Source of the DNA: Phycisphaeraceae bacterium
GTDB taxonomy: Bacteria; Planctomycetota; Phycisphaerae; Phycisphaerales; SM1A02
DNA length: 64,000 nucleotides
Direction: 5' to 3'
Assembly (NCBI GenBank): GCA_015709595.1
Contig: CP054178.1
Coordinates: 1,426,001 to 1,490,000 of the forward strand
Positions within the stretch are counted from its first letter, which is position 1, and each line of letters begins with the position of its first letter. A program made the translations under genes and the position numbers. The notes beneath the pieces are model-generated. The model made no database searches. It saw only the letters and a list, made by a program, of their open reading frames with translations, and was not told where the DNA came from. Shown here piece by piece: positions 1 through 64,000 of this stretch.

Positions 1-122
1 GTAGTGGTACAGTGACCGATGTCGAGCGATCAGTCGGCAGCCAACCCCCGGAATCCGGATATTCGGAACGGTGACGAGGATCAAAAGCGAGAACCGAGAA
101 CTCCCCAGAACTTGACGCCGCC

Positions 123-533
123 ATGCCCGACCACCCCGCCATCAACGACACCGAGTGGGACATCCTCTCGGAACTCTGGACCGTCGAGCGCGCCACCGCT
201 CGCGAGCTGGCCGACCGGCTGAGGGCGTCGCGCGGCTGGGCCTATTCCACCGTCAAGACCATGCTGGACCGCATGGTGAAGAAAGGGCTGGTCCACGCCC
301 GGCAGGTGGGCAACGTGTGGGAGTACACCCCCGCCGTGCAGCCCGACACCGCCCGCCGCGGCGCGTGGAGGCGCTTTGTGGATGCGGCGTTCGGCGGCGC
401 AATGGCCCCGGCGCTGGAGTTCATCGCCACCGATGCGCGGCTGACCAGGTCGCAACGCGAGAAGCTTCGCCGCCTGCTGGATGAGGGCGCGTCCACGTCC
501 GCCCGCGACCGATTGGGAGATCAGCAGCCATGA
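123..533 (+). CDS. blaI: BlaI/MecI/CopY-family transcriptional repressor
   Basis: This 136-residue protein has the compact winged-helix fold of BlaI/MecI repressors. Residues 8-70 carry the expected pattern: EWDIL near the start, ATARELADRL in the second helix and a recognition helix around AYSTVKTMLDRMVKKG, followed by the wing. The shorter C-terminal part would be the dimerisation and cleavage region. Its stop codon overlaps the start of the M56 peptidase gene by four bases (ATGA), so the two are translationally coupled. By family knowledge the repressor binds its own promoter and is inactivated after the membrane peptidase is triggered. No clear operator dyad was seen in the 122 bases upstream. 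Confidence 0.93.
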   Translation: MPDHPAINDTEWDILSELWTVERATARELADRLRASRGWAYSTVKTMLDRMVKKGLVHARQVGNVWEYTPAVQPDTARRGAWRRFVDAAFGGAMAPALEFIATDARLTRSQREKLRRLLDEGASTSARDRLGDQQP

Positions 534-2824
534 ACACGATCATCACCCGGCTCAACGACTCGGGCGATTCCATGCTCGGATGGATCCTGTGGATGAACCT
601 GTGGACGCTGGCGATCCTGCTCGTCGTCATCCTGCTGGACCACGCGCTGGCCCGCCGCGTCGAGGCGCGATGGCGCGTGCTGCTGTACGCCGCCATCGTG
701 CTGCGGCTCGCCCTGCCCGCCATGCTTGAAACGCCGGTGGGCGTGTGGAGCGCGGCTCCGCCTCCTCCGATCGCCGCGGGTGCGGTGCTCGGCGCACCGG
801 TCCTTGTGCATGAATCGGGCTTCGACTTCGATGGCGATGCCGTCAAGTTTGGCGCTCCATCCAACGGCGCGGCTGATCGTCCGACCGTTCGCATCGTCGC
901 CATCGCGCCAGTCGTCTGGGTGAGCGCATCGTTGCTGCTGCTGGGGCTGTGGGTCGCCTCGCGGCGTCGTCTGGCGACACGGCTCGCGGGCGCGCTCCCG
1001 GCGCGACAGTCGATCGCTCGGCTCGCACCGGGCGACCGCATCGTGGAACACCCGCACCTCGGTCCGGCGGTGGCAGGCGTGCTGCGCCCCGTGATCGTAC
1101 TGCCACGCGACCTGGCCGAAGAAAGCGAGCAGGACATGAACGCACTGAGAACCCTGCACTGGATCATTCGTCACGAATCCGCCCACGTGTCGCGACGCGA
1201 TCAGATGGTGGCGGCGGGGATGCAGATGCTCACCATCCTCTGCTGGCCGATCATCGCCCTGTGGGTCGCCGCTCACCGCGTGCGCCGGCTGATGGAGCAG
1301 GCGTGCGATGACCGCGCGCTTGCCGGCGCGAGTGTTGCCGAGCGCCGCGCCTACGGCGAGACGCTGCTCACCATGGCCTCTCGCGCGCCGCGAGCGGGGC
1401 GGGGCGGGGCGGCCGTGCTGGCGAACATCGGCCTGCTCGGTCACGCCCACGCCGGGCTGCGCGGCCGCCTGCGGGCGCTGACGAACCCGGTGGGGCGTCG
1501 CTGGCCCGCGTGGGTGCAGATCGCCGGTCTGGTCGCCGCGCTGCCGGTGCTGGTAGCGGGGGCCTCGGTGCAGGCCGCGCCGCCGCGGAAGGCGCCGGCT
1601 CAGATCACGCCCGCGAACGCACCCGCGGAACTCGACATCACCATTCGCGTCTTCAAGTCATGGCCGAAACATCCCAAGACGACATTCGACATCGCGCAGC
1701 GCGCAGGCGAGACCCCGCCGACGTCTGAGAAGCCCGACCCCAAGGCGCACGTCATGTCCGCCGAGGAGTACGCGGCCTACCTGACGCTCATTCAGGAGAA
1801 CCCGGGCGCGTTCCTCATCACCTCGCCGCGCGTGCGCACGTCTTCCGGCCAGTCGGCCAGCATTCGGGTGGGGCAGGATGATGACCAGGGCGCGGCGAAG
1901 GACGGCCTGGTGCTGGAAGTGACGCCCGTGCTGCGTTCCGACGGCGCGCTGTCGCTGGACGCCGCGTACCGCGCCTTCGGGCTGCCCACGCAGCCGCCCG
2001 CCTCGAACTTCGGCGACGGCGATGAAATTCACGCGCGCCTGAAGGGGGTCGAACTTGAGAATGGCGAGACCATCTTCGCGCTTGCGACCGGCTACATTGG
2101 CGCGCCCATGCATCTGGTGGCGATCACGGTGAACGTGGTTTCTCGGGGCGCCGGTCACGCGGTCCAGCCGCCCGCCCCCGCCGCACCAGACCAGCCCGAG
2201 GGTGAGCGTTTCGACCCAGGGGACGGCGTGTATCCGCAGATTCAGTTCCTTGCCTTCGCGCGCGACCTGAGCGTACCGCCCCGGCTCGATCAGGTGGTGC
2301 CCGACGCCGCGCGGCTGGACGTGAAACTCACTGATGCCGAGGCGGGCTTCTCCACCGTCACGCAGGTGTTCATGCTCTCGAAGGAACAGGAGAGGACGCT
2401 CCTTGACTGGCTGAGCCGCAACAGCCGCGAAACGCGGATGGGCAACAAGAACGGCGTGGCCATCACCCCGCCCGGCCAGTGGTCGGGTCTGCACGTGCGC
2501 CCCCGGCGCGTGGATGGGCGCGACCAGCCCGGCTTCAGCGTGCGCGTGCTGGGGCGCATCGAGGGCGAGCAGGTCGTGCTGGCGGCGGTGTACGAGGAGG
2601 AGATCCGCGAAGCGGGCGTGGCGGACCCGGAGAAAGCCCTCGCCCTGCCCACGGGCGCTCGCCTGGTCGGTCGCCTGACGCTGTCTGAAGGGCAGGCCTG
2701 CGCCATCGCGATCCCCGCGACCAGCCGCTCCCCGGCGCGGGTGCTGGTGATCCGTGCCGAGATTCTGCGCAGCGTGAACGACTGGCCCTTCCAGCGCGCC
2801 ACCGGCCTGGGCGTGCCTCAGTGA
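530..2824 (+). CDS. M56 (BlaR1-type) membrane metallopeptidase with secretin-like C-terminal region
   Basis: This is a 764-residue membrane protein. Hydrophobic helices occupy roughly residues 14-35, 44-65 and 120-140. The zinc motif HESAH lies at 215-219, followed by a helix pair and the family's second acidic segment EQACDDRAL near 260. A further hydrophobic segment at about 330-350 precedes some 400 residues of non-membrane sequence. That part lacks the penicillin-binding sensor domain of true BlaR1. Instead, residues about 400-545 read like a secretin core (SPRV, then a VG strand, then LEVTPVLRSDGALSL). It overlaps blaI by four bases. The M56 assignment is firm and the secretin resemblance is by eye. 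What it senses is unknown; beta-lactams are not implied. Confidence 0.85.
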   Translation: MNTIITRLNDSGDSMLGWILWMNLWTLAILLVVILLDHALARRVEARWRVLLYAAIVLRLALPAMLETPVGVWSAAPPPPIAAGAVLGAPVLVHESGFDFDGDAVKFGAPSNGAADRPTVRIVAIAPVVWVSASLLLLGLWVASRRRLATRLAGALPARQSIARLAPGDRIVEHPHLGPAVAGVLRPVIVLPRDLAEESEQDMNALRTLHWIIRHESAHVSRRDQMVAAGMQMLTILCWPIIALWVAAHRVRRLMEQACDDRALAGASVAERRAYGETLLTMASRAPRAGRGGAAVLANIGLLGHAHAGLRGRLRALTNPVGRRWPAWVQIAGLVAALPVLVAGASVQAAPPRKAPAQITPANAPAELDITIRVFKSWPKHPKTTFDIAQRAGETPPTSEKPDPKAHVMSAEEYAAYLTLIQENPGAFLITSPRVRTSSGQSASIRVGQDDDQGAAKDGLVLEVTPVLRSDGALSLDAAYRAFGLPTQPPASNFGDGDEIHARLKGVELENGETIFALATGYIGAPMHLVAITVNVVSRGAGHAVQPPAPAAPDQPEGERFDPGDGVYPQIQFLAFARDLSVPPRLDQVVPDAARLDVKLTDAEAGFSTVTQVFMLSKEQERTLLDWLSRNSRETRMGNKNGVAITPPGQWSGLHVRPRRVDGRDQPGFSVRVLGRIEGEQVVLAAVYEEEIREAGVADPEKALALPTGARLVGRLTLSEGQACAIAIPATSRSPARVLVIRAEILRSVNDWPFQRATGLGVPQ

Positions 2825-2979
2825 CCATCTGGTCCACATGGACACGCAGGACGATGGCGCGTGACGGTGACACCGCCCGGGCCGCTTCCTCACGGTCGCG
2901 GCTCTCTCGAAAGCACCCGCCCCCTTCTTTGCCGGATCGTTGATCGTCTCACCGCGTCGATCCCGTATCATGCGCACGC

Positions 2980-3417
2980 ATGACCGACGCCAGCATCCAT
3001 TCCGCCCGTGCGCCCGAGCCGGTGGGCGCCTACCCGCACGCCCGGCGGGTCGGCGATCTGCTGTTCCTCTCCGGCGTCGGACCGCGCCGGCGCGGGTCGA
3101 AGGACATCCCCGGCGTGCGGCTCGATGCAAGCGGCCGGATGATCGACTACGACGTCGAGCAGCAATGCCGCGCCTGCTTCGACAACGTCCGGTTCATCCT
3201 GGAGGAGGCGGGATCGAAGTGGGAGAACATCGTCGATGTGCTGGCGTTTCTGACCGACATGAAGCGCGACTTCGCGGTCTACAACCGCGTCTACGCCGAG
3301 TACTTCGCCGGTCCGGGCAAGCCCAACCCCACGCGCACCACGATCGAGGTGGGCGCCCTGCCGCAGGGCGGCAACGCGCCGATCGCGGTGGAGGTGAAGG
3401 TGGTGGCGACGGTGTAA
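2980..3417 (+). CDS. RidA/YjgF/YER057c/UK114 family protein
   Basis: At 145 residues this is slightly longer than the usual RidA length of about 130. It carries the family pattern: PVGAYPHARRVGDLLFLSG near the N-terminus, CFDNVRFILEEAG in the middle, and a closing segment with the signature Arg in PNPTRTTIEVGALP. RidA proteins form trimers that hydrolyse reactive imine/enamine intermediates such as 2-aminoacrylate. The insertion GPRRRGSKDIPGVRLDASGR between strands 2 and 3 resembles the 2-aminomuconate-deaminase-like subgroup, so the substrate may differ from RidA proper. The gene is free-standing, 155 bases after the M56 gene, and the intervening DNA carries a copy of the GCGACCGTGAGG repeat. 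Confidence 0.88.
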   Translation: MTDASIHSARAPEPVGAYPHARRVGDLLFLSGVGPRRRGSKDIPGVRLDASGRMIDYDVEQQCRACFDNVRFILEEAGSKWENIVDVLAFLTDMKRDFAVYNRVYAEYFAGPGKPNPTRTTIEVGALPQGGNAPIAVEVKVVATV

Positions 3418-3473
3418 TGCCGCGGAACGGGCGACGCCTCGATCCCTCGCTCCCTTCCCGACTACACTCGATC

Positions 3474-3950
<477 letters not shown>

Positions 3951-3966
3951 TTCGGGAGTTCCGCGC

Positions 3967-5196
3967 ATGCGGGCGCGCCTCGTCGCCATCATCACGCCGC
4001 TGCTGACCGCGCTGTCGGTCGTCGCCGGGTGTGGTCGCGGCTGGTCGGGTGAGATCATCCGGTTCACGGGCGAGCCCTCGTTCCCTTCCGCCGAGGCGTG
4101 GCCCGCCCGCATCGACCCGAGCAACCCGCCGAACGGGGCGGCGGGACTGGCGATGACGCCCGCCCGCCCGTTCCGCGGACCGACCGATCTGGAAGTAACG
4201 TACCTGGGCGCGTCCGGCGTCGGGCAGCTCTTCGAGTACCGCCACGACTCGCTGGGCGAGGGGCGCTGGTTCGTCTTCCGCTCGATCCGTGATTCCGGCG
4301 CGATGGTGTACACGCTCGAACCATCCGACTCCGATCCGGCGAAGACCGCGTTCGTGCGGGTGGTGGACGCGAGGCCCGAGTACGTCGAGTCCGTCACGCC
4401 GCTGCGTCTGCTTGAGCCCACGCGGGCGGGTGAGCCGCGCGGGCTGATCGTGTACCACGCCAGTCTGGGGGGCGCGACCGAGTATGAATGGCGATTCCTC
4501 AGCGGGTTGCGCAAGCGCGGATGGCGCATCCTGGCGGTGGCGCCCGAGAACGACCTGATGCGCGTCTTCGCGCGGTTCACCGCGACGCTGGACGGGGAGG
4601 CCGGGTTTCGCGCCTTCGCGGCGGAAATGGCGCGACGGGCCGACCTGGCCCTGGCCGAGCGGGCCTACGCCACCGAGGCCGCCCTTGGCTGGCTGAGCGA
4701 GCGCCACCCGGAGATAACCGCCGGTCCGGTCGTGCTCGTGGGCGTCAGCGCCGGGGCCATCGCGCTGCCCGCGACGGCGGCGCGTCTGGGGGGCAGGGGA
4801 GACCGCGTGGACGCGGCGGTGCTCATCATCGGCGGCGCCAACCTCATGGTCATGTTCGATCGATCGTCCATGATCAACTTCCGACGCCAGATCGAGCGCA
4901 AGGCCACCCGCGACCTCATGGACCTGTACGAGCGCACCCCGGCGTGGTACCTGGAGCACTCGACGCTCGACCCCTGGCACACCGCCGCGGCGCTGCGCGG
5001 CACGCCCACGCTGGTCATCCACGCGACGTTCGACGCCATCGTGCCGGCCCGCACCGGCGACGAACTGTGGCGACGGCTCGGTCGGCCCCAGCGCTGGTCG
5101 CTGCCCTTCGGACACTACGGCGCCATCTGGTGGCTTCCCAACCTGTCGGGCGACGTGTCGCGATGGCTGGAGCGCGTGGTCGGCGCATCACAATGA
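3967..5196 (+). CDS. Lipoprotein alpha/beta hydrolase
   Basis: The 409-residue product begins with a lipoprotein signal peptide: a basic start, a hydrophobic core and a lipobox ending VAGC at about residue 21. The mature part looks like an alpha/beta hydrolase. The nucleophile elbow GVSAG is at 259-263 (Ser261), a probable acid is Asp356 in TFDAIVP, and the probable catalytic His is near 383 in FGHYGAIWW. Between residues 40 and 150 lies an N-terminal region without a recognised motif. It is expected to be anchored in the inner or outer membrane facing the periplasm. Whether it is an esterase, lipase or peptidase cannot be said. The neighbouring kinase gene converges on it from the minus strand. 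Confidence 0.78.
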   Translation: MRARLVAIITPLLTALSVVAGCGRGWSGEIIRFTGEPSFPSAEAWPARIDPSNPPNGAAGLAMTPARPFRGPTDLEVTYLGASGVGQLFEYRHDSLGEGRWFVFRSIRDSGAMVYTLEPSDSDPAKTAFVRVVDARPEYVESVTPLRLLEPTRAGEPRGLIVYHASLGGATEYEWRFLSGLRKRGWRILAVAPENDLMRVFARFTATLDGEAGFRAFAAEMARRADLALAERAYATEAALGWLSERHPEITAGPVVLVGVSAGAIALPATAARLGGRGDRVDAAVLIIGGANLMVMFDRSSMINFRRQIERKATRDLMDLYERTPAWYLEHSTLDPWHTAAALRGTPTLVIHATFDAIVPARTGDELWRRLGRPQRWSLPFGHYGAIWWLPNLSGDVSRWLERVVGASQ

Positions 5197-5242
5197 GCGT
5201 GGAGCGGTGCCGGGTGGGCGCGGCGCTCCGCGTCACGCCTCG

Positions 5243-8170
5243 TCACGGCGACTCGCCGATCGTCTCGCCCACCTCATCCGCCTCGAACACCACCGCGGCG
5301 AGGCGTTCGTGCGCCGGCTGCTCGCCCGGTCCGGCGGTCAGGTACACCACCGCGATCAGGTTGAACTCGTCCAGCACGGGGGCCAGCCGCGTCTTGAGCG
5401 CGTCAGCGGCCCACCACGGGGTCAGCCCGATGGCGGCGCGGGCGCGGGCGTCGGCCTCGGGGTCGTCGACGATCTCAAAGCCGCGTTCCGCGTAGAAGGC
5501 GTGGAGCTTCGCCACCTGGGCGATCACGTCGGCGTGGGCGATCGTGGGGTGATTGTTGACGATGAGCATGCGCCCCCCGGCGGCCCTGGGAAGCGGCGGG
5601 CTGGCGGCGCGGACATCCGCGATGGCGCCTCCGCCGCGCACGTGGACGTGAACCTTGACGAACGAGGAATCGAGAGGATCGGGGTTGGAGCGTTCGATCC
5701 ACACCGCCGCCCGCGCCTGCTGGGCCGCCAGAATCTGATCGAGCTGCGCGCCGGCCTGCGTGTTGCCCGACATCGCCTTGTTGCGGAAGAGGTTGCGGAT
5801 CAGGTTCGAGGTGGAGGTATTCTGCACGATGGAGTTCGGCTCGCCCACGACCTCGCGGATGCGCCGGTACGTGTCGTCGGAGAGCTTGGTGGTGTCGGGC
5901 CGGGGGTCGTCGTTCACCAGCAGCACGCGCAGCCAGGCGGCGTCGCCGGTGTCGCGTCGGCGCTCGCGGGCGCCGTCGGTGGTGGAGCGCACCAGGGTGA
6001 TCTCGGTGTTCCGCGCGCCCTTGCCTCGCACGTGAAGCAGCCCGAACACGTTGTGGCGGGCCATGAGGGTCTCGAGCGCCTGGTCGGTTTCGCCGCGCTG
6101 ACGGTTCCGCCACCAGTCATCAAGCGCTACGGCGAAGAGGGCGTTGGTCTGGGCGTCCGCCTCGTACACGTCGTAGCCCATGCGGCGGTGTTCTTCCTTC
6201 GCCTGGTCGATGCGGCGGCGCACGGCGGGGTCGTCGGGTGAGGCGTGCCCGTTGACCACGAGCACGGGCGGACCGGCGTCCACCCCGCCCACCTGCACCA
6301 GCCCGCGATCGGATCGGCCGACCACGTTGAACGCGACGATCGCCACCACGGCCAGCATGCCCATGCCGAAGAGCATCATCATCGGGCCCGGCTGCTTCTC
6401 GCCCACGGCGCGCAGCGTGCCGAAGGCCGCCTTGGAGTGCTGCGCGGCGTGTCGGCGCTTCGCCACGCGATCACGGGCGGACCTGAGCTGCTCCTGGGCC
6501 GGACGATTGGGTCTGTACGCCCCCGCCTGCGGCGTGAACGCCGCCACGCGGACCGCATCAGGCGCCGCGCCGGCGGGTCGATGACCGGAGGCGTCGCCCG
6601 CGTCTTCCACTTCGTACGCGCCCGTCCACCAGTTGGTCACGCGCAAGCGCGGTCGGCGCGTGCGGTTCTTGGCGCCGGGAATCGGGTTTCCATCGGCGTC
6701 GAGATGAAGGCGACCGACCTGGGCGAAGCCGCCGTCCGGTCCGACGCCCGCGGCGACGCCGAAGCCGGCCACCGATGCCGCCGCGCCGCCTGCCGCCCCC
6801 GGCGAACCCGCGGCGTACACCGGCTCGGGCATCGACACGGGCGTGGCGGGAATCTCCGCGCCCTTCATCGACGGCAGATCGACCGGCTTGATCTTCCACG
6901 GGTCGCTCGACTCGCGCACGAACTGCAGGTCGGCGAGCATGGCGTTGGCCGAGGCGTAGCGCTGGTGATACTCGGCCATGGCGCGCCGGATGATCCAGCG
7001 CAGGGCCTCCGGGCTCTTCTTGTGGAACGCGCTGAGCGCCCCGTGCGCCGGGAAGGTGTTCTCGAGCATGAAGTACAGCACCGCGCCGGCGGCGTAGATG
7101 TCGAAGCGCGCCCCATCCACCTGGTGCACCTTCACGCCGCGCAGCGCCTGGCGGACCATCTCCGGATCGCGGAAGTACTCGGTGCCGTGCGTGGTCAGCG
7201 TCATGGCGCTGTGCAGGGCGGTGACCAGCCCCAGGTCCACCACGTGGGCCCGCCCGTTGTGAACGATGATGTTCTCGGGCTTCACGTCCTTGTGCCAGAA
7301 GCCGCCCTGGTGGTACGCCGCCAGCGTGGCCAGCAGGTCGCTGAGGTAGCCCATCGTCTCATCGAGTTGCCGTCCGGACAGCCCGGAGCCGTCGCCGCGG
7401 GCGTGCAGCTCGCGGGCCACCACGCTCAGGTGATCGCCGGGGATGTAGGGCATCACGTAGTGGAAGCGGCTCTCGGTCATCGCGTGCTCGATGACGTGGC
7501 CCAGTTTCTTGGCGCACTCGAGCGCGCGGCTCTCGCGAACGATCTGCGGCAGCGAAGAGCCGTCCGACAGCGCGAACGACTTGATGACCACGCGGTCGGG
7601 GATGTTCGGAATGGCCGCCCGCTTCTCGGGGCTTGGCTCGGCGACGTACAGCTTGCCGCCCGACCCGCCGCCGGCGAGCGAGCCGACGATGGTGTAGCCG
7701 TCGAACTGGCCTGTCCGTCGCGTGGGCCTGTCGCGTCCCGGGGCGGCTTCCATGGCCTCGGGGATCCGCTGCTCGAAGCCCTCGAGCAGGCCGTCGAGGA
7801 AGAACAGACGCAGGGGACGGCGCACGACGATGCGGTAGAGGCAGCCGCCGCCGATCTTGCACTCGCGCGTGGCGGACGAGGCGAAGTGGCCCGCCGCGGA
7901 CCACCGGCCGATCACCACGTTCAGGATCGAGAGCACCCCGAAGACCAGGAACACCGGGATGCCGCCCACGAAGCGGATGGCGTCGCCGATGACGCCGAAG
8001 ATGAACTCGAAGATGTGGCGGATCAGGTAGCCGATGCCCTGAAACACCCCGCCGATGGCCCAGCCAAGCCCGCGGAAGACCGGCACCAGCACGAAGATGA
8101 TGACCAGCACGCCCACCACGACCCCGAGCAGGGTGGCCAGAAGGGCGAACAGCGGGGTTTCGAAGAACAT
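5243..8170 (-). CDS. Membrane Ser/Thr protein kinase with duplicated C-terminal sensor domain
   Basis: This is a 975-residue protein. Two hydrophobic stretches lie within the first 95 residues, then a kinase domain spans about 150-420. The glycine loop is rich but atypical (GSLAGGGSGG), the ATP lysine lies in VVIKSF, the catalytic loop is HKDVKPEN near 295 (Lys replaces the usual Arg of HRD), and the metal motif is DLGL rather than DFG. A transmembrane helix at about 597-617 separates it from a C-terminal region with two related blocks, one starting VLVVNGH and the other MLIVNNH, each ending in a WW pair. It follows the sigma-factor gene by 60 bases on the same strand. It probably signals to that sigma factor or a linked partner. 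Confidence 0.85.
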   Translation of the reverse strand: MFFETPLFALLATLLGVVVGVLVIIFVLVPVFRGLGWAIGGVFQGIGYLIRHIFEFIFGVIGDAIRFVGGIPVFLVFGVLSILNVVIGRWSAAGHFASSATRECKIGGGCLYRIVVRRPLRLFFLDGLLEGFEQRIPEAMEAAPGRDRPTRRTGQFDGYTIVGSLAGGGSGGKLYVAEPSPEKRAAIPNIPDRVVIKSFALSDGSSLPQIVRESRALECAKKLGHVIEHAMTESRFHYVMPYIPGDHLSVVARELHARGDGSGLSGRQLDETMGYLSDLLATLAAYHQGGFWHKDVKPENIIVHNGRAHVVDLGLVTALHSAMTLTTHGTEYFRDPEMVRQALRGVKVHQVDGARFDIYAAGAVLYFMLENTFPAHGALSAFHKKSPEALRWIIRRAMAEYHQRYASANAMLADLQFVRESSDPWKIKPVDLPSMKGAEIPATPVSMPEPVYAAGSPGAAGGAAASVAGFGVAAGVGPDGGFAQVGRLHLDADGNPIPGAKNRTRRPRLRVTNWWTGAYEVEDAGDASGHRPAGAAPDAVRVAAFTPQAGAYRPNRPAQEQLRSARDRVAKRRHAAQHSKAAFGTLRAVGEKQPGPMMMLFGMGMLAVVAIVAFNVVGRSDRGLVQVGGVDAGPPVLVVNGHASPDDPAVRRRIDQAKEEHRRMGYDVYEADAQTNALFAVALDDWWRNRQRGETDQALETLMARHNVFGLLHVRGKGARNTEITLVRSTTDGARERRRDTGDAAWLRVLLVNDDPRPDTTKLSDDTYRRIREVVGEPNSIVQNTSTSNLIRNLFRNKAMSGNTQAGAQLDQILAAQQARAAVWIERSNPDPLDSSFVKVHVHVRGGGAIADVRAASPPLPRAAGGRMLIVNNHPTIAHADVIAQVAKLHAFYAERGFEIVDDPEADARARAAIGLTPWWAADALKTRLAPVLDEFNLIAVVYLTAGPGEQPAHERLAAVVFEADEVGETIGESP

Positions 8171-8230
8171 GGCTCAGTCCTCCCAGCGGGCGGCCGCCGC
8201 CTGCCGGGTCAGCCGGCGCGGCCGCGTGTG

Positions 8231-8998
8231 TCAGAAGGATTGGGAAGCGGACTGCCGATCTTCCACCACGAGCCGGGATTGCTGGTGATAAATGTCCGAA
8301 ATCGCCTCGTCGAACAGGGCGTCGTCGCTTCCCAGCCCCGCGCGCTCGGGCTCCGAGGCCTCATCCGCGGTGAAGGAATAGGTGGAAATGGTCTCGGCCA
8401 GGCGGCGCCGCATCATGTCCCGCACCTTCTGCAGATACCGGCTCACGGTCGGCTCGCTGACGCCCAGTTGCTCGGCGACCTCCTTGCCCGGCTTGCCGTC
8501 GAACACCCGCATCCGGTACACCTGAAAGGTCACGAACTCGGCCTCGCTCTCGACCTTGCGGATCGAGGCGTAGACCTTGGCCCGGAAGACGTTGGCCTCG
8601 TAGGCGGCATCGGCCTCCACGGTCGCCGCCTGGGTCATGAAGCGTTCGTCCAGTTCCGCCGGGCGCTTGCCGCCCCCCCGCTTCTGGGCCATGCGGCGGT
8701 CGATTTCATCGCCCAGGGCGTGCTTGGCGATGGAGAGCAGCCAGGTGGAGAATCGAGCCCCGCGCGTGGGGTCGTAGCGGTCGATCGAGTCGGAGAGCGC
8801 CGCGAGGGTCTCCTGCGTCAGATCGCGGACGGTTTCGACGCCGATGCGCCCCTTGCCCCAGCGTGTCAACTGGGCGCGCAGGACCGGGCCGAAGACCTCC
8901 CACAACTCGAACCACGCCGCCTCATCGCGGGCACGGAGCCGCTTGACGAAGTTCGTGGTCAGCGTGTTGAGAGCCGTTCTGGGCTGTTCACTGGCCAT
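8231..8998 (-). CDS. ECF-like RNA polymerase sigma factor
   Basis: The 255-residue product has a sigma-70 region 2, with RDLTQETLAALSDSIDRYDP and ARFSTWLLSIAKHALGDEIDRR, and a region 4 helix-turn-helix, GKEVAEQLGVSEPTVSRYLQKVR. The 60-residue C-terminal extension is acidic and unique. The ATG at 8998 begins MASEQPRT; a longer frame upstream would run through the direct repeat and is unlikely. The membrane kinase gene follows directly. Such sigma-kinase pairs are a known planctomycete theme in which kinase-linked signalling replaces an anti-sigma factor. Target promoters are not visible here. Confidence 0.88.
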   Translation of the reverse strand: MASEQPRTALNTLTTNFVKRLRARDEAAWFELWEVFGPVLRAQLTRWGKGRIGVETVRDLTQETLAALSDSIDRYDPTRGARFSTWLLSIAKHALGDEIDRRMAQKRGGGKRPAELDERFMTQAATVEADAAYEANVFRAKVYASIRKVESEAEFVTFQVYRMRVFDGKPGKEVAEQLGVSEPTVSRYLQKVRDMMRRRLAETISTYSFTADEASEPERAGLGSDDALFDEAISDIYHQQSRLVVEDRQSASQSF

Positions 8999-9052
8999 TC
9001 CGGTCCCTCTGGTGGATTGGGCGCCGAGGACAAACCTCGCCATTCGCCATTC

Positions 9053-9162
9053 ATGGTACGGCGTCCAAACCCGTTCTGATGTCGAATCCCCCTGATTCCG
9101 GGTCATGCCAGCAGGGAAACCGGCGGAAAATGCCCGGCCGGGCTGAAAAAAGCCGCCGCCCC
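9053..9162. repeat. Direct repeat, copy A
   Basis: A 62-base block (9053-9114), about 26 diverged bases, then a 22-base block containing GGCTGAAAAAAGCC (9141-9162) recur in the same order and orientation at 10753-10864. By eye about 5 of 62 positions differ in the first block. Read on the minus strand, four of the five altered positions fall at third codon positions of a frame encoding WHDPE(S/T)GGFDIRTGLDAVP. In this copy the frame stops immediately afterwards. The two copies bracket the two-gene island between them. Confidence 0.85.
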
Positions 9163-9225
9163 TGTACAGGGTGCCGAGTGGACCAAACCGTCCTCAGGCC
9201 GCCGAATTGCGAGGAGATCGTGAAA

Positions 9226-9927
9226 CTACGCGGTACTGGGAATCGGCGCATCCATCAGCCAGCCCTGATAGGCGGGCACCACGCGCACACGGAGTTCCGT
9301 AGTGTCGCCCGCGTCTTCCATCTTCACTCGAAGGAGACACGGCCCGAGTTGGAACCCCCCGGCGTCGTTCTGATTGAACGACAACTCCATGCCCGGAACG
9401 TCCGCCCAATCACTTGCCTCGGTGCCACCGGTCAAGCTGAACTGGAGTCTCACTGTCGCTCCGTCCCAGGCCTGCTCATGATCGGCGAAGGCGGAGAACG
9501 TTCCCGGCCCGCCTCGCCACTTCACCACGGTGCTCGCGCCGTTCGAGTCCATGATTTCATTGATGAAGTGATTGGCCGTCATGGTGTGCGGTGGCGAGGT
9601 TCCGGTGTCGGGCAGGTCATCCTGCGGCAGCCAGCCCTGGTGCGATGGAGCCAGGCGCACGCGGATCGACGTGCTTCCATCCGAGCCGGTCAGAATGACC
9701 TTCAACTCGCACGGGCAGAGTTGGAAGCCCGCGACTTTGCCCGTCGTGAAGGTCAAGTCGTTGGACACATCGATGAACCCGGAGCCCTGAATTCGCATCT
9801 GAACCTTGACGTTCGTCGCGCCGCCCCACGTGCCGATGGCGACAAACGTGCCCGGCCCTCCAGCCCACTCGATCACGTCCGAACTGGTATTGCCCTCATT
9901 GAGAACTTCGTTGATGAAACGAGGCAT
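9226..9927 (-). CDS. Two-repeat beta-rich protein, possibly phage-structural-like
   Basis: The 233-residue product is a tandem duplication of one domain. Residues about 2-110 and 115-225 both start with FINE, continue through GGPGTF and a Gly/Trp-rich strand (GTWGGATVKV or AWDGATVRL), then GFQLxPC, and close with LRVR followed by QGWL. No signal peptide or membrane segment is seen, and the two Cys pairs are conserved between copies. The start at 9927 gives MPRFINE. The pattern recalls small beta-sandwich proteins encoded near phage head and tail genes, but this is a tentative resemblance. Base composition is visibly lower in GC than in flanking genes. It lies 55 bases downstream of the PEP-CTERM-like gene. 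Confidence 0.62.
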   Translation of the reverse strand: MPRFINEVLNEGNTSSDVIEWAGGPGTFVAIGTWGGATNVKVQMRIQGSGFIDVSNDLTFTTGKVAGFQLCPCELKVILTGSDGSTSIRVRLAPSHQGWLPQDDLPDTGTSPPHTMTANHFINEIMDSNGASTVVKWRGGPGTFSAFADHEQAWDGATVRLQFSLTGGTEASDWADVPGMELSFNQNDAGGFQLGPCLLRVKMEDAGDTTELRVRVVPAYQGWLMDAPIPSTA

Positions 9928-9982
9928 GTCCACCCCCAAGTTGAGGAAGAAGTGAAGCGCGCCGAAGGACTGGCAACGGTGA

Positions 9983-10615
9983 TCAGTCCGATCGCCGCCT
10001 TGAACGAAAGAAGATCGGAAGAAGTGCGAACGCTGCGAGGGCTCCCGGCGCGGGAACCTCGCCCGCGTTGATGCCCTTGCCGGGGACTGTTTCGTAGGCC
10101 CACTCCAGTACCTCGAACGAGAACCACTCGATTCGAGTGGTGCCGCGCCGAACCGCGATCCAGCCGAAGTTGCCCGACTCGGTTCGGACGCCCATGTACT
10201 GCACGACACCCATGTCAAACGTGGTGATGAAGGGGCCTACCTCAAATTCGCTGAAAATGTGTGTCGCTCGCTGCACGAAAGACTCTTCGGCAACAGGCGC
10301 ACCACCTGCCAGTGAACTGGTGAGCGGCTCACCTTCATAGAGGACGATGGCGACGGACGCACCGCCGTTTGTCTCGTTCCAGAAGTCTGATGTCGAACGG
10401 TTCACCTGCCCCACGGCATTGCCGCTCCGAACGTTCGGCTGATCATTCGACGCTCGCGTGATGTCGAGCCAACTCTCCCAGTTGATCGCAAATCTCCAGT
10501 GCCAGTTGTAGTGACCTTCCTCGCCAGGGTCGGGGTTCACGAAGTGAACGATGTCCGCACGCGCCTCGGTAGCGACGGTGAAGACTGCGATCAGGATGAC
10601 TTTGCGAATGGACAT
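9983..10615 (-). CDS. Secreted PEP-CTERM-like protein
   Basis: This is a 210-residue exported protein. A short signal peptide (IRKVILIAVFTVATEARA) starts it, and it ends in PAPGALAAFALLPIFFRSRRR, the Pro-containing motif, hydrophobic helix and basic tail of exosortase-type sorting signals. The ATG at 10615 is preferred over the one at 10621, since GGAGGG lies seven bases before it. The middle is a soluble beta-rich region without a recognised domain. It precedes the two-repeat gene, and both lie inside the direct-repeat-flanked, lower-GC island. No exosortase is encoded in this window. Confidence 0.72.
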   Translation of the reverse strand: MSIRKVILIAVFTVATEARADIVHFVNPDPGEEGHYNWHWRFAINWESWLDITRASNDQPNVRSGNAVGQVNRSTSDFWNETNGGASVAIVLYEGEPLTSSLAGGAPVAEESFVQRATHIFSEFEVGPFITTFDMGVVQYMGVRTESGNFGWIAVRRGTTRIEWFSFEVLEWAYETVPGKGINAGEVPAPGALAAFALLPIFFRSRRRSD

Positions 10616-10752
10616 GCTCATTCCCTCCGCTTACCCCTTGATTCCAGTGACATCGAACGCGACCGGATGAGTCGCCGGGGTTGCCGCACGGAAACGCAGG
10701 GTGCAAGGCACAAAGACTCCCTCGCCCTGCCCACCGGACAAATCCATGTTCA

Positions 10753-10864
10753 ATGGTACGGCGTCCAAGCCGGTTCTGATGTCGAATCCGCCGGTTTCCG
10801 GGTCATGCCAGCAGTTCAAGACGGCTGGAATTCCTCCGACTTGGCTGAAAAAAGCCGCCGCCCC
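10753..10864. repeat. Direct repeat, copy B
   Basis: This is the partner of the repeat at 9053-9162: a 62-base block (10753-10814), 28 diverged bases and the 22-base block with GGCTGAAAAAAGCC (10843-10864). On the minus strand it lies in an open frame of about 100 codons (10939 to 10631) that continues past DAVP into NMDLSGGQGEGVF and ends in DVTGIKG. This copy may therefore be part of a short real gene or of a gene remnant. No ribosome-binding site was found for it. Confidence 0.8.
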
Positions 10865-10959
10865 CTCCCAACAAGTGTGCTGGACACGAAAGCCCCCGCC
10901 ACCGGATGTCCGAGTCGGGGACCTGAAACCCACGCACACAGACGCCCGGGAGGACCGGG

Positions 10960-11898
10960 ATGGAACGAAAGGACAGAACCATGTGCATCGGCAAGACCCT
11001 TTTCCGCACCGCGTTGATCGGCGGGCTCGCCGTGGGTGGCCTGGTGATCCTGGCCCCGGACCACATGAAGGCGGGCTTCCATCAGGTCAAGACCAAGGTC
11101 CAGGCGACCATGGACACCATGATCGATGATCCGGTGGCCATCCGTCGCCAGCTCCAGTCGCTGGCCGAGTCGCTGCCGAAGAAGATCGGCGAACTGCAGG
11201 CCGAGATCGCCGAGGTGGACGCTCAGATCGCCCAGATGTCCCGCGATACCGACGTGGCCCGTCGCGTGGTGGCCAACACCGCCGGCGACCTGAACAACCT
11301 CACGCAGTTGATCGCCCGGGCGACCGACGCCCAGCGCGACGGCGGCGGGATCGTGCAGGTCCGCTACGAGGGCCAGCGGCTGGACCTCAACCAGGCCAAG
11401 GCCGAGTTCGTGCGCATCAGCAAGCTGCGCGAGCAGTACGCCGACCGCATCGCGCTGAACGAGCGCGACATGGGCTACCTGACGCAGCAGCGCGACCGGC
11501 TGGCGGCGCTGCTGGAGAACCTGCAGGGCGAGTACGCCGCCATCGAGGCCCAGATGTGGGCGATCGACCGCAAGATCGACGCCATCGCCCGCAGCGAGCG
11601 GCTGGCCGACACCCTCGAGGAGCGACACAACGCCATCGCGCGGTTCGGCAAGTTCGACTCCAAGTCGCTGGAGGAGATCCAGGGCAAGATCCGCAAGTGG
11701 GAGATCGAGACGACCGCCCGGCTGCAGGCCCTGGAGCAGCGCTTCGCCGGCAAGGACTACGAGCGCGAGGCGCAGCGACAGCTGGACTTCGAGAAGTCGC
11801 AGGGCGCGACCATCGAACTGCCCGAGGGCGGCGAGGAGAAGCCCGCCGTGGAGCGCACCGGCAACTCCTTCGCCTTCCTGCCCCGCGTGATCGAGTAA
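10960..11898 (+). CDS. Membrane-anchored coiled-coil protein
   Basis: This 312-residue protein has one N-terminal hydrophobic segment at about residues 15-32 followed by almost continuous heptad-like helix to about residue 275, rich in Glu, Gln, Arg and Ala with no Pro until the tail. GGAGG six bases before the ATG at 10960 supports this start; a second ATG at 10981 with AAAGGA is a reasonable alternative. The C-terminus is a short Pro/Glu-rich tail. The layout suggests a membrane-tethered scaffold or envelope spacer. It shows general similarity in architecture, not in motif, to PspA-like and other coiled-coil envelope proteins. It is followed by a strong hairpin terminator. Confidence 0.7.
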   Translation: MERKDRTMCIGKTLFRTALIGGLAVGGLVILAPDHMKAGFHQVKTKVQATMDTMIDDPVAIRRQLQSLAESLPKKIGELQAEIAEVDAQIAQMSRDTDVARRVVANTAGDLNNLTQLIARATDAQRDGGGIVQVRYEGQRLDLNQAKAEFVRISKLREQYADRIALNERDMGYLTQQRDRLAALLENLQGEYAAIEAQMWAIDRKIDAIARSERLADTLEERHNAIARFGKFDSKSLEEIQGKIRKWEIETTARLQALEQRFAGKDYEREAQRQLDFEKSQGATIELPEGGEEKPAVERTGNSFAFLPRVIE

Positions 11899-11939
11899 CG
11901 GCGACCTGACCGGCTCGACCTCAAGCCGACGTCCCTGAC

Positions 11940-11972
11940 CCGCCGCCGGAGCATGTGCTCCGGCGGCGGTCT
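11940..11972 (+). terminator. Strong hairpin terminator after the coiled-coil gene
   Basis: A perfect 14-base-pair stem pairs 11940-11953 with 11956-11969 around a two-base turn. It is followed by TCTCTTG rather than a full T-run. It sits 42 bases past the stop codon of the coiled-coil gene and upstream of clpP1, so it probably ends that transcript. Confidence 0.75.
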
Positions 11973-12131
11973 CTTGGGGCGCGACGTGGCCGAGGCGCGG
12001 TTTCTGCGCGTACCGCCCGGCTCGGTTGCGGCATCAAGGCACTGACGATGGTCCGTTTCTTTGCCGATGGTTTCCTCGCGTCCCTATGATGGCCGCGACC
12101 CGCCCCGAGGCGGACTGGAGCTGCTGACCCG

Positions 12132-12776
12132 ATGCGACTCTTCTCACCAGACGACTCGATCCGCCCGTACGACCGCGTTCCGCAGGAGGTGCTCAGCGCG
12201 GTGCAGTACCAGCGCACCCGCGAGATGACCCTCGAGGAACTGCTGCTGGAGAACCGCGTGGTGTTCCTCGTGGGCGAGATTCACCCCGGCTCCGCCGCCC
12301 GCGTCATCATGCAGATGCTCTACCTCGAGAACCACAAGAAGGGGCAGGACATCAACTTCTACATCAACTCCCCTGGCGGCGCGGTGGATGACACGCTGGC
12401 CATCTACGACACCATGCAGTTCATCTCGTCGGACGTGTCCACCGTCTGCATCGGGCGGGCGTACTCGGGCGGGGCGGTGCTGCTCTGCGCCGGAGCCAAG
12501 GGCAAGCGCTCCATCCTGCCCCACGCCAAGGTGATGATCCACCAGCCCTACGGCGGCGTCACCGGCCAGGCGGCGGACATCCAGATCCAGGCCGACCAGA
12601 TCCTCAAGGACAAGCGCACCCTCACCGAGATCATCGCCCGGCACACCGGCCAGCCGGTGGAGCGCGTGGCCGCCGACAAGGAGCGCGACAAGTACTTCAC
12701 CGCCCAGGAGGCCAGGGACTACGGGCTGGTGGATGAGGTCTTCGTCGGCCCGCCGAAAGGTGACAAGAAGGAGTAG
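12132..12776 (+). CDS. clpP1: ATP-dependent Clp protease proteolytic subunit, first copy
   Basis: The 214-residue ClpP has an intact catalytic triad: Ser112 in AYSGGA, His137 in MIHQP and Asp186 in KERDKYF. The nucleophile context AYSGGA departs from the usual AASMGA, which the second copy keeps. The NFYINSPGG strand and the LVDEVF closing segment are typical. ClpP forms 14-subunit barrels fed by ClpX, ClpC or ClpA. The gene is followed 122 bases later by a second clpP. Two-paralogue arrangements often give mixed rings, and the altered nucleophile surroundings fit a specialised partner subunit. A ClpS gene lies 12 kb away. Confidence 0.95.
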
Positions 12777-12898
12777 GGAAGGCATCAGGCATCAGGCGCT
12801 GGGCTGCAGGAAGTACGAAAAGCCCGATGCTCGAACCTGGGCCTCCACTCCACGCGGCACTCAACTTCCAGCACTTCGCATCCGCTCCCGGACCCCCC

Positions 12899-13522
12899 AT
12901 GACACTCATCCCGATCGTCATCGAAAAGACCGGCCGCACCGAGCGCGCGTACGACATCTATTCGCGGCTGCTGACCGACCGCATCGTGTTCGTGGGCGGG
13001 CCGATCATGGACGAACTGGCCAACGTGGTCATCGCCCAACTGCTGTTCCTGGCGAATGAAGACCCCAAGGCCGACATTCACCTGTACGTCAACTCGCCGG
13101 GCGGGTCGATCACCGCCGGACTGGGCATCATCGACACGATGCGCTACATCCCCTGCGACGTGTCCACCTACGTGCTGGGCCAGGCGGCGTCGATGGGTTC
13201 GATCATCGCCACCTGCGGCGCCAAGGGAAAGCGTTTCACCCTGCCCCACGCCCGCAACCTGATGCACCAGCCGCTCCTCTCAGGCGTCATGGAGGGCCAG
13301 GCCACGGACATCGAGATCGAGGCCCGCGAGATGCTCCGCATGCGCGACCTCATCTACGACCTCTACGCCGACGCCACCGGCAAGCCCGCCAGCCAGATCG
13401 TCAAGGACTGCGACCGGAACAAGTGGCTCAGCGCCCAGGAGATGGTCGAGTACGGGCTGGTCGATTCCATCCTCGAGCGGCTGCCCGAACTGGCCCGCCC
13501 GCGGCGCAGCGACATCGACTGA
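12899..13522 (+). CDS. clpP2: ATP-dependent Clp protease proteolytic subunit, second copy
   Basis: The 207-residue product is a canonical Clp[29 protein letters not shown], the nucleophile Ser98 in QAASMGS, His123 in MHQPL and Asp172 in DCDRNKW. The ATG at 12899 gives the normal ClpP N-terminus ([22 protein letters not shown]); the open frame upstream is intergenic. The short C-terminal tail is basic. It lies directly downstream of clpP1 and is probably cotranscribed. Of the two this is the better candidate for the general housekeeping subunit. Confidence 0.96.
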
Positions 13523-13615
13523 TCCGGATGACGAGCGCTTCCGATCCGTGCGCCGCCGTCTTCAACCGATCGACTCGACGACTCCCATCCCCCTGGGTGG
13601 CGATATACTCCCGAC

Positions 13616-13858
13616 ATGTCTGCCTCCGCCACCCGCCGGAAGGATCGCTTCGCCTGGATGACCGCGCCGACGATGCTCGCCGCGACGGTGCTGGTTGCGG
13701 CGTCGGGGTGCCAGAAGTCCCCGTTCGTCTCGGACGCGCCGCGCACCCCCTTCGAACTGCATGACCGGCTGAACAACCGCTACGTGCCGCTCGAGGAGCC
13801 GGATGAGTTCGGCACCCCGCAGCCGGCGCTGCGAGCGCGTCTCGGGCGGCCCTACTGA
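13616..13858 (+). CDS. Small predicted lipoprotein
   Basis: The product is 80 residues. A basic start and hydrophobic segment end in a lipobox-like LVAASGC at about residues 26-32, so the mature protein would be under 50 residues. The mature part is charged and ends in DEFGTPQPALRARLGRPY, a composition seen in short planctomycete lipoproteins. No domain is recognised. The gene sits between clpP2 and a DinB-family gene and shows no strong ribosome-binding site, so start and expression remain uncertain. After it, a small dyad (GACGCGGAGCGTC) might act as a weak terminator. Confidence 0.6.
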   Translation: MSASATRRKDRFAWMTAPTMLAATVLVAASGCQKSPFVSDAPRTPFELHDRLNNRYVPLEEPDEFGTPQPALRARLGRPY

Positions 13859-13996
13859 GTGCGCACCCGACGCGGAGCGTCGCGCCACGCTCTGATCCCG
13901 ACGCCTTGTGCCAGATGTCCGGCGCCTGAATAGCCCCTCCGCCGCCCGTGTCCGTACAGTATCAGGACGGTTCAACCATCCTGAAAGGACGCATCC

Positions 13997-14512
13997 ATGC
14001 CGGCGACGGTTTCCCAGATCGCGGACATCATGATCGCTTCGGGGTCGCGGGCCCTGGGCTACGGCGAACTGCTGCTCAAGGACATTCCCGCCGACAGGTT
14101 CGCCCACATGCCCCTGCCCAACATGAATCACGCGGCCTTCAACTACGGCCATCTGTCCATCTATCCCAACCGGCTGCTGAGCATGATCGGGCGGGACGAC
14201 CTGGTGGTCGAGAAGCCGGGTTTCACAGACCTCTTCAAGGCGGGCAGTCCCTGCGTGGAGCAGGACGGGCGCTACCCCGCCAAGGACGTGATCGCGTCCT
14301 ACTACGTGGACCGCTACCAGGCGCTGCTGAAAGCCCTGGAGGGCGTGGCGGAAGAAACCTTCGCCAGGCCCAATCCGGCGGAGGGGCGGATGCGCGAACT
14401 CTTCCCAACCGTGGGCAAGGCGGTCAACTTTCTGCTCGGGGCGCATCACATGATGCACCTGGGGCAGGTCAGCGCGTGGCGACGCGCCATCGGGCTGGGT
14501 TCGGCGATGTGA
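13997..14512 (+). CDS. DinB-family four-helix protein
   Basis: The 171-residue protein fits the DinB/YfiT-like fold. It has long amphipathic helices and three possible metal-binding His positions: His in NYGHLS near residue 51, and the HHMMHLGQVSAWRR segment near 151-155. AAAGGA seven bases before the ATG supports the start. DinB proteins are metal-dependent, usually dimeric, and include thiol-dependent transferases and detoxification enzymes, although most members are uncharacterised. The gene stands alone between a small lipoprotein gene and a large secreted protein gene. Substrate cannot be inferred. Confidence 0.82.
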   Translation: MPATVSQIADIMIASGSRALGYGELLLKDIPADRFAHMPLPNMNHAAFNYGHLSIYPNRLLSMIGRDDLVVEKPGFTDLFKAGSPCVEQDGRYPAKDVIASYYVDRYQALLKALEGVAEETFARPNPAEGRMRELFPTVGKAVNFLLGAHHMMHLGQVSAWRRAIGLGSAM

Positions 14513-14558
14513 CGACGCCCGGCGGACGCGCCGCCGGCGACAGACTCAGGGAGAAGCC

Positions 14559-17078
14559 ATGAACACCACGACGCTCAATCGAACGCCGTCGTCGTCGCGC
14601 CTTGCGCGGGTCTTCCGGTCGGGGATGTCCCTGCTGGCGGCGGCCCTGTGCCTGCTGCTGCCGGTCCAGCGGGCCGCGGCGCAGGGGGGCGACGGGTTCA
14701 TTCCCTCGCCCTTCTCGAGCGAGTCGTTCAACAAGTCCATCACCACGCTCAAGCCCACGTACGAGCAGCGGCTGGCGCTGGAGGCGGCCCACGAGGCGTA
14801 CAAGACCCGCTTCCGCCAGCTGCGCGACAGCGAGGCGGAGATGATCCTGCGGCGGATGCACGAGGTGCAGTCCAACTCCATGTTCCGCGTGCCCAAGAAG
14901 CGCGACGTGGAGGAGCTGCTGCGCATGCGCCGCACGCTCATCGGGCAGATCATGGCCATGGAGGGCGAACTGTTCGACCGCATGGCCGAGGCGCTCCACG
15001 AGCGGCAGATGGGCGGGCTGGCCCGCATCCGGCGGGCCCGCGAGCGGGCCATCTGGAGCGAGGGCGACATGATGTCGGGCATGGGCGGCGGCGACGCGCC
15101 GGACCTCGTCAACATCGTCATGTCCCTTCAACTCACCGACGAGGAGCTGGGGCGCATCGATCCGGCGCTGGTGGAGTACGAGATCTCCATGAACGCGGCG
15201 GTGAAGAACCTGCACGACAAGGCCCTGGGCATGATCTCGTCGGTGGTGGACGTGATGAGCCAGATGGGGCTGGACGAGGTGGACATCACCGACCAGGACC
15301 AGATGATGGAGTACGGTCGCCGCATCCAGGAGGCGATGCAGCGTTTCATGAAGGAAGTGCAGGACGCCGCCGCCCGCGTGGACGCGGTGGGCGAGCGCGG
15401 GCACCTGTCGCTCATGCAGGTCATGCCCGCCTCGCGCGTGCCCGAGTACGAGAAGGCCTACCTGCGTCGTCGCTACCCGGATGTCTTCACCGACTGGACC
15501 TCGCCGGAGCGCATGTTCGAGCAGGCCCGGAAGATCGAGGGACTGGACGGAGGCGCGCTGGCCGCCATCGACGCCGCCGAGGCGGCCTGGAGGCCTCAGT
15601 ACGAGGCCGCGTCGAAGAAACTGATGACCATCAGCGACAAGACGCGCGCCAGTCAGCGCGCGAGTTTCGACTTCGACGGCTCGGCGTGGGAGGCGATCTG
15701 GCGCGATCGACAGGCCGCCGAGCAGGAGCGCAACACGATCAATCAGCGCGCCGAGCAGGCCCTGCTGGCCGCGCTGGGCGAGGAGCGGTTCCAGCCGCTG
15801 CAGTCGTACCGCGGCGTGGACGCGGACGCCGCGGGCCACGGGCCGGGGGCGGTGCTCGATGAGGCGGGGGGCGGCGTCATGGTCGGGGAGTCGCCCGAGG
15901 CGCCGGGCATGGGCATGTCGATGATGATCCGACCCGATCACCTGCTTCCCGCGCCCATCAGCGACGAGGAGTGGGCCGCCTACGCGGCGCGTCTGGATCT
16001 GTCGCCCGACGCCCGCGTGCTGACGGGTGAGTTCCTCAAGGAGTACCGTCGCCAGTTCGACGCGGTGATGGCCGACGACTTCCAGCGGCTGGTCAACGAG
16101 CCGCGCGGGAAGATGTGGGGGGAGGATGCGCTCAACGAGCAGGCGGCGTCGCAGGTGATCGCGGGCCGCCGCACCGTGGCCCAGCGGCTGGCGGCGCTGG
16201 AGGAGGAGTTCTTCGGCGACGTGGCGCTGGTCATCACCGACGCCCAGCGGGCGCGTCTGCCGATGATCCGCCGCGCCCGCGAGTGCATGATCTACGACGC
16301 GCGGGAGATGGCGCAGCGCGGCTACCAGGAAGGCGCGGTGAACCTGATGGAGCTGCTTGGCTCGCTGCGTCTGACCGACGCCGAGACACGGAGCATCGAC
16401 GCCGCCCTTCTGAAGTACGAGGAGCAGCTGCTGCCCATCGTGAAGTCGCAGCACGAGACCATGCTGGCCCAGGAGGAGGCCCAGATCAAGGGGCAGCCGC
16501 TGATGCGCAAGATTCAGCAGGATCCCGAGGCGAACATGGACGCCTGGGCCGAGTGGGAGCGGCTGATGGAGCCGCTGGAGGAGCGTCTGCAGCAGCTGAC
16601 GCGGCGTCGGCTGGAGCTGGACAAGTCGTCGCTGCCGGAGTTCATCGCCGCCCTTCCCCCCGACCCCGCCGCCCGGTTGAAGGAGCTGCACGATCAGCGT
16701 CGGTATCCGCGGGTCTTCCCCGACCGGGGGGACGCCCGGACATCGGTGGAGTCGGCGCTGCAACTGCCCGATCTCTCGCCGGCGCAGCGGACCACGCTGG
16801 AGCGGATCGCCGCGGAGCATGACGCCGGGCACCGCGCCCTGTGCCAGGAGATGGTGGCGCTGCTGGACTCGCTGGGCGAATCGCCCGACTGGGAGCCGCA
16901 GAACGCCAGGGCGATCATGGAGTGGCAGCGCAACCAGGAGCGGGTGGAGATTCTGCAGCTCGACCGCGCCGAGTTCAACGAAACCACGCGGCGCCGCCTG
17001 CGGGCCGTTCTGGGCGAACCCCAGGCCGCGCGGGTGCGCGGGCTGGGGGTGGGGTCTCAGGAGACGGCGTCGCGGTGA
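14559..17078 (+). CDS. Large secreted helical repeat protein with internal duplication
   Basis: This is an 839-residue exported protein with a signal peptide ending near residue 43 (PVQRAAAQGG). The rest is almost all charged helix. The two halves are related: the block LARIRRARERAIW...VNIVMSLQLTDEELGRIDPALVEYE (about 150-210) matches LPMIRRARECMIYDAREM...LRLTDAETRSIDAALLKYE (about 565-630). Each unit resembles an enlarged LTxxQ-like helical hairpin. A Met/Gly-rich linker near residue 445 separates the halves. A related protein is encoded at 36597-37835. GGGAG lies before the ATG. Function is unknown; an envelope-associated, Spy-like role is speculative. Confidence 0.75.
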   Translation: MNTTTLNRTPSSSRLARVFRSGMSLLAAALCLLLPVQRAAAQGGDGFIPSPFSSESFNKSITTLKPTYEQRLALEAAHEAYKTRFRQLRDSEAEMILRRMHEVQSNSMFRVPKKRDVEELLRMRRTLIGQIMAMEGELFDRMAEALHERQMGGLARIRRARERAIWSEGDMMSGMGGGDAPDLVNIVMSLQLTDEELGRIDPALVEYEISMNAAVKNLHDKALGMISSVVDVMSQMGLDEVDITDQDQMMEYGRRIQEAMQRFMKEVQDAAARVDAVGERGHLSLMQVMPASRVPEYEKAYLRRRYPDVFTDWTSPERMFEQARKIEGLDGGALAAIDAAEAAWRPQYEAASKKLMTISDKTRASQRASFDFDGSAWEAIWRDRQAAEQERNTINQRAEQALLAALGEERFQPLQSYRGVDADAAGHGPGAVLDEAGGGVMVGESPEAPGMGMSMMIRPDHLLPAPISDEEWAAYAARLDLSPDARVLTGEFLKEYRRQFDAVMADDFQRLVNEPRGKMWGEDALNEQAASQVIAGRRTVAQRLAALEEEFFGDVALVITDAQRARLPMIRRARECMIYDAREMAQRGYQEGAVNLMELLGSLRLTDAETRSIDAALLKYEEQLLPIVKSQHETMLAQEEAQIKGQPLMRKIQQDPEANMDAWAEWERLMEPLEERLQQLTRRRLELDKSSLPEFIAALPPDPAARLKELHDQRRYPRVFPDRGDARTSVESALQLPDLSPAQRTTLERIAAEHDAGHRALCQEMVALLDSLGESPDWEPQNARAIMEWQRNQERVEILQLDRAEFNETTRRRLRAVLGEPQAARVRGLGVGSQETASR

Positions 17079-17117
17079 CGCGGCGAGGCGATGCGGCCTG
17101 GTCGATGCCGAGGCGCT

Positions 17118-19499
17118 TCAGAACGGAATGTCCACCGAGAAACTGAAGAGCTGGCGCTCGTCGTCCCGTTCCTTGAGGATGGGGAAGGCGAAGTCGAAGG
17201 CCAGCGGCGCGGGGCCGAAGGCCTCGATGTAGAGCCGGATGCCGAAGCCCACCGACAGCCGGTACTCGTCGAATCCCACGTCGTCGCTCACCGTGCCGGA
17301 ATCGACGAAGAGCACGCCGTTGAAGAGTTCCTCGAAGATGGGGAACTCGTACTGCGCCCCGAGGAAGAAGAGCCACTCGCCGCCCACCGGCTCGTCGCTG
17401 GGTTCGCCGTTGTCGTTGCGGATGCCCTTGGGGCTGATGGTGCGGAAGTCGAACCCGCGGAAGGTGCGTCCGCCCAGGTAGAACTGCTCGTACACCGGGG
17501 CCTCGTCGCTCTCGAAGATGTGCGACACCCTGGCGTTGAGCCGCAGGATGCTGCGCCGGCCCAGGAAGTCCTCGCGCATGGTGATGAAGGTGATGAACTC
17601 GGCGGTGGCGGTGGTGAAGTCGTAGTCCCCGCCCATCAGGCCCACGCGGTCCACGCTGAGCTCGAAGACGCTGCCCCGCCAGGGGCGCACGATGGTGCCC
17701 ACCGTCGATCGCCGCAGCCGCAGCCCCAGGGCGGTGATGGTGTCGGGCCCCTCGGCGGCGAACACTTCGGTGGGCGCGAAGTCGGCGATGGCCGGCAGCT
17801 TCACACGCTCGAAACGCGTCACCGCGCCGATGGACCAGAACTCGCCCAGCTGACGCGTCAGCGACAGCGTCAGGTTCATCCGATCCTCGTCGTACTCGTT
17901 GTACTGCCACTGGCGGAAGAACGCGCTGACGCCGAACGACAGCGGCACGTCGAACAGGTACGGCTCCGTGAGCGAGATCGAGTAGGTGCTCACCTCGTCG
18001 CCCGGCGACAGACGGAGCGAGAATGACTGCCCCGCCCCGCGGAAGGCCCGACCGCGGATGTACTCCTCGAACGACTCGGGCGTGTCGAACAGGTCGAAGT
18101 TGCGCTGGGTGATCGAGAACTCGCCGGCCACGCCCGTGTCCGACCCCACGCCCACGCCGAAGTTGAACGAGCCGGTGTTGCGCTCCTTGACGCGCACCAG
18201 GATGTCGCGGTAGCGGGGATCATCCGGATCGGGCGGCTGGATCGTGATGGACGGCTCGTTGAACAGCCGCGTGGAGCGCAGGCGCTGCTCCGCCCGGGCG
18301 ATGGCCACGGGGTTGACGGGTCGTCCCGGCTCCACGCCGGTGAGCTGACGGCGGATGACCCGATCCTGCGTGAGCGTGTTGCCCACGATCATCACCTCGC
18401 CGATGAGGGCCTTCTCACCCTCGTCCACTTCCAGGCGCAGGTCCACCTCGGGGGCTTCGCTGGTGCGGATTTCGACCGCCCGCACCCGCACGTCCGGCCG
18501 GGCGAGTTCGGCGTAGCCGTCCTGGATCAGCCGCAGCGACTTGCGGATGCGGTCCTGGCTGTACACGTCGCCCGACTTGATGTCGATCCACGCCGCGATC
18601 TGCTCGGAGGGGATGGTGGCGCCCACGGTGCTCACCTGCCGCATGGTGTAGACGCGGCCCTCGCTGATGACGAAGACCACCTTCACCTCGCGGCTGTCGG
18701 GGCTGAGTTCGAGTCGTCGATCCACGCGCACGTCGAGGTAGCCGCGGTTCTTGTAGAAGGCGTCGATGGCCGCCACGTCGTTGGCGATGACCTTCTGATC
18801 CAGTCGCCCGGATCGCAGCAGAAAGATGGCCGTCTCCGTCTTGATCTCCGCCCGCAGGCGCTTGTCGGGAAAGGAGTCGTTGCCCTCGAACTCGATGGCC
18901 CGCACGCGCACGCGAGGCCCCTCGATCACCTGGAAGATCAGGATCGACGACTCCTGCATCGCCCTGGCGTCGGTGGTCACCTCGGACAGATAGTGCCCCC
19001 GGTTGCGGTACAGTTCGACGATGCGCCGCTTGGATTCCTCGATCAGGTACTCATCCGCCGGGGCCCCCGCGCGAACCGGGATGCCCATGAGAATCTCCTG
19101 GTCGGAGATCACCCGGTTGCCCACCACGTCCACCCCCGCCAGCAGGGGCTGCTCGCCCAGGGTGTAGGTCACGACGACGGTTCGGTCCGGCTGCAGGGCG
19201 GCCCGCACGTCCACGGTGCGGAACTCGCCGAGGCGGTAGAGCAGGTCCACGTCCAGCCGCACGGTGCGCGGGTCGTAGGGGTTGCCCGTGGCGGTGCGGA
19301 TGGTGTTGAGGACCGTCTGACGCGAGACGCGGTTCAAGCCCACGATGTCCACGCGGGAGATGGTCAGCCCGGCCAGCGCCGCGTCCTCGCCGCTGATCCC
19401 CTGCGCCCAGGCGCGCCCTCCCGTCAGCCCCGCCACCCCGATGAGGGGCGCGGCGGCGACAAGCCAGAGCATCAGGGCGACAAGGGGAAGCGTTCTCAT
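17118..19499 (-). CDS. bamA: Outer membrane protein assembly factor BamA (Omp85)
   Basis: The 793-residue protein has a signal peptide ending at AWAQG, then about five POTRA domains (residues 45-430; recognisable turns include RVSRQTVLNTIRT, VVGNRVISDQEIL, IEFEGNDSFPDKRL and VGNTLTQDRVIRRQL). A 16-strand-type barrel follows (about 440-793). The barrel carries the conserved loop motif FYLGGRTFRGFDF, equivalent to the VRGF/Y element, and ends in an aromatic C-terminal residue (SVDIPF). BamA folds beta-barrel proteins into the outer membrane, so the organism has a diderm envelope. It is monocistronic here, and no other Bam or LPS-transport gene is adjacent. Confidence 0.95.
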   Translation of the reverse strand: MRTLPLVALMLWLVAAAPLIGVAGLTGGRAWAQGISGEDAALAGLTISRVDIVGLNRVSRQTVLNTIRTATGNPYDPRTVRLDVDLLYRLGEFRTVDVRAALQPDRTVVVTYTLGEQPLLAGVDVVGNRVISDQEILMGIPVRAGAPADEYLIEESKRRIVELYRNRGHYLSEVTTDARAMQESSILIFQVIEGPRVRVRAIEFEGNDSFPDKRLRAEIKTETAIFLLRSGRLDQKVIANDVAAIDAFYKNRGYLDVRVDRRLELSPDSREVKVVFVISEGRVYTMRQVSTVGATIPSEQIAAWIDIKSGDVYSQDRIRKSLRLIQDGYAELARPDVRVRAVEIRTSEAPEVDLRLEVDEGEKALIGEVMIVGNTLTQDRVIRRQLTGVEPGRPVNPVAIARAEQRLRSTRLFNEPSITIQPPDPDDPRYRDILVRVKERNTGSFNFGVGVGSDTGVAGEFSITQRNFDLFDTPESFEEYIRGRAFRGAGQSFSLRLSPGDEVSTYSISLTEPYLFDVPLSFGVSAFFRQWQYNEYDEDRMNLTLSLTRQLGEFWSIGAVTRFERVKLPAIADFAPTEVFAAEGPDTITALGLRLRRSTVGTIVRPWRGSVFELSVDRVGLMGGDYDFTTATAEFITFITMREDFLGRRSILRLNARVSHIFESDEAPVYEQFYLGGRTFRGFDFRTISPKGIRNDNGEPSDEPVGGEWLFFLGAQYEFPIFEELFNGVLFVDSGTVSDDVGFDEYRLSVGFGIRLYIEAFGPAPLAFDFAFPILKERDDERQLFSFSVDIPF

Positions 19500-19805
19500 G
19501 CGGCGTGAGCGGAGAGGATACCGGCCCGAACCCGCTCCAACAAGCGAAGCCGGCTTTCTGGCGAACCACGATGGCGAGGCGCGACCGTGAGGGAGCGGTT
19601 TGCCGCGGCATCGTGCGACACGTCCACTCCCTCACGGTCGCGGCTCACTCACCTGAAGAACACGGTTGCCCACATCATGGTCATCCATCAGCAGAGTTCG
19701 TTGAGTCCGGAGTGCATCATCTCGACCACTCAACCAGGGGCGCAAACGAACAGGGGTCCGATGATCGGACCCCTGCGAGGTTTAGCGGAAGAGTGAGCCA
19801 CGTGA
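19500..19805. other. Intergenic spacer with inverted repeat pair and terminator
   Basis: These 306 bases lie between the divergent 3' end of a PEP-CTERM gene and the 5' end of bamA. They contain two oppositely oriented copies of the GCGACCGTGAGGGAGCGG repeat (about 19577-19600 and 19626-19645), able to form a long stem. A hairpin at 19751-19773 is listed separately. No coding frame with a plausible start was found. Confidence 0.7.
19750..19774 (-). terminator. Terminator of the PEP-CTERM gene at 19806
   Basis: Perfect 11-base-pair stem CAGGGGTCCGA/TCGGACCCCTG around the loop TGA. On the minus strand it is followed by TTCGTTT. It sits about 32 bases beyond the stop codon at 19806. Confidence 0.8.
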
Positions 19806-20495
19806 TCAGCCGCGGACTTTCACAAGCCGCCGACGGAAGACGCCCACGCCGAGCAGGCCGGCCAGGCCCATCCACGCGGCGGGGGGCAGGGGAATCAGCG
19901 CCGTGTTCACGAACGAGTTGCTCTGACCGTCGTTCAGTGACTGCACGTGAATGCCGACGACCAGATCGACGCCGGGCGTGAAGGGCATGGTCAGGCCGCT
20001 CGTGAGCGAACTGATGACGTCGTTGAAATCCTTGCCAATCTTCAGCTGGAAGGTGACCTTCACCCACTCGCCGGGGTTCACGCCACCCGGTGAACCGCTG
20101 CTTGAGGCCTTGAAGTCCCATTCGGTGTTGGGCAAGCCGTATGCAGAGCCGCCCGGCAACGGGCCGCCGCCAGCCGGGCCGGTGATGCTGACGCCGGCGG
20201 AACTGGTGACTGACATGGTCGCGCCCAGCAGCGCACCGTCGTAGAACCAGATGCCGGTGATGGACGAGTCGGGGTTGGGGTTGCCCGCAACGGCGTTCTC
20301 GAAGAGGAACGAGACGAAGTTGAACCCGCCGCTCGAACCTTCATCGGTCACCGTCATCGAGTACGACGACCCGTTCTGGGCGTTCGCATTGCCGTTGGTG
20401 GTGATGTTCTTGAACCCGTACACGCTGGCGGCCGAGGCGCTCAACGCGCCGGACGCCACAACCAGACCCGCCACGAGCCCCTTGAACCGTGTCAT
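19806..20495 (-). CDS. Secreted PEP-CTERM protein
   Basis: The 229-residue product has a signal peptide (FKGLVAGLVVASGALSASA) and ends in PLPPAAWMGLAGLLGVGVFRRR, a textbook PLPPAAW-type PEP-CTERM sorting tail. The mature part is Gly-, Ser- and Asn-rich and likely beta-structured, with a central stretch of small residues (GPAGGGPLPGG). The ATG at 20495 is chosen because the signal peptide starts there and GGGAGAGACA precedes it. Such proteins are exported, processed by an exosortase and often glycosylated or surface-bound. No catalytic motif is visible. Confidence 0.85.
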   Translation of the reverse strand: MTRFKGLVAGLVVASGALSASAASVYGFKNITTNGNANAQNGSSYSMTVTDEGSSGGFNFVSFLFENAVAGNPNPDSSITGIWFYDGALLGATMSVTSSAGVSITGPAGGGPLPGGSAYGLPNTEWDFKASSSGSPGGVNPGEWVKVTFQLKIGKDFNDVISSLTSGLTMPFTPGVDLVVGIHVQSLNDGQSNSFVNTALIPLPPAAWMGLAGLLGVGVFRRRLVKVRG

Positions 20496-20751
20496 GTTGT
20501 CTCTCCCTGAACCCGGAATGATTGTCTGAAGGCGTCGCCCCCTCAGGCGACCTTCACCAACCCTCACCACGTCAAGACATGATACTCGTCGCGGCACGTC
20601 CGATTACACGAAATCAGGCCACTTTCTGGCAGAGACAGGTGAGGACCGATTCTGGGCGATTCTCGTCCTATAATACATGACTCAGTGACTCACCAACGCA
20701 CTCCGTCGAATCGGGTCGGGCTCCCACCTCAGGAAAAAGACGATTCGGAAT

Positions 20752-22515
20752 TCACCGGGAATTGTCCACAATCCATCCCCAGAGCGTCTCCACATCCGCC
20801 ATCCTTGTCCGCCACGCGCCCACCGCCACGCGCAGCGTCAGATGGCCGTTGAGTCGCGTGTGCGTGATGAACGACTGGCCCGATCGGTTCACGCCGTCGA
20901 GTATGCGCTGCGTCGCCGCCTCGCCGCCGCGGTGACGGAAGCACACCAGCGACAGCGTCGGGGTCGCGGCGAGCTCCAGGTCGGGATGCTCCTCCACCCG
21001 TCGCGCCAGCCACCGCGCCATCTCCACGCATCGTCGCACGTGCGTGCGCAGCCCCTCCACGCCGTAGTGGCGGATGACGAACCAGAGTTTCAGCGCTCTG
21101 AAGCGGCGTCCCAGCGGAATCTGCCAGTCGCGGTAGTCGATCACCGCGCCCGACTCGGTGGCCTGGTTGCGCAGGTACTCGGGCAGGATCGACAGCGCCC
21201 GGATGAGCGCCGCCCGGTCGCGCACCCACAGGCACGAGCAGTCGAAGTTCGTCAGCATCCACTTGTGCGGGTTGAAGCAGTACGAGTCGGTCCGCTCCAC
21301 GCCGCGGTTGATCCAGCGGAACTCCGGGCAGAGCGCCGCCGTGCCCGCCAGGGCCGCATCGACATGGAGCCAGGGCCGCGTGCTCCGGCTTCCGACAGGT
21401 GCGCCGCGGTTCCCGGCGGGTGTGCCACGGCTCCCAAGTGGTGTGCCACGGCTCTGTGAGCCGTGCGTTTCACCCGCGGCATCCGACCTCGCGGAAGAGC
21501 CATCGTCTCCGGGCTTTCCTGCGACTGCACCGCTTCCGCCGCCGCACGTGTTCTCCGCGCCCGCACGGCCGACACGGCCGTGGCACACCTCGCCGTGGCT
21601 CGCTTCCCGCTCGAACACTTCTTCCAGCATCTCTCCGATCGCTTCCACCGGGTCGACCGCCAGCGACGAGGTCGTGCCCACCGTGGCGCACACGAAGAAG
21701 GGCGTCAGACCCGCCTCGAGGTCGCGCTCGATCGCCTGTCGCAGAAGGTCCACGCGCATGGCGAAGCGGTGATCGGTTTCGATGAGCCGCAGGTTCCGCG
21801 ACCCGATGCCGGCGATCATGGCGGCCTTCTCGACCGACGAATGCGCTTGGGCCGAGGTGTACGCCACCAAGGTCTGCCGGACGACTCCCGGCGCGCCGAC
21901 GCCCGCCAGGCCGTCGCGGTTGGACGCCCCGCCCGTGGCCCGCTCGCGCGCGGCGAGCATGGCGCAGAGCACGGCGCTGGATGCGGTGTCCTGAATGACG
22001 CCGCCGCCGACCGTTGTGTGAAGACCCACACACCCATCCGCACCCTCACTCCCAATCCCTCTCCCAGTGGGACAGGGGAGTGCGGACACCGAACGAAACC
22101 CCGCAGGCAGTCCCAGCATGTCCACCAGCCAGTCCAGCACCAGGGTCTCGAGTTCGGTGCAGGATGGGCTGGTGGCCCACAGCATTCCCTGCACGCCCAG
22201 CCCCGCGCTGAGCAGTTCGCCCAGGATGGACGGGTACGAGTTGTTCGCCGGGAAGTACCCGAAGAAGCCAGGCGACTGCCAGTGCGTCACGCCCGGCAGG
22301 ATGATCTCCTGCACGTCGCGCAGCACCTGCTCGAACGGCTCGCCCGATTCGGGCGCGTGCCGCGGCAGGCGATCTCGCACCTCGCCCGGTTTGACCGGCG
22401 ACATCACGGGGTATCGCTCCACCTGCTCCAGGTAGTCCGCGATCCAGTCGATCACCGCCCGTCCGTGACGCCGGAAGTCATCAGCCGACATGTGCGGCGA
22501 AGCGGGGTCGGTCAT
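20752..22515 (-). CDS. PLP-dependent aromatic-L-amino-acid-type decarboxylase with two in-frame repeat insertions
   Basis: The 587-residue frame encodes a group II decarboxylase; usual length is about 470-490. Conserved blocks include THWQSPGFFGYFPANNSYPSILGE, SCTELETLVLDWL, VIQDTASSAVLCAM, the substrate His region AHSSVEKAA, VDAALAG and the PLP lysine in NPHKWML. Two foreign segments explain the excess length. One (about residues 139-170) derives from the CCTCTCCC/GGGAGAGG repeat. The other (about 307-373) carries palindromic repeats and 7-residue tandem units (GSRGTP-like). Both keep the frame. The substrate could be Trp, Tyr, Phe or DOPA. Whether the interrupted enzyme works is not known. 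Confidence 0.85.
   Translation of the reverse strand: MTDPASPHMSADDFRRHGRAVIDWIADYLEQVERYPVMSPVKPGEVRDRLPRHAPESGEPFEQVLRDVQEIILPGVTHWQSPGFFGYFPANNSYPSILGELLSAGLGVQGMLWATSPSCTELETLVLDWLVDMLGLPAGFRSVSALPCPTGRGIGSEGADGCVGLHTTVGGGVIQDTASSAVLCAMLAARERATGGASNRDGLAGVGAPGVVRQTLVAYTSAQAHSSVEKAAMIAGIGSRNLRLIETDHRFAMRVDLLRQAIERDLEAGLTPFFVCATVGTTSSLAVDPVEAIGEMLEEVFEREASHGEVCHGRVGRAGAENTCGGGSGAVAGKPGDDGSSARSDAAGETHGSQSRGTPLGSRGTPAGNRGAPVGSRSTRPWLHVDAALAGTAALCPEFRWINRGVERTDSYCFNPHKWMLTNFDCSCLWVRDRAALIRALSILPEYLRNQATESGAVIDYRDWQIPLGRRFRALKLWFVIRHYGVEGLRTHVRRCVEMARWLARRVEEHPDLELAATPTLSLVCFRHRGGEAATQRILDGVNRSGQSFITHTRLNGHLTLRVAVGAWRTRMADVETLWGWIVDNSR
21380..21595. repeat. Repeat insertion inside the decarboxylase gene
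   Basis: This stretch holds the palindromes CACGGCTCTGTGAGCCGTG (21447-21465) and CACGGCCGACACGGCCGTG (21564-21582). It also has about three 21-base tandem units upstream of the first (GTGTGCCACGGCTCC-type). Everything is in frame with the decarboxylase and encodes Gly/Ser/Arg-rich linker between EEVFERE and STRPWLHVDAALAG. Confidence 0.85.
22007..22105. repeat. Second repeat insertion inside the decarboxylase gene
   Basis: In-frame block containing an imperfect copy of the CCCTCTCCC/GGGAGAGGG palindrome (near 22055-22078). Related copies lie at about 40185-40212 and in the 3' end of the MetB-family gene (62036-62090). It interrupts the conserved stretch between LGLPAGFRS and GGGVIQDTASS. 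Confidence 0.78.
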
Positions 22516-22625
22516 GCGAGGAGAATAGGGCGGGGCGGACTGTCGGTTCCGGGCTGTCGGCTTGTTGACTGACGGCGGCTTTGACGTGTGCCGCGGCCGT
22601 GCGGTCACGCCAAACCCGTGTGTGC

Positions 22626-22759
22626 CACGGCCGTTTCGGCCGTGCGGCCGTGCGGGCGAGGTGAGACCTGCGGAGAGATGGAATCGTGCGGGAGGCCGCC
22701 GCCTGAGGTACTCGCGGTATCGGTCGCCTGGGGCCGCTCGCACGGCTCACAGAGCCGTG
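22626..22759 (-). repeat. Composite palindromic repeat, copy 1
   Basis: CACGGCCGTTTCGGCCGTG (22626-22644) and CACGGCTCACAGAGCCGTG (22741-22759) flank about 95 bases. In reverse orientation these match the interior of the copy at 24257-24381 almost throughout, including the words GATTCCATCTCTC and GCGAGTACCTCAG. The element thus behaves as a unit with hairpin ends. Confidence 0.85.
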
Positions 22760-23061
22760 GCACACTTCGGTCGGACGACGCGGCATACGCCTCTTCTGTG
22801 AGTTTCTGTGGATGAGTTGTGAGGAAGTGGGGTTCAGCGGCGGGCCATCGGCGATCGGTTTCGGGCTGGCGGCTGCAACGAACAGCCGCCAATGAACCTC
22901 GGAATGGGGCTCCGTCCGTCCCAATACCGCCAATTTGACCCCGGAATCGCTCGTTCATTCGCCTCGATCGCCAGGTCATCCCGCTTCCGCGTCAATCTGG
23001 GTAAACTTGAGCCGGATTATCTCGGCTCCGCAAAAACCCTGTAAACTCTGGAACTTCCCTC

Positions 23062-23089
23062 TTGGCACCTGCGAAAAAGTCGCCATAAT
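23062..23089 (+). promoter_or_regulatory. Putative sigma-70 promoter for the PEP-CTERM gene
   Basis: TTGGCA (23062-23067), a 16-base spacer, then CATAAT (23084-23089). It is the best match in the spacer and lies about 220 bases before the ATG at 23312. Confidence 0.45.
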
Positions 23090-23311
23090 GGAGAGGCGGT
23101 GTTGATCGGCTCGCCGGTCGCATCGCATCAGGTTCGTGGGACCAAGGGGAGAGCGATCGGGCCTTCACGACATGCTCGGGTGCATGGCTGGTGATGGTTC
23201 CCTCGCTCAATCCGGCGTCCTTGGGTCATGGTGGTCGAGCCGATCGTCGTGACTCACGGTTTCAATCATCCGAGCATTCGCTCACACACACGTAGACTAG
23301 AGGAGGATTCG

Positions 23312-24070
23312 ATGAGGAAGAGCACCACATTCGGGCTGGCCACCATCGCTGGCCTGTTCGTCGCCAGCTCCGCCACGGCGGGCGTCGTCATGTTCGACCT
23401 GCGCGGCGGCACGACCGACTGGGACGCCGCCCTGCTCAACGCGGGCAAGACCCTCAAGGCGTCGTGGGATTTCGGCACCCTGCCGGACTTCGGCCTGCTT
23501 GACGGAGACGAGCCGCTGGACTGGCGCGGCAGCCGGGGCAACGCCGCTGGCCGCGTTCCCGAGGGCTTCCTGCCCACCAACGTCCGCTTCCAGTCCAACC
23601 TGGATCAGTGGGGCGCCAACGGCGAGAACCCCGGTGGCGAGCGTGGTGGCGCCCAGCCGCTGGTTTTTGTCGGCCCGTCGCAGGGTTTCGGCAACACCAA
23701 GAACTGGCTCGGTTCGAACTTCGCCGCCGACTCGTTTGACATCGTGTTCGACGGCGGCACCAAGACCGCGGTTGACCTCGTCGTGTCGACGATTTTCGCC
23801 ACCAGCACTGATGTCAGCGTTTACGGCGCCAACAACGAACTGCTGATGCGCGTCACCCTGGCCGGCACCGCCAACGCCGGGTATCGCGTGGGCTTCCTCG
23901 CCACCGAGGGCAGCATCATCTCGCGGATCAACATCGACACCACGAGTCAGGCGCTCTACGAGGGCGTTCAGGGCATGATGAACGTCTACGAGGGCGTCAT
24001 CCCCGCTCCGGGCGCTCTGGCCCTGCTGGGCGTCGCCGGGCTGGTCAGCCGTCGTCGTCGCCGCGCCTGA
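23312..24070 (+). CDS. Secreted PEP-CTERM-like protein
   Basis: The 252-residue product has a signal peptide (FGLATIAGLFVASSATAG) and ends in VIPAPGALALLGVAGLVSRRRRRA, a Phycisphaerae-style sorting tail. GAGGAGG ends six bases before the ATG at 23312, an unusually good ribosome-binding site that fixes the start. The mature part is a beta-rich region of about 200 residues with paired segments (NVRFQSNLDQWG, FDIVFDGGTKTAVDLVV) like extracellular jelly-roll domains, but no family could be named. A strong Rho-independent terminator follows, so it is transcribed alone. Confidence 0.85.
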   Translation: MRKSTTFGLATIAGLFVASSATAGVVMFDLRGGTTDWDAALLNAGKTLKASWDFGTLPDFGLLDGDEPLDWRGSRGNAAGRVPEGFLPTNVRFQSNLDQWGANGENPGGERGGAQPLVFVGPSQGFGNTKNWLGSNFAADSFDIVFDGGTKTAVDLVVSTIFATSTDVSVYGANNELLMRVTLAGTANAGYRVGFLATEGSIISRINIDTTSQALYEGVQGMMNVYEGVIPAPGALALLGVAGLVSRRRRRA

Positions 24071-24113
24071 TCCGGTCTCCTCCGAGTCCGATCGCACTTA
24101 CGCGATTCACACG

Positions 24114-24147
24114 CCACGCCGCGGACAACCGCGGCGTGGTTCTTTTT
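24114..24147 (+). terminator. Rho-independent terminator
   Basis: Perfect 11-base-pair stem CCACGCCGCGG/CCGCGGCGTGG with the loop ACAA, followed by TTCTTTTT. It lies 43 bases after the stop codon at 24070. Confidence 0.92.
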
Positions 24148-24256
24148 GGTCGTGGTGGTGCGGCAGACGGACCGTCAGCGGTCGTCGGTTGTCAGTGATC
24201 GGCTCCGGCTGCTGCGCCGCGGCTTCCGACGACGTGTACCACGGTTCGGAGTGTGC

Positions 24257-24381
24257 CACGGCTCTGTGAGCCGTGCGAGCGGCTCCAGGCGACCGACGCC
24301 GCGAGTACCTCAGTGCGGCGGCCTCCCGCACGATTCCATCTCTCCTCAGGTCTCATCGCCCGCACGGCCGACACGGCCGTG
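24257..24381 (+). repeat. Composite palindromic repeat, copy 2
   Basis: CACGGCTCTGTGAGCCGTG (24257-24275) and CACGGCCGACACGGCCGTG (24363-24381) flank an 87-base interior shared, inverted, with 22626-22759. A second, more diverged unit follows (24443-24578), and extra single hairpins lie at 24403-24421 and 24598-24616. Confidence 0.87.
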
Positions 24382-24630
24382 GCACACGGGTTGGCGCGCC
24401 TACACGGCCGAAACGGCCGTGGCACACCAGTTCGGAGTGTGCCACGGCTCTGTGAGCCGTGCGAGCGATCCCAGGCGACCGACACCGCGAGAACCTCAGC
24501 GAGGCGCATCCACCGGACGACTTCATTGCTTCTGATGTTCCACCACTCCCGCGCGCCCGCACGGCCGAAACGGCCGTGGCACACGGGATGGCGCGTACAC
24601 GGCCGAAACGGCCGTGGCGCCAGGGCGGCC

Positions 24631-24957
24631 TTACCGCTGATCCGGCTCGATCGTCACCGTGAGGAGCTTGGTCTCGAACTGCTCGCGGAGCAGTTCGGCG
24701 TGCTCGCGGTGCGTGACGACCAGCAGCGCCACGCCGGTCTGGTGCGCTTCGAGCGTGCGCTGCAGCGCCTCGGTGTGGTTGAACTTGCAGATCTCCTGCA
24801 GGGCGCGGATCACGTCCTCCATGAAGTTGCTGTCATCGTTGTGCAGCAGCACCTTCCACGGAGGGAGCTTGTCAACGCGCGGCGGCGCGACCTTGGGGCG
24901 CTCCTGAAGCGCCGCCTGCCCCCCGCCGTTCGGCTGATTGGATTGCTCGCTCGCCAT
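24631..24957 (-). CDS. clpS: ATP-dependent Clp protease adaptor ClpS
   Basis: The 108-residue protein has a disordered N-terminal tail of about 30 residues and a ClpS core. The core carries the hallmark LHNDDSNFMEDVIRAL, the conserved CKFNHTEAL helix and the HREHAELLREQ segment. ClpS delivers N-degron substrates to ClpA/ClpC. With two ClpP genes in the same window this supports an N-end-rule proteolysis pathway. The gene is transcribed away from the terminase-type operon, from a shared spacer of 298 bases. Confidence 0.94.
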   Translation of the reverse strand: MASEQSNQPNGGGQAALQERPKVAPPRVDKLPPWKVLLHNDDSNFMEDVIRALQEICKFNHTEALQRTLEAHQTGVALLVVTHREHAELLREQFETKLLTVTIEPDQR

Positions 24958-25159
24958 GACTTCTTCGTCTCGCCCGGTGGTCCCCCCGACGATTCTGCGT
25001 TCACGTGGTTATAGGCGCGGCGCGGGGGTCAAGGCGACTGAAAACGCCGCACGACTCTGAAATGCCGCGATCATCCGCGGAGCGGGCAACCGCGGGGCGC
25101 CGTCCCGCACGGAGCCGCCTGGCCCGTCTGACGTGTCCCGCGAAGTGTGGGCAGGCCGC

Positions 25160-25213
25160 TTGACTCGCGGAAATGTACGGCATATGTTCGGTATTGTTGA
25201 CGATCATGTCAAC
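25160..25213 (+). promoter_or_regulatory. Promoter and palindromic operator of the terminase-type operon
   Basis: TTGACT (25160-25165), a 17-base spacer and TATGTT (25183-25188) form a good promoter. The perfect inverted repeat GTTGACGATCATGTCAAC (25196-25213) covers the expected transcription start. This layout is typical of a repressor-controlled operon. The first gene encodes a helix-turn-helix protein and is the obvious candidate regulator. Confidence 0.7.
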
Positions 25214-25255
25214 ACCATCGGGCTGGTCCGAGGGGCAGCCCACAGGAGGCCGGAC

Positions 25256-25771
25256 ATGACCATGCTGACCATCGCTCCCCCGCCGCCAACATCCGGCCCA
25301 CCTGCTGCGCCGGTGTGCGACGGGAGTCGTTCTGCTCCGCGTCGCCAGCGCAGCCGGGGCGGAGGTCGTCGAGCCGCGGGGCTTCGTACGACGCGGCTGA
25401 TCGCCGAGCAGTGCCTGGACCTGGCGATTCACCTGGCGGAGCCCGATCGGTGGCTGATCGAGGCGGTGCTGCGCGGCGGTGTGTCGTGCGCCGCCACGGC
25501 GCAGCGTCTGGGGGTGCCCGAGCGCACCCTGCAGTGGCGCGTGAGGCGACTCATCGGGCGGCTGCGCTCGCCCGAGTTCGCCTTCATCGTCAACCAGCGC
25601 GAGGTCTGGCCCGAAGCGCGGCGCCGCGTGGGAGAGATCGTTCACCTGCGGGGCGGGACGCGGGAGCAGGCCGCCCGCGAGACCGGGCTGACGATGCACC
25701 AGGTGCGGCGCGAGCTGACGGCGATCGACGTGCTGATGGAGCAGGCCCGGGCCATGGGGCGCCTGCGATGA
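25256..25771 (+). CDS. Helix-turn-helix protein, first gene of the terminase-type operon
   Basis: The 171-residue product has a Pro/Arg-rich disordered N-terminus of about 45 residues followed by two helix-turn-helix-like units: SCAATAQRLGVPERTLQWRVRRL near residue 82, and TREQAARETGLTMHQVRRELTAID near 138. The first resembles sigma region 4 or a resolvase-type HTH. AGGAGG lies six bases before the ATG at 25256, and the stop overlaps the next gene by four bases. It probably binds the palindrome at 25196-25213 and autoregulates, or it may recruit DNA to the terminase. Neither has been shown. Confidence 0.72.
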   Translation: MTMLTIAPPPPTSGPPAAPVCDGSRSAPRRQRSRGGGRRAAGLRTTRLIAEQCLDLAIHLAEPDRWLIEAVLRGGVSCAATAQRLGVPERTLQWRVRRLIGRLRSPEFAFIVNQREVWPEARRRVGEIVHLRGGTREQAARETGLTMHQVRRELTAIDVLMEQARAMGRLR

Positions 25772-26484
25772 AGCGCATCACCAGCGGCGCAGGCGTCCCG
25801 CCCGTGAAGCGCTGCCGCCCGCGGGGACACTCCCCGCTCTGGTCGCTCCGTGTGCTCGAGGTCGCCTCGATCTTCGGTCTGGACCTCGATCACCTGCACG
25901 ACGCCGCCCGCGTCTTCGACCGTGCCGCGCTTGATCGTGCCGACGCACTGGCCTCGTGGCTGGCGCCGGGGGCCATCGTGCTGCTCACCGGCCCCAGCGG
26001 CTCGGGCAAGTCCACGCTGCTGCGGGCGATCGTCGAACGACTCTCCCATCGGGGTCGCGCGGTCATCGACCCCGGCGATGTTGAGATCGACGAGTCAGAG
26101 TGCGTGATCGAAACGATCGCCGGCTCGACCGAGGAGCGCTGCGCCCTGCTCGCCCGGGTGGGGCTGGCGGAGGCGCGGCTGCTGGTCTCGCCCGTGCGCC
26201 GACTGAGCGAGGGTCAGCGGGCGCGGCTGCGGACGGCGCTGGCCTTCGACGCGGCGCGGCGCCCGGGGGGTTCGGCGTCGTCGGTATCGCCGGGTGATGC
26301 CGCCGCGGTCATCGTCATCGACGAGTTCCTCTCGCCGCTCGACCGCGTCACGGCCTGCTGCGTGGCGCGGAGCGTGTCGCGGCTGACGCGGGCGTCAACC
26401 TGCTCGCTTCTCGTCGCCACGTCCCACGATGACCTGGCAGCCGCGCTGACTCCTGACGTCCACGAGCGGCTGGAGTTCGCGTGA
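25768..26484 (+). CDS. Stand-alone ABC-type ATPase (COG2401-like)
   Basis: This 238-residue soluble ATPase lacks any membrane segment. It has a Walker A (GPSGSGKST near residue 78), an ABC signature LSEGQRARLRTALAF near 150 and a Walker B VIVIDEFLSPLD near 188, with a switch His in ATSHDD. The Q-loop region is poorly conserved. By layout it matches the ATPase half of COG2401, proteins in which an ABC ATPase is fused to an acetyltransferase; here the acetyltransferase is the next gene. It is coupled to the HTH gene by a four-base overlap. A role in DNA handling rather than transport is likely given the terminase genes downstream. Confidence 0.8.
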   Translation: MKRITSGAGVPPVKRCRPRGHSPLWSLRVLEVASIFGLDLDHLHDAARVFDRAALDRADALASWLAPGAIVLLTGPSGSGKSTLLRAIVERLSHRGRAVIDPGDVEIDESECVIETIAGSTEERCALLARVGLAEARLLVSPVRRLSEGQRARLRTALAFDAARRPGGSASSVSPGDAAAVIVIDEFLSPLDRVTACCVARSVSRLTRASTCSLLVATSHDDLAAALTPDVHERLEFA

Positions 26485-26518
26485 TGTGATGACCAGCGAG
26501 GCGTTCCGCGTTGGGCGG

Positions 26519-26541
26519 CGCGACGTGAAGCGTCGCGCCTC
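26519..26541. repeat. Short palindrome between the ATPase and GNAT genes
   Basis: GGCGCGACG, the loop TGAAG, then CGTCGCGCC: a nine-base-pair stem in the 99-base gap inside the operon. It could be a partial attenuator or another interspersed palindrome; no T-run follows. Confidence 0.6.
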
Positions 26542-26583
26542 GACGTGGTGAACGACAGCCGCGTGTCACGTCCTCCATCGACC

Positions 26584-27348
26584 ATGACCTCCCCACCCAT
26601 CCAACTCGACGCCATCATCCTCGAGTCGGGCACGTCGGCCGACCTGCGCGCCCTGGAGCGATTCCACTACCGGGCCGGGAGGCCCGCGACGATCGACTCG
26701 ATTCTGCGCGCGGTGGTTCACCCCACCGATCCGGCGCCGCCGCTGCTCGTCGGCGTGCTGGTCACGTCGTTCCCCGTGCTCTCGTGCGCCGCCCGCGAGC
26801 GGGCGATTCCGCGCTACGCGGGGCTGACGCTGGCGTCGAAGGCGCGTCTGCTCAACCGCGAGGTCCGCACCATCAGCCGCGTCATCGTCGATCCGCGCTT
26901 CCGGGCCGTGGGCGTCGCGTCGCGTCTGGTGCGCCAGGCGATGGCGCGGCGTTCAACGCTCGTCATCGAAGCGATGGCGAGCATGGGGCGGGCCTGCCCC
27001 GTGTTCGAGCGCGCGGGGATGCGCCGATTCGACCCGCCGATCTCGCGCGGCACGCTCCGCCTGCTGACCACGTTCGACCGCGCGGGGATCGCGCTGCCCG
27101 TATTGGCCTCCACCCGGATGGCCGTCGAGACCATCGAATCGCTCGACGCCGTGACGCGCGGACACGTGATCCATGAACTGACTCGCTGGAGCCGCCGGGT
27201 GTTCGACCGCCGCCGCGATCGCACGCTGGCCTCGCCCGAGTCGAGCGCGCTGCCCGCCCTGGTTGCGCGGGCCCGCGAGCGGCTGGCGTCGAGGCCCGTG
27301 TACTACGTGTCGGAACGGCGCGAGTCAGACCGCCGTGATGCCGCCTGA
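26584..27348 (+). CDS. GNAT-family N-acetyltransferase (COG2401 partner domain)
   Basis: The 254-residue protein centres on a GNAT acetyl-CoA site: ISRVIVDPRFRAVGVASRLV (about residues 96-115) is motif A with the R-x-x-G-x-A/G loop, followed by VIEAMASMG and PVFERAGM. Those last two words are characteristic of the acetyltransferase part of COG2401. The N-terminal LERFHYRAGRP also fits. The ATG at 26584 (MTSPPIQLD) is preferred to the upstream one. The gene overlaps the next by 11 bases (ATGCCGCCTGA). What it acetylates is unknown; the fusion seen elsewhere implies it acts together with the ABC ATPase. Confidence 0.78.
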   Translation: MTSPPIQLDAIILESGTSADLRALERFHYRAGRPATIDSILRAVVHPTDPAPPLLVGVLVTSFPVLSCAARERAIPRYAGLTLASKARLLNREVRTISRVIVDPRFRAVGVASRLVRQAMARRSTLVIEAMASMGRACPVFERAGMRRFDPPISRGTLRLLTTFDRAGIALPVLASTRMAVETIESLDAVTRGHVIHELTRWSRRVFDRRRDRTLASPESSALPALVARARERLASRPVYYVSERRESDRRDAA

Positions 27349-28060
27349 CGCGAGCCGGCGCTCGGTGTTCTCGTCTTCCCGCGACTCGGAGGAGCGGCTC
27401 AACCCACCGGAGAATCGCATGTCGTCACCCGCTCGACGTTCCTCGTTCACCAACCACGCGGCTTGCGAAGCCGCTCCACTTGACACGGGCCGCAGACCCG
27501 CGGCGCCGCGTCGGCGTTCTGCGCCGACTGCGCAGCCGCTCTCGATGGATGAGTCCATCCTGCGGCGCCTCTTCCGCCGAGGCGATGAACCGGCTCGGCT
27601 GGCTCGATCGTGCGGGCTGTCGCTGGTCGATCTGGCGCGCTGGGCGTCTCGGGTCGATCACGTGGAGCTGCTGGTCGGCCTGGAGCGGGTGAGCGACGCG
27701 TGCTTCCGCGCCGCGCTGGCCCGCAGCCGCGTCATCGCCGCTCGAACGCTGACGCGGCTGGCCTCGGGCGACGGAGATGAGGCGCTCACCGACCTCACCC
27801 GCCGCAGCTGCGTCGATCTGCTCAGCGCGTGCGCGGAGCGGCGACGTGAGGCGCGGTGCGCCGCCGCCTCGACCGGCGTCGATCGCGCCCGTCGCGCCGC
27901 GTCGGTGAAGGACGCCGCCTCCCTCGCCCCGCCCGTTCCGGACGAGGAGGCGATTCTCGCCGCGCTGGAGCGCGTCGCGCGCGAAGGCGACGCGGATGAT
28001 GACGGCCGCGGCTCCGAGACCTCGTCACCCGCCGTCCCGGAGCAGTCCGATGCGGCGTGA
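27338..28060 (+). CDS. Small-terminase-like protein
   Basis: The 240-residue product has a disordered, basic N-terminal region of about 75 residues. A helical core follows (MDESILRRLFRRGDEPARLARSCGLSLVDLARWASRVDHVELLVGLERV) that reads like an HTH followed by oligomerisation helices, and the tail is Ala/Asp/Glu-rich. Position and size immediately before TerL fit a small terminase subunit (TerS), but sequence motifs alone do not prove it. Its start overlaps the GNAT stop by 11 bases, and its stop overlaps the TerL start by 11 bases in the same pattern. An alternative ATG exists at 27419. Confidence 0.55.
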   Translation: MPPDASRRSVFSSSRDSEERLNPPENRMSSPARRSSFTNHAACEAAPLDTGRRPAAPRRRSAPTAQPLSMDESILRRLFRRGDEPARLARSCGLSLVDLARWASRVDHVELLVGLERVSDACFRAALARSRVIAARTLTRLASGDGDEALTDLTRRSCVDLLSACAERRREARCAAASTGVDRARRAASVKDAASLAPPVPDEEAILAALERVAREGDADDDGRGSETSSPAVPEQSDAA

Positions 28061-29495
28061 CGATCTCTCCCGCGTGCTGCGTTCCGTCTCCCCGCGCACG
28101 CCTGACCAGTTGCACGCGCTGGTGCGGGTGATGCTGGGGTTCGATGTGCCTCGCGTACCCCGCTCACCGGGCGGTACGGCGCCCTTCGACTACCTGCGTC
28201 ACGCCTTCTTCGAGGATTCGTCCGGTCCGCGCGACTGCGTGGTGTGGGCCTGCCGGGGCGGGGGCAAGACGCAGCTGGGCGCGATCGCCACGCTGCTGGA
28301 CGTGCTCTTCAAGCCGGGCGTGCAGGTGCGCATCCTGGCGGGCTCGCGCGAGCAGGCGTCTCATCTGTACGTCGCGTTCCGCTCGATGATCGAGCGCGAG
28401 CCCTTCGCCGACCTGCTGGAGCGTCCGCCCACCGAGCACGTGACGCGCCTGCGCAGCGGGTCGCGCGTGGAAGCCCTGGCCCAGTGCGAGGCCTCGGTGC
28501 GCGGGCACCGCGTCCACAAGATCCGCTGCGACGAGGTCGAGCTCATCGACGACGCCGTGTGGCGCGCGGCGCAGCTGGTTACGCGCTCCACCCGCTGCGG
28601 CGGGGTGCCGGTGCGCGGCGCGGTCGAGGCCATGAGCACCATGCACAGGCCCAGCGGACTCATGAGCCGCCTGATCGAGGAAGCCCAAGCCGGCACGCGC
28701 CGACTCTTCCGCTGGAACGTGCTGGATGTGCTGGAGCGCTGCCCGAGTGATCGTGAGTGCGCCGCCTGCCCGCTGCGCGCATCCTGCCAGGGGCGGGCCA
28801 AGCGCGGGCGCGGCTTCGTGCGCTACGACGATGCGCTGGCCCATTTCGCCCGCATGGGACGCGACGACTGGCACACCGAAATGCTCTGCGACAGGCCCAG
28901 CGAGCGCGACCGCGTCTACCCCATGTTCGATCCGCTGGTCCACGTGCGCGAGTTCGATGCGCGGACCATCATCGGCCCGTGGCTGGGCGGGGTGGACTTC
29001 GGGCTTCGCTCCCCCACCGCCTTCCTGTGGGCGGTGCATGATGAAGTCAACGACGTGCTGCACGTGGTGGATGAGCACGTGCAGCGCGGCCTGCTGGCGC
29101 CGGCGCACATCTCGCGTGTGCGAGCCGCGCCCTGGCCCATGCCTCGCTGGGTCGGCGCCGACCCGGCGGGCAGCAACCGCAACGACCAGACGGGCCGCAG
29201 CGCCATCGGCTGCTGGCGCGAGGCGGGCTTCACCATCCGCGCCAGACGAAGCGACGTAGCGCCGGGGGTGGCGGTGGTGGCGGCGCGATTCATGCGGGCG
29301 GATGGAACTTCAGGGCTGGTCATCCACCCCCGCTGCCGCACGCTCATCCGATCACTGCTCGGGTACCACTACCGCCACGACCAGCCGGACGCGGAATCGC
29401 CGGTGAAGGACGGCCCGGACCATGCCTGCGATGCGCTGCGCTACCTGGTGGTGAACCTGGATCAGCGGTTTGCGACGGCGGCGGGAGCGTACTGA
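28050..29495 (+). CDS. Phage-type terminase large subunit (TerL)
   Basis: This is a complete 481-residue large terminase. The ATPase part has Walker A CRGGGKT (68-74) and Walker B with acidic pair DE (161-162) in IRCDEVELID. The RNase-H-like nuclease has Asp316 in GGVDFGLRSPTAF, Asp371 in VGADPAGSN and Asp461 in DHACDALRYL, so both activities look intact. A Cys cluster in the linker (231, 237, 240, 246) may bind zinc. By family knowledge TerL pumps DNA into a procapsid and cuts it. No portal, protease, capsid or tail gene is adjacent; 19 bases later a minus-strand kinase gene ends. Base composition matches the chromosome. Confidence 0.92.
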   Translation: MRRDDLSRVLRSVSPRTPDQLHALVRVMLGFDVPRVPRSPGGTAPFDYLRHAFFEDSSGPRDCVVWACRGGGKTQLGAIATLLDVLFKPGVQVRILAGSREQASHLYVAFRSMIEREPFADLLERPPTEHVTRLRSGSRVEALAQCEASVRGHRVHKIRCDEVELIDDAVWRAAQLVTRSTRCGGVPVRGAVEAMSTMHRPSGLMSRLIEEAQAGTRRLFRWNVLDVLERCPSDRECAACPLRASCQGRAKRGRGFVRYDDALAHFARMGRDDWHTEMLCDRPSERDRVYPMFDPLVHVREFDARTIIGPWLGGVDFGLRSPTAFLWAVHDEVNDVLHVVDEHVQRGLLAPAHISRVRAAPWPMPRWVGADPAGSNRNDQTGRSAIGCWREAGFTIRARRSDVAPGVAVVAARFMRADGTSGLVIHPRCRTLIRSLLGYHYRHDQPDAESPVKDGPDHACDALRYLVVNLDQRFATAAGAY

Positions 29496-29514
29496 GCCAG
29501 CGCCGCCTGCCCGG

Positions 29515-32370
29515 TTACTCCAGCATGGCGCGGTACCGCGCCGCGTCGTCGGGTCGATTGACCCGCTCGTAGTACTGCACGATTCGCTCGATGGCCTGTC
29601 GGGTGCGGGCGTGCGACGAACCATGGCGCGGGCTGGCGGCGAGCGTCCGGTGGGCCTCGATGAGGAGCGGCTCCGCCTCCGCCGGGCGACCCGCGGCCTC
29701 GTGCAGGCGGGCCGCCTGCGTCAGCGAATCGGCCAGATCGGCGGGGGTGGCGTCCGGGGCGGCGCGGCGGATCGCCAGCGCGGCCAGGGCGTGCGGCTCG
29801 GCCTCGGCGGTCCGGTTGCGCTGGATCAGGAACTCCGCGAAGGCGTACGCCGTCACCGCCACCGAGGTGTTGGGGCCTTCATAGAGCGTGCGCTTGATGT
29901 CGAGGCATTCGACGAAGCGGCGTTCCGCCTCGTCGAACTCGCCGATCTCCCACAGGAAGATCGCCAGCAGGTGCAGCCCGCGCGCCACGTAGGCGTGCTG
30001 CTCGCCTCCCAGTTCGCGGGCGGTGTCGATGGCCTCCTCGAAGAGCCGCTTGGCCTCGGCCCGCCTGGCGGGGTCGTCCTGGTGGCGCAGGCAGTTGGCC
30101 AGGTTGTTCTTCACCGCGGCGATGAGCATGGGGTCGATGGAGGCGGGGTTGGCGGCGTGGAGTTCGGTGCGGATGGCCAGCGCCTCGCGGAAACTCGGCT
30201 CGGCCTGATCGCGTCGACCCATCGAGTTCAGGCAGGCCGCCAGGTTGTTGAGCGCCTCGGCCACCGGCGCGGAGCGCGCCGGGAAGAGCCGCTTCCGCAT
30301 GGCCAGCGCGTCCTGGTAGAGGGGCAGCGCCTCCTCGAAGCGCCGCTGCCACCAGAGCGTGTCGGCCACGTCGAGCATGCTTTCGGCGATCTGCTCGTGG
30401 TCGCCCGAGTGAAGGCCCTTGCGCACCTCCAGGGCGCGCAGCATGGCCCGTTCCGCGCGGTCGTACAGGTCGAGGTTCTTGTACGACAGCCCCAGCGTGC
30501 GATAGACGTCGGCCAGCGAGGCGGGGTCATCGCCCAGCTGCTGCTGGGCGGCGTCGAAGGCGGCGTCAAGCGCGGAGGCGATGGTGACGCTCATGCCCGC
30601 CTCGCGCCCCCCCCCGCCTCCCCCCGCGCGCTGGCGCGTGGGATCGGAGCGGGCGATGATTCCCTTGACGAGGTAGTCCAGAAGCCGGTTCTTGCGTTCG
30701 AGCTCGCGCTCCGCCAGCCCGCGCAGGTCGCGTTCGCGCACGAAGAGCGCCGCCGCCATCGCCAGCAGCCCCAGCAGGATGAGCGACGCAAGCCCCGCGA
30801 AGCGGGCCGCCCGCCTGCGCCGGGCGGCGCGGCGCCGCTGGTCCAGCGAGCGCAGGCGCTCGGCCAGTTCGGCGGCGCTGGCCAGCCGTCGCGAGCCGTC
30901 CGCCGCCACGCACGAGGCGATGTCCGAGCGCAGGATGGGGTCGGGCACGTCCCGCTCCCAGCCGTGGCCCAGCGGGCGCTCGAAGTCGCCCACGACCATC
31001 TGGTAGAGCATCACGCCCAGGGCGTAGATGTCGCCCTGCACGGTGAAGGGCTTGCCCGCGAAGGCCTCGGGAGGCGAATAGAGCGGCGTGCCGGTGTGCG
31101 TCTGGTTCTGGCCCAGCAGCGTGCGCGTGAACCCCGCCGCCGTGAACTGCCGTCGGTCGAGCGGCGTGCGGTCGGTGAGCATGCCGATGCCGAAGTCGGT
31201 GAGGCGCGGGCGTGGGTTGCCCTCGCGGTCCTTGTCGATGAGGATGTTGCCGGGCTTGATGTCCTTGTGCAGCACGCCCACGGAGTGCGCCGCCGCCACC
31301 GCGTCGGCGACGCGGGCGATGATGTCGATCCGCTGCTCGAGCGGCGCCCGGTCGAGTCCCCCGATGCGTCCGGCCCACTCGACCAGCGAACCCTGCTCGG
31401 TGAACTCGCTTTCGAGGAAGAAGGGCGGTTCATCCAGCCGCACGTCATAGAGCCGGGCGATGTCGTCGCGGTCGCCCAGCGCCTCGCGGAGCAGGCGGAA
31501 GAGGGTGAGCTCACGCTTGAGGGATCGCAGGCGTTCGGCGTCGTAGCAGAACTTGAAGACGCGGCGCGTGCCTGTGGCGGGGTTGACGCCAAGCCACACC
31601 TCGCCGAAGCCGCCCTCGCCCAGACGGCGCTCCAGCACCCAGCCGCGCCGGTCGGGGATGCTCATGCCCGCGGCGGGTCGCCAGCCGAGGGTTTCCTCCT
31701 CGTCGGCGGCCACGGCGCGTCGGGCCTTTTCGCCATCGGGCGGCGCGACCAGCGGCGCCCCCCCCACCGCTCCCCCCACCGCGCTCCCCACCGCGCCCAC
31801 CTCGAACACCTCCATCGGCTCATCGCTGCCGTGGAAGAGGTAGGGACCATGCGCCATCCACCGCAGAGGGGGCGTGGCGGCCCCTGGCATGGGCGGATGC
31901 TCCCGCAGATTCTGGCGGGCGTTGTCGAAGGCGGCGCGGGTCAGCAGGATCTGACCCGGCAGGGCCAGCCCCATCACGCGGGCCGCCAGATCGACCGCCA
32001 GCCCGGAAATCTTCGGCTTGCCAGTGGCGTCCTCCGGCTCCAGTTCCGACGCCTCGCCCAGGTGGACGCCCACGCGCGCCCTCAGCACGCGCTCCGCGGG
32101 CCACGGCTCGGACCTCATGGCGTGCTGAAAGCGAAGGGCGGCGATGACGGCGTCGCGGGCGCTCTGAAAGCGGGCCATGAAGCCGTCGCCCGTGTCCTTG
32201 AGCACTTCCGCCGCGGGCAGGTCGGCGATGGCGGCGCGGAACAGCGCGTCGTGCCGCGCGATCAGTCGCCCCGCCTCGTCGTCGCCCAGACGCCTCTTCA
32301 GGTCCACCGAGCCCACCAGGTCGGTGAACAGCAGGACCATGACTCGGGATGGGGCGGGGACATGGGCCAC
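29515..32370 (-). CDS. Nucleotide cyclase-Ser/Thr kinase-TPR fusion
   Basis: The 951-residue product has four parts. Residues 1-190 are a class III cyclase domain with both metal Asp residues (FTDLVGS and DTGDGF) and the AAR of the transition-state site. About 240-510 is a kinase (GEGGFGEVW, HKDIKPGN near 365, DFGIG, GTPLYSPPEA). A transmembrane helix lies near 523-545. The last part, from about 600, is TPR repeats of the Kinesin-light-chain kind. The frame opens with GTG at 32370; ATG at 32340 (MVLLFTDLVGS) is a possible start, and neither has a clear ribosome-binding site. Both enzymatic sites look intact. The cyclic nucleotide product and signal are unknown. Confidence 0.88.
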   Translation of the reverse strand: MAHVPAPSRVMVLLFTDLVGSVDLKRRLGDDEAGRLIARHDALFRAAIADLPAAEVLKDTGDGFMARFQSARDAVIAALRFQHAMRSEPWPAERVLRARVGVHLGEASELEPEDATGKPKISGLAVDLAARVMGLALPGQILLTRAAFDNARQNLREHPPMPGAATPPLRWMAHGPYLFHGSDEPMEVFEVGAVGSAVGGAVGGAPLVAPPDGEKARRAVAADEEETLGWRPAAGMSIPDRRGWVLERRLGEGGFGEVWLGVNPATGTRRVFKFCYDAERLRSLKRELTLFRLLREALGDRDDIARLYDVRLDEPPFFLESEFTEQGSLVEWAGRIGGLDRAPLEQRIDIIARVADAVAAAHSVGVLHKDIKPGNILIDKDREGNPRPRLTDFGIGMLTDRTPLDRRQFTAAGFTRTLLGQNQTHTGTPLYSPPEAFAGKPFTVQGDIYALGVMLYQMVVGDFERPLGHGWERDVPDPILRSDIASCVAADGSRRLASAAELAERLRSLDQRRRAARRRRAARFAGLASLILLGLLAMAAALFVRERDLRGLAERELERKNRLLDYLVKGIIARSDPTRQRAGGGGGGREAGMSVTIASALDAAFDAAQQQLGDDPASLADVYRTLGLSYKNLDLYDRAERAMLRALEVRKGLHSGDHEQIAESMLDVADTLWWQRRFEEALPLYQDALAMRKRLFPARSAPVAEALNNLAACLNSMGRRDQAEPSFREALAIRTELHAANPASIDPMLIAAVKNNLANCLRHQDDPARRAEAKRLFEEAIDTARELGGEQHAYVARGLHLLAIFLWEIGEFDEAERRFVECLDIKRTLYEGPNTSVAVTAYAFAEFLIQRNRTAEAEPHALAALAIRRAAPDATPADLADSLTQAARLHEAAGRPAEAEPLLIEAHRTLAASPRHGSSHARTRQAIERIVQYYERVNRPDDAARYRAMLE

Positions 32371-32534
32371 GGCGGAACTCGGGCGAGATCAGTCCACCGA
32401 CGGACACGGCTTACAACCGTCCACCGATGAACAGACGTGAACAGGATTGTCCGACTGTCTCCTGCTTTCCGCAAGCGGGAGGGGATCATTCAGCCGCCGC
32501 CTCATCCATTTCATCCGTGGATTGGGCCGAATCC

Positions 32535-33512
32535 TCACCGCGCCAGGACCGGCTCGCCCGTGGCGGCGGCGTGACGGTTGCGCCCGGAGCGCTTGGCGGC
32601 GTACAGGGCGTTGTCGGCGAGGCGGATGGCCTCATCCAGCGACTCGGGTCGGTCCAGGCGGGCTTCCGCCAACCCGAAGGACAGCGTCGGGCGCGGGATG
32701 TTCCGCCCGTGCCAGTTCATCTGCCGCACCAGCGAGCGCAGGTGCGCCGCCAGCGCGGTGGCGCGTTCGAGCGACTCGTCCGGGAGCAGCACCAGGAACT
32801 CGTCGCCGCCCAGTCGCACCACCACGTCGGCGCGGCGCACGTTGTCTCGCAGCAGCCGGGCCACGAAGACCAGGCACTCGTCGCCCGCGCCGTGGCCGAG
32901 CGTGTCGTTGATGCGCTTGAAGTGGTCCACGTCGATCATCATCACCACCAGGCGGCGCGGCGCGTTCCCGGATCGCGCTGACTCGACCAGCGCCAGCCGC
33001 GCCGCGTCCAGCGCGCGGCGGTTGCCCACGCCGGTGAGGTGATCGCAGACCGACTCCCGCGCCAGTTGCGCCGTCACCTCGCGGGCGGTCTTCTCCACCG
33101 CGTGATGCAGGGTGCGGCGGGCCCGACGCGCCTCGCCCAGGGCGGCGATCGACGCCGCCAGGCAGTCGTGCACGCGGCGGCTGACCTCGCCCACCGCGTC
33201 GCCGCGCGACATCAGCACGCCCGCGATCGTCTCCTGCCGAGATTCGAGGTTCACGCCTTCCAGGCGACGGGCCAGATCCGCCGCGGCGAGCTGCTGATCC
33301 CGCGCCAGACGAATCGCGCTCATCGGCAGCGCCAGCCGGAACGAGCACGCCCCCACCAGCAGAATGACCAGCGCCTGCCAGGCGTCGGCGGCTCCCGCGC
33401 GGTCGAGCAGAAAATGAGCCAGTGCCGCGGTGGAGACCGCCAGCCACCCCGCGGCGAGGATGGGCCGGGTGGCGAGCGGTTCGAGGCCGGATGGCTCGGG
33501 TCTGGGGGTCAT
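32535..33512 (-). CDS. Membrane diguanylate cyclase (GGDEF)
   Basis: The 325-residue protein has two N-terminal hydrophobic helices (about residues 16-35 and 43-62), a helical linker and a C-terminal GGDEF domain. The active-site loop is RLGGDEFLVLLP. Five residues before GGDEF stands RRAD, the RxxD inhibitory site, so it should make cyclic di-GMP and be product-inhibited. SVCDHLTGVGNRRALD and DVDHFKRINDTLGHGAGD are typical. No periplasmic sensor domain is present. The gene follows the RlmN gene on the same strand, with a 24-base gap. Confidence 0.93.
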   Translation of the reverse strand: MTPRPEPSGLEPLATRPILAAGWLAVSTAALAHFLLDRAGAADAWQALVILLVGACSFRLALPMSAIRLARDQQLAAADLARRLEGVNLESRQETIAGVLMSRGDAVGEVSRRVHDCLAASIAALGEARRARRTLHHAVEKTAREVTAQLARESVCDHLTGVGNRRALDAARLALVESARSGNAPRRLVVMMIDVDHFKRINDTLGHGAGDECLVFVARLLRDNVRRADVVVRLGGDEFLVLLPDESLERATALAAHLRSLVRQMNWHGRNIPRPTLSFGLAEARLDRPESLDEAIRLADNALYAAKRSGRNRHAAATGEPVLAR

Positions 33513-33536
33513 TCCCCCATTCGTCGGATGGTCCGG

Positions 33537-34703
33537 TCACGCACTCGCGGGGTTCGACTGGTCGGCGTCATTCTCGGACCCGATCGACACAAAACGACGC
33601 CGCCGGATGCCCGGATTACCCAGTTGACCACACGCCGCCATCACGCTGCGACCCAGCGTGCGGCGACGCTTGACGAACAGCCCCAGCGACCTCAATCGCT
33701 CGACGAACGACGCCACGACGGATTCCTCCGGCGCGGGCCAGGGTGAGTCGCGCCGCGGGTTGTAGGGGATCACGTTCACCTTGCACGGCAGGTCGCGCAG
33801 GTACGCGGCGAGCTCCTCCGCATGCTCCGGCTGATCGTTGACGGACGGGATGAGGACGTACTCGATGAGGACGGGCGTGCCTGCCGCATCGTCGACGCCG
33901 GCTTGGGTGGCGCCGGCGTCCCGCCGGCGATCCTCACGACCAACTCCCGTCCACGCCTGCATCGCCTTCTTGAGCATCTCCATCGGCTCGGCCCGGTTGA
34001 TCGGCATGATGCTCGACCGGATGGCGTCGTTGGGCGCGTTGAGCGACACCGCCAGCTTGAGCCGTCGAAAACCCGGCTGGGCGGCGAAGCGACGCAGCCG
34101 CTCGATGCCCTCCACACGCCCCACGGTGGAGACGGCGATCGACGCCGGGGCGATGCACGGACCGTTGCGGTCGGTGAGCACGCGAATCGCCTGCAGCACG
34201 GCGTCCAGGTTATCCATCGGCTCGCCCATGCCCATGAAGACGATGTTGCGGATCGGCGCGCCGTAGCCGTGACGGGCCACATGCCACTGCCGCACGACCT
34301 GGGCGGGGGTGAGATTCCTCAGCAGCCCCATCCGGCCCGTCTCGCAGAAGCGGCACCCCATGGCGCACCCCACCTGCGACGAGACGCAGAGCGTGTACGA
34401 CGTGCGCCCGCGCCCGTGCATGGGCAGGATGACCGATTCCGTCTCCAGCCCGTCCTCGATCGGCAGGACGAACTTGAGCGTCTCGCCCTCGCGCAGCTCG
34501 CGGATGGCGCCCACGGCGCGTGGCTGACGGCTGATGGCTGACGGCTGGCAGCTTCCAGAACTCGGAACCTCCTCCAGCACCCCTTCGCGGAACACACGTC
34601 GGTACGTCGCCAGCGCGGCGCCGGTCCCCTCGCCCGCCGCTTGGCGCATCGCCACCCACTCGCCCGAGGTCAGCCCCAGGATGTCAGTCGTCGCGTCATT
34701 CAT
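33537..34703 (-). CDS. rlmN: 23S rRNA (adenine2503-C2)-methyltransferase RlmN with two in-frame repeat insertions
   Basis: The 388-residue radical SAM enzyme carries the CxxxCxxC motif as CAMGCRFC at about residues 111-118, preceded by SSQVG. NIVFMGMGEP, SVNDQPEHA and the near-terminal Cys in MAACGQLGNPGIRRR (resolving Cys) follow. It methylates A2503 of 23S rRNA and some tRNAs. Two stretches look foreign: a 16-residue segment around residue 52 (SCQPSAISRQPRA) from an interspersed repeat, and a segment around residue 255-268 (REDRRRDAGATQAG) from a GCCGGCG palindrome at 33912-33928. Its start overlaps the LABN gene stop by eight bases. Confidence 0.92.
   Translation of the reverse strand: MNDATTDILGLTSGEWVAMRQAAGEGTGAALATYRRVFREGVLEEVPSSGSCQPSAISRQPRAVGAIRELREGETLKFVLPIEDGLETESVILPMHGRGRTSYTLCVSSQVGCAMGCRFCETGRMGLLRNLTPAQVVRQWHVARHGYGAPIRNIVFMGMGEPMDNLDAVLQAIRVLTDRNGPCIAPASIAVSTVGRVEGIERLRRFAAQPGFRRLKLAVSLNAPNDAIRSSIMPINRAEPMEMLKKAMQAWTGVGREDRRRDAGATQAGVDDAAGTPVLIEYVLIPSVNDQPEHAEELAAYLRDLPCKVNVIPYNPRRDSPWPAPEESVVASFVERLRSLGLFVKRRRTLGRSVMAACGQLGNPGIRRRRFVSIGSENDADQSNPASA
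33912..33928. repeat. Palindrome inside rlmN
   Basis: GCCGGCG, the loop TCC, then CGCCGGC, in frame with rlmN. It lies between the helix ending in MQAWTGV and the strand beginning VLIEYVLI, a loop site in RlmN. Confidence 0.8.
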
Positions 34704-35328
34704 CGCGGGTCGTCACCACGGGGTCGAGGGCGGGTTCGGCGTCGGCGTCATCGGACACGCTGGGGGCTCTGGCGCCGCGGTGGATGAGCCACAGGTTGCG
34801 GATGTAGATGATCCATCCGGTGGCCTGTCCCAGCACGCCCACCACGTCCTTGCGCCAGATGAAATACGTCAGCAGCATCGACGCCCCGACCAGACTCATC
34901 CACCAGAAGGCGGTGGGCACGACCGATTTCTTCGCCCGTTCGCTCACCAGCCACTGCACCAGCATGCGCCCGGTGAACATGAGCTGCCCGACCAGCCCCA
35001 TCACGACCCAGGCGATGCCGATGGGCGAGGTGATGTTCATCACCCGCTGCCACCACGCGCCCCTGGTGCCCGCGTCGTACAGGCGGCGGGCGAACTCCTC
35101 CGGGGTGATGTCGGCGGTTTCGCCGCCCGCCAGCGGAATGCGGAAGATGTACGAACCGTCCTCGCGCCGGATGAGCGTGGGGTCGCCGCTCGACTCGGGC
35201 AGCCACGCCTCGACGGAGACGGACAGCGGCGGAGCCGGCCCCGGCGCGTCGCGGGCCAGCAGGAAGAACCCCGCCACCACCACCGCCAGCAGCACCAGCA
35301 CAAGGATGGCGAAGGTGAGCGGCTTCAT
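34696..35328 (-). CDS. Membrane protein with lipid A biosynthesis N-terminal (LABN) domain
   Basis: The 210-residue product has an N-terminal helix (residues 4-24), a periplasmic segment of about 80 residues, then the LABN four-helix block (about 110-185). That block carries GQLMFTGRMLVQWLVSERA, VPTAFWWMSLVGASMLLTYF and the closing GWIIYIRNLWLI. LABN domains occur next to or fused to lipid A and polyisoprenyl-glycosyl transferases. It overlaps both the upstream GT2 gene and the downstream rlmN, so the three form one operon. A role in presenting glycolipid intermediates for the GT2 enzyme is an inference from family and context. Confidence 0.85.
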   Translation of the reverse strand: MKPLTFAILVLVLLAVVVAGFFLLARDAPGPAPPLSVSVEAWLPESSGDPTLIRREDGSYIFRIPLAGGETADITPEEFARRLYDAGTRGAWWQRVMNITSPIGIAWVVMGLVGQLMFTGRMLVQWLVSERAKKSVVPTAFWWMSLVGASMLLTYFIWRKDVVGVLGQATGWIIYIRNLWLIHRGARAPSVSDDADAEPALDPVVTTRDE

Positions 35329-36251
35329 GGCGCGTCAGCCGGAGCGGATGGCATCGTCCTGAGCGCCGCGCGTGGGGCGCCGGGACGCAGGTCGTCAGTG
35401 ATCGGTTGCCGGTTGTCGGTCGTCTGCTGATGGCCGATGGCCGATGGCTGGCGGCTCACCGGCCCTTCGGCTCGCACCGTCTCCGGCATTGTGATTGCGT
35501 CAAACGCCACGGGTCGTCTTCGCCGGCGCATCCAGCGCACCGCGAAGCAGTCGATCAGTCCCGGCAGGGCGCGGTTCCAGATGCCGTACTTCGCCTGGCC
35601 TGATACGCGCGGGCGATGATTGACCGGATGCTCGACGACCTTCAGCCCCATCGATCGCGTGGTGAAGGGCACGAAGCGATGCTGCCCGCGGAACTCGAGC
35701 GGCAGCGACAGGGCCAGTTGCCGCGTCATGACGCGGATGCAGCAGCCCGTATCCACGGTGGGGTCGTTGAGCAGCAGCACGCGGAACCAGCGGCTGATGA
35801 CGGATGACGCCCGCCGAACGAGCGTGTCCCGGCGCTTGCCGGACCGATCGCCCTGCACCAGGTCGGCCTGGGTGTCCCGCAGGGTCGCCATCATGCGGGG
35901 CAGGTCGGCGGGATCATTCTGCAGGTCGGCATCGAGCGTGGCGATGAAGCGCCCGCGCGAGGCGCGGATGCCCGCGTGCGTGGCCGCCGACTGCCCGTGT
36001 CCGCGCCCGGCGGGCGTGTGGCGCATCTTCACGATCCGCAGCCGGGGGTGGTCAGGCAGCAGGGTGGTCGCCGCCCCCAGGGTGCCGTCGGTGGAGCCGT
36101 CATCGACCAGGATGAACTCCCACGCCTCGCCCTTCGCGTCGAGCGCCTGCATGGCCTGCTCGATCTCGCGCACCAGGGGCGCCACGTTGCCCTCCTCGTT
36201 GTGGGCGGGTGCGATGATGGACAACAGGATGTCCGGCTCGACGTGGGGCAT
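35325..36251 (-). CDS. Family 2 glycosyltransferase (dolichol-phosphate mannosyltransferase-like)
   Basis: The 308-residue product begins SIIAPAHNEEGNVAPLV and has the GT2 fold: DDGSTDGT near residue 50, the nucleotide-sugar motif DADLQNDPADLP near 107, and the acceptor region GCCIRVMTR. Its C-terminus lacks the membrane helices of GtrB/ArnC enzymes, so it resembles soluble DPM1-type enzymes. The last 50 residues (from about EGPVSRQPS) come from the QPSA/DNRQPIT interspersed repeat and are probably a late addition. The start at 36251 excludes the palindromic repeats upstream. It overlaps the LABN gene by four bases. Confidence 0.85.
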   Translation of the reverse strand: MPHVEPDILLSIIAPAHNEEGNVAPLVREIEQAMQALDAKGEAWEFILVDDGSTDGTLGAATTLLPDHPRLRIVKMRHTPAGRGHGQSAATHAGIRASRGRFIATLDADLQNDPADLPRMMATLRDTQADLVQGDRSGKRRDTLVRRASSVISRWFRVLLLNDPTVDTGCCIRVMTRQLALSLPLEFRGQHRFVPFTTRSMGLKVVEHPVNHRPRVSGQAKYGIWNRALPGLIDCFAVRWMRRRRRPVAFDAITMPETVRAEGPVSRQPSAIGHQQTTDNRQPITDDLRPGAPRAALRTMPSAPADAP

Positions 36252-36596
36252 TCGGAAAGGATAGGGACGCCTCTCTGTCGGTGCATCCGATGGGAATGTC
36301 ACGAGAAAGCGTGCCCGCACGGCCGTGGCGCACCAGTTCGAAGTGTGCCACGGCTCTGTGAGCCGTGTCCGCAGCCCCCGCCCGCACGGCCGACACGGCC
36401 GTGGCACAACGGTCCGGAGCGTGCCACGGCTCTGTGAGCCGTGTCCGCGGCCCTGGTCCCCCGCCCGCACGGCCGACACGGCCGTGGCACGCCTTTTCGG
36501 TAGGTGCTCGCGGCTTCCGGCCCATCGTGCCACGGCTCTGTGAGCCGTGTCCGCGGCCCCAGGCGACCGGCCCCCGCGTCAACTCCATCGCGTGCA
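36252..36596. other. Gene-free 345-base region packed with palindromes
   Basis: This spacer holds three CACGGCTCTGTGAGCCGTG hairpins (36349-36367, 36425-36443, 36531-36549) alternating with two CACGGCCGACACGGCCGTG hairpins (36385-36403, 36468-36486), plus a partial one near 36318. The spacing of about 36-46 bases is fairly regular through the array. No coding frame or promoter stands out. Confidence 0.82.
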
Positions 36597-37835
36597 TCAC
36601 CGACCGCGAGTACGATCGCGCCGGGCGGGCAATCGGCGCACCTGCTCCTCGGTGAGCAGGCGATGCAGGGCCAGGATCGTCTCCGCCTCCATCGACTCGC
36701 GCTCGGCGTAGGCGTCGCGCACCAGGGTGCTGTTGCGGTTGAAGTCGTCGCTGACGCGGCGTCGGTCGCGCTGGGCGAGCGCCGCCTCGACCAGGCGCTC
36801 CGCGGCGCGGGGCTCCTCGGTGACGGTCAGCCGTTCGATCTTCTGGTTGGCCTGAAGCAGGCGGTTGGCGTGTACTTCCGCCAGGGCCTCGATGTCCCGC
36901 GCCGCCAGCGGATCGAGATCCTCGAAGGCCAGGGCGGCCTGAAGCACGCGCTGGGCGTAGGTTTCCGTGTAGATGCGGGGGAAGGCCGCCGCCTTCCACG
37001 CCTGCTCGAAGGCGCGGGCCTCCTCCTCCATGGTCATGGCGCCGCGAATCTGATCGGCGAACATGATGTTCACGTCGCGCACGCGCGTGCGCAGCGTGCG
37101 CAGGTGACGCGCCATGCGGCGCAGATCGTTGGCGTCCGCCACGCCCGACTGGTAATCCCGCATCACGTCGCGGAAGGCGTCATCATCGTCGTCCGACGCC
37201 GCCTGCTCGCGCCACACCAGGGCGGCGTCGAGCTGCATGGCGTAGTCCGCCAGCAGGGGCTCCACGGCGAAGCGGCTCTCCTCGCTCAACTCCAGGCGGG
37301 CGACCACCTGGAACAGGTCCACGCGCTCGCCCGAGACCTCGCCCCGCGGCAGCAGGTCGCGCCGGCGCAGGGCGCGCTCCAGATCGGGCCACCGGTCGGC
37401 CTGCTCGGGCGTCAGCACCGCGCGGGCGTTGGCGATGAATTCCCCCGCCGCGTGCTCGTGACGTTGCTGCAGCGCCTCGACCCGCTCGCGGGCGCGGAGC
37501 GCCACGCCGGCGTCGGTGGGCGTGCCCGACTCCCGCGCCCAGCGTGCCCGGTCGCGCGCCAGTTCGCGCTCGCGGTCGGCCTCGGCGCGAATCTCGGCGT
37601 AGACCGCCGCGTAGTCGCGCAGGAACGCCGAGACCAGCACCTTCTGGTCATCCGAGAGGTTCAGGAACGTGGTCATGAGGTTGACGTGATCCGTCGCGTA
37701 CCGCGCCCGGCGCAGGTCGCCCCACGCGATGCCATCCTGCCCGAGGGCGGCGGGAGCACCCAGCATCAGAGCCGCGAGCAGCGCCGCGACGCCGCGCCCG
37801 ACCAGGCCGCTTCGATTCTCAGAGTGGTTCCGCAC
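36597..37835 (-). CDS. Secreted helical repeat protein
   Basis: The 412-residue product starts at a GTG (37835) with GGGAGG six bases before it; an ATG-initiated frame further upstream has no such signal. The signal peptide ends near AALGQ. The mature part is charged helix with units such as DHVNLMTTFLNLSDDQKVLVSAFLRDYAAVY and VDLFQVVARLELSEESRFAVEPLLADYAMQLD. These match the repeat units of the 839-residue protein at 14559-17078, and also share an LTPEQADRWPDLERALRRR-type linker. A second LTEEQ motif closes the protein. Function is unknown; LTxxQ-like helical hairpins suggest an envelope chaperone or structural role. Confidence 0.72.
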   Translation of the reverse strand: MRNHSENRSGLVGRGVAALLAALMLGAPAALGQDGIAWGDLRRARYATDHVNLMTTFLNLSDDQKVLVSAFLRDYAAVYAEIRAEADRERELARDRARWARESGTPTDAGVALRARERVEALQQRHEHAAGEFIANARAVLTPEQADRWPDLERALRRRDLLPRGEVSGERVDLFQVVARLELSEESRFAVEPLLADYAMQLDAALVWREQAASDDDDDAFRDVMRDYQSGVADANDLRRMARHLRTLRTRVRDVNIMFADQIRGAMTMEEEARAFEQAWKAAAFPRIYTETYAQRVLQAALAFEDLDPLAARDIEALAEVHANRLLQANQKIERLTVTEEPRAAERLVEAALAQRDRRRVSDDFNRNSTLVRDAYAERESMEAETILALHRLLTEEQVRRLPARRDRTRGR

Positions 37836-38052
37836 GATGCGCCTCCCGACGATGGACCACAACCACGCCCCTCTCCTGTTCAACCGCTCAAGGGTCGGAA
37901 GGTTCCCGGAACGGGCGCGGATCTGCGAGGCGCATTCGCGCTCGGGCGCGACCTGCTCCGCGAGTCTCACTCATCCCGTTCTGAGTGAGCCGCCGTGAAC
38001 CATCAGCATCAGACCGGCAACCGAGAACTGAGAACCGACAACCCCCGCGTGG

Positions 38053-38343
38053 TCACGCCGTCACATCCACGTGGGGCTGGTCGTTCCCGTCGCCGGGGCG
38101 CGGGGGTTTGCGGCGCGGATCGCGCCGCTCCTGGGCGGATTCCTCGCTGTTGTTGGGGGGCAGGCGACGGGCGGCGATGCCGCCATCCTCCACTCCGGCG
38201 ATGCGCAGGTCCACCTCGTCCTCGGCGGGGCGTCGGGGCGACTCGGCTCTGGCCCGGTCCCGGTCGCGCACGCGCGCGGCCTGCTGCTGGGCGGTCACCG
38301 CCTGGAGCAGGGAGCTTTCGATGGGCGGGCCGACCTGGCTCAT
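38053..38343 (-). CDS. Small charged protein, hypothetical
   Basis: This 96-residue candidate starts MSQVGPPIESSLLQAVTAQQQ and runs through alternating Arg, Glu and Asp with two short helical stretches, ending in a Pro/Asp-rich tail. It includes DEVDLRIAGVEDGG, a regular strand-like segment. A ribosome-binding site (AGGGG) is close to the ATG. It follows the gene at 38409-38990 on the same strand, 65 bases downstream. The consistent composition suggests a real gene, but no family is known to me. Confidence 0.5.
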   Translation of the reverse strand: MSQVGPPIESSLLQAVTAQQQAARVRDRDRARAESPRRPAEDEVDLRIAGVEDGGIAARRLPPNNSEESAQERRDPRRKPPRPGDGNDQPHVDVTA

Positions 38344-38408
38344 CACCCCTGATATCGACCGCCGCGGGGGCGTGGATTGAGGCCGGGGACGCCGAACCGG
38401 CGACCGCG

Positions 38409-38990
38409 TCAGATGTGCAGGGCCTCGGTCACCTCGTCGGCCAGGGCCTGGTTGCCCAGCATGACCCGCAGCGCGCCCTGCGGCACGACCTCGACCAGCA
38501 GCGGGGCCCCCGTGGTGGTGATGGTGATTCCCTGGTCCGGCGATTCCGCGTCGGAGAGCAGCGCTCCCACCAGGCGGCGCAGCGTGTGGTAGTCCCCCGG
38601 CTCGCACAGCAGCGGATCGCGGGTGTTCAACTCCACCGAGGCCATGGCGTCCACTTCCTGCCAGTGCTCATCCGAGGCCATGCTGAAGGCCACGGCGTCG
38701 AACACCGTCCGCCACTTGCCCACCGGGAAGACGAGCACCTGGGCCAGCCGAAGCACGCCGATCATCGACTCGACCGCCCCGGCCAGATCGTCCTTGGGCA
38801 GGGTGATGCGTCGGGCGCCGTCGAGCGATGCCGCGTCGCACCCGGCGTCGGCCAGGTGGAGAAAACAGGCGTCCTCGGGCAGCTGATCGGGGTCGGGCTC
38901 GAAACGAAGATGGGCCTCGTCCGGAAAGTCCGGATAGATCCCCAGGTCAGCCAGCGCGTCCACGGCCTCGTCGAAACTGATGAACTCCAC
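38409..38990 (-). CDS. Conserved-looking soluble hypothetical protein
   Basis: The 193-residue product begins with GTG at 38990 (VEFISFDEAVDALADLGIYPD) and GGAG eight bases before it. The frame remains open upstream but that part is antisense to the phosphatase gene. The sequence is acidic with several hydrophobic strands: ITLPKDDLAGAVESMIGVLRLAQVLVFPVGKW near the middle and GAPLLVEVVPQGALRVMLG near the end. No signal peptide or catalytic motif is visible. It is divergently transcribed from the phosphatase gene. Confidence 0.6.
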   Translation of the reverse strand: MEFISFDEAVDALADLGIYPDFPDEAHLRFEPDPDQLPEDACFLHLADAGCDAASLDGARRITLPKDDLAGAVESMIGVLRLAQVLVFPVGKWRTVFDAVAFSMASDEHWQEVDAMASVELNTRDPLLCEPGDYHTLRRLVGALLSDAESPDQGITITTTGAPLLVEVVPQGALRVMLGNQALADEVTEALHI

Positions 38991-39191
38991 GGTCGGTCTC
39001 CGACCCCGGCCGGCTCGATGTCGGGCTCGGGGCCGCGTCAATCTACCCCCGACGCGGGGATTGCTCAACTGGAAGCCCGACGGAAGCGTGCAAAGCGGCG
39101 ACCGTCCCCGGCCCGGTCGGGGCGGCCGTCGCCTACGATGGCGTCGGGGCGTCCGAGCCGCGGCGGTTCGGCGGATTCCCGAAGTCGAACC

Positions 39192-39659
39192 ATGCGCACC
39201 GTTCTGTTCGTCTGCACCGGAAACACGTGTCGCTCGCCCATGGCCGAGGCGATTGCACGCCGCCTGCTGGATGAGGGGGTGCTGGGCGCGTCCACCAGCG
39301 CGGGCGGCGACGTGTTCGTGGCCTCGGCGGGGGTGTCCGCCGGTGAGGGACACCCCACGACCCCGGAGACCGTCGAGGCCCTGGCCCGCCTGGGGATCGG
39401 GTTCGACGGGCGCTCCCTTCGCCTGACGCCCGAGATGATCCGGCGCGCCGACCTGGTGCTGTGCATGACGGAGTCGCACGCTCAGGCCGCCCGGTCGCTG
39501 GTGGCGGGCGACCCGGACGCGCTGGCCAAGATCGCCCTCGTGGACCCGTCAGGCGACGTCGAGGATCCCATCGGGCTGGGACAGGATGCCTATGATCGGC
39601 TGGCGAGGCGACTGAGCCGGGTGATTCCGCTTCGTCTTCAGGAGCTGCTGCAGCCATGA
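39192..39659 (+). CDS. ywlE: Low-molecular-weight phosphatase, probable protein-arginine phosphatase
   Basis: The 155-residue protein has the LMW-PTP P-loop CTGNTCRSP at residues 8-16 and the acid Asp in EDPIG near 125. The Thr in the fifth position of the loop (CTGNT) is the residue that marks YwlE-type phosphoarginine phosphatases, whereas tyrosine phosphatases usually have Ile, Leu or Ser there. The next gene encodes RpiB, the same neighbour as ywlE in Bacillus. YwlE reverses McsB-made phosphoarginine tags that target proteins to ClpCP. Two ClpP genes are in this window, but no McsB. It overlaps rpiB by four bases. Confidence 0.8.
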   Translation: MRTVLFVCTGNTCRSPMAEAIARRLLDEGVLGASTSAGGDVFVASAGVSAGEGHPTTPETVEALARLGIGFDGRSLRLTPEMIRRADLVLCMTESHAQAARSLVAGDPDALAKIALVDPSGDVEDPIGLGQDAYDRLARRLSRVIPLRLQELLQP

Positions 39660-40135
39660 GGATCGCGATCGGATCCGACCATCGCGGGGTTGACGCCGCC
39701 CGGAGCATCCGCCCGCACATCGAGGCGCTGGGCCACACGGTCGCGCTGCTGGGCGAGTGCAGCGGCAACCCGTGCGATTACCCGGACAACGCCTGGCTGG
39801 TGGGGCGTGCGGTGGCCTCGGGCGAGGTGGACCGGGGCATTCTCATCTGCGGCTCGGGCATCGGCATGTCCATCGCGGCCAACAAGATCCCAGGCGTGCG
39901 GGCCGCGCTCGTCACCGATGAACTCACCGCGCAACTGTCCCGCGCCCACAACAACGCCAACGTGCTCTGCCTGGCCGCCGACCTGCTGGGGCAGAACCTG
40001 CTTCACCGCATCATCGACACCTGGCTCTCAACACCTTTCGACGGCGGGCGCCACGAACGACGCATCCAGAAGATTCACGCCATCGAGCGGGGCGAGAATC
40101 CCACGCTGCTCAAGCCCGACGCCGTGTCGGCGTGA
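39656..40135 (+). CDS. rpiB: Ribose-5-phosphate isomerase B
   Basis: The 159-residue product is a standard RpiB: IAIGSDHRGVDAA at the start, the catalytic Cys in GILICGSGIGMSIAANKIPGVRAA near residue 65, NNANVLCLAADLLG, and a C-terminal helix RIQKIHAIE. It interconverts ribose- and ribulose-5-phosphate in the pentose phosphate pathway. It is coupled to the phosphatase gene by a four-base overlap, and the spacer after it contains a CCCTCTCCCAGAGGGAGAGGG repeat. Confidence 0.94.
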   Translation: MRIAIGSDHRGVDAARSIRPHIEALGHTVALLGECSGNPCDYPDNAWLVGRAVASGEVDRGILICGSGIGMSIAANKIPGVRAALVTDELTAQLSRAHNNANVLCLAADLLGQNLLHRIIDTWLSTPFDGGRHERRIQKIHAIERGENPTLLKPDAVSA

Positions 40136-40184
40136 ACGCGCGGCGGGTGCGCGGTTGATCCTCGACGAACCAGCCATCACCTCA

Positions 40185-40212
40185 ACCCTCTCCCAGAGGG
40201 AGAGGGGGCGCG
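40185..40212. repeat. CCCTCTCCC/GGGAGAGGG palindromic repeat
   Basis: An intergenic copy (CCCTCTCCC, AGA, GGGAGAGGG) of the repeat also found in frame in the decarboxylase (22055-22078) and at the 3' end of the MetB-family gene (62036-62062). The following bases (CATCAGCCATCAGCC) belong to the QPSA-type repeat seen in rlmN and the GT2 gene. Confidence 0.82.
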
Positions 40213-40246
40213 GCGCCGACAGGTTGTATCATCAGCCATCAGCCGT

Positions 40247-41449
40247 ATGTCCATTCCTCGCCGAGACGCCATCTACCTGACTGCCGTCACGATCGTCGCG
40301 ATGACGCTCATGCTCAGCGGCGCGGCGATCGTCCTGTGGCAGGCCCGCCAGGGCGGCGACGCCGCCGACGATCTTCAGGCGATGCGGCAATCCATCAGGT
40401 CCGATCCGGAGGCGGCGCGGGCGTTTCTCGACCGGGTGCTGCGCCGCGTGCCGGATCACATCGACGCGCGGCTGCTGCGGGCGGAGATGCGGCTGGGGGT
40501 GGGCGAATCCGACGAGGCCATCTCGGATTACAACCACGTCCTGACCCTCGAACCGGGGCACGCGAAGGCGCTGCTGGGGCGCGCCCGGGCGCGTCTCTCG
40601 CTGGCCGATCAGGATGGCGCGATCCAGGACATCAGCGCCGTGCTCAAGGCGGACCCCGCCGACCCTGAGGCCCTGCATCTTCGCGCCGTGATTCGATCGT
40701 CCCGGTTCGAGAACGACCTGGCGCTGGCCGATTTCGACGCGGCGATCGAGCGCCAGCCGGACCGCGTGGACTGGCGCCTGGAGCGGGCGGAGATGCGCCG
40801 CGAGACGGGCCGCTTCGCCGAGGCGGCGGAGGACTTCGAGCTGGTCCTGTCCAAGCGGCCCGACCGCGCCGAAATCTGGAGCGCGATGGCCTGGTGCCGC
40901 TGGGGCGCGGGCGACCTGGACGGTGCGGTGGAGGCGTTCGACGAGGCGCTGAAGCGAAGCGCGGAGAACGCCCACGCCCACTTCGGGCGGGGCGCGGTGC
41001 TGCTGAACGAGGGCCGCCTGGACGAAGCCGTCGCCTCGCTCGACAAGGCCCGCGCCAGGCCCGCCCAGCGCGTGGAGTACGCCGCGCTGTACGCCTGGAT
41101 CGCGCGGGCGCGGCTGGGGCGCGCGGACCAGGCCGATGCGCTGCTGCGGACCGACCTGGCCAACGACGCCTTCGGCTGGCGCCTCTGGCCCAGGCGCCTG
41201 GCCGCGTTCCTGCTGGGCGAGATGGATGAGGAGACGATCCTCGAGTTCAGCCGCGAGGAGCAGGACGGCAACACCGCGCAGGAGCAGCGCTGCGAAGCGC
41301 TGTACTACGCGGGGTGGAAGCGCCTGCTGGCGGGCGACCGCGACGGCGCCGCCGATCTGCTGCGCCAGTGCGCGGCGATTCCGCTGACCCGCTTCTATGA
41401 ATGGAACAGCGCCCGGCACGACCTGGCGTCGCTCGACAGCGCGGAGTGA
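40247..41449 (+). CDS. Membrane-anchored TPR protein
   Basis: The 400-residue product has one N-terminal membrane helix (residues 10-31) and then about nine TPR-like helical pairs with regular Ala/Leu/Tyr positions and the words ALLGRARARLSLADQDGAI, EALHLRAVIRSS and NAHAHFGRGAVLLNEGRLDEAV. It probably faces the periplasm as a scaffold. No enzymatic motif is visible. The metG gene converges on it from the other strand 23 bases later. Confidence 0.82.
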   Translation: MSIPRRDAIYLTAVTIVAMTLMLSGAAIVLWQARQGGDAADDLQAMRQSIRSDPEAARAFLDRVLRRVPDHIDARLLRAEMRLGVGESDEAISDYNHVLTLEPGHAKALLGRARARLSLADQDGAIQDISAVLKADPADPEALHLRAVIRSSRFENDLALADFDAAIERQPDRVDWRLERAEMRRETGRFAEAAEDFELVLSKRPDRAEIWSAMAWCRWGAGDLDGAVEAFDEALKRSAENAHAHFGRGAVLLNEGRLDEAVASLDKARARPAQRVEYAALYAWIARARLGRADQADALLRTDLANDAFGWRLWPRRLAAFLLGEMDEETILEFSREEQDGNTAQEQRCEALYYAGWKRLLAGDRDGAADLLRQCAAIPLTRFYEWNSARHDLASLDSAE

Positions 41450-41472
41450 GCGCCTCGAAGGACAGGACGCCT

Positions 41473-43092
41473 TCAGTGCGTCGCCGCGGCTGGGGCGTGC
41501 TCGACACGGGGGAAGAGCGCGATCTTCTCGACCTTCCGTCCCGCCGTCAGCCCGCCCCAGCGGGCCAGGTCGCGCAGACCGCCCTTCGTCGGGTCGATCT
41601 CGCCGCAGCCGATCGCCCGCCAGAACGCGCTGGTCGCATCCGGCATCACGCACCACAGCAGCAGCGTGGCGATGCGCACCGCTTCGAGACACTGGTGCAG
41701 GATCGAGCCGACCTGCGGAACCCGAGCGGCGTCCCTGGCCATCTTGAAGGGTTCGGTGGCGTTGATGAAGGCGTCCACGCGGCGGATGAGCGCGATGGCC
41801 GCCGCCGCCGCCTCGGCCAGGTCGAAGCGGTCGATGGCGGTGATCGCGGTCTCCACCGCCTCGCGGGCCGACGCGGGCAGGTCGAAGCCCGGCAGGGTGT
41901 ATCGCTCGGGGGCCATCTCGGGCGGGACCGCTCCGTCGAAGTACTTGCCGATCATGGCCGTCACGCGGCTGGCGCAGTTGCCCACGGTGTTGACGAGATC
42001 GGTGTGGTACACGCCGTGGAAGTGCGCCGCCGAGAAGTCCGAGTCGGTCGCGCCCAGCGGCCCCTGGGTGACCATGTAGTAGCGCCAGCCGTCGAGCGAA
42101 TAGGTGCGAAGGTACTGCTCGATGGTGGGCAGGTCGATGAAGTTGCCCAGCGTCTTGGACATCTTCTGCCCCTCGCTGATCCAGAACGAGTGGCAGTAGA
42201 CGTATCGGGGCAGCGTGACCCACTCGTAGCCGGGCCTCGTTCGCAGGGCCAGCAGCATGGCGGGCCAGATGGCCGCGTGGAACCAGAGGATGTCCTTGGC
42301 GATCACGTGGATCGGCCCGCAGGTCCAGTACTTGCGGCGCTCGTCGGTATCGACCGTGGAGAGGTAGTTGAAGAGCGCATCAATCCACACGTAGATGGTG
42401 TGCTGCTCATCGCCGGGGATGCGGATGCCCCACGGGGCGCCGCTTCCCTCGGAAGTGCGGGAGATGGGCACATCCTCCATCTCGCGGATGCGCGCGATGA
42501 TCTCGTTGCGCCGGGCTTCGGGCTTCACGTCGAAGGTGGCGCCGTTGACGGGTTCGCGCCGCTCCAGCAGGGCCAGCAGCGGTTCGCGGTAGGCGCTCAG
42601 ACGAAAGAAGTAGTTGTGTTCCTTCCGGCGCACCAGCGGCTTGCCGTTGATGGGGCTTTGGTAGCCGTACTCCTTGGCCTTGCTGTCGGTGACGTACTCT
42701 TCCTGCCCGGCGTCGTACCAGCCCTCGAAGTCGCCCAGGTAGACGTCGCCGCTGTCCATCAGGGCGCGGACGTAGCGGGCCACGCGGGTTTTATGCCGCT
42801 CCTGCGTGGTGCGGATGAAATCGTCGTTGGAGATGTGCAGGAGGCGGAAGGCGTCCTGAAAGGCCGCGGCGTTCTGATCGGCCCACTGCTGGGGCGTCAG
42901 CCCGCGCTGGGCGGCGGAATCGACCACCTTGGCCGCATGTTCATCGGTGCCCGTCAGATAGAACACGTCGCGCCCGAGGAACCGCATGAACCGGGCCGCC
43001 ACGTCGCACAGCGTGGTGGTGTAGGCGTGGCCGATGTGCGGCTTGTCGTTGACGTAGTAGATCGGCGTGGTGAGGTAGGCGCGGTCGGTCAT
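41473..43092 (-). CDS. metG: Methionyl-tRNA synthetase
   Basis: The 539-residue class I synthetase has HIGH at residues 19-22 and KMSKTLGN near 310. Other family blocks are TGTDEHAAKV, WYDAGQEEYVTDSKAKEYGY, YVWIDALFNY and WPAMLLAL. The connective domain lacks zinc-binding Cys pairs (YVTDSK region), so it is the zinc-free form. The C-terminal dimerisation (tRNA-binding) domain of long MetRS is also absent. The start at 43092 gives MTDRAYLTTPIYYVNDKPHIGH. It charges tRNA-Met, so it links to the Met-sensing leader described at 60641-60842 through the same substrate pool. Confidence 0.96.
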   Translation of the reverse strand: MTDRAYLTTPIYYVNDKPHIGHAYTTTLCDVAARFMRFLGRDVFYLTGTDEHAAKVVDSAAQRGLTPQQWADQNAAAFQDAFRLLHISNDDFIRTTQERHKTRVARYVRALMDSGDVYLGDFEGWYDAGQEEYVTDSKAKEYGYQSPINGKPLVRRKEHNYFFRLSAYREPLLALLERREPVNGATFDVKPEARRNEIIARIREMEDVPISRTSEGSGAPWGIRIPGDEQHTIYVWIDALFNYLSTVDTDERRKYWTCGPIHVIAKDILWFHAAIWPAMLLALRTRPGYEWVTLPRYVYCHSFWISEGQKMSKTLGNFIDLPTIEQYLRTYSLDGWRYYMVTQGPLGATDSDFSAAHFHGVYHTDLVNTVGNCASRVTAMIGKYFDGAVPPEMAPERYTLPGFDLPASAREAVETAITAIDRFDLAEAAAAAIALIRRVDAFINATEPFKMARDAARVPQVGSILHQCLEAVRIATLLLWCVMPDATSAFWRAIGCGEIDPTKGGLRDLARWGGLTAGRKVEKIALFPRVEHAPAAATH

Positions 43093-43173
43093 GGGAGGCG
43101 ATTGTACGGGCATCCGTCGCCAGAAGTCGGCGCGCCGTCATCCCAGTCGCCCCTGACGCGCCGCGACCGGTTC

Positions 43174-43872
43174 TCAAGCCCGTTGAGACGCCCGATGGAA
43201 CCGCGTCTCGACACGCCGTCTGTTCTTGCCGAGCAGCCCCAGCACCAGCAGTGGCAGCACGCCCGGGGCGGGGAACGTGGCGTCGATGGTGAAGGCGAAG
43301 TCGGTGGGGAAGTTCAGGATGCCGGACTGGGAGATGGGCGTCCACTGGGGCACGCCGAAGTGGTCGGAGATGAAGTAGCCCTCCGATCCGTTGACCTGCC
43401 CGTCGCCCGCCGTGCCCCACCAGGCGCGCCCCGCGCCGTTGCCGATGGCGTAGGGGGAGAGCCAATAAACACCCTCAGGCGTATGTTCTCCACGCCCATC
43501 AACCACCACTTCAATCAAGCGCAACTCGGGATCGCCATTCCACACGCCACGATCGGACATGCCGAGGACATGATCGAGCGTGAACATTAACTGTCCAGAA
43601 CCTTGCGCGGATGATAAAAACAGATCCACAGCATAGTTCGATGGAATGTTGTTTGCAGAAACAACCATTTGGAAAGTGATGCTGTTCAGAAAAAAGTGGA
43701 ATCCGACTGTAGCAAAATCATCCGCCGTCCGCGCGCTCGAGACCAGCGTGTTCTGCTCGCTTGGTGAGCGATCTCGAAAGTCGTGCGGTTGGTGGAGGAA
43801 GATGTCTGCCAAGCCGGAAATCGGCCACATTGCCGCGATCAGCAGCATGAACCCGAAGACCCTGAGTGCCAT
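43174..43872 (-). CDS. Secreted PEP-CTERM-like protein
   Basis: The 232-residue product starts with a signal peptide (RVFGFMLLIAAMWPISGLA) and ends in FPAPGVLPLLVLGLLGKNRRR plus a short basic tail, a sorting signal of the PAPG type. GGGAGAG precedes the ATG at 43872. The mature part has several aromatic-rich strands (GVYWLSPYAIGNGAGRAWWGT) as in extracellular beta-sandwich proteins. GC content is lower than in neighbouring genes, and a low-GC sialidase-like gene fragment lies just upstream on the other strand. Confidence 0.82.
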   Translation of the reverse strand: MALRVFGFMLLIAAMWPISGLADIFLHQPHDFRDRSPSEQNTLVSSARTADDFATVGFHFFLNSITFQMVVSANNIPSNYAVDLFLSSAQGSGQLMFTLDHVLGMSDRGVWNGDPELRLIEVVVDGRGEHTPEGVYWLSPYAIGNGAGRAWWGTAGDGQVNGSEGYFISDHFGVPQWTPISQSGILNFPTDFAFTIDATFPAPGVLPLLVLGLLGKNRRRVETRFHRASQRA

Positions 43873-44490
43873 GGCATTCTCTCCCTGATCGTGAGCCAAC
43901 GCCACTGTACACCCCAGCCGAAGCGGGCGGAAGAAGTTTTTGGGATTCCCACAACTTTTTGCTTGACACCACCCGGTTTTTTTTTGCCCAATGCTCAGGC
44001 ATGTTGCCGCGTATTGGTGTTGATGGTGAGTTGTACATTGGCTTCCTGTCCGGGAGTGCCGTTCGCGTGGCACGCAGCGTTTCGCTTGATACCAACGGTG
44101 TCCCACAATTTAGCAGCTTGCTGACCGCCGCGACGGTTGACGCCGGCTACTCGTACGCGTGGTTTCCCGGCAACTTCCGCGTCCCGCGCATCGCCTGTAT
44201 CGCGGTCGATCCCAGCGACTCGAAGAAGGTCCATGCCGTGTGGGCGGACAAGACCAATGCGGTCGGCAGCCGCGTGAACGTGGACCTGTACTGGACCATG
44301 ACGGAGGACGCCACGGCGACCACGGTGTCGTGGCGCACGCCGGAGATCATCATGGGCGGCGAGTCGATCGAGGGCGACCAGTTCTTCCCGTGGATTGAGA
44401 AGGATGCGCACGGTCGGCTCCACTTCCTGTTCATAGATGGGCGACGGGGCCGATGGGCGGGTGCGAATCCACATGACGCGGCGAATGGCA
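43873..44490. other. Low-GC spacer containing a gene fragment
   Basis: This stretch includes a T-rich run (TTTTTTTTT near 43978) rare in this chromosome and the fragment listed at 44001-44450. No complete gene or ribosome-binding site was found. The composition shift suggests recent acquisition or decay. Confidence 0.6.
44001..44450 (+). pseudogene. Sialidase/BNR-repeat-like gene fragment
   Basis: An open frame from the ATG at 44001 encodes about 150 residues of beta-propeller-like sequence: ELYIGFLSGSAVRVARSVS, RIACIAVDPSDSKKVHAVWAD and DQFFPWIEKDAHGRLHFLFID. The last is the D-Q-x-x-P-W and Asp-box-like pattern of BNR/exo-sialidase repeats. It has no signal peptide, no start signal, and after about 44450 the frame runs into sequence antisense to the MFS gene. 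A full-length enzyme would be at least twice as long, so this is the inside of a broken gene. Confidence 0.65.
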
Positions 44491-45873
44491 TCAATGCCCG
44501 CGTCGATGCACCTGCTCCAGCAACCCTTCCCTCGCCATGCGTCGGCGCAGAGCGACGAAACCCAGCGCGCCGGACGTGTTGAGCACGAGCGTGACAAAGA
44601 ACACCCATCCGCCCCCGCCGTGCGCGCCCTGCGTGAGCACGCTGAAGAGTTCGTACAGCCCCACGCCCGCGATGGGCGCGATGATGCCGCGGATGCCGGT
44701 GAGCGTGACGTGAACGCCCATGTAGGCCGAGTCGCGGTGGGCGGGCGCGAAGTCGTGGTGGCCCAGGTTCCACGCCAGCACGCCGCCCCCGTTGGCGATG
44801 CCCGTCAGCACCGCCGACGCGAACATCAGTTCAATCGACTGGAGCATGACCCCGGCCCACATCACGGCTGCGGCGGAGACGTAGGACCAGGCGTGGATCG
44901 AGCGGAACTCCACCACGTGGCGGCGGGTCATGAGTTTCGTCCACAGCGGAATGCTGGGCGGCATGAGAATCGCGGGAATGGCGCTGGTGATGAGAATGCC
45001 CGTGGTGTAGCCGACGTTGAACACCTCCTGCAGCACGATCGCCAGCGGGGCGGTGAGCATCAGGTTGCCCAGCCCGAAGATGAACATGCAGGTCATGAAG
45101 CGTCGGAACATGGGGTCGCCCCGCAGCACCCGCAGAATGGAGGCGGGGTTCATCGAAAGTTGCTGGCTGCGGTCGCCGGTTCGCTCATGCCGGGCCAGGC
45201 GCTTCTGCCCGCGCAGACGGACCGAGCGGTAGATGGCGACGCCGATCAGCCCGCCCAGCGCGCTCAGGGGAAAGAGCCAGTGGAAGGATGATTCGTCCCA
45301 GTCCATGGCCAGCCCCAGCCCGGCGCCGACCAGCGAGATCACGATGCCCTGCACGGTGGCCAGGTTGCCGGCGATGCGGGCGCGGTCCGCGCGGGGGTAG
45401 TTGGCCCCCCAGATGGCGGTGCGCAGGGTGATGACGCCCGTCCAGCAGATGCGCGAGCACATCACCGCGGCGACGAGCAGGTACAGCCCGCCCCGGCTCT
45501 GCTCGGCCATGCCCACGATGGACACGAAGGCCACGGTGGCCAGTTGCAGCCCGACGATGAACTTCACCTTGGCCTTGCCGTGCGCCAGCGAGGCCCAGAT
45601 GAAGCTGGTGATGTTGGCCAGCGACGGCGCGGCGACGACCGCGGCGACGGCGAAGTTGAGCTCCTGCTTGGGCAGCCCGGGCACGCCGTCGAAGGCCTTG
45701 CGCACGATGTTGCCCATCGCGCCGCCCTCGACCGCCGCCAGCATGATCGGCAGGAACCACCAGGCCCAGAGTTCGCGGCCGTAGTTGGCCCGCAGCATGG
45801 GCGGGAGCGTCTTCGGGTGGAAGGACGCGACCATCCGCTGGAGCAGGGCGACCGGGATTCCGGCGTGCTTCAC
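44491..45873 (-). CDS. Major facilitator superfamily transporter
   Basis: The 460-residue protein has about 11-12 membrane helices in two halves joined by a basic loop near residues 215-235 (RSVRLRGQKRLARHERTG). Features such as SRICWTGVITLRTAIWGANYPRADRARIAG between helices 4 and 5 recall the MFS loop with Arg/Asp residues. The C-terminal Arg-rich tail is cytoplasmic. No substrate can be assigned. It is a single-gene unit flanked by a pseudogene and a small lipoprotein gene. Confidence 0.8.
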   Translation of the reverse strand: MKHAGIPVALLQRMVASFHPKTLPPMLRANYGRELWAWWFLPIMLAAVEGGAMGNIVRKAFDGVPGLPKQELNFAVAAVVAAPSLANITSFIWASLAHGKAKVKFIVGLQLATVAFVSIVGMAEQSRGGLYLLVAAVMCSRICWTGVITLRTAIWGANYPRADRARIAGNLATVQGIVISLVGAGLGLAMDWDESSFHWLFPLSALGGLIGVAIYRSVRLRGQKRLARHERTGDRSQQLSMNPASILRVLRGDPMFRRFMTCMFIFGLGNLMLTAPLAIVLQEVFNVGYTTGILITSAIPAILMPPSIPLWTKLMTRRHVVEFRSIHAWSYVSAAAVMWAGVMLQSIELMFASAVLTGIANGGGVLAWNLGHHDFAPAHRDSAYMGVHVTLTGIRGIIAPIAGVGLYELFSVLTQGAHGGGGWVFFVTLVLNTSGALGFVALRRRMAREGLLEQVHRRGH

Positions 45874-46007
45874 GACGGGCAGTTATTCGCTCGCTGAGGG
45901 CGGGAGGCAAGGAGAATGAACAGGCGGCATCGCCGACGGCGGGTCATCATCAGAAGATCGGCTGTCGGTTCGGCTGTGACGGCGGAGATCCGATGGCCCG
46001 AAACGAA

Positions 46008-46029
46008 CACCCCCGGCATAGCCGGGGGC
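46008..46029 (-). terminator. Hairpin terminator after the small lipoprotein gene
   Basis: CCCCCGGC, loop ATA, GCCGGGGG, followed on the minus strand by TGTTCGTTT. It sits about 50 bases past the stop codon of the gene at 46078. Confidence 0.82.
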
Positions 46030-46077
46030 GTCGAGGATCAGCCATGATCAGCCATGTGGTTGACGGGATTGAACGGA

Positions 46078-46353
46078 TCAGTGGGGCTTGCCGCTCACCG
46101 AGACGATCTCGATCGGGTTCAGGCGGCTGGGGTGATCGAGATAGAGGGTGCGTCCGAGGTCTTCCCAGAACAGGCGACCGTTCACGTCGTGGGTGTAGGC
46201 CATGTGGCGCTTCACGTCCGAGCCGCGCTGGTTGAGCGTCATGACTTCGGGGGTCATGTTGCCGGTCACGTCGTTGAGCGAAACCCCCGTCGAACTTCCG
46301 CAGCCGGTGAGCAGCAGCGCGGCGACGGATGCGGCGGCGAGCATGGTCTTCAT
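46078..46353 (-). CDS. Small lipoprotein
   Basis: The 91-residue product has a clear lipoprotein signal with lipobox LLTGC at residues 14-18. The mature protein of about 74 residues is polar: SLNDVTGNMTPEVMTLNQRGSDVKRHMAYTHDVNGRLFWEDLGRTLYLDHPSRL. AGAAGGACG precedes the ATG. No domain is recognised. It is terminated by its own hairpin and is likely exposed in the periplasm. Confidence 0.82.
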   Translation of the reverse strand: MKTMLAAASVAALLLTGCGSSTGVSLNDVTGNMTPEVMTLNQRGSDVKRHMAYTHDVNGRLFWEDLGRTLYLDHPSRLNPIEIVSVSGKPH

Positions 46354-46973
46354 GGATCGTTCGTCCTTCTCTGGAGTGTCTGGGCGTTCACGGGCCACGG
46401 GGAGAGCGCCCCGGGGCGATGCTCCTGTCCACGGACACGTAGGTGTACCATCGGCCGGGAGGGCTGTCAATGCCTCAAGGGATGTCAAAAATCCTCCGGA
46501 CAGGCAAAAACCCCGCCTCGCACCCCCCGCGAAAGGGGTGGATTCGGGGGAACCGCCCCTCGACGGATATCGAACCGGAGGGTAAGGTGGCCCGGAGGAC
46601 GGCCTCCGGCCCCGTCGGGAGCGTGTCGGCGTCCAGACGCTCGAACCACTGAGAACCCCGAGGGATCGCGTTCATTCCGCGGCGAAGATCATGCCTCCCT
46701 TGCGTGGAAGATCGGGTCCGACGGGTCGCGAACCCACCTGATTTCGGGGTTCGAGCACGCGCCGGGGCGGCTTCGGCCGCCCAATGCCGCCCGATGGGGC
46801 CGGGGGCCGTTCGGTGGGCGTGTCGGCGATGACGGTGTACCACGGCCGTGTCGGCCGTGCGGGCGGGGCGGGGCCGCGGACACGGCTCACAGAGCCGTGG
46901 CACACGGCGATGACGGTGTACCACGGCCGTGTCGGCCGTGCGATGCGATCCACGAATCACTCGACCGGCGCCT
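46354..46973. other. 620-base region without a recognised gene; repeats at its right end
   Basis: The first half contains the promoter region of the lipoprotein gene. The middle (46480-46790) is GC-rich with several local stems (such as GGCCCGGAGG...CCTCCGGCCCC near 46590-46607), but no known RNA family was recognised. The right end holds hairpins at 46841-46859, 46881-46899 and 46922-46940 of the CACGGCCG/CACGGCTC families, right against the hit gene. Confidence 0.65.
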
Positions 46974-47522
46974 CTACGCCGCCCCCAGGCCGGCGGTGCG
47001 GATCGTTTCCCGATACGACGCCGCCATGCGGTCGAGCGAGTCCGGGATGACGCGGATATCGCCCACGACGGCCATGAAGTTGGTGTCGCCCGCCCATCGG
47101 GGGACAAGGTGGGCGTGGAGGTGGTCGATCACGCCCGCGCCGGCCGCCTCGCCCTGGTTGATGCCGATGTTGATGCCTTGTGGATTGAGGGTTCGCTCCA
47201 TGAGGTCCGCCGCCAGGTCCACCAGTCGCCAGAATGCGGCCCGCTGGTCGGGCTCGTAGTCCAGCAGTCGGGGGCGCGGCTCGCCCAGGGCGGCCAGCAG
47301 GTGCCCGTTGGCGTAGGGGTAGCGGTTGAGCATCAGCAGCCCGTGGGCGTTGCGATAGACCACGTGGTTGGGCTCATCCATCTCGGGGTGCGACCAGTAG
47401 GCGGCGAAGAACGACCCCGCCGGGGCCTCGCGCAGCGGTTCGGCGCCCAGTTCCCGCGCCTGGCGCGTGAGATCGCGCAGATAGGTCATGCGCCACGGAG
47501 CCCAGAGGTTGGCGTGGTTCAT
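46974..47522 (-). CDS. HIT-family nucleotide hydrolase/transferase
   Basis: The 182-residue protein ends its core with the histidine triad HLHAHLVPRW near residue 138. N-terminal words LWAPWRMTYL and NRYPYANGHLL resemble the Ap4A phosphorylase-like HIT group common in planctomycetes and actinobacteria. NQGEAAGAGVIDHLHAHL is typical. It probably cleaves dinucleoside polyphosphates or similar substrates. The start at 47522 gives MNHANLWAPWR. It is followed by repeats downstream and lies 45 bases after the Nudix gene on the same strand. Confidence 0.9.
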   Translation of the reverse strand: MNHANLWAPWRMTYLRDLTRQARELGAEPLREAPAGSFFAAYWSHPEMDEPNHVVYRNAHGLLMLNRYPYANGHLLAALGEPRPRLLDYEPDQRAAFWRLVDLAADLMERTLNPQGINIGINQGEAAGAGVIDHLHAHLVPRWAGDTNFMAVVGDIRVIPDSLDRMAASYRETIRTAGLGAA

Positions 47523-47567
47523 GGTGGTAGTGAACCAGCATCGTGGACAAAAGTCCAAACGTGACGC

Positions 47568-48080
47568 TCACTCGGCCTGCGACGACTCCACCAGCCGCCA
47601 CGACAGTTCATCGGCTCCCCAGTCGATGTGGGCCATGAAGAACCCCCCGCCGCGATGCTGCTGCACGAGCGGCCACATTACCTCGCGGTCGGTGGATGGA
47701 ATGTCCAGGCCCGGCACGTCCTCCAGCGGCACCCACTCCAGCACGCCCTCCCTGAACTCGGTCCACTTGAGTTCATCGTGGCGCACGGGGCGCGTGACCT
47801 CGAAGAGGAACATCATCCAGTGCGTCTGGTGCTCGTAGGCGCGTTCCGTGACGATGCCGGTGAGGTGGATTTCGTCGTAGGAGAGCGCCAGGCCGATCTC
47901 CTCCTCGATCTCGCGCAGGGCGCACTCGTGCGGGCCTTCGCCCTCGCTCTCGTGCAGCTTGCCGCCGATGGGCGAATACATGCCCGCGTTGGGCATCTGA
48001 CGCCGATGCAGCAGCAGCACGCGCCCGGCGTGGTCGTAGAGGTAGCAGAGGACGGCGATCTTGTGAGGGAGTTCGTTCAT
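47568..48080 (-). CDS. Nudix hydrolase
   Basis: The 170-residue product has a Nudix box GGKLHESEGEGPHECALREI followed by EEEIGL near residues 38-63, with all Glu positions of Gx5Ex7REUxEExGU. Flanking strands include AVLCYLYDHAGRVLLLHRR and THWMMFLFEV. Substrates may be nucleoside diphosphate derivatives such as oxidised (d)NTPs; the family does not fix this. It lies directly upstream of the HIT gene and the two may be cotranscribed. Confidence 0.93.
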   Translation of the reverse strand: MNELPHKIAVLCYLYDHAGRVLLLHRRQMPNAGMYSPIGGKLHESEGEGPHECALREIEEEIGLALSYDEIHLTGIVTERAYEHQTHWMMFLFEVTRPVRHDELKWTEFREGVLEWVPLEDVPGLDIPSTDREVMWPLVQQHRGGGFFMAHIDWGADELSWRLVESSQAE

Positions 48081-48189
48081 CGGTGCGAATCACGCGGTCG
48101 GGGACTTCGATCGCCTTGAGCGTAGCCGTCATGGCGGGCGACGCGGCGTGATGTATCCCGCATCCTCCTTCGCGGCTACAGTCGCGCGC

Positions 48190-49194
48190 ATGCCGCGCGT
48201 TGCGCCCATTCACGCCGAATCGCTGCTGGAGGCGGTGCATCGTCTGCGCGCCGGGCAGCCGGTGGCGTTTCCCACGGAAACGGTGTACGGGCTGGGGGCG
48301 GACGCCTTCAACGTCGAGGCCGTCGAGCGCGTGTACGTGCTCAAGGGACGGCCGACGGACAACCCGCTCATCATCCACGTGGCGGACGCCCGCCTGGCCG
48401 CCGACCGCGTGGTGGCCGCGGGAGCGTGGGGCGACCGCGCCGCCGCGCTGGCGAGGCGTTTCTGGCCCGGTCCGCTGACGCTGGTGCTTCCGAAGCGTCC
48501 GGACCTGCCCAGGCAGGCCACCGCGGGGCGCGACACCGTGGCGGTGCGCTGCCCGGCCCACTCGGGGGCGCAGGCGCTGCTGGGCATGTTCGGTTCGCCC
48601 ATCGCCGCGCCCAGCGCCAACCGGTCGGGTCACGTCTCGCCCACCACCGCGGCGCATGTGGCGGCGGACTTCGACTCGGTGGACGACCTGCTCATCCTCG
48701 ACGGCGGGCCATGCGCGGTGGGCATCGAGTCCACCGTGGTGGACCTGACGAGCGACCCGCCCCGGCTGCTGCGACCGGGGTCGATCACGGTCGAGCTGCT
48801 TCGTGAGGTGATCGGCCACGTCGAGTCGCCGCGCATCGAGTCGCAGGACGCCTCGCCCGGCACGGCGGAACGCCACTATGCGCCGCGCACACCGGCGATC
48901 ATGATGGATCGGGCGGCGATCGAGCGGCGCCTTGCCGAACCGGGGCGACTGGTCGTGCTGGCGATCGAGGGCCTCGGCGTGCTTCCCGTGCGAGACGCGA
49001 CCGCGGAGGGCCGGATCACGACGATTCCCATGCCCGACGCGCCGGAGTCATACGCCCGTCGCCTCTACGACGCCCTGCGCGAGGCCGACACAATCGGGGC
49101 GGCGGCGATTCTGATCGAGCGCCCGCCCGAGAATCCGGGGTTGTGGGCATCCATCCACGATCGACTGCGGCGCGCGACGCGGGCGGAAGTGTGA
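48190..49194 (+). CDS. L-threonylcarbamoyladenylate synthase (Sua5/YwlC)
   Basis: The 334-residue protein has the YrdC/Sua5 core: AFPTETVYGLGADA near residues 25-40, LKGRPTDNPLIIHV, and SANRSGHVSPTTAAHV near 145, with positively charged substrate residues. A Sua5-type C-terminal domain follows (about 205-330, including HYAPRTPAIMMD). It makes threonylcarbamoyl-AMP for the t6A modification of tRNA. The start at 48190 (MPRVAPIHAESLL) is chosen over an ATG at 48148. It lies divergent from the Nudix gene. Confidence 0.94.
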   Translation: MPRVAPIHAESLLEAVHRLRAGQPVAFPTETVYGLGADAFNVEAVERVYVLKGRPTDNPLIIHVADARLAADRVVAAGAWGDRAAALARRFWPGPLTLVLPKRPDLPRQATAGRDTVAVRCPAHSGAQALLGMFGSPIAAPSANRSGHVSPTTAAHVAADFDSVDDLLILDGGPCAVGIESTVVDLTSDPPRLLRPGSITVELLREVIGHVESPRIESQDASPGTAERHYAPRTPAIMMDRAAIERRLAEPGRLVVLAIEGLGVLPVRDATAEGRITTIPMPDAPESYARRLYDALREADTIGAAAILIERPPENPGLWASIHDRLRRATRAEV

Positions 49195-49385
49195 AGTGAT
49201 GGAGTGTGAGTGTGAGGTTTCAAAGTGAGCCGCGACCGTGAGGGAGCGACTTGGCCACGCGTGGCAGTGCTCCAAGCCCGACCTGTTTCATGCAGCGGAC
49301 GTGCATCGAACCGGACACCCCGCCGCTCTCTGACGGTCGCGGCTCGCAGAGCAACGACTGCCCCACGTTCCCACGCTTCATCACT
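49195..49385. repeat. Spacer with inverted GCGACCGTGAGG-type repeats
   Basis: One copy of GAGCCGCGACCGTGAGGGAG at about 49226-49247 and an inverted copy ending GACGGTCGCGGCTCGC near 49330-49349 enclose about 90 bases. They form a potential long stem between the Sua5 gene and the cyclase gene. Confidence 0.75.
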
Positions 49386-50036
49386 TCACTTGATGCTCCG
49401 CAGCACCGCGCGCACCGGGCTGGCGTCGAAGCCCGCGAGCTTGAGCGGCAGGGCGATCAGTTCGTACACGCCCTCCGGCACGTCCGCCAGCGTGACCCCT
49501 TCGAGAATCGCCATGTCGTGGGCGAGAAATCGCTTGTGCGAGGGCAGATCCTTGGAGTGAAACAGGTCCACGCTGGGCGTATCCAGCCCGGCCAGCGTGA
49601 AGCACCGCTCATGCAGCCAGTCCACCAGCGCGGGGTCGAACGCCGCGAAGTCCTCGTTGAAGGCGCAGGGGTCGGGAAACGTGCCGGTGCGGAAGAGCGC
49701 GCGGCGGACACCACGGGCCGCGTCACCGGCGAGATCGTCCACCCTCGCGCGCGAGAGATGACCGAGCCCGAATCGCTCGCCCCGGGAGACGCCCACGTGA
49801 ACGACGCGGCAGGGACCGAGATAGGGCTCAAGCGGGCGGGATTCGATCGACGGCGCGTCAAAGCCGTAGTGACTGGGCGCATCGGCGTGCGCCCCCAGGT
49901 GCACCGTGACCCGCAGCGTGGAGAGCGTCACCGTGTGCCCTCGCTTCATGTCCATCAGCACCTCGCGCGTGGCCGGCGTGTCGCCGGGCCACACGGCGAG
50001 ATCGGGCGTGATGGTGGGGGTGATGTCGTGGAGCAT
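49386..50036 (-). CDS. Cyclase-family metal hydrolase (kynurenine formamidase-like)
   Basis: The 216-residue protein has the family metal motif HLGAHADAPSH near residues 47-57 (the family's HxGTHxDxxxH with Ala for Thr), plus a distant HERCF and H-containing segments (DLPSHKRFLAHDMAI) likely completing the site. WPGDTPATREV and LIALPLKLAG are typical. Such proteins hydrolyse amide or lactone bonds, with N-formylkynurenine the best known. Context gives no tryptophan-degradation genes, so the substrate is open. Confidence 0.88.
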   Translation of the reverse strand: MLHDITPTITPDLAVWPGDTPATREVLMDMKRGHTVTLSTLRVTVHLGAHADAPSHYGFDAPSIESRPLEPYLGPCRVVHVGVSRGERFGLGHLSRARVDDLAGDAARGVRRALFRTGTFPDPCAFNEDFAAFDPALVDWLHERCFTLAGLDTPSVDLFHSKDLPSHKRFLAHDMAILEGVTLADVPEGVYELIALPLKLAGFDASPVRAVLRSIK

Positions 50037-50106
50037 GGATGGGCTGTCGACTCGCGGCTCTTGGCTCCCGTCATTGAGACATGTGCCCCATTCGGCGACA
50101 AATGCG

Positions 50107-50463
50107 TCAGATCAGTCCGGAGTTTCGCACTTCCTCCCGGAGTTCGTTGAGAGGCTCGAACGTGCCGCCTTCACCCCACACCTCCGATTCATGCGATTCA
50201 ACCGCTCGAAGTACCCTCGACAGGACAACCATGAGTTCTTCTTCGTATGCGTGAGGAAGGAGAATCCGAAGCCCGGCCGTCATGGATGCGGATGCTTCAT
50301 TGAACAATCGCGGACCAGCGAGGAGCCGTTCTTCGACGGACATCCGCCGCGACTTCTCGACTTGCTCGCGCGTGACGGATCGTCGAGGGAATGGCCAACC
50401 CTGTGATGCCTGCCTGACCTTGGCGCGTTCGAAGTCGAGGTTGAGATCGGGTGTCGGTTCCAT
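50107..50463 (-). CDS. Small hypothetical protein, second of a pair
   Basis: The 118-residue product includes the phrase REQVEKSRRMSVEERLLAGPRLFNEASASMTAGLRILLP. It resembles a small helical family of the pattern SxEERLxxxxxLxxxAxxxxxxGIRxxxP found in many environmental genomes next to small partner genes. No enzyme motif is visible. It lies nine bases after the gene at 50473 on the same strand, so the two are probably cotranscribed. A toxin-antitoxin-like or sensor pair is possible but unproven. Confidence 0.65.
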   Translation of the reverse strand: MEPTPDLNLDFERAKVRQASQGWPFPRRSVTREQVEKSRRMSVEERLLAGPRLFNEASASMTAGLRILLPHAYEEELMVVLSRVLRAVESHESEVWGEGGTFEPLNELREEVRNSGLI

Positions 50464-50472
50464 GATCCGATT

Positions 50473-50838
50473 CTACCTCGCCTCGGCGACCCATCGGTCC
50501 AACGTTTCCTGTTGGATCGGCCGCAGTCCGTAGGCCGCGCGAACGGAGTCGGCGAAATCGGGCAATGTTGGAGTCGGCGCCTCGCGAAGCCAGTCGATGC
50601 AGAACGACGCCAAACGTTTCACTTCGGGCAGTTCGTACAGACGACATCCCCATGTGCCGAGCACGCATCGTTCGCCGACGAAGCCGACCCAGAAACTGTT
50701 GCCTGTCAGGTACCAGTCGCACCGCTTCGAAGCGACCGTTGTCCGTCGCCACGACCCCATGTCCTCAAGCCCGCTGGTGTGAAACCCCGCCGCCCGCACC
50801 GCGGCATCGAGTTCGGGATACCAATCGTCCTGTGGCAT
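50473..50838 (-). CDS. Small hypothetical protein, first of a pair
   Basis: The 121-residue product carries WYPELDAAVRAAGFHT at the start and an aromatic/Cys-rich middle (RCDWYLTGNSFWVGFVGERCVLGTWGCRLYEL), then a helical end (PDFADSVRAAYGL). This Trp-rich core and the partner gene at 50107 suggest a small soluble binding protein. I cannot name a family. It is separated by 16 bases from the E2 gene and may be at the end of that operon's antisense boundary. Confidence 0.6.
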   Translation of the reverse strand: MPQDDWYPELDAAVRAAGFHTSGLEDMGSWRRTTVASKRCDWYLTGNSFWVGFVGERCVLGTWGCRLYELPEVKRLASFCIDWLREAPTPTLPDFADSVRAAYGLRPIQQETLDRWVAEAR

Positions 50839-50854
50839 GTCGCCCCCATCGCGA

Positions 50855-52264
50855 TCACGGCTTCAGCAGCCGCTCCGGACTCTCAAGATACCTGACCACG
50901 GTGTTGAGGAACCGCGTGCCCTCCGCGCCGTCCACCACGCGATGATCGCACGAGAGCGAGAGCGGCAGCGACTTGCCGATGAAGAACCCGCCGTGCTTGG
51001 CCATCACCTCATCCCGCGCCCGGCCGGCGGCGAGAATGGCCACCTCCGGGTAGTTGATGATGGGCGTGGCGAACATGCCGCCGTACGAGCCGACGTTGGA
51101 GATCGTGAACGTGCCGCCCATCAGTTCCTCGCGCGGGATGGTGCGGTTCTGGCAGCGGTCCGCGACGTCCTTCACGCGGTTCGACAGGTCCAGAATGCTC
51201 AGGTGGTCCGCGCCGGCGATCACGGGCACCATCAGCCCGTGATCGGTGTCCACCGCGCAGCCGAGATTGATGACGTTGCGGAGGATGATCTCCTCCTTCT
51301 CATCATCCACGTTGGCGTTGATGGCGGGGTGCTCCTTGAGGGCGCGGCACACGGCCGTGATGATGAAGGGCAAGAGCGAGAGTTTCTGGCCGGTGGCGAA
51401 GACCAGTTCCTTGCGCTTGGCCTCCAGAGCAGTCACATCCGCCGACTCGACCACGGTGAAGTGGACCGTGGTGGAGACCGAGTGGCGCAGCGCCTGGGCG
51501 ATCTTGCGGCGGATGCCGCGGAAGGGGATGCGCTGGGAGACGCCGTCGCCGGACGGCGCGGGTGGCGCGCTGCCGGCTGGCGCGACACGCCGTGTCGCGC
51601 GATCATTCTCTGAACCGGCTCGGAGAGCCGGACCACCGGGATCGACTCGCAGAGTCGATCCACCCTGCCGCACGAAGGCCTCGATGTCGCTGGCCGTGAC
51701 GCGACCGCCCCGGCCCGAACCGGGCACGCGGTCGATGTCGATGCCCTGCTCCCGCGCGATGCGGCGTACGGCGGGCGTGGCCAGGGCCTTGCCGCCGTTG
51801 CCGGCGACGGCCGCGTGTTCGGGCCTGCGGGCGAAGCGGCTGGAGATGGCCATCGTGCCCCCGACGGAGCCGACGACGGTGCCGGCGTCCTCCTCCTGCT
51901 TCGGCGCGGCGGCCGGCTGGGGAGAGGCGTGCGGGACGCTCTTCTTCGGCTCGGCGACTGGCTGCGCGCGGGCCGGGGCCTCGCCCGGCGCCCCGGCGGG
52001 GGCGCCGGTGTCGTACGTCACCAGCTTGGCGCCGACCTTGATGATGTCGCCCGGCTTGCCCAGCAGTTCGCGGATGACGCCGGCCCACGGGCTGGGCACT
52101 TCGACGCGGGCCTTGTCCGTCTCCATCTCGGCGATGGTCTGGTGCTCGGCGACTTTCTGCCCGGGTGCGACCTTCCAGTCGAGCAGTTCCGCCTCCGCCA
52201 CGCCCTCGCCGAGGTCGGGAAGGATGAAGTACGACTTGTCCGATGGTTGTTTCACGCCGGCCAT
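50855..52264 (-). CDS. 2-oxo acid dehydrogenase E2 (dihydrolipoamide acyltransferase) with palindrome-derived linker
   Basis: The 469-residue product has one lipoyl domain (residues 10-87; lipoyl Lys in METDKARVEV near 50), a Pro/Ala linker, a peripheral-subunit binding domain (ALATPAVRRIAREQGIDIDRVPGSGRGGRV, about 160-200) and a catalytic domain to the end with HRVVDG near 450. The second linker (about 212-245) is encoded by three consecutive palindromes and is low-complexity. It is the last gene of the operon with E1 and leucine dehydrogenase, so branched-chain 2-oxo acids are the likely substrate, although pyruvate cannot be excluded. No E3 is present here. Confidence 0.9.
   Translation of the reverse strand: MAGVKQPSDKSYFILPDLGEGVAEAELLDWKVAPGQKVAEHQTIAEMETDKARVEVPSPWAGVIRELLGKPGDIIKVGAKLVTYDTGAPAGAPGEAPARAQPVAEPKKSVPHASPQPAAAPKQEEDAGTVVGSVGGTMAISSRFARRPEHAAVAGNGGKALATPAVRRIAREQGIDIDRVPGSGRGGRVTASDIEAFVRQGGSTLRVDPGGPALRAGSENDRATRRVAPAGSAPPAPSGDGVSQRIPFRGIRRKIAQALRHSVSTTVHFTVVESADVTALEAKRKELVFATGQKLSLLPFIITAVCRALKEHPAINANVDDEKEEIILRNVINLGCAVDTDHGLMVPVIAGADHLSILDLSNRVKDVADRCQNRTIPREELMGGTFTISNVGSYGGMFATPIINYPEVAILAAGRARDEVMAKHGGFFIGKSLPLSLSCDHRVVDGAEGTRFLNTVVRYLESPERLLKP
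51581..51660. repeat. Three consecutive palindromes in the E2 linker
   Basis: CGCGACACG-C-CGTGTCGCG (51581-51599), CCGGCTC-GGA-GAGCCGG (51615-51631) and GATCGACTC-GCA-GAGTCGATC (51640-51660), all in frame, encode GSTLRVDPGGPALRAGSEND-type linker. Loops are one to three bases, as in the intergenic palindromes. Confidence 0.85.
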
Positions 52265-52502
52265 GACGGGGGCTCCGAATCAGTCTTCCAGCCAGTTTTT
52301 ACCGCAGAGGCGCTGAGGATGCAGAGAGAGTCGGATTCGTCCACCGATGAGCAGGGGTGGATGCTGGTCATTGTGAATGAGAACGCGTGCGGCATGCTGG
52401 GTGTGAGTCGGGTTGATCCGCGAACGACAAACTCCCCTTCTCTCATTCTCCTCCGCGCCTCCGCGGTGATTTCAACCGAGCGGCGCCTGTGCCTGATGTC
52501 GA

Positions 52503-53471
52503 TCAGTACGCCGCCACCTCCTCGATCGCCTTGCTGATGCGGTGGGCGTCGGGGAGGTATTCGAGTTCCAGCTTGTAGTAGGGCATGATGGTGTCGAAGC
52601 CGGCCACGCGCTGCACCGGGGCTTCGAGGTGCAGGAAGCAGTGCTCCATGATGCGGGCGGCGATCTCCGCGCCGAAGCCGCATGTCTTGGGCGCCTCATG
52701 CACCACGATGCAGCGTCCGGTCTTCTTCACCGACTCCACCACCGCCTCGGTGTCCATCGGGTAGATGGTGCGCAGGTCGATCAGTTCGATCGACTTGCCC
52801 GACTGCTCGATGGCGTTCATGCACTGCACCACGCTGGCGCCCCAGGAGACGATGGTCAGGTCGTCGCCCTCGCAGACCACGCGTGCCTTGCCCAGGGGAA
52901 TGGTGTATTCGTCCTCCGGCACCTCCTCGCGGAAGGCGCGGTAGATGCGCTTGGGCTCGAAGAAGATGACCGGATCGGGGTCGCGGATCGAGCTGATGAG
53001 CAGCCCCTTGGCGTCGTAGGGCGAGGCGGGCATGACCACCTTGAGGCCCGGCTGATGGGCGTAGATCGCCTCGGGCGAGTCGCTGTGCAGCTCCGGTGCG
53101 TGGATGCCGCCCCCCACCGGCACGCGCACGGTCATGGGCACGGTGAAGGCCCCACGCGTGCGCGTGCGCATGCGGGCGGCGTGCGAGCACAGCTGGTCGT
53201 ACGCCGGGCCGAGGAAGCCCTCGAACTGGATTTCGGGAACGGGGCGCAGCCCTCCCATCGCCAGCCCGATGGAGGTTCCGATGATGCCCGACTCGGCGAG
53301 CGGGGTATCGACGACGCGGTCGCCGCCGAAGCGCTGCCACAACCCCTCGGTGACGCGGAAGACGCCGCCGTTCCTGCCCACGTCTTCTCCGAGAATGATG
53401 ACGCGATCGTCCTTCTCCATTTCCTGGATCAGGGCGAGGTTGATGGCTTGGACGAGTGTGAGGTTGGCCAT
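52503..53471 (-). CDS. 2-oxo acid dehydrogenase E1 beta subunit
   Basis: The 322-residue E1 beta carries MANLTLVQAINLALIQEME, the TPP-binding Glu region GEDVGRNGGVFRVTEGL and DTPLAESGIIGTSIGLAMGG, RVPVGGGIHAPELHSDSPEA, and a C-terminal domain with GWGA-like ASVVQCMNAIEQ. It pairs with the E1 alpha encoded upstream in a heterotetramer. The stop is followed by 238 bases before E2. An 81-codon gene sits between it and E1 alpha. The substrate is inferred from the operon: leucine dehydrogenase and an acyl-CoA dehydrogenase point to branched-chain 2-oxo acids. Confidence 0.92.
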   Translation of the reverse strand: MANLTLVQAINLALIQEMEKDDRVIILGEDVGRNGGVFRVTEGLWQRFGGDRVVDTPLAESGIIGTSIGLAMGGLRPVPEIQFEGFLGPAYDQLCSHAARMRTRTRGAFTVPMTVRVPVGGGIHAPELHSDSPEAIYAHQPGLKVVMPASPYDAKGLLISSIRDPDPVIFFEPKRIYRAFREEVPEDEYTIPLGKARVVCEGDDLTIVSWGASVVQCMNAIEQSGKSIELIDLRTIYPMDTEAVVESVKKTGRCIVVHEAPKTCGFGAEIAARIMEHCFLHLEAPVQRVAGFDTIMPYYKLELEYLPDAHRISKAIEEVAAY

Positions 53472-53539
53472 GGATGTTCTCGATGACGATTCAGACGTGC
53501 GGCGGTCGAGGGGCGCGGCCGGATCCGGCGGGGAATCGG

Positions 53540-53785
53540 TCAGCCCGCCTTTCGACGGCGGGTACGTCCGTTCGTCGCGCGACGGATCGAACTGATGACC
53601 GCCGTGTTGATGTGGTCCGCCCCGCCATGCTTCGGATCGGCCACGTAGACCCATGTGCCGCGACCCGGCGGCACCCAGAGAAACTCCGGATGGGGGACGT
53701 GAAAGGTTCGTCCATCGACCAGCAGGATGTCGAACGGCTCGAACGGTCGCTGCGACTGCCATTTGCGGAGTTCATCGTTCGTCAT
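53540..53785 (-). CDS. Small conserved protein between E1 alpha and E1 beta genes
   Basis: The 81-residue protein begins MTNDELRKWQSQRPFEPFDILLVDGRTFHVPHPEFLWVPPGRGTW and ends in a basic tail. This pattern (RPFxPFxxxLxDGRxxxVPHPEF) recurs in many planctomycete small proteins of unknown function. It overlaps the E1 alpha stop (ATGA) and precedes E1 beta by 68 bases, so it is transcribed with the complex. A regulatory or assembly role is only a guess from position. Confidence 0.75.
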   Translation of the reverse strand: MTNDELRKWQSQRPFEPFDILLVDGRTFHVPHPEFLWVPPGRGTWVYVADPKHGGADHINTAVISSIRRATNGRTRRRKAG

Positions 53786-54912
53786 CGATGCGCCTCCGCG
53801 CGATGCTCCGCATCAGTCGGTTGACTCGCCGCCTCCTGTCCCAGCGAACTGGTGCGGAACGTGGCGCGCTGCGTCTCCAGCTCGTCGCACAGTTCGGCGT
53901 ACATCGAGTCGAAGAAGTCGGTCCGCGCCGGGGCGGCGATCTCCTCCGCCCGCTTGACGGCGGCGGCGACCTCCTCCTTGGCGCGCTCCCACGCGGCGGC
54001 CTCCTTCGAATCGTTCCACAGCTTCTTCTGGGTCATGTACTGCTTCAGCCGCAGCAGCGGGTCGCGCTGCTTCCACACTTCGACCTCCTCGGCGTCGCGA
54101 TAGCGGCGGGCGTCGTCGGCGGTGGTGTGGTCGCCCAGCCGGTACGTGGTGGCCTCGATAAAGGTGGGCCGCCTGGTCTTCCGGGCGTTCTGCGCCGCGC
54201 GCTTCACGGCGTACACGACTGCGAAGAGGTCGTTGCCGTCCACCTGCACGCAGTCCATGCCGTAGGCGATGCCGCGCTGCGCCACCGTGGGGGCGGAGCA
54301 CTGAATCTTCGACGGCACCGAGATCGCCCAGCCGTTGTTCTGGCAGAAGAAGATGACGGGAATGTCGAGGTTGGCGGCGAAGTTGGCCGCCTCGTGGAAA
54401 TCGCCTTCGCTGGTCGCGCCGTCGCCGAAGAACGTGCAGGCGATGTCGTCCTCGCCTCGGTACTTGGACGCCCACGCCAGCCCGGCGGCGTGCAGCATCT
54501 GGGTGCCGATGGGGATGGCAAGGGGCGTGACGCGCAGGTCGCGCGGAATCTGGTTGCCGCGCTCATCCCCCATCCAGTGCAGCAGGATGTATTCCATCGG
54601 CAGCCCGCGCCAGAACAGCCCGGCATTCTCGCGGTAGCAGGGCACCAGCCAGTCCGTCTTGCGCAGCGTGTAGGCGGCGCCCAGCGACGTGGCCTCCTGC
54701 CCCATGTTCTGCGGATAGGTGCCCATGCGGCCGGAGCGCTGCAGCCGGAAGGCGATCTCATCCAGGTGTCGGCACGCGACCATGTGCGTGTAAAGGCGCA
54801 CCAGGTCGTCGTCCGGAATGAGCCCCTTGCCGAGCTTGGCGTCGAAGGCGCCGTGCTCGTCGAGGATCGAAATCCGTTCGATGGATGTCTCGAAGACCTT
54901 CTTAACCGGCAT
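53782..54912 (-). CDS. 2-oxo acid dehydrogenase E1 alpha subunit
   Basis: The 376-residue E1 alpha has the TPP-binding motif GDGATSEGDFHEAANFAAN near residues 172-190, preceded by IPIGTQMLHAAGLAWA and followed by FFCQNNGWAIS. GRMGTYPQNMGQEA and YRENAGLFWRG are typical of E1 alpha. The phospho-loop region YRLGDHTTADDARRYR is conserved. The start at 54912 follows from the family N-terminus (MPVKKVFETSIERI); an in-frame extension upstream overlaps the leucine dehydrogenase gene. Sequence alone resembles pyruvate dehydrogenase as much as BCKDH; the operon suggests branched chains. Confidence 0.9.
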   Translation of the reverse strand: MPVKKVFETSIERISILDEHGAFDAKLGKGLIPDDDLVRLYTHMVACRHLDEIAFRLQRSGRMGTYPQNMGQEATSLGAAYTLRKTDWLVPCYRENAGLFWRGLPMEYILLHWMGDERGNQIPRDLRVTPLAIPIGTQMLHAAGLAWASKYRGEDDIACTFFGDGATSEGDFHEAANFAANLDIPVIFFCQNNGWAISVPSKIQCSAPTVAQRGIAYGMDCVQVDGNDLFAVVYAVKRAAQNARKTRRPTFIEATTYRLGDHTTADDARRYRDAEEVEVWKQRDPLLRLKQYMTQKKLWNDSKEAAAWERAKEEVAAAVKRAEEIAAPARTDFFDSMYAELCDELETQRATFRTSSLGQEAASQPTDAEHRAEAHR

Positions 54913-55975
54913 GGATGCGCTCCCGCTTGCTGGCGGCCCCGGCGGCGATGCGCCGGTCGCCCAGCGCGATGGCCGCCTCGTAGGTTGACGAGAGCGTCTC
55001 GCCCTCGCGCAGAATCTGGGCGGTGGTGGCCTCGATCTCGTCATTCATGGCGTCGAGTTTCTGGCGCGAGTAGTTGAGGTACTGGCCGGAGAGCTCGATC
55101 ACGCCGCCGGCGTTGACCACGAAGTCCACGCCGTACACGATGCCCCGGCTCTTGAGGACGACGGCGTCCTCCTCCGGGCAGTCGAGGACGTTGTTGGCTC
55201 CGCCGCACACCACGCGGCAGTTGAGCTTGCGGGCGGTGTTGGCGTCGATCACCCCGCCCAGGGCGCAGGGGGCGAGCACGTCGCATTCGGTGAGCAGGAT
55301 TTCATCGGTGGAGGCGGCGGTGATGCCGTACTGGTCCACGCAACGCTCGACGTGCTGCCTGTTGATGTCGGCGCCGATCACGCGGGCGCCGTGCTCGACC
55401 AGCAGCTTCACCAGGTACGTACCCACGTTGCCCAGCCCCTGCACGGCGACGGTGCGGCCTTCGACCGACGGCGAGCCGAAGGCGTACTCCAGGCAGGCCT
55501 TCATGCCGTTGAAGACGCCGCGTGCGGTGAAGGGCGAGGGGTCGCCCCCGCGCGACACCTGCTCGCCGCCCATCACGTGGGCGGTCTCCATGGCCATCCA
55601 GTCGATGTACTGGGGGGTGGTTCCCACGTCCTCGGCGGCGATGTAGACGCCGTTGAAGGTGTCCACGAAGCGTCCCATGGCGCGGGCCTCGGCTTCGGTG
55701 GGCGCGTGGCCTCGCTGGGGGAGCCAGACCACCGACTTGCCGCCGCCCATCGGCAGCCCGGCGCAGGCGCACTTGTAGGTCATGCCCTGGCTCAGCCGCA
55801 GCACGTCGTGCAGGGCGTCCTGCTCGGTGGCGTAGCACCAGCGTCGGGTGCCTCCCAGCGCGTTGCCCAGGACGCTGGAATGCAGGGCGATGATGGCGCG
55901 CAGGCCGGTCTGAGGATCCTGGTGGAACGCCACGCGCTCGTGGCCGTACTCACGCATCTGCTCGAGGATGTTCAT
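54902..55975 (-). CDS. Leucine/branched-chain amino-acid dehydrogenase
   Basis: The 357-residue product has the Glu/Leu/Phe/Val-dehydrogenase signature GLPMGGGKSVV with the catalytic Lys near residue 80, the Asp in AAEDVGTT near 115, and the nucleotide fold VAVQGLGNVGTYLVKLL near 180. It is of the leucine-dehydrogenase size, clearly shorter than glutamate dehydrogenase. It deaminates Leu, Ile and Val to 2-oxo acids, feeding the E1/E2 complex encoded next. It overlaps E1 alpha by 11 bases and follows the acyl-CoA dehydrogenase gene by 65 bases. Confidence 0.9.
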   Translation of the reverse strand: MNILEQMREYGHERVAFHQDPQTGLRAIIALHSSVLGNALGGTRRWCYATEQDALHDVLRLSQGMTYKCACAGLPMGGGKSVVWLPQRGHAPTEAEARAMGRFVDTFNGVYIAAEDVGTTPQYIDWMAMETAHVMGGEQVSRGGDPSPFTARGVFNGMKACLEYAFGSPSVEGRTVAVQGLGNVGTYLVKLLVEHGARVIGADINRQHVERCVDQYGITAASTDEILLTECDVLAPCALGGVIDANTARKLNCRVVCGGANNVLDCPEEDAVVLKSRGIVYGVDFVVNAGGVIELSGQYLNYSRQKLDAMNDEIEATTAQILREGETLSSTYEAAIALGDRRIAAGAASKRERIHAG

Positions 55976-56040
55976 GACGACTCCGGGGGCTTGGATGATC
56001 GGTGCGGGACGAATTGAACGCGCGGCAGGCCCGCGCCGGC

Positions 56041-57984
56041 TCAGGCGTGGGCTGGCTCGGTGAACGTCGAACCCGCGCCGAAGTGCTGGATGGCGGGGTG
56101 ATCGACCTTCTTGCCCGTGCCCCGCGCCTTCAGGTTGGGCGTGCGCTCGGGAATGGCGTAATCCGAGTTGGGCAGCGGGTCGACGCGGGCGATGGCGGCC
56201 TTGGCGGCGGCCCGCATGGGCTCATCGACGTTGTGCCGCAGTTCGCGCAGTTCGTTGCGCGCCTCGTGGTTGGCCTTGGCGCACAGGTAGCGGACGATGG
56301 CCAGCTCCTGCTCCAGCGAGGGGCCGTCCATGCCGTTGCGGATGTTGAAGTCCGCCCTGGACAGGGAGCACACCATGGCGTGAATCCACAGCACGGCCAT
56401 CGAGAGCCGCCGCTGCACCATCTGGTTGGTGATCAGCCGCTCCTCGTGCTCCTTGAACATCATCTTGACCTCGTGGGCGAAGTCGCGGACGAGATCCTGC
56501 AGCAGGACGCGTTCGGAGGCCAGTTGCGGGTGAAGCCGCGTGATGATGGGTGCGGCGCGTTTGATGCGGCCGTAGAGCTCCAGCCCGATGCGCAGCGCGG
56601 CGCCGATGTTGGCGGTGGGGTTCTCCTTGAGCGCGATCATCCACTCACCCAGCTGCTTGGAGCCGTAGGCGAAGACGAAGGAGTGCATCACCTCGTTGGC
56701 GCCCTCGACGATGGTGTTGATGCGGCTGTCGCGCCAGAGGCGCTCGACCTCGTTCTCCGTCATGTACCCTTCGCCGCCCATCACCTGCACGGCCTCGTTG
56801 ACCACGCGGTAGCCCCACTCGGAGCAGAAGACCTTGCACAGGGCGGTTTCGAGCATGATGTCCTCGTCGCCGCGGTCGAGGAAGCCGGTGGTCATGTAGA
56901 GCATGGCGTCCATGGCGTGGCAGTACGCCGCCATGGTGGCCAGTTTCTCCTGGATCATCTCGAAGTCGGCGATGGGGCGGTCGAACTGGTGCCGATACTG
57001 GGCCCACTTGACGGCCTGCTCATAGGCGTACACCGCGGCGCCGATCATGCCCGCCGACAGCGTGCAGCGCCCGAAGTTGAGGCATGAGAGGGCGATGTTG
57101 AGCCCCTTGCCCTCCTTGTGGAGAAGGTTCTCGCGGGGCACCCTGGCGTTGGTGAAGCGGATGCGCGCCTGCCACGTGCCGCGGATGCCGCACTTGCTGC
57201 GGTTGCGGCTGAAGATTTCCACGCCCTCCATGTCGGGCGTGCAGATGACGGCGGTGACGCGGTCCTTGCCGTCCGCCATCTTCTGCCGGCACATGACAGT
57301 GAACATGCCCGAGAGCGCGCCGCTGGTGGCCCACTTCTTCTCGCCGTTGAGGATGTAGTGCTTGCCGTCGGGCGACACGTCGCAGCGCGTCTCCTGCCCG
57401 CCCGCGTCGCAGCCGACGTTGGGCTCGGAGAGACAGAACGCCGAGAGCGTGTCCTTGGCCATGCGCGGCAGCCACTGACGCTTCTGCGCCTCGGTGCCGA
57501 AGAGCATGACCGCCTTGCAGCCGATCGACTGATGAGCCGAGACCAGCACCGCAGTCGAGCCGCAGGCGCGTCCGATGCGCTCCAGCACGCGGTTGTATGA
57601 CGTGATGCCCAGCCCCGCCCCGCCGTACTCGCGCGGGATCGTCATGCCCAGCACGCCGATCTGGAAGAGCCGGTCGATGCACCACTTCGGAATCTCCTGA
57701 TTCCGGTCGATCTCGAGGGTGGGGTGCTCGTTGCGCAGGTAGTCATCCAGCTCCGCGAGCATCTGGTCGCAGCGGGCGGTTTCCTCCGCGCTCACCTGCG
57801 GGAAGGGGAAGACCAGCTCCTCGCGGAAGTTGCCCCAGAACAGGTTCTTGATGAACCCCATGGTGCGCGGATCGGGGCCCAGCATCTCCTGCGCCTGCTC
57901 GATCTGCTTGCGATCGCGGGCGGAGACGTTCTTGAGGGCCTTGGCAAGGTCGGGCTTGGCGGGCGTGGTCTGGGCGGTGCTCAT
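56041..57984 (-). CDS. Acyl-CoA dehydrogenase, long (VLCAD/ACAD9-like) form
   Basis: The 647-residue protein is longer than the usual 380-400 because of a C-terminal helical extension of about 180 residues, as in VLCAD/ACAD9. It has MTIPREYGGAGLG, FCLSEPNVGCDAGG, NGEKKWATSGALSG, QYRHQFDRPIADFEMIQEKLA and VQVMGGEGYMTENEVERLWRDSRINTIVEGANEV, where the Glu of IVEGAN is the likely catalytic base. It oxidises acyl-CoA to enoyl-CoA with FAD. First gene of the branched-chain operon, driven from the promoter at 58189-58218. Confidence 0.93.
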   Translation of the reverse strand: MSTAQTTPAKPDLAKALKNVSARDRKQIEQAQEMLGPDPRTMGFIKNLFWGNFREELVFPFPQVSAEETARCDQMLAELDDYLRNEHPTLEIDRNQEIPKWCIDRLFQIGVLGMTIPREYGGAGLGITSYNRVLERIGRACGSTAVLVSAHQSIGCKAVMLFGTEAQKRQWLPRMAKDTLSAFCLSEPNVGCDAGGQETRCDVSPDGKHYILNGEKKWATSGALSGMFTVMCRQKMADGKDRVTAVICTPDMEGVEIFSRNRSKCGIRGTWQARIRFTNARVPRENLLHKEGKGLNIALSCLNFGRCTLSAGMIGAAVYAYEQAVKWAQYRHQFDRPIADFEMIQEKLATMAAYCHAMDAMLYMTTGFLDRGDEDIMLETALCKVFCSEWGYRVVNEAVQVMGGEGYMTENEVERLWRDSRINTIVEGANEVMHSFVFAYGSKQLGEWMIALKENPTANIGAALRIGLELYGRIKRAAPIITRLHPQLASERVLLQDLVRDFAHEVKMMFKEHEERLITNQMVQRRLSMAVLWIHAMVCSLSRADFNIRNGMDGPSLEQELAIVRYLCAKANHEARNELRELRHNVDEPMRAAAKAAIARVDPLPNSDYAIPERTPNLKARGTGKKVDHPAIQHFGAGSTFTEPAHA

Positions 57985-58188
57985 GGTCGCTCCCGTCGAG
58001 TGGTGTGGGGGGAGTGGTGGCGGATGCGGATTCTCATCACGACGCATCTTACGGGCTTGGGACGCGCCGGGGATTGAATCGCAGCCCGACCGCGCCGCCA
58101 CGCCGGCGCCTTCCGTGTGCGAGTGTCGCGGCTGCTCCGTCAGCCGCTCCGTTCCTCGGTTGTGTCGACTGTCGCGATGGTCCCATCG

Positions 58189-58218
58189 AGTATACGGCAG
58201 GAATGGCGGTGCGTGCAA
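58189..58218 (-). promoter_or_regulatory. Putative promoter of the branched-chain operon
   Basis: On the minus strand TTGCAC (58213-58218), an 18-base spacer and TATACT (58189-58194). The leader to the acyl-CoA dehydrogenase ATG is about 200 bases. Confidence 0.55.
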
Positions 58219-58262
58219 CAAAATGCCGGTATCCCATCATTTTGCCGAAGGATCATCCGCCA

Positions 58263-59015
58263 TCAGCCGCTCACGCCGAATAATCGTCGGAGATTCGTCT
58301 GGGCCTCCTCCCCCGCGATGACCTCGGCGGACAACGATGCCGCCCGATGGGCGATCGCCTCATCGAGCGAGCCGTCCAGTTCGTTGAGCCATCGCTTGGT
58401 GACCGCCTGAGCATGGCGCCCCCCGGTGGCCAGTTTCCGGGCCAGATCGTGGGTGAACGACTCCAGCTGCTCGCGCGGGACCAGGTGATCCACCAGTCCC
58501 CGGCGATGCCCCTCCTCGCCGGTGATGGTTCCGCCGGAGAGCAACATGGCCCGCGCCCGGCCGGCGCCGATCTTGCGGATCAGGTGCGGCGCGACCACGG
58601 CGGGGCAGACGCCCAGATCGACTTCCGGGTAGCCCACTTTCGCGTCGGGATGCGTGATAGCGAGGTCGGTGACGACCATGAGCCCGCACCCGCCCCCCAC
58701 CGCCGCCCCGTTCACCATGGCGATGGTGGGCACCGGAAGCGCCCGGATGCGCAGCGCGGTCATGGCCAGGGTGTCGAGCATGCGGCTCATGGCGGGCACA
58801 TCGGTGATGACGCCTCGCAGGTCCATGCCTGCGCAGAAGGATCGTCCCGCCCCGGTCAGGATGACGACCCGCGCCTGAGCGTTGCGGTGCGCCGCCTCCA
58901 CCGCGTCGTGCAGCGCTTCGATGAGATCCAGCGAGAGCGCATTGTGCTTGTCGGGCCGGTTGAGCGTGATGGTCAGAATGCCATCATCGAGGCGTGAAAG
59001 CGCGAGATCAGTCAT
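58263..59015 (-). CDS. Enoyl-CoA hydratase/isomerase family protein
   Basis: The 250-residue crotonase-fold protein begins LALSRLDDGILTITLNRPDKHNALS and has the oxyanion segments VILTGAGRSFCAGMDLRG near residue 57 and MVNGAAVGGGCGLMVVTDLAI near 110. In place of the two Glu residues of classical hydratases, the second loop reads EVDLGVCPAVVAPHL, which keeps one acidic residue. It may be a hydratase, isomerase or lyase. It sits upstream of the branched-chain operon on the same strand and probably acts in the same pathway. Confidence 0.88.
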   Translation of the reverse strand: MTDLALSRLDDGILTITLNRPDKHNALSLDLIEALHDAVEAAHRNAQARVVILTGAGRSFCAGMDLRGVITDVPAMSRMLDTLAMTALRIRALPVPTIAMVNGAAVGGGCGLMVVTDLAITHPDAKVGYPEVDLGVCPAVVAPHLIRKIGAGRARAMLLSGGTITGEEGHRRGLVDHLVPREQLESFTHDLARKLATGGRHAQAVTKRWLNELDGSLDEAIAHRAASLSAEVIAGEEAQTNLRRLFGVSG

Positions 59016-59079
59016 GCCCCAGTGTACGCCTGCGCCAAGGGGGAACGCCCGTCAGCGCGGCCTACAATCGCCCGATCAC

Positions 59080-59152
59080 GGGGCCGTAGCTCAATTGGGA
59101 GAGCACGTGCTTTGCAAGCACGGGGTTGCCGGTTCGAGCCCGGTCGGCTCCA
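59080..59152 (+). tRNA. tRNA-Ala (anticodon TGC)
   Basis: A full cloverleaf is visible: acceptor stem GGGGCCG/CGGCTCC, D arm GCTC...GAGC, anticodon arm CGTGC TTTGCAA GCACG with TGC, a five-base variable loop, and T arm GCCGG TTCGAGC CCGGT. The discriminator base is A. CCA is not encoded. Confidence 0.97.
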
Positions 59153-59192
59153 TTCTCACGGACGCGCACGCCGCGCCCGAACCGGCGACGGG

Positions 59193-59753
59193 CTACTTGG
59201 CGCCTTCGGCCCCCGCCATTGCCACGATGTGGTCGTTCTCAACGGTGGAACCCGACACGCCGATGGCGCCGATGATGTGGCCCTCGGCGTTGCGGATGGG
59301 CACGCCGCCGGGGAAGGTGATGAGCCCGTCGTTGGAGTGCTCGATGCCGTAGAGCGGGCCGCCCGGCTGCGAGAGTTTGCCGATCTCGCCGGTGTTCATG
59401 TCGAAGTATCGCGCGGTCTTGGCCTTGCGGATCGAGATGTCGATGGAGCCGAGCCACGCGCCGTCCATGCGTGCGAAGGCCTTGAGGTTGCCTCCCGCGT
59501 CCACGATGGCGATGTCCATTTTGGTGTTGATCTCGCGGGCCTTTCGCTCCGCCGCCAGGATGGCCGCCTGGGCCTGCGCCAGCGAGATGTCGCGCGAGGT
59601 GAGCGAGCGATCCACCCGCGACTGGGTGGGATCCTGCGCGGGGGCCGCGGGCTCGGCCCCGCCGCGCGTGGCGGTGAGGCCCGCGCCGAGCAGGACCAGT
59701 CCGGCGGCGAGGGAGAGGGCGAGCGAGGCGGAGCGGCGTGCGTGCAGCGGCAT
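59193..59753 (-). CDS. Secreted GlcG/HbpS-family (haem-binding-like) protein
   Basis: The 186-residue product has a signal peptide (residues 8-30) and an Ala/Pro-rich segment, then the GlcG/HbpS fold: [51 protein letters not shown], and [22 protein letters not shown] near the end. AAGGAG six bases before the ATG at 59753 fixes the start. Family members bind haem or small aromatic ligands, and some are linked to glycolate use. No related genes are adjacent. Confidence 0.87.
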
Positions 59754-59907
59754 GGGGTTCTCCTTGTCGAGCATGAGGTGCTTTGTTGAGTGGTGTCAGT
59801 TGAGGGGACTATTCTGCCCTAAAACCGGCCCCAGTGCCAGCGAGCGAGCGGCGCGGATGAAGCGGCGACTATACTTGCTCGCGCATGGGCGCGACGTGGG
59901 TGTCACC

Positions 59908-60180
59908 ATGACCTACCGCGGATACATCGAGAACGGCAAAGTGCGTCTGGTCGAAGAGACCGGCTTGGCTGACGGCACGGAGGTCCGCGTCGAGCCGGTT
60001 CGCCAAAGCCGTCCGAAGCCGCAGCGCCGCAAGTCCGTCTCGCCGAAACGCGGCGCCCGCGCAAGGAACGACTCTCTTGCATCACATTACGCGGGTGTGA
60101 TCGGCGTGCTGACCGACCTGCCGCGCGACTTCTCACGGCAGCATGATCATTATCTGTACGGGCATCCGAAGCACCGATGA
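59908..60180 (+). CDS. VapB-like antitoxin of a PIN-domain pair
   Basis: The 90-residue protein starts MTYRGYIENGKVRLVEETGLADGTEVRVEPV, a beta-rich N-terminus typical of antitoxins paired with PIN toxins in planctomycetes and cyanobacteria. A basic linker and a short C-terminal helix (YAGVIGVLTDLPRDFSRQHDHYL) follow, which would wrap the toxin. It overlaps the PIN gene by four bases. The family normally neutralises its partner and represses the operon. Confidence 0.82.
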   Translation: MTYRGYIENGKVRLVEETGLADGTEVRVEPVRQSRPKPQRRKSVSPKRGARARNDSLASHYAGVIGVLTDLPRDFSRQHDHYLYGHPKHR

Positions 60181-60578
60181 GCGTCGCGTTCGCCGGCACA
60201 TCGTTCTACCTCGCGCTGGTGAACGCCGCCGATGATCACCATGACGCTGCGGTTGAGTGGATTGCCCGGTCACGAGACCGCATCGTCACGACGGAGTATG
60301 TGCTCGTCGAGCTTGGCAACGCGCTGTCCGTGCGACGGTCTCGATACGTGTTTGCACAACTGCTGCAGAAAATACGAGAGGATCGGCGGACATCCATCGT
60401 GTTCGCAACGTCGTCTCTGTTCGAGCGCGGTTCGCGCCTGTATCTGGATCGTCCTGACAAGGACTGGTCGCTGGCCGACTGCCTGTCGTTCGTCGTGATG
60501 GGGCGTCGTCGTATTCGTCGCGCCCTGACTGCCGATCGGCACTTTGTCCAAGCGGGCTTTGAGACGCTGCTTTCGTGA
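60177..60578 (+). CDS. PIN-domain (VapC-like) protein lacking its first catalytic Asp
   Basis: The 133-residue product matches the PIN fold: SFYLALVNAADDHHDAAV at the start, ELGNALS with the conserved Glu, DKDWSLADCLSFVVM near 97 with the third acidic site, and a C-terminal LTADRHFVQAGF. However, the residue that should be the first metal-binding Asp is Gly7 (AGTSFYLAL where family members have ADTSFYLAL). A single base change (GAC to GGC) explains it. The enzyme may be inactive or nearly so. Confidence 0.85.
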   Translation: MSVAFAGTSFYLALVNAADDHHDAAVEWIARSRDRIVTTEYVLVELGNALSVRRSRYVFAQLLQKIREDRRTSIVFATSSLFERGSRLYLDRPDKDWSLADCLSFVVMGRRRIRRALTADRHFVQAGFETLLS

Positions 60579-60603
60579 ATCGCCCCTTCTGTTCAATCGG
60601 CGC

Positions 60604-60631
60604 TTGACTCACCGCAAGCATCGGCTACGCT
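60604..60631 (+). promoter_or_regulatory. Promoter of the methionine operon
   Basis: TTGACT (60604-60609), 16-base spacer, TACGCT (60626-60631). Transcription would start at about 60638-60641, at or very near the ATG of the leader peptide, consistent with a leaderless transcript. Confidence 0.6.
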
Positions 60632-60640
60632 TGCCCCCGA

Positions 60641-60736
60641 ATGCACACACGCACCGCCATGATGATGTCTATGGCCATGCCCAGCCCGGGCGCGGGAGTC
60701 GACTCCTGCGTGCGGCTGGGCGCCACCCGCGTGTGA
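60641..60736 (+). CDS. Methionine-rich leader peptide (attenuator uORF)
   Basis: This 31-codon open frame (MHTRTAMMMSMAMPSPG... ending TRV, stop TGA at 60734) has six Met codons: codon 1 and then 7, 8, 9, 11 and 13. It stands 104 bases before the MetB-family gene and has no ribosome-binding site; the promoter position suggests it is translated from a leaderless 5' end. Met codons are clustered just before base 60692, where an RNA pairing element begins. The arrangement is that of classical amino-acid leader peptides, here for Met. I know of no described family with this sequence. Confidence 0.72.
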   Translation: MHTRTAMMMSMAMPSPGAGVDSCVRLGATRV

Positions 60737-60839
60737 CGCCTCCGCACCAGTCGCAGGAACTCTGACTCCCGCCGTCCGGGCCTTCCCGAACGCGGCTGTT
60801 TCTTTCCACGCTCCTCCTTGCACGACAAGGGAGTCAGAG
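60692..60839 (+). promoter_or_regulatory. Mutually exclusive RNA pairings controlling the start of the MetB-family gene
   Basis: CTCTGACTCCC (60760-60770) can pair over 11 bases with GGGAGTCAGAG (60829-60839), which contains the ribosome-binding site GGGAG and abuts the ATG at 60840. The left part of the same strand, GACTCCCGC (60764-60772), can instead pair over nine bases with GCGGGAGTC (60692-60700) inside the leader frame. The two pairings exclude each other. A ribosome stalled on Met codons would leave 60692-60700 free and so expose the ribosome-binding site. Confidence 0.75.
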
Positions 60840-62120
60840 ATGTCCCTCGCCTTCGATACGCTCGCCATTCACGCCGGTCAGCCCAACGAACCGCTCACCG
60901 GCTCCGTCATCACCCCCATCCACCAGACCACCACCTACGCCCAGGATGAACTGGGCGGCACACCCGACTACTGCTACTCGCGCACCGGCAACCCCACGCG
61001 CACCGCGCTGGAAGCCAACCTGGCCGCCCTCGAAGGAGGCCGGCACGGCCTGGCCTTCGCCAGCGGACTGGCGGCGGCCAACGCCATTCTGCAGGCGCTC
61101 TCATCGGGCGATCACGTGGTCGCCTCGCGCGACCTGTACGGCGGGTGCTACCGGCTCTTCACCAAGGTCTTCGCCCGCTTCGGCGTGGGCTTCTCGCTCA
61201 TCGACACCACCAGCATCCGCTCCGTCGAGCAGGCCATCCGGCCCGAGACGAAACTGCTCTGGCTGGAGACGCCCAGCAATCCGCTGCTGCGCATCACCGA
61301 CATCGCGGGCTGCGCCGCCGTCGCCAGGCAGCGCGGCGTGACCACCATCGTGGACAACACCTTCGCCACGCCCGTCTTTCAGCGTCCGCTGGAGCTGGGG
61401 GCGGACATCGTGCTCCACTCCACCACCAAGTACATCGGCGGGCACTGCGACGTGATCGGCGGGGCGGTCATCACCAGCGACGATGACTGGCACGCCCGTC
61501 TCAAGTTCCTGCAGAACGCCACCGGCGCGGTGCCGGGGCCGCAGGACTGCTTCCTGCTGCTGCGCGGCATCAAGACGCTGGGTCTGCGCGTACGCCAGCA
61601 CGCCGCCAACGCCCAGCGCGTCGCCGAGCACCTGGCATCGCATCCCGAGGTCACCCGCGTCATCTACCCCGGCCTGACCAGCCATCCCCAGCACGACTTG
61701 GCGAAGCGGCAGGGCAAGGGCTTCGGAGCGATCGTGAGCGCGGAACTCATCGGCGGCGTGGGCCGCGTGCGCGCAATTGTGAAGCGGCTGCGGCTCTGGC
61801 CGCTCGCCGAGTCGCTGGGCGGCGTGAAGTCGCTGCTCTGCCACCCGGCGACCATGACGCACGCCAGCGTGGAGCCCGCCGAGCGCGCCCGCATCGGCAT
61901 CACCGACGGGCTGATCCGTCTTTCCGTGGGCATCGAGGACGTGGACGACCTGATCGCCGACCTCGACCGAGCCCTGCGCGAAACCCGCGGCGTGGGGTCG
62001 GACGACGCGGTCGCGGACCTGGAACGTGATGCACACTCCCCTCTCCCTCTGGGAGAGGGGCCCCCGGAAGTGGGGGTGAGGGCGAGGACCGCCGAAGCAC
62101 GAAAGGCGGTGACGGCATGA
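60840..62120 (+). CDS. Cystathionine gamma-synthase / O-acyl-homoserine sulfhydrylase family enzyme
   Basis: The 426-residue PLP enzyme has YSRTGNPTRTALE near 46, SGLAAANAIL, ETPSNPLLRITDI, the PLP-binding Lys197 in HSTTKYIGGHCD, and SLGGVKSLLCHPATMTH near 325. This places it in the MetB/MetC/MetZ superfamily; which O-acyl-homoserine and sulfur donor it uses is not decided by motifs, but neighbouring homoserine dehydrogenase favours a synthetic role. About 35 extra C-terminal residues (from near 392) derive from the CCCTCTCCC/GGGAGAGGG repeat. It overlaps the next gene by four bases. Confidence 0.9.
   Translation: MSLAFDTLAIHAGQPNEPLTGSVITPIHQTTTYAQDELGGTPDYCYSRTGNPTRTALEANLAALEGGRHGLAFASGLAAANAILQALSSGDHVVASRDLYGGCYRLFTKVFARFGVGFSLIDTTSIRSVEQAIRPETKLLWLETPSNPLLRITDIAGCAAVARQRGVTTIVDNTFATPVFQRPLELGADIVLHSTTKYIGGHCDVIGGAVITSDDDWHARLKFLQNATGAVPGPQDCFLLLRGIKTLGLRVRQHAANAQRVAEHLASHPEVTRVIYPGLTSHPQHDLAKRQGKGFGAIVSAELIGGVGRVRAIVKRLRLWPLAESLGGVKSLLCHPATMTHASVEPAERARIGITDGLIRLSVGIEDVDDLIADLDRALRETRGVGSDDAVADLERDAHSPLPLGEGPPEVGVRARTAEARKAVTA
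62036..62090. repeat. CCCTCTCCC/GGGAGAGG repeat in the 3' end of the MetB-family gene
   Basis: CCCCTCTCCCTCTGGGAGAGGGG is in frame with the gene and encodes the tail HSPLPLGEGPPEVGVRAR, beyond where family members end. Confidence 0.85.
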
Positions 62121-63682
62121 GTCCGCCCATCGCCAAGCACGCTTCAACACCATCGGGACACCGGCGCCTCAACCCCGGCGAGCCGCGATCACTGTCCAAC
62201 GATCCGCAACCCCTCAACAGCGAGCCGCGACCGTCGGGGGGCGGTCCGACCGCCGCGCGCACGATCCGCATCGCCCTCCTCGGCTGCGGGACGGTGGGGG
62301 GTCGCGTCGCCGCCACGTTGCGCGACGAGCACGATCGGCTGCTCGCCCGCACCGGGCTGGATCTGCGCCTGGTGCGGATTCTGGTCCGCAAGGCGGGCCC
62401 TCGCCGATCCATCTTTGGTGGGATCGTCACGGAGCGGTTCGAGGAGATTCTGGAGCAGCGCCCCGACGTGGTCATCGAGGCCCTCGGCGGGGCCGAGCCC
62501 GCCGCCACGTTCATCGAGCGGCTGCTCGAAGCGGGCGTCCACGTTGTCTCGGCCAACAAGACGGCGATCGCCCACCACGGCCCGCGCCTGCGCGCGGCGG
62601 CGACGCGGGGCGGGGTCATCCTGGCGCACGAGGCGGCGGTCGCCTCGGCCATCCCGGTGCTGGCCGCCCTGCGGCACCTGCGGGGCGATGAGATTCAGTC
62701 GGTGCGAGGCATCGTGAACGGCTCGACCAACTTCATCCTGGATCGCATGACCGAAGCCGGGCTGTCGCGCGACGACGCCCTGCGCGAGGCCCGCCGCAGG
62801 GGGCTGGTCGAGCCGGACCCCAGCGCGGACGTGTCGGGCCGCGACGCGGCGGAGAAACTCTGCCTGCTCGCCCACGCCGCGGGCTTCGGCGAGTTCACGC
62901 CCGTGGATGTGGACCGCGCGGGCATCGAGGCGATCACCGCGGAGGATGTGCTCGCCGCGCGCCGCCACGGCTACGCCATCAAACTGGTGGCCGAGGCGGT
63001 TCGCACGCCCCACGGCGTGACGCTGCGCGTCGGCCCCACGCTGCTGCCGCGCGATCATCGGCTGGCCCGCGTGCGGCTGGAGGAGAACGGCGTCGAGATC
63101 AACGCCCTGCTGGGGGGCGAGATCTTCCTGCAAGGCGCCGGAGCCGGACCGGAGCCCACCACCAGCGCGCTGCTGGGCGATGTGCTTCGCGTGCTGCGCG
63201 CCGGCAGCGGGCCGGAACTGACGCTGACGGGGCACGAGCCGGACGCTCCGCCACGATCGCGCGATCACGCCAGCCGCGACGCCGGCTTGAGCAACGACGC
63301 CAAAACGAGCCGCGACCATGAGGGAGCGGTTTCCCCGTCCCTCGCCTCGCGCTCCCACGTCCCCCCCGCCATCCCGCGCATCCACCTCGTACGTCTGGCC
63401 TGCGACCGACGCGCCATCACCCCCGCGCGTGTGCTGGAACCCTTCCGCGAGCACGGCGTGGGCTTCCGCGAGATCGACGTGACGCCGCGCAGCGCCATCC
63501 TGCTGACGCACGCGGTGCCTGTCGATCGGATCGAGCGGGCGGTCGCGGCCATCGAGCGCGTGACGCCGGCGGCGTCGCTGGTCGTGCCCGAGGCGTCGTG
63601 CGCCCGCCGCCGCCCGTCGAGCGCGGGAGAGACCGGCGTGGAGATTGTCGCGTCCGCGGGAACGGCGTCGATGGCGGGGTGA
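62117..63682 (+). CDS. Homoserine dehydrogenase with repeat-derived insertions
   Basis: The 521-residue product is a monofunctional homoserine dehydrogenase. NAD(P) loop IALLGCGTVGGRV is near residue 52, then VSANKTAIAHHG, IVNGSTNFILDRM, and the catalytic region DPSADVSGRDAAEKLCLLAH. A C-terminal ACT-like segment (HLVRLACDRRAITPARVLEPF) follows. The first 48 residues and a block near 376-415 look foreign; both carry GAGCCGCGACC-type repeats (62220 and 63308-63331). Homoserine feeds methionine and threonine, so the operon is methionine-branch. ACT residues suggest feedback control. Confidence 0.9.
   Translation: MSPPIAKHASTPSGHRRLNPGEPRSLSNDPQPLNSEPRPSGGGPTAARTIRIALLGCGTVGGRVAATLRDEHDRLLARTGLDLRLVRILVRKAGPRRSIFGGIVTERFEEILEQRPDVVIEALGGAEPAATFIERLLEAGVHVVSANKTAIAHHGPRLRAAATRGGVILAHEAAVASAIPVLAALRHLRGDEIQSVRGIVNGSTNFILDRMTEAGLSRDDALREARRRGLVEPDPSADVSGRDAAEKLCLLAHAAGFGEFTPVDVDRAGIEAITAEDVLAARRHGYAIKLVAEAVRTPHGVTLRVGPTLLPRDHRLARVRLEENGVEINALLGGEIFLQGAGAGPEPTTSALLGDVLRVLRAGSGPELTLTGHEPDAPPRSRDHASRDAGLSNDAKTSRDHEGAVSPSLASRSHVPPAIPRIHLVRLACDRRAITPARVLEPFREHGVGFREIDVTPRSAILLTHAVPVDRIERAVAAIERVTPAASLVVPEASCARRRPSSAGETGVEIVASAGTASMAG
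63308..63331 (+). repeat. GAGCCGCGACC-type repeat inside the homoserine dehydrogenase gene
   Basis: In-frame copy of the repeat seen at 2893, 19577, 49226 and elsewhere, with one change (CCATGAGG for CCGTGAGG). It falls in the linker between the catalytic and ACT-like parts. Confidence 0.8.
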
Positions 63683-63689
63683 TGGGCGA

Positions 63690-64000
63690 CTAACGCACCA
63701 TCACCTGCACCCAGTCGATATCAGACTCGAAGTTGAAAGCGAACACCGGCGCCACCACCACGTGACGGATTGAGACTTCGATCGCGCCATCATGGCGGAC
63801 AAAGCGAGATGCCTGGATGTTCTCCATGGTGTGAAGTCGGTCGAACGGACCGATGACAGATGTGCCGATCGTGACGAAGGTTCCTGTATCCCAGTTACGC
63901 AACTGCACGCGCTGAGTGCCGCTGGGTTGATTGACACGGGAAACGACATTGACTCCCAGGGTTTCCGGGGAGGCCGCTGCCGTCATCCCACGAACATGCA
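63690..64000 (-). CDS. C-terminal part of a protein that continues beyond the window
   Basis: The minus-strand frame is open from the window edge to the stop at 63690, with an internal ATG at 63986. The visible 103 residues are beta-rich (TQRVQLRNWDTGTFVTIGTS and AIEVSIRHVVVAPVFAFNFESDIDWVQVMV). The pattern resembles the C-terminal strands of secreted planctomycete beta-sandwich proteins, but no family is identified. GC is lower than in the homoserine dehydrogenase gene, which converges on it. Confidence 0.6.
   Translation of the reverse strand, partial: HVRGMTAAASPETLGVNVVSRVNQPSGTQRVQLRNWDTGTFVTIGTSVIGPFDRLHTMENIQASRFVRHDGAIEVSIRHVVVAPVFAFNFESDIDWVQVMVR

Follow-up and report, generated by a model that had tools for sequence, protein, structure and literature searches.

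Kogay et al. (2022, PMC9662315) recognise three clades of gene transfer agents (GTAs) with an established genetic basis, one from spirochaetes and two from Alphaproteobacteria. There they are characterized by caudoviricete-derived proteins, by packaging mostly random host DNA and by delivering it to other cells; they are also fully endogenised, often at several loci, do not fully package their own genome because of head size, and are mostly inherited vertically, diversifying along with their hosts. The string 'Planctomycet' is absent from the main text of that paper. In the GTA of Caulobacter, RogA represses gafYZ, which in turn activate the GTA cluster (Gozzi et al. 2022, PMC9632790). Our literature searches, covering titles and the beginnings of abstracts with few subscription journals and no bioRxiv preprints, found no GTA or domesticated terminase of Phycisphaerae. 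Three further sources deal with a GTA of an alphaproteobacterial MAG (PMC13055281), with read counts in a lake (PMC4771703) and, in a table, with incomplete 8-kb phage-like regions containing tail genes in Phycisphaerales MAGs (PMC8597652), which may or may not be related to the element described here.

The packaging genes that concern us have counterparts in two phages. Rhizobium phage RHEph10 has, in this order, genes for ParB-like, ABC and GNAT proteins, a DNA-binding protein in the position of the small terminase subunit (TerS), the large subunit (TerL) and the portal, and small genes between them; its portal, beside terminase, ABC and GNAT, matches PF05133 at 2.3e-9. Likewise, the record of Salmonella phage SSU5 ends with two ParB-like genes, an ABC gene and a GNAT homologue, and starts with a DNA-binding protein, TerL, a hypothetical protein at the portal position and a putative capsid. 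They differ from our locus in being full phages of 103-115 kb, with TerL identities of only 24.4% (SSU5) and 22.7% (RHEph10), and in a profile comparison their TerS-position proteins show no significant similarity to ours.

Here we analyse 64,000 nucleotides (the window) from a Phycisphaeraceae bacterium (contig CP054178.1, positions 1,426,001 to 1,490,000), which contain a five-gene operon ending in terL. We think it likely that a domesticated tailed-phage element, vertically inherited in Phycisphaerae as a GTA-like viriform and scattered over the chromosome, has its control and packaging genes in this operon. Among GTA features, caudoviricete derivation is indicated by the protein similarity of TerL, portal and major capsid protein (MCP), and endogenisation at several loci by the genome sequence, which shows two arms with other genes between. 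The element thus resembles the Rhodo-, Barto- and Brachygtaviriformidae, which, according to PMC9662315, also have caudoviricete-derived packaging and head proteins, several chromosomal loci and vertical inheritance. It differs from these families in belonging to another bacterial class, in being known only as genes, and in having an SU10-type capsid, an SPP1-type portal and ABC, GNAT and ParB genes in the terminase operon.

The packaging operon and its large terminase

An ORF check bore out the five same-strand genes reported in an earlier note, with overlaps of 4, 11 and 11 bases and a gap of 99, and the palindromic operator that it placed ahead of them (Table 1). The GC content is 72.0% in the operon, 68.3% in the window and 67.2% and 70.8% in the flanks. 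Of 80 relatives, 66 have an HTH homologue as the first gene of the operon, and in the other 14 no more than 3-2,541 bases of sequence precede terL. The five-gene order that the note had proposed to look for in other Phycisphaerae is kept, as HTH-ABC-GNAT-(ParB)-TerS-TerL, in all 66 loci that extend to the HTH gene. The HTH protein is a candidate activator of the particle genes.

Table 1. Features of the packaging operon (positions within the window)
Feature	Position	Strand	Remarks
Operator-like palindrome TGTTGAC-N6-GTCAACA	25195..25214		Upstream of HTH gene; sole exact copy in genome
HTH protein, 171 aa, first operon gene	25256..25771	+	HTH_23 7.7e-6; weak sigma-region-4 matches
ABC-type ATPase, 238 aa	25768..26484	+	ABC_tran 1.8e-9; phrog_293 1e-16
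GNAT-like acetyltransferase, 254 aa	26584..27348	+	phrog_886 5.4e-15; Acetyltransf_10 9.1e-5, just under cut-off
Small-terminase-like (TerS-like) protein	27338..28060	+	Place ahead of TerL; conserved from about 27545, start uncertain
Terminase large subunit TerL, 481 aa	28050..29495	+	ATPase and nuclease motifs intact; four-cysteine stretch

TerL matches Terminase_6C in Pfam (2.8e-6) and phrog_2 in PHROG (5e-15), and its predicted model matches the TerL of phage D6E with a Z of 22.6. In an alignment of 110 rows, which counts our own protein and includes some genomes twice, K73, T74, D161 and E162 are kept in 109 rows (the other has a gap) and D316, D371, D457 and D461 in all 110, in agreement with the earlier description of an intact enzyme; the cysteines are C231, C237, C240 and C246. 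The median omega of terL is 0.17, the lowest among the five operon genes, with no pair at or above 1, so that the gene is under purifying selection. The frameshifts and neutral evolution that would have counted against a retained function were thus mostly not found, with in-frame stops in four genomes (G053, G128, G190 and G093).

Searches with the five operon proteins gave nothing specific in PADLOC or NCBIfam. The proposal that the ATPase and the acetyltransferase represent the two halves of COG2401, a label that we take to apply, agrees with the phrog_293 match and with GNAT matches to phage genes annotated as 'MK0520 protein, ABC-type ATPase fused to a predicted ...'; by tblastn, GNAT matches were obtained in 19 phage records, of the SSU5 type and of Rhizobium phages. 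The protein encoded ahead of TerL had no match in Pfam, PHROG or NCBIfam, and none that was significant in Foldseek (best E 0.96, phBC6A51; HK97 TerS, E 2.7). We call it TerS-like from its position, from a motif in the family alignment and from a predicted model that combines two long helices with an HTH (pLDDT 81, pTM 0.50).

A head module left of the window

The same note had described the operon as an orphan with no other phage genes, which does not hold beyond the edge of the window: a repressor gene lies just to the left and, at 1,406-1,423 kb of the genome, with the operon at 1,451-1,455 kb, a head module includes genes for a portal, a scaffold-like protein, an SU10-type MCP and a neck-like protein. 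Reading a single window can therefore miss the second arm of a split element. The MCP matches PF17236 at 1.6e-84, and MCP identities to the reference row are 56-74%. In our genome the MCP gene is split by an element of about 11.6 kb, of which the serine recombinase of this genome is part; the stretches at its two ends share no direct repeat of more than 8 bases. Full capsids are thus probably not made here unless this element leaves. In several portal regions, lipoprotein-like and membrane-protein-like genes adjoin the head module.

The SPP1-type portal profile (PF05133) was chosen because the RHEph10 portal is of that type, and it was the only one to reveal the portal of this element. HK97-type portal (PF04860) and capsid (PF05065) genes were rejected as head genes, as they occur in only 6/41 and 4/41 genomes; PF05065 had no match in our genome at E<=0.001, and a weak PF04860 match leads to an unrelated, recognisable prophage at about 3.075-3.102 Mb, with its own gpA-type terminase and a capsid.

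Among phages, Sporosarcina phage Lietuvens has an annotated capsid protein of the PF17236 family with 30% identity to the MCP over 94%, and none of the 232 phage records with matching PF17236 capsids reaches 60%. Two IMG/VR contigs exceed this value, L331 (65%) and L332 (75%); the latter carries the same portal-scaffold-MCP-neck-tail row and may be a misfiled piece of chromosome.

Repressor and operator sites

The repressor gene, about 0.1 kb beyond the left edge of the window, encodes a LexA/CI-like protein that keeps the A-G cleavage site and the Ser and Lys residues. With loose patterns, the cleavage site is found in 45/53 repressors of relatives, and Ser and Lys in 49/53 each; the gene is divergent from the operon and at most 1.5 kb away in 42 of the 60 loci with enough upstream DNA. 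Caulobacter RogA, also a LexA/CI-like repressor, has an S24 domain and controls a short operon encoding a DNA-binding protein but, according to PMC9632790, lacks the key cleavage residues.

The palindrome TGTTGAC-N6-GTCAACA has one exact copy in the 3.84-Mb genome and occurs at seven more places with two mismatches. It shares an 18-base geometry, but not the letters, with the GTTC-N10-GAAC palindromes that some relatives carry between the genes for the repressor and the HTH protein; the TGTTGAC form itself is absent from the regions of 66 relatives, save a one-off in L126. An operator consensus of the relatives, which we regard as a lead because it was drawn up after the sequences had been looked at, scores at least 14 in 22 of 42 regions, where single-base shuffles give 0.55 of 42. 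Across five genomes the GTTC form occurs at 1-9 places per genome (nine in ours, one in G323), against 1-2 for a reversed control; in G323 the sole exact operator precedes the operon, with none ahead of the head genes.

Tail genes and the possible function of particles

Of 13 portal regions, five (G060, G189, G072, G053 and G202) contain recognisable tail-like genes; lysis-like genes occur in some of the genomes. No tail-like genes were found in 112 kb of our genome or in the segments covered for G414, G459 and G032, so that many members, among them ours, may be tailless or have their tail genes elsewhere. Several ORFs of the window (three within 5207-10071, and those at 10960-11898 and 14559-17078) were considered as hidden tail genes and rejected (best E against PHROGs, 0.0088), and no further phage genes were seen among the part of its ORFs that was scanned.

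The scarcity of tail-like genes near the head module (none in 8 of 13 regions), together with its lipoprotein-like and membrane-protein-like neighbours, would suit particles of the same domesticated element that serve other ends, such as defence, kin killing or lysis for public goods, the loading or cutting of DNA by TerL being a by-product. We consider this unlikely: the portal, scaffold-like protein, MCP and TerL, the last with its motor and nuclease residues intact, are kept together, and tailocins are not known to use a capsid or terminase.

Vertical inheritance

Distances between TerL sequences from 30 genomes follow those of rpoB, with reading frames picked by homology (Mantel r 0.80, reached by 0 of 999 permutations). 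All 12 TerL splits with support of at least 95 are present in the rpoB tree, and 11 of 16 in the reverse direction, with no supported conflict. Correlations with rpoB are 0.64 both for the MCP (10 genomes) and for the portal (8 genomes), and three of seven MCP splits, including both supported ones, occur in the rpoB tree. Like GTAs, the three genes have therefore been inherited mostly vertically with their hosts.

This agreement argues against an ordinary prophage or remnant that spreads horizontally, a reading that the phage-derived genes, the in-frame stops in some terL copies and our interrupted MCP gene might suggest and that we nevertheless regard as very improbable. Among the best 80 of the IMG/VR matches listed, TerL relatives reach only 24-37% identity, and the recognisable prophage of our genome uses its own gpA-type terminase and capsid. 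Moreover, in the compact locus of G060, where repressor, operon, head and tail-like genes all lie within 25 kb, phosphoglycerate mutase and other host genes separate the two arms, and no integrase or replication family was found among nine ORFs scanned with Pfam, two of them already assigned.

Distribution and joint occurrence of the two arms

TerL relatives were found in 196 of the 397 genomes of the class at E<=1e-20, and in 21 genomes outside it, two of these over most of the profile. The match is single in 168 of the 221 genomes listed, and the double matches that were checked (G066, G090 and G119) are pieces of one gene. In family f1 only 14 of 151 genomes have a strong TerL (E<1e-100), so that it is dispensable there.

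The two arms occur together. The SPP1-type portal is present in 38 of 41 genomes with TerL (missing in G329, G116 and G345) against 2 of 14 control genomes. Of 40 genomes with TerL, 37 have the MCP, and none of 29 genomes without TerL from the same family and order does; G345, G401 and G409, with completeness of 87, 74 and 80%, lack it, and G053 and G329 have only a fragment. A portal and capsid cluster elsewhere in the genome, tied to the terminase by phylogeny, is what the earlier note had named as evidence against its own reading, and this joint presence, together with the rpoB-like trees, amounts to it. A true orphan terminase, retained for DNA processing in the absence of a capsid, is thus contradicted and has very little probability left, even if no phage gene is seen beside the operon within the window, the median omega of terL is lower than that of the other operon genes and, in 7 of 20 deeper loci, terL stands without ABC or GNAT genes nearby. 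G345 is one candidate for a genome with intact TerL but neither portal nor MCP. What endures of the proposal of a domesticated motor is domestication, retention under selection and the option of a gene-transfer-agent-like function, but not a motor without capsid genes.

In 17 of the 22 genomes with both arms on one contig, these are 8.5-83 kb apart; the distance grows to 169 and 250 kb in G056 and G046, and to 0.7-1.1 Mb in G018, G063 and G315. These last three genomes are all that would speak for a separate head element that is common in the same genomes by chance, an idea that we dismiss as scarcely credible given the lack of MCP in the 29 TerL-free genomes compared, the closeness of the arms in G060, G069 and G209 (8.5-14 kb) and in G459 (within 23 kb), and the RHEph10 terminase and PF05133 portal standing side by side with ABC and GNAT genes.

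Discussion

If the operon and the head module form one GTA-like element, its working can be pictured as follows. The repressor would be inactivated, with DNA damage as the likely signal because its cleavage site and Ser and Lys residues are kept, and the HTH protein would then switch on the head genes. TerS and TerL would cleave the chromosome and fill SU10-type capsids with its DNA by way of the portal, while the ABC, GNAT and ParB-like proteins, derived from the ancestral phage module, might choose or prepare the DNA ends; the particles would finally bring host DNA to kin.

A more specific proposal, to which we give about even chances, is that of a further GTA lineage, independently domesticated after an ancestor within Phycisphaerae had acquired it from a phage with the packaging row of RHEph10 and SSU5. 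It would be scattered over the chromosome under a cleavable LexA/CI-type repressor, with DNA-transferring particles still made in many species and a capsid gene preyed on by a serine-recombinase element, a possible off-switch.

If true, the GTA phenomenon would reach into another phylum, with portal, capsid and terminase inherited together throughout a class of Planctomycetota, and the element would offer a test of how long, and why, such elements persist. The MCP and the four-cysteine TerL could serve as marker genes for virome data, and the element itself would be a candidate route by which environmental bacteria transfer genes under the control of DNA damage.

The terminase operon

The earlier note's five ORFs (HTH, ABC, GNAT, TerS-like and TerL), their overlaps and their palindromic operator agree with the sequence. 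TerL matches Pfam Terminase_6C (E 2.8e-6) and phrog_2 (E 5e-15), and its AlphaFold model (mean pLDDT 88) aligns to the phage D6E terminase with Z 22.6 across 368 residues; the rmsd of 17.0 across both domains indicates that their relative placement differs. Comparisons with single domains of the P74-26, P22 and SPP1 terminases gave Z 17.9–19.7 and rmsd 2.8–3.9. Judged by these profile and model matches, the protein is a genuine terminase large subunit. Of 110 aligned rows, which include the window's own protein and count some genomes twice, 109–110 conserve the ATPase and nuclease residues, except that E342 is conserved in 108. The four cysteines C231, C237, C240 and C246, located between the two domains, are conserved in 108–110. 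This stretch between motor and nuclease is a possible zinc site; a pattern search did not find it in TerL of the Rhizobium phage RHEph10.

Median omega (Nei-Gojobori; pairs with dS 0.05–1.5, drawn from 71 pairs that share lineages and are non-independent) was 0.17 for TerL (47 pairs), 0.21 for TerS (9), 0.30 for GNAT (41), 0.33 for ABC (29) and 0.38 for HTH (28), with no pair at or above 1 for any of the five genes; the pair list was drawn up with slightly different gene ends.

Distribution and gene order

Of 397 genomes of the class Phycisphaerae, 221 have a TerL relative at E ≤ 1e-3 and, by our own count of the matches listed, 196 at E ≤ 1e-20. Within the window's family, 14 of 151 genomes, our own among them, have a strong TerL (E < 1e-100) and four more a weak one. 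Phylum-wide, 51 of 392 genomes contain TerL at E ≤ 1e-20, 30 inside the class and 21 outside, and among these 21 G855 and G583 are the sole ones matching most of the profile. Named genomes yielded at least 404 relatives, and 78 of the 80 retained have Planctomycet- or Phycisphaer- in their titles; among the matches listed from viral contigs, the best 80 show 24–37% identity over parts of the protein.

Using profiles grown from the five proteins, we found the HTH-ABC-GNAT-TerL order in 66 of 80 loci, and TerS could be recognised in 19 of these; the 14 loci outside this count have at most 2,541 bases available upstream of TerL. Members of a cluster of ParB-like genes turned up in 22 of these 80 loci. 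Among 20 deeper loci, ABC and GNAT accompany TerL in 13 and are both missing in seven; seven of the 20 carry a ParB-like gene placed between GNAT and TerS. Some loci hold additional genes between TerS and TerL, one of which we read by eye as ribose-5-phosphate isomerase B.

Two phages have a similar row of genes. That of RHEph10 runs ParB-like, ABC, GNAT homologue, DNA-binding protein, TerL and portal, with small genes interspersed, and Salmonella phage SSU5 has a RHEph10-like set that runs across the ends of its record, where an unnamed protein occupies the portal position. We know of no tested role for the ABC, GNAT and ParB-like genes in phages.

The head arm

The genes are real and of more interest than the earlier note had stated, but its description of them as an orphan operon was wrong, because a second arm with portal and major capsid protein (MCP) was found. 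The RHEph10 portal belongs to PF05133, a profile matched in 38 of 41 TerL genomes (all except G329, G116 and G345) versus 2 of 14 control genomes, and by our own portal with E 6e-19. Portal and TerL share a contig in 22 of the 38 genomes: 17 of these have them 8.5–83 kb apart, two have them 169 and 250 kb apart, and in three the distance is 0.7–1.1 Mb. With flanks of up to 10 kb searched, the 80 named TerL loci showed a portal piece in one (L144) and MCP in none.

In our genome and 12 relatives, the latter selected for having a portal, genes for a scaffold-like protein and then MCP come after the portal, although G053 has just a fragment of MCP; a neck-like gene comes next in our genome and 11 of the relatives. 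The relatives' MCP is of the PF17236 SU10_MCP type (E 1.6e-84 in G202), and the C-terminal part of our own matches phrog_1328 (E 1e-63). Tail-like genes come after the module in G060, G189, G072, G053 and G202, and small lipoprotein-like or membrane-protein-like genes adjoin it in other genomes; the names scaffold, neck, tail and lysis were assigned by gene position and weak matches. The 39-kb contig L332, which IMG/VR lists as viral, contains this element's portal-scaffold-MCP-neck row and tail-like genes, its MCP being 75% identical to that of G202; it is possibly a misfiled chromosome piece. The portal matches of G032 are split about 67 kb apart, one piece adjoining the capsid gene, perhaps through another insertion into head genes.

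Joint inheritance of the two arms

The MCP profile search, which covered 80 genomes out of 100 intended, detected MCP in 37 of 40 TerL genomes; it was absent from G345, G401 and G409 and merely fragmentary in G053 and G329. The same search found none in 26 TerL-free genomes of the window's family, in three genomes of the order, in three of family f8 or in eight outside the class, including G855 and G583, both with a distant TerL. Both arms are retained and lost jointly within the class.

TerL follows rpoB across 30 genomes (Mantel r 0.80; 0 of 999 permutations that high): all 12 TerL splits with support of at least 95 are recovered in the rpoB tree, 11 of 16 in the reverse direction, with zero supported conflicts. 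Against rpoB, MCP gave r 0.64 in 10 genomes (0 of 999 permutations; 3 of 7 splits in common) and portal r 0.64 in eight (1 of 999; 5 of 5 splits), and the two supported splits of each are all common with rpoB.

Layout and regulation

In G060 the entire set lies within 25 kb: repressor, HTH-ABC-GNAT-ParB-TerS-TerL, about 6 kb of host genes including iPGM and a glycosyltransferase, portal-scaffold-MCP-neck, and tail-like genes. G459, from the window's family, has head module, repressor and operon in about 18–23 kb, the gene order of our own genome, where a ParB gene was not found. Our MCP gene is split after about 60 codons by an element of about 11.6 kb encoding a large serine recombinase, AAA_25 and Phage_capsid_4 proteins and an N6/N4 methyltransferase, along with a sigma-like gene; this insert is a satellite-like element sitting in a capsid gene like those of gene transfer agents (GTAs).

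Features and their coordinates
Feature	Location	Strand
Five-gene operon	window 25256-29495	+
TerL four-cysteine stretch	window 28740-28787	+
XRE-S24 repressor	G000:C1:1425060-1425959	-
Element in MCP gene	G000:C1 about 1409254-1420819 (left of window)	
Separate prophage	G000:C1 about 3075243-3102269	
GTGCCACGGCCGTNTCGGCCGTGCG-type palindromic repeats, dispersed	window 22606-24633; also 21565, 36386, 36469, 46841	
Portal matches of G032 (two pieces)	G032:C1 about 3226064-3226636 and 3293738-3294880	

The GTGCCACGGCCGTNTCGGCCGTGCG-type repeats are also present upstream of our portal. The separate prophage encodes an integrase, helicase, primase, gpA-type terminase, capsid, decoration protein and tape measure, and its match to a portal is weak; G107, G365 and G056 contain related genes.

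In 42 of 60 loci a divergent repressor, XRE-S24 by Pfam, lies no more than 1.5 kb away. Our own copy, at 52% identity, retains an Ala-Gly site, the serine of GDSM and the lysine of FKR. Unlike in most relatives, 25 kb of other genes, including an M56 peptidase, an EVE domain and two ClpP, separate it from the operon.

In the Caulobacter GTA, according to PMC9632790, the activator pair GafYZ is repressed by the LexA-like RogA; by analogy, the S24 repressor would hold the operon down and the HTH protein, which weakly resembles sigma-region-4, would switch the head genes on. The sole exact operator in G323 precedes the operon, which is compatible with such two-step control, short of proof. The next step would be packaging of chromosomal DNA by TerS and TerL, and the ABC, GNAT and ParB-like proteins may help to choose or prepare DNA ends.

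In all, this is very probably a phage element that has been domesticated and is inherited vertically, with one arm for packaging and one for the head. It is likely that it forms DNA-packaging, GTA-like particles in many hosts, and we consider it evenly balanced whether these particles transfer genes.
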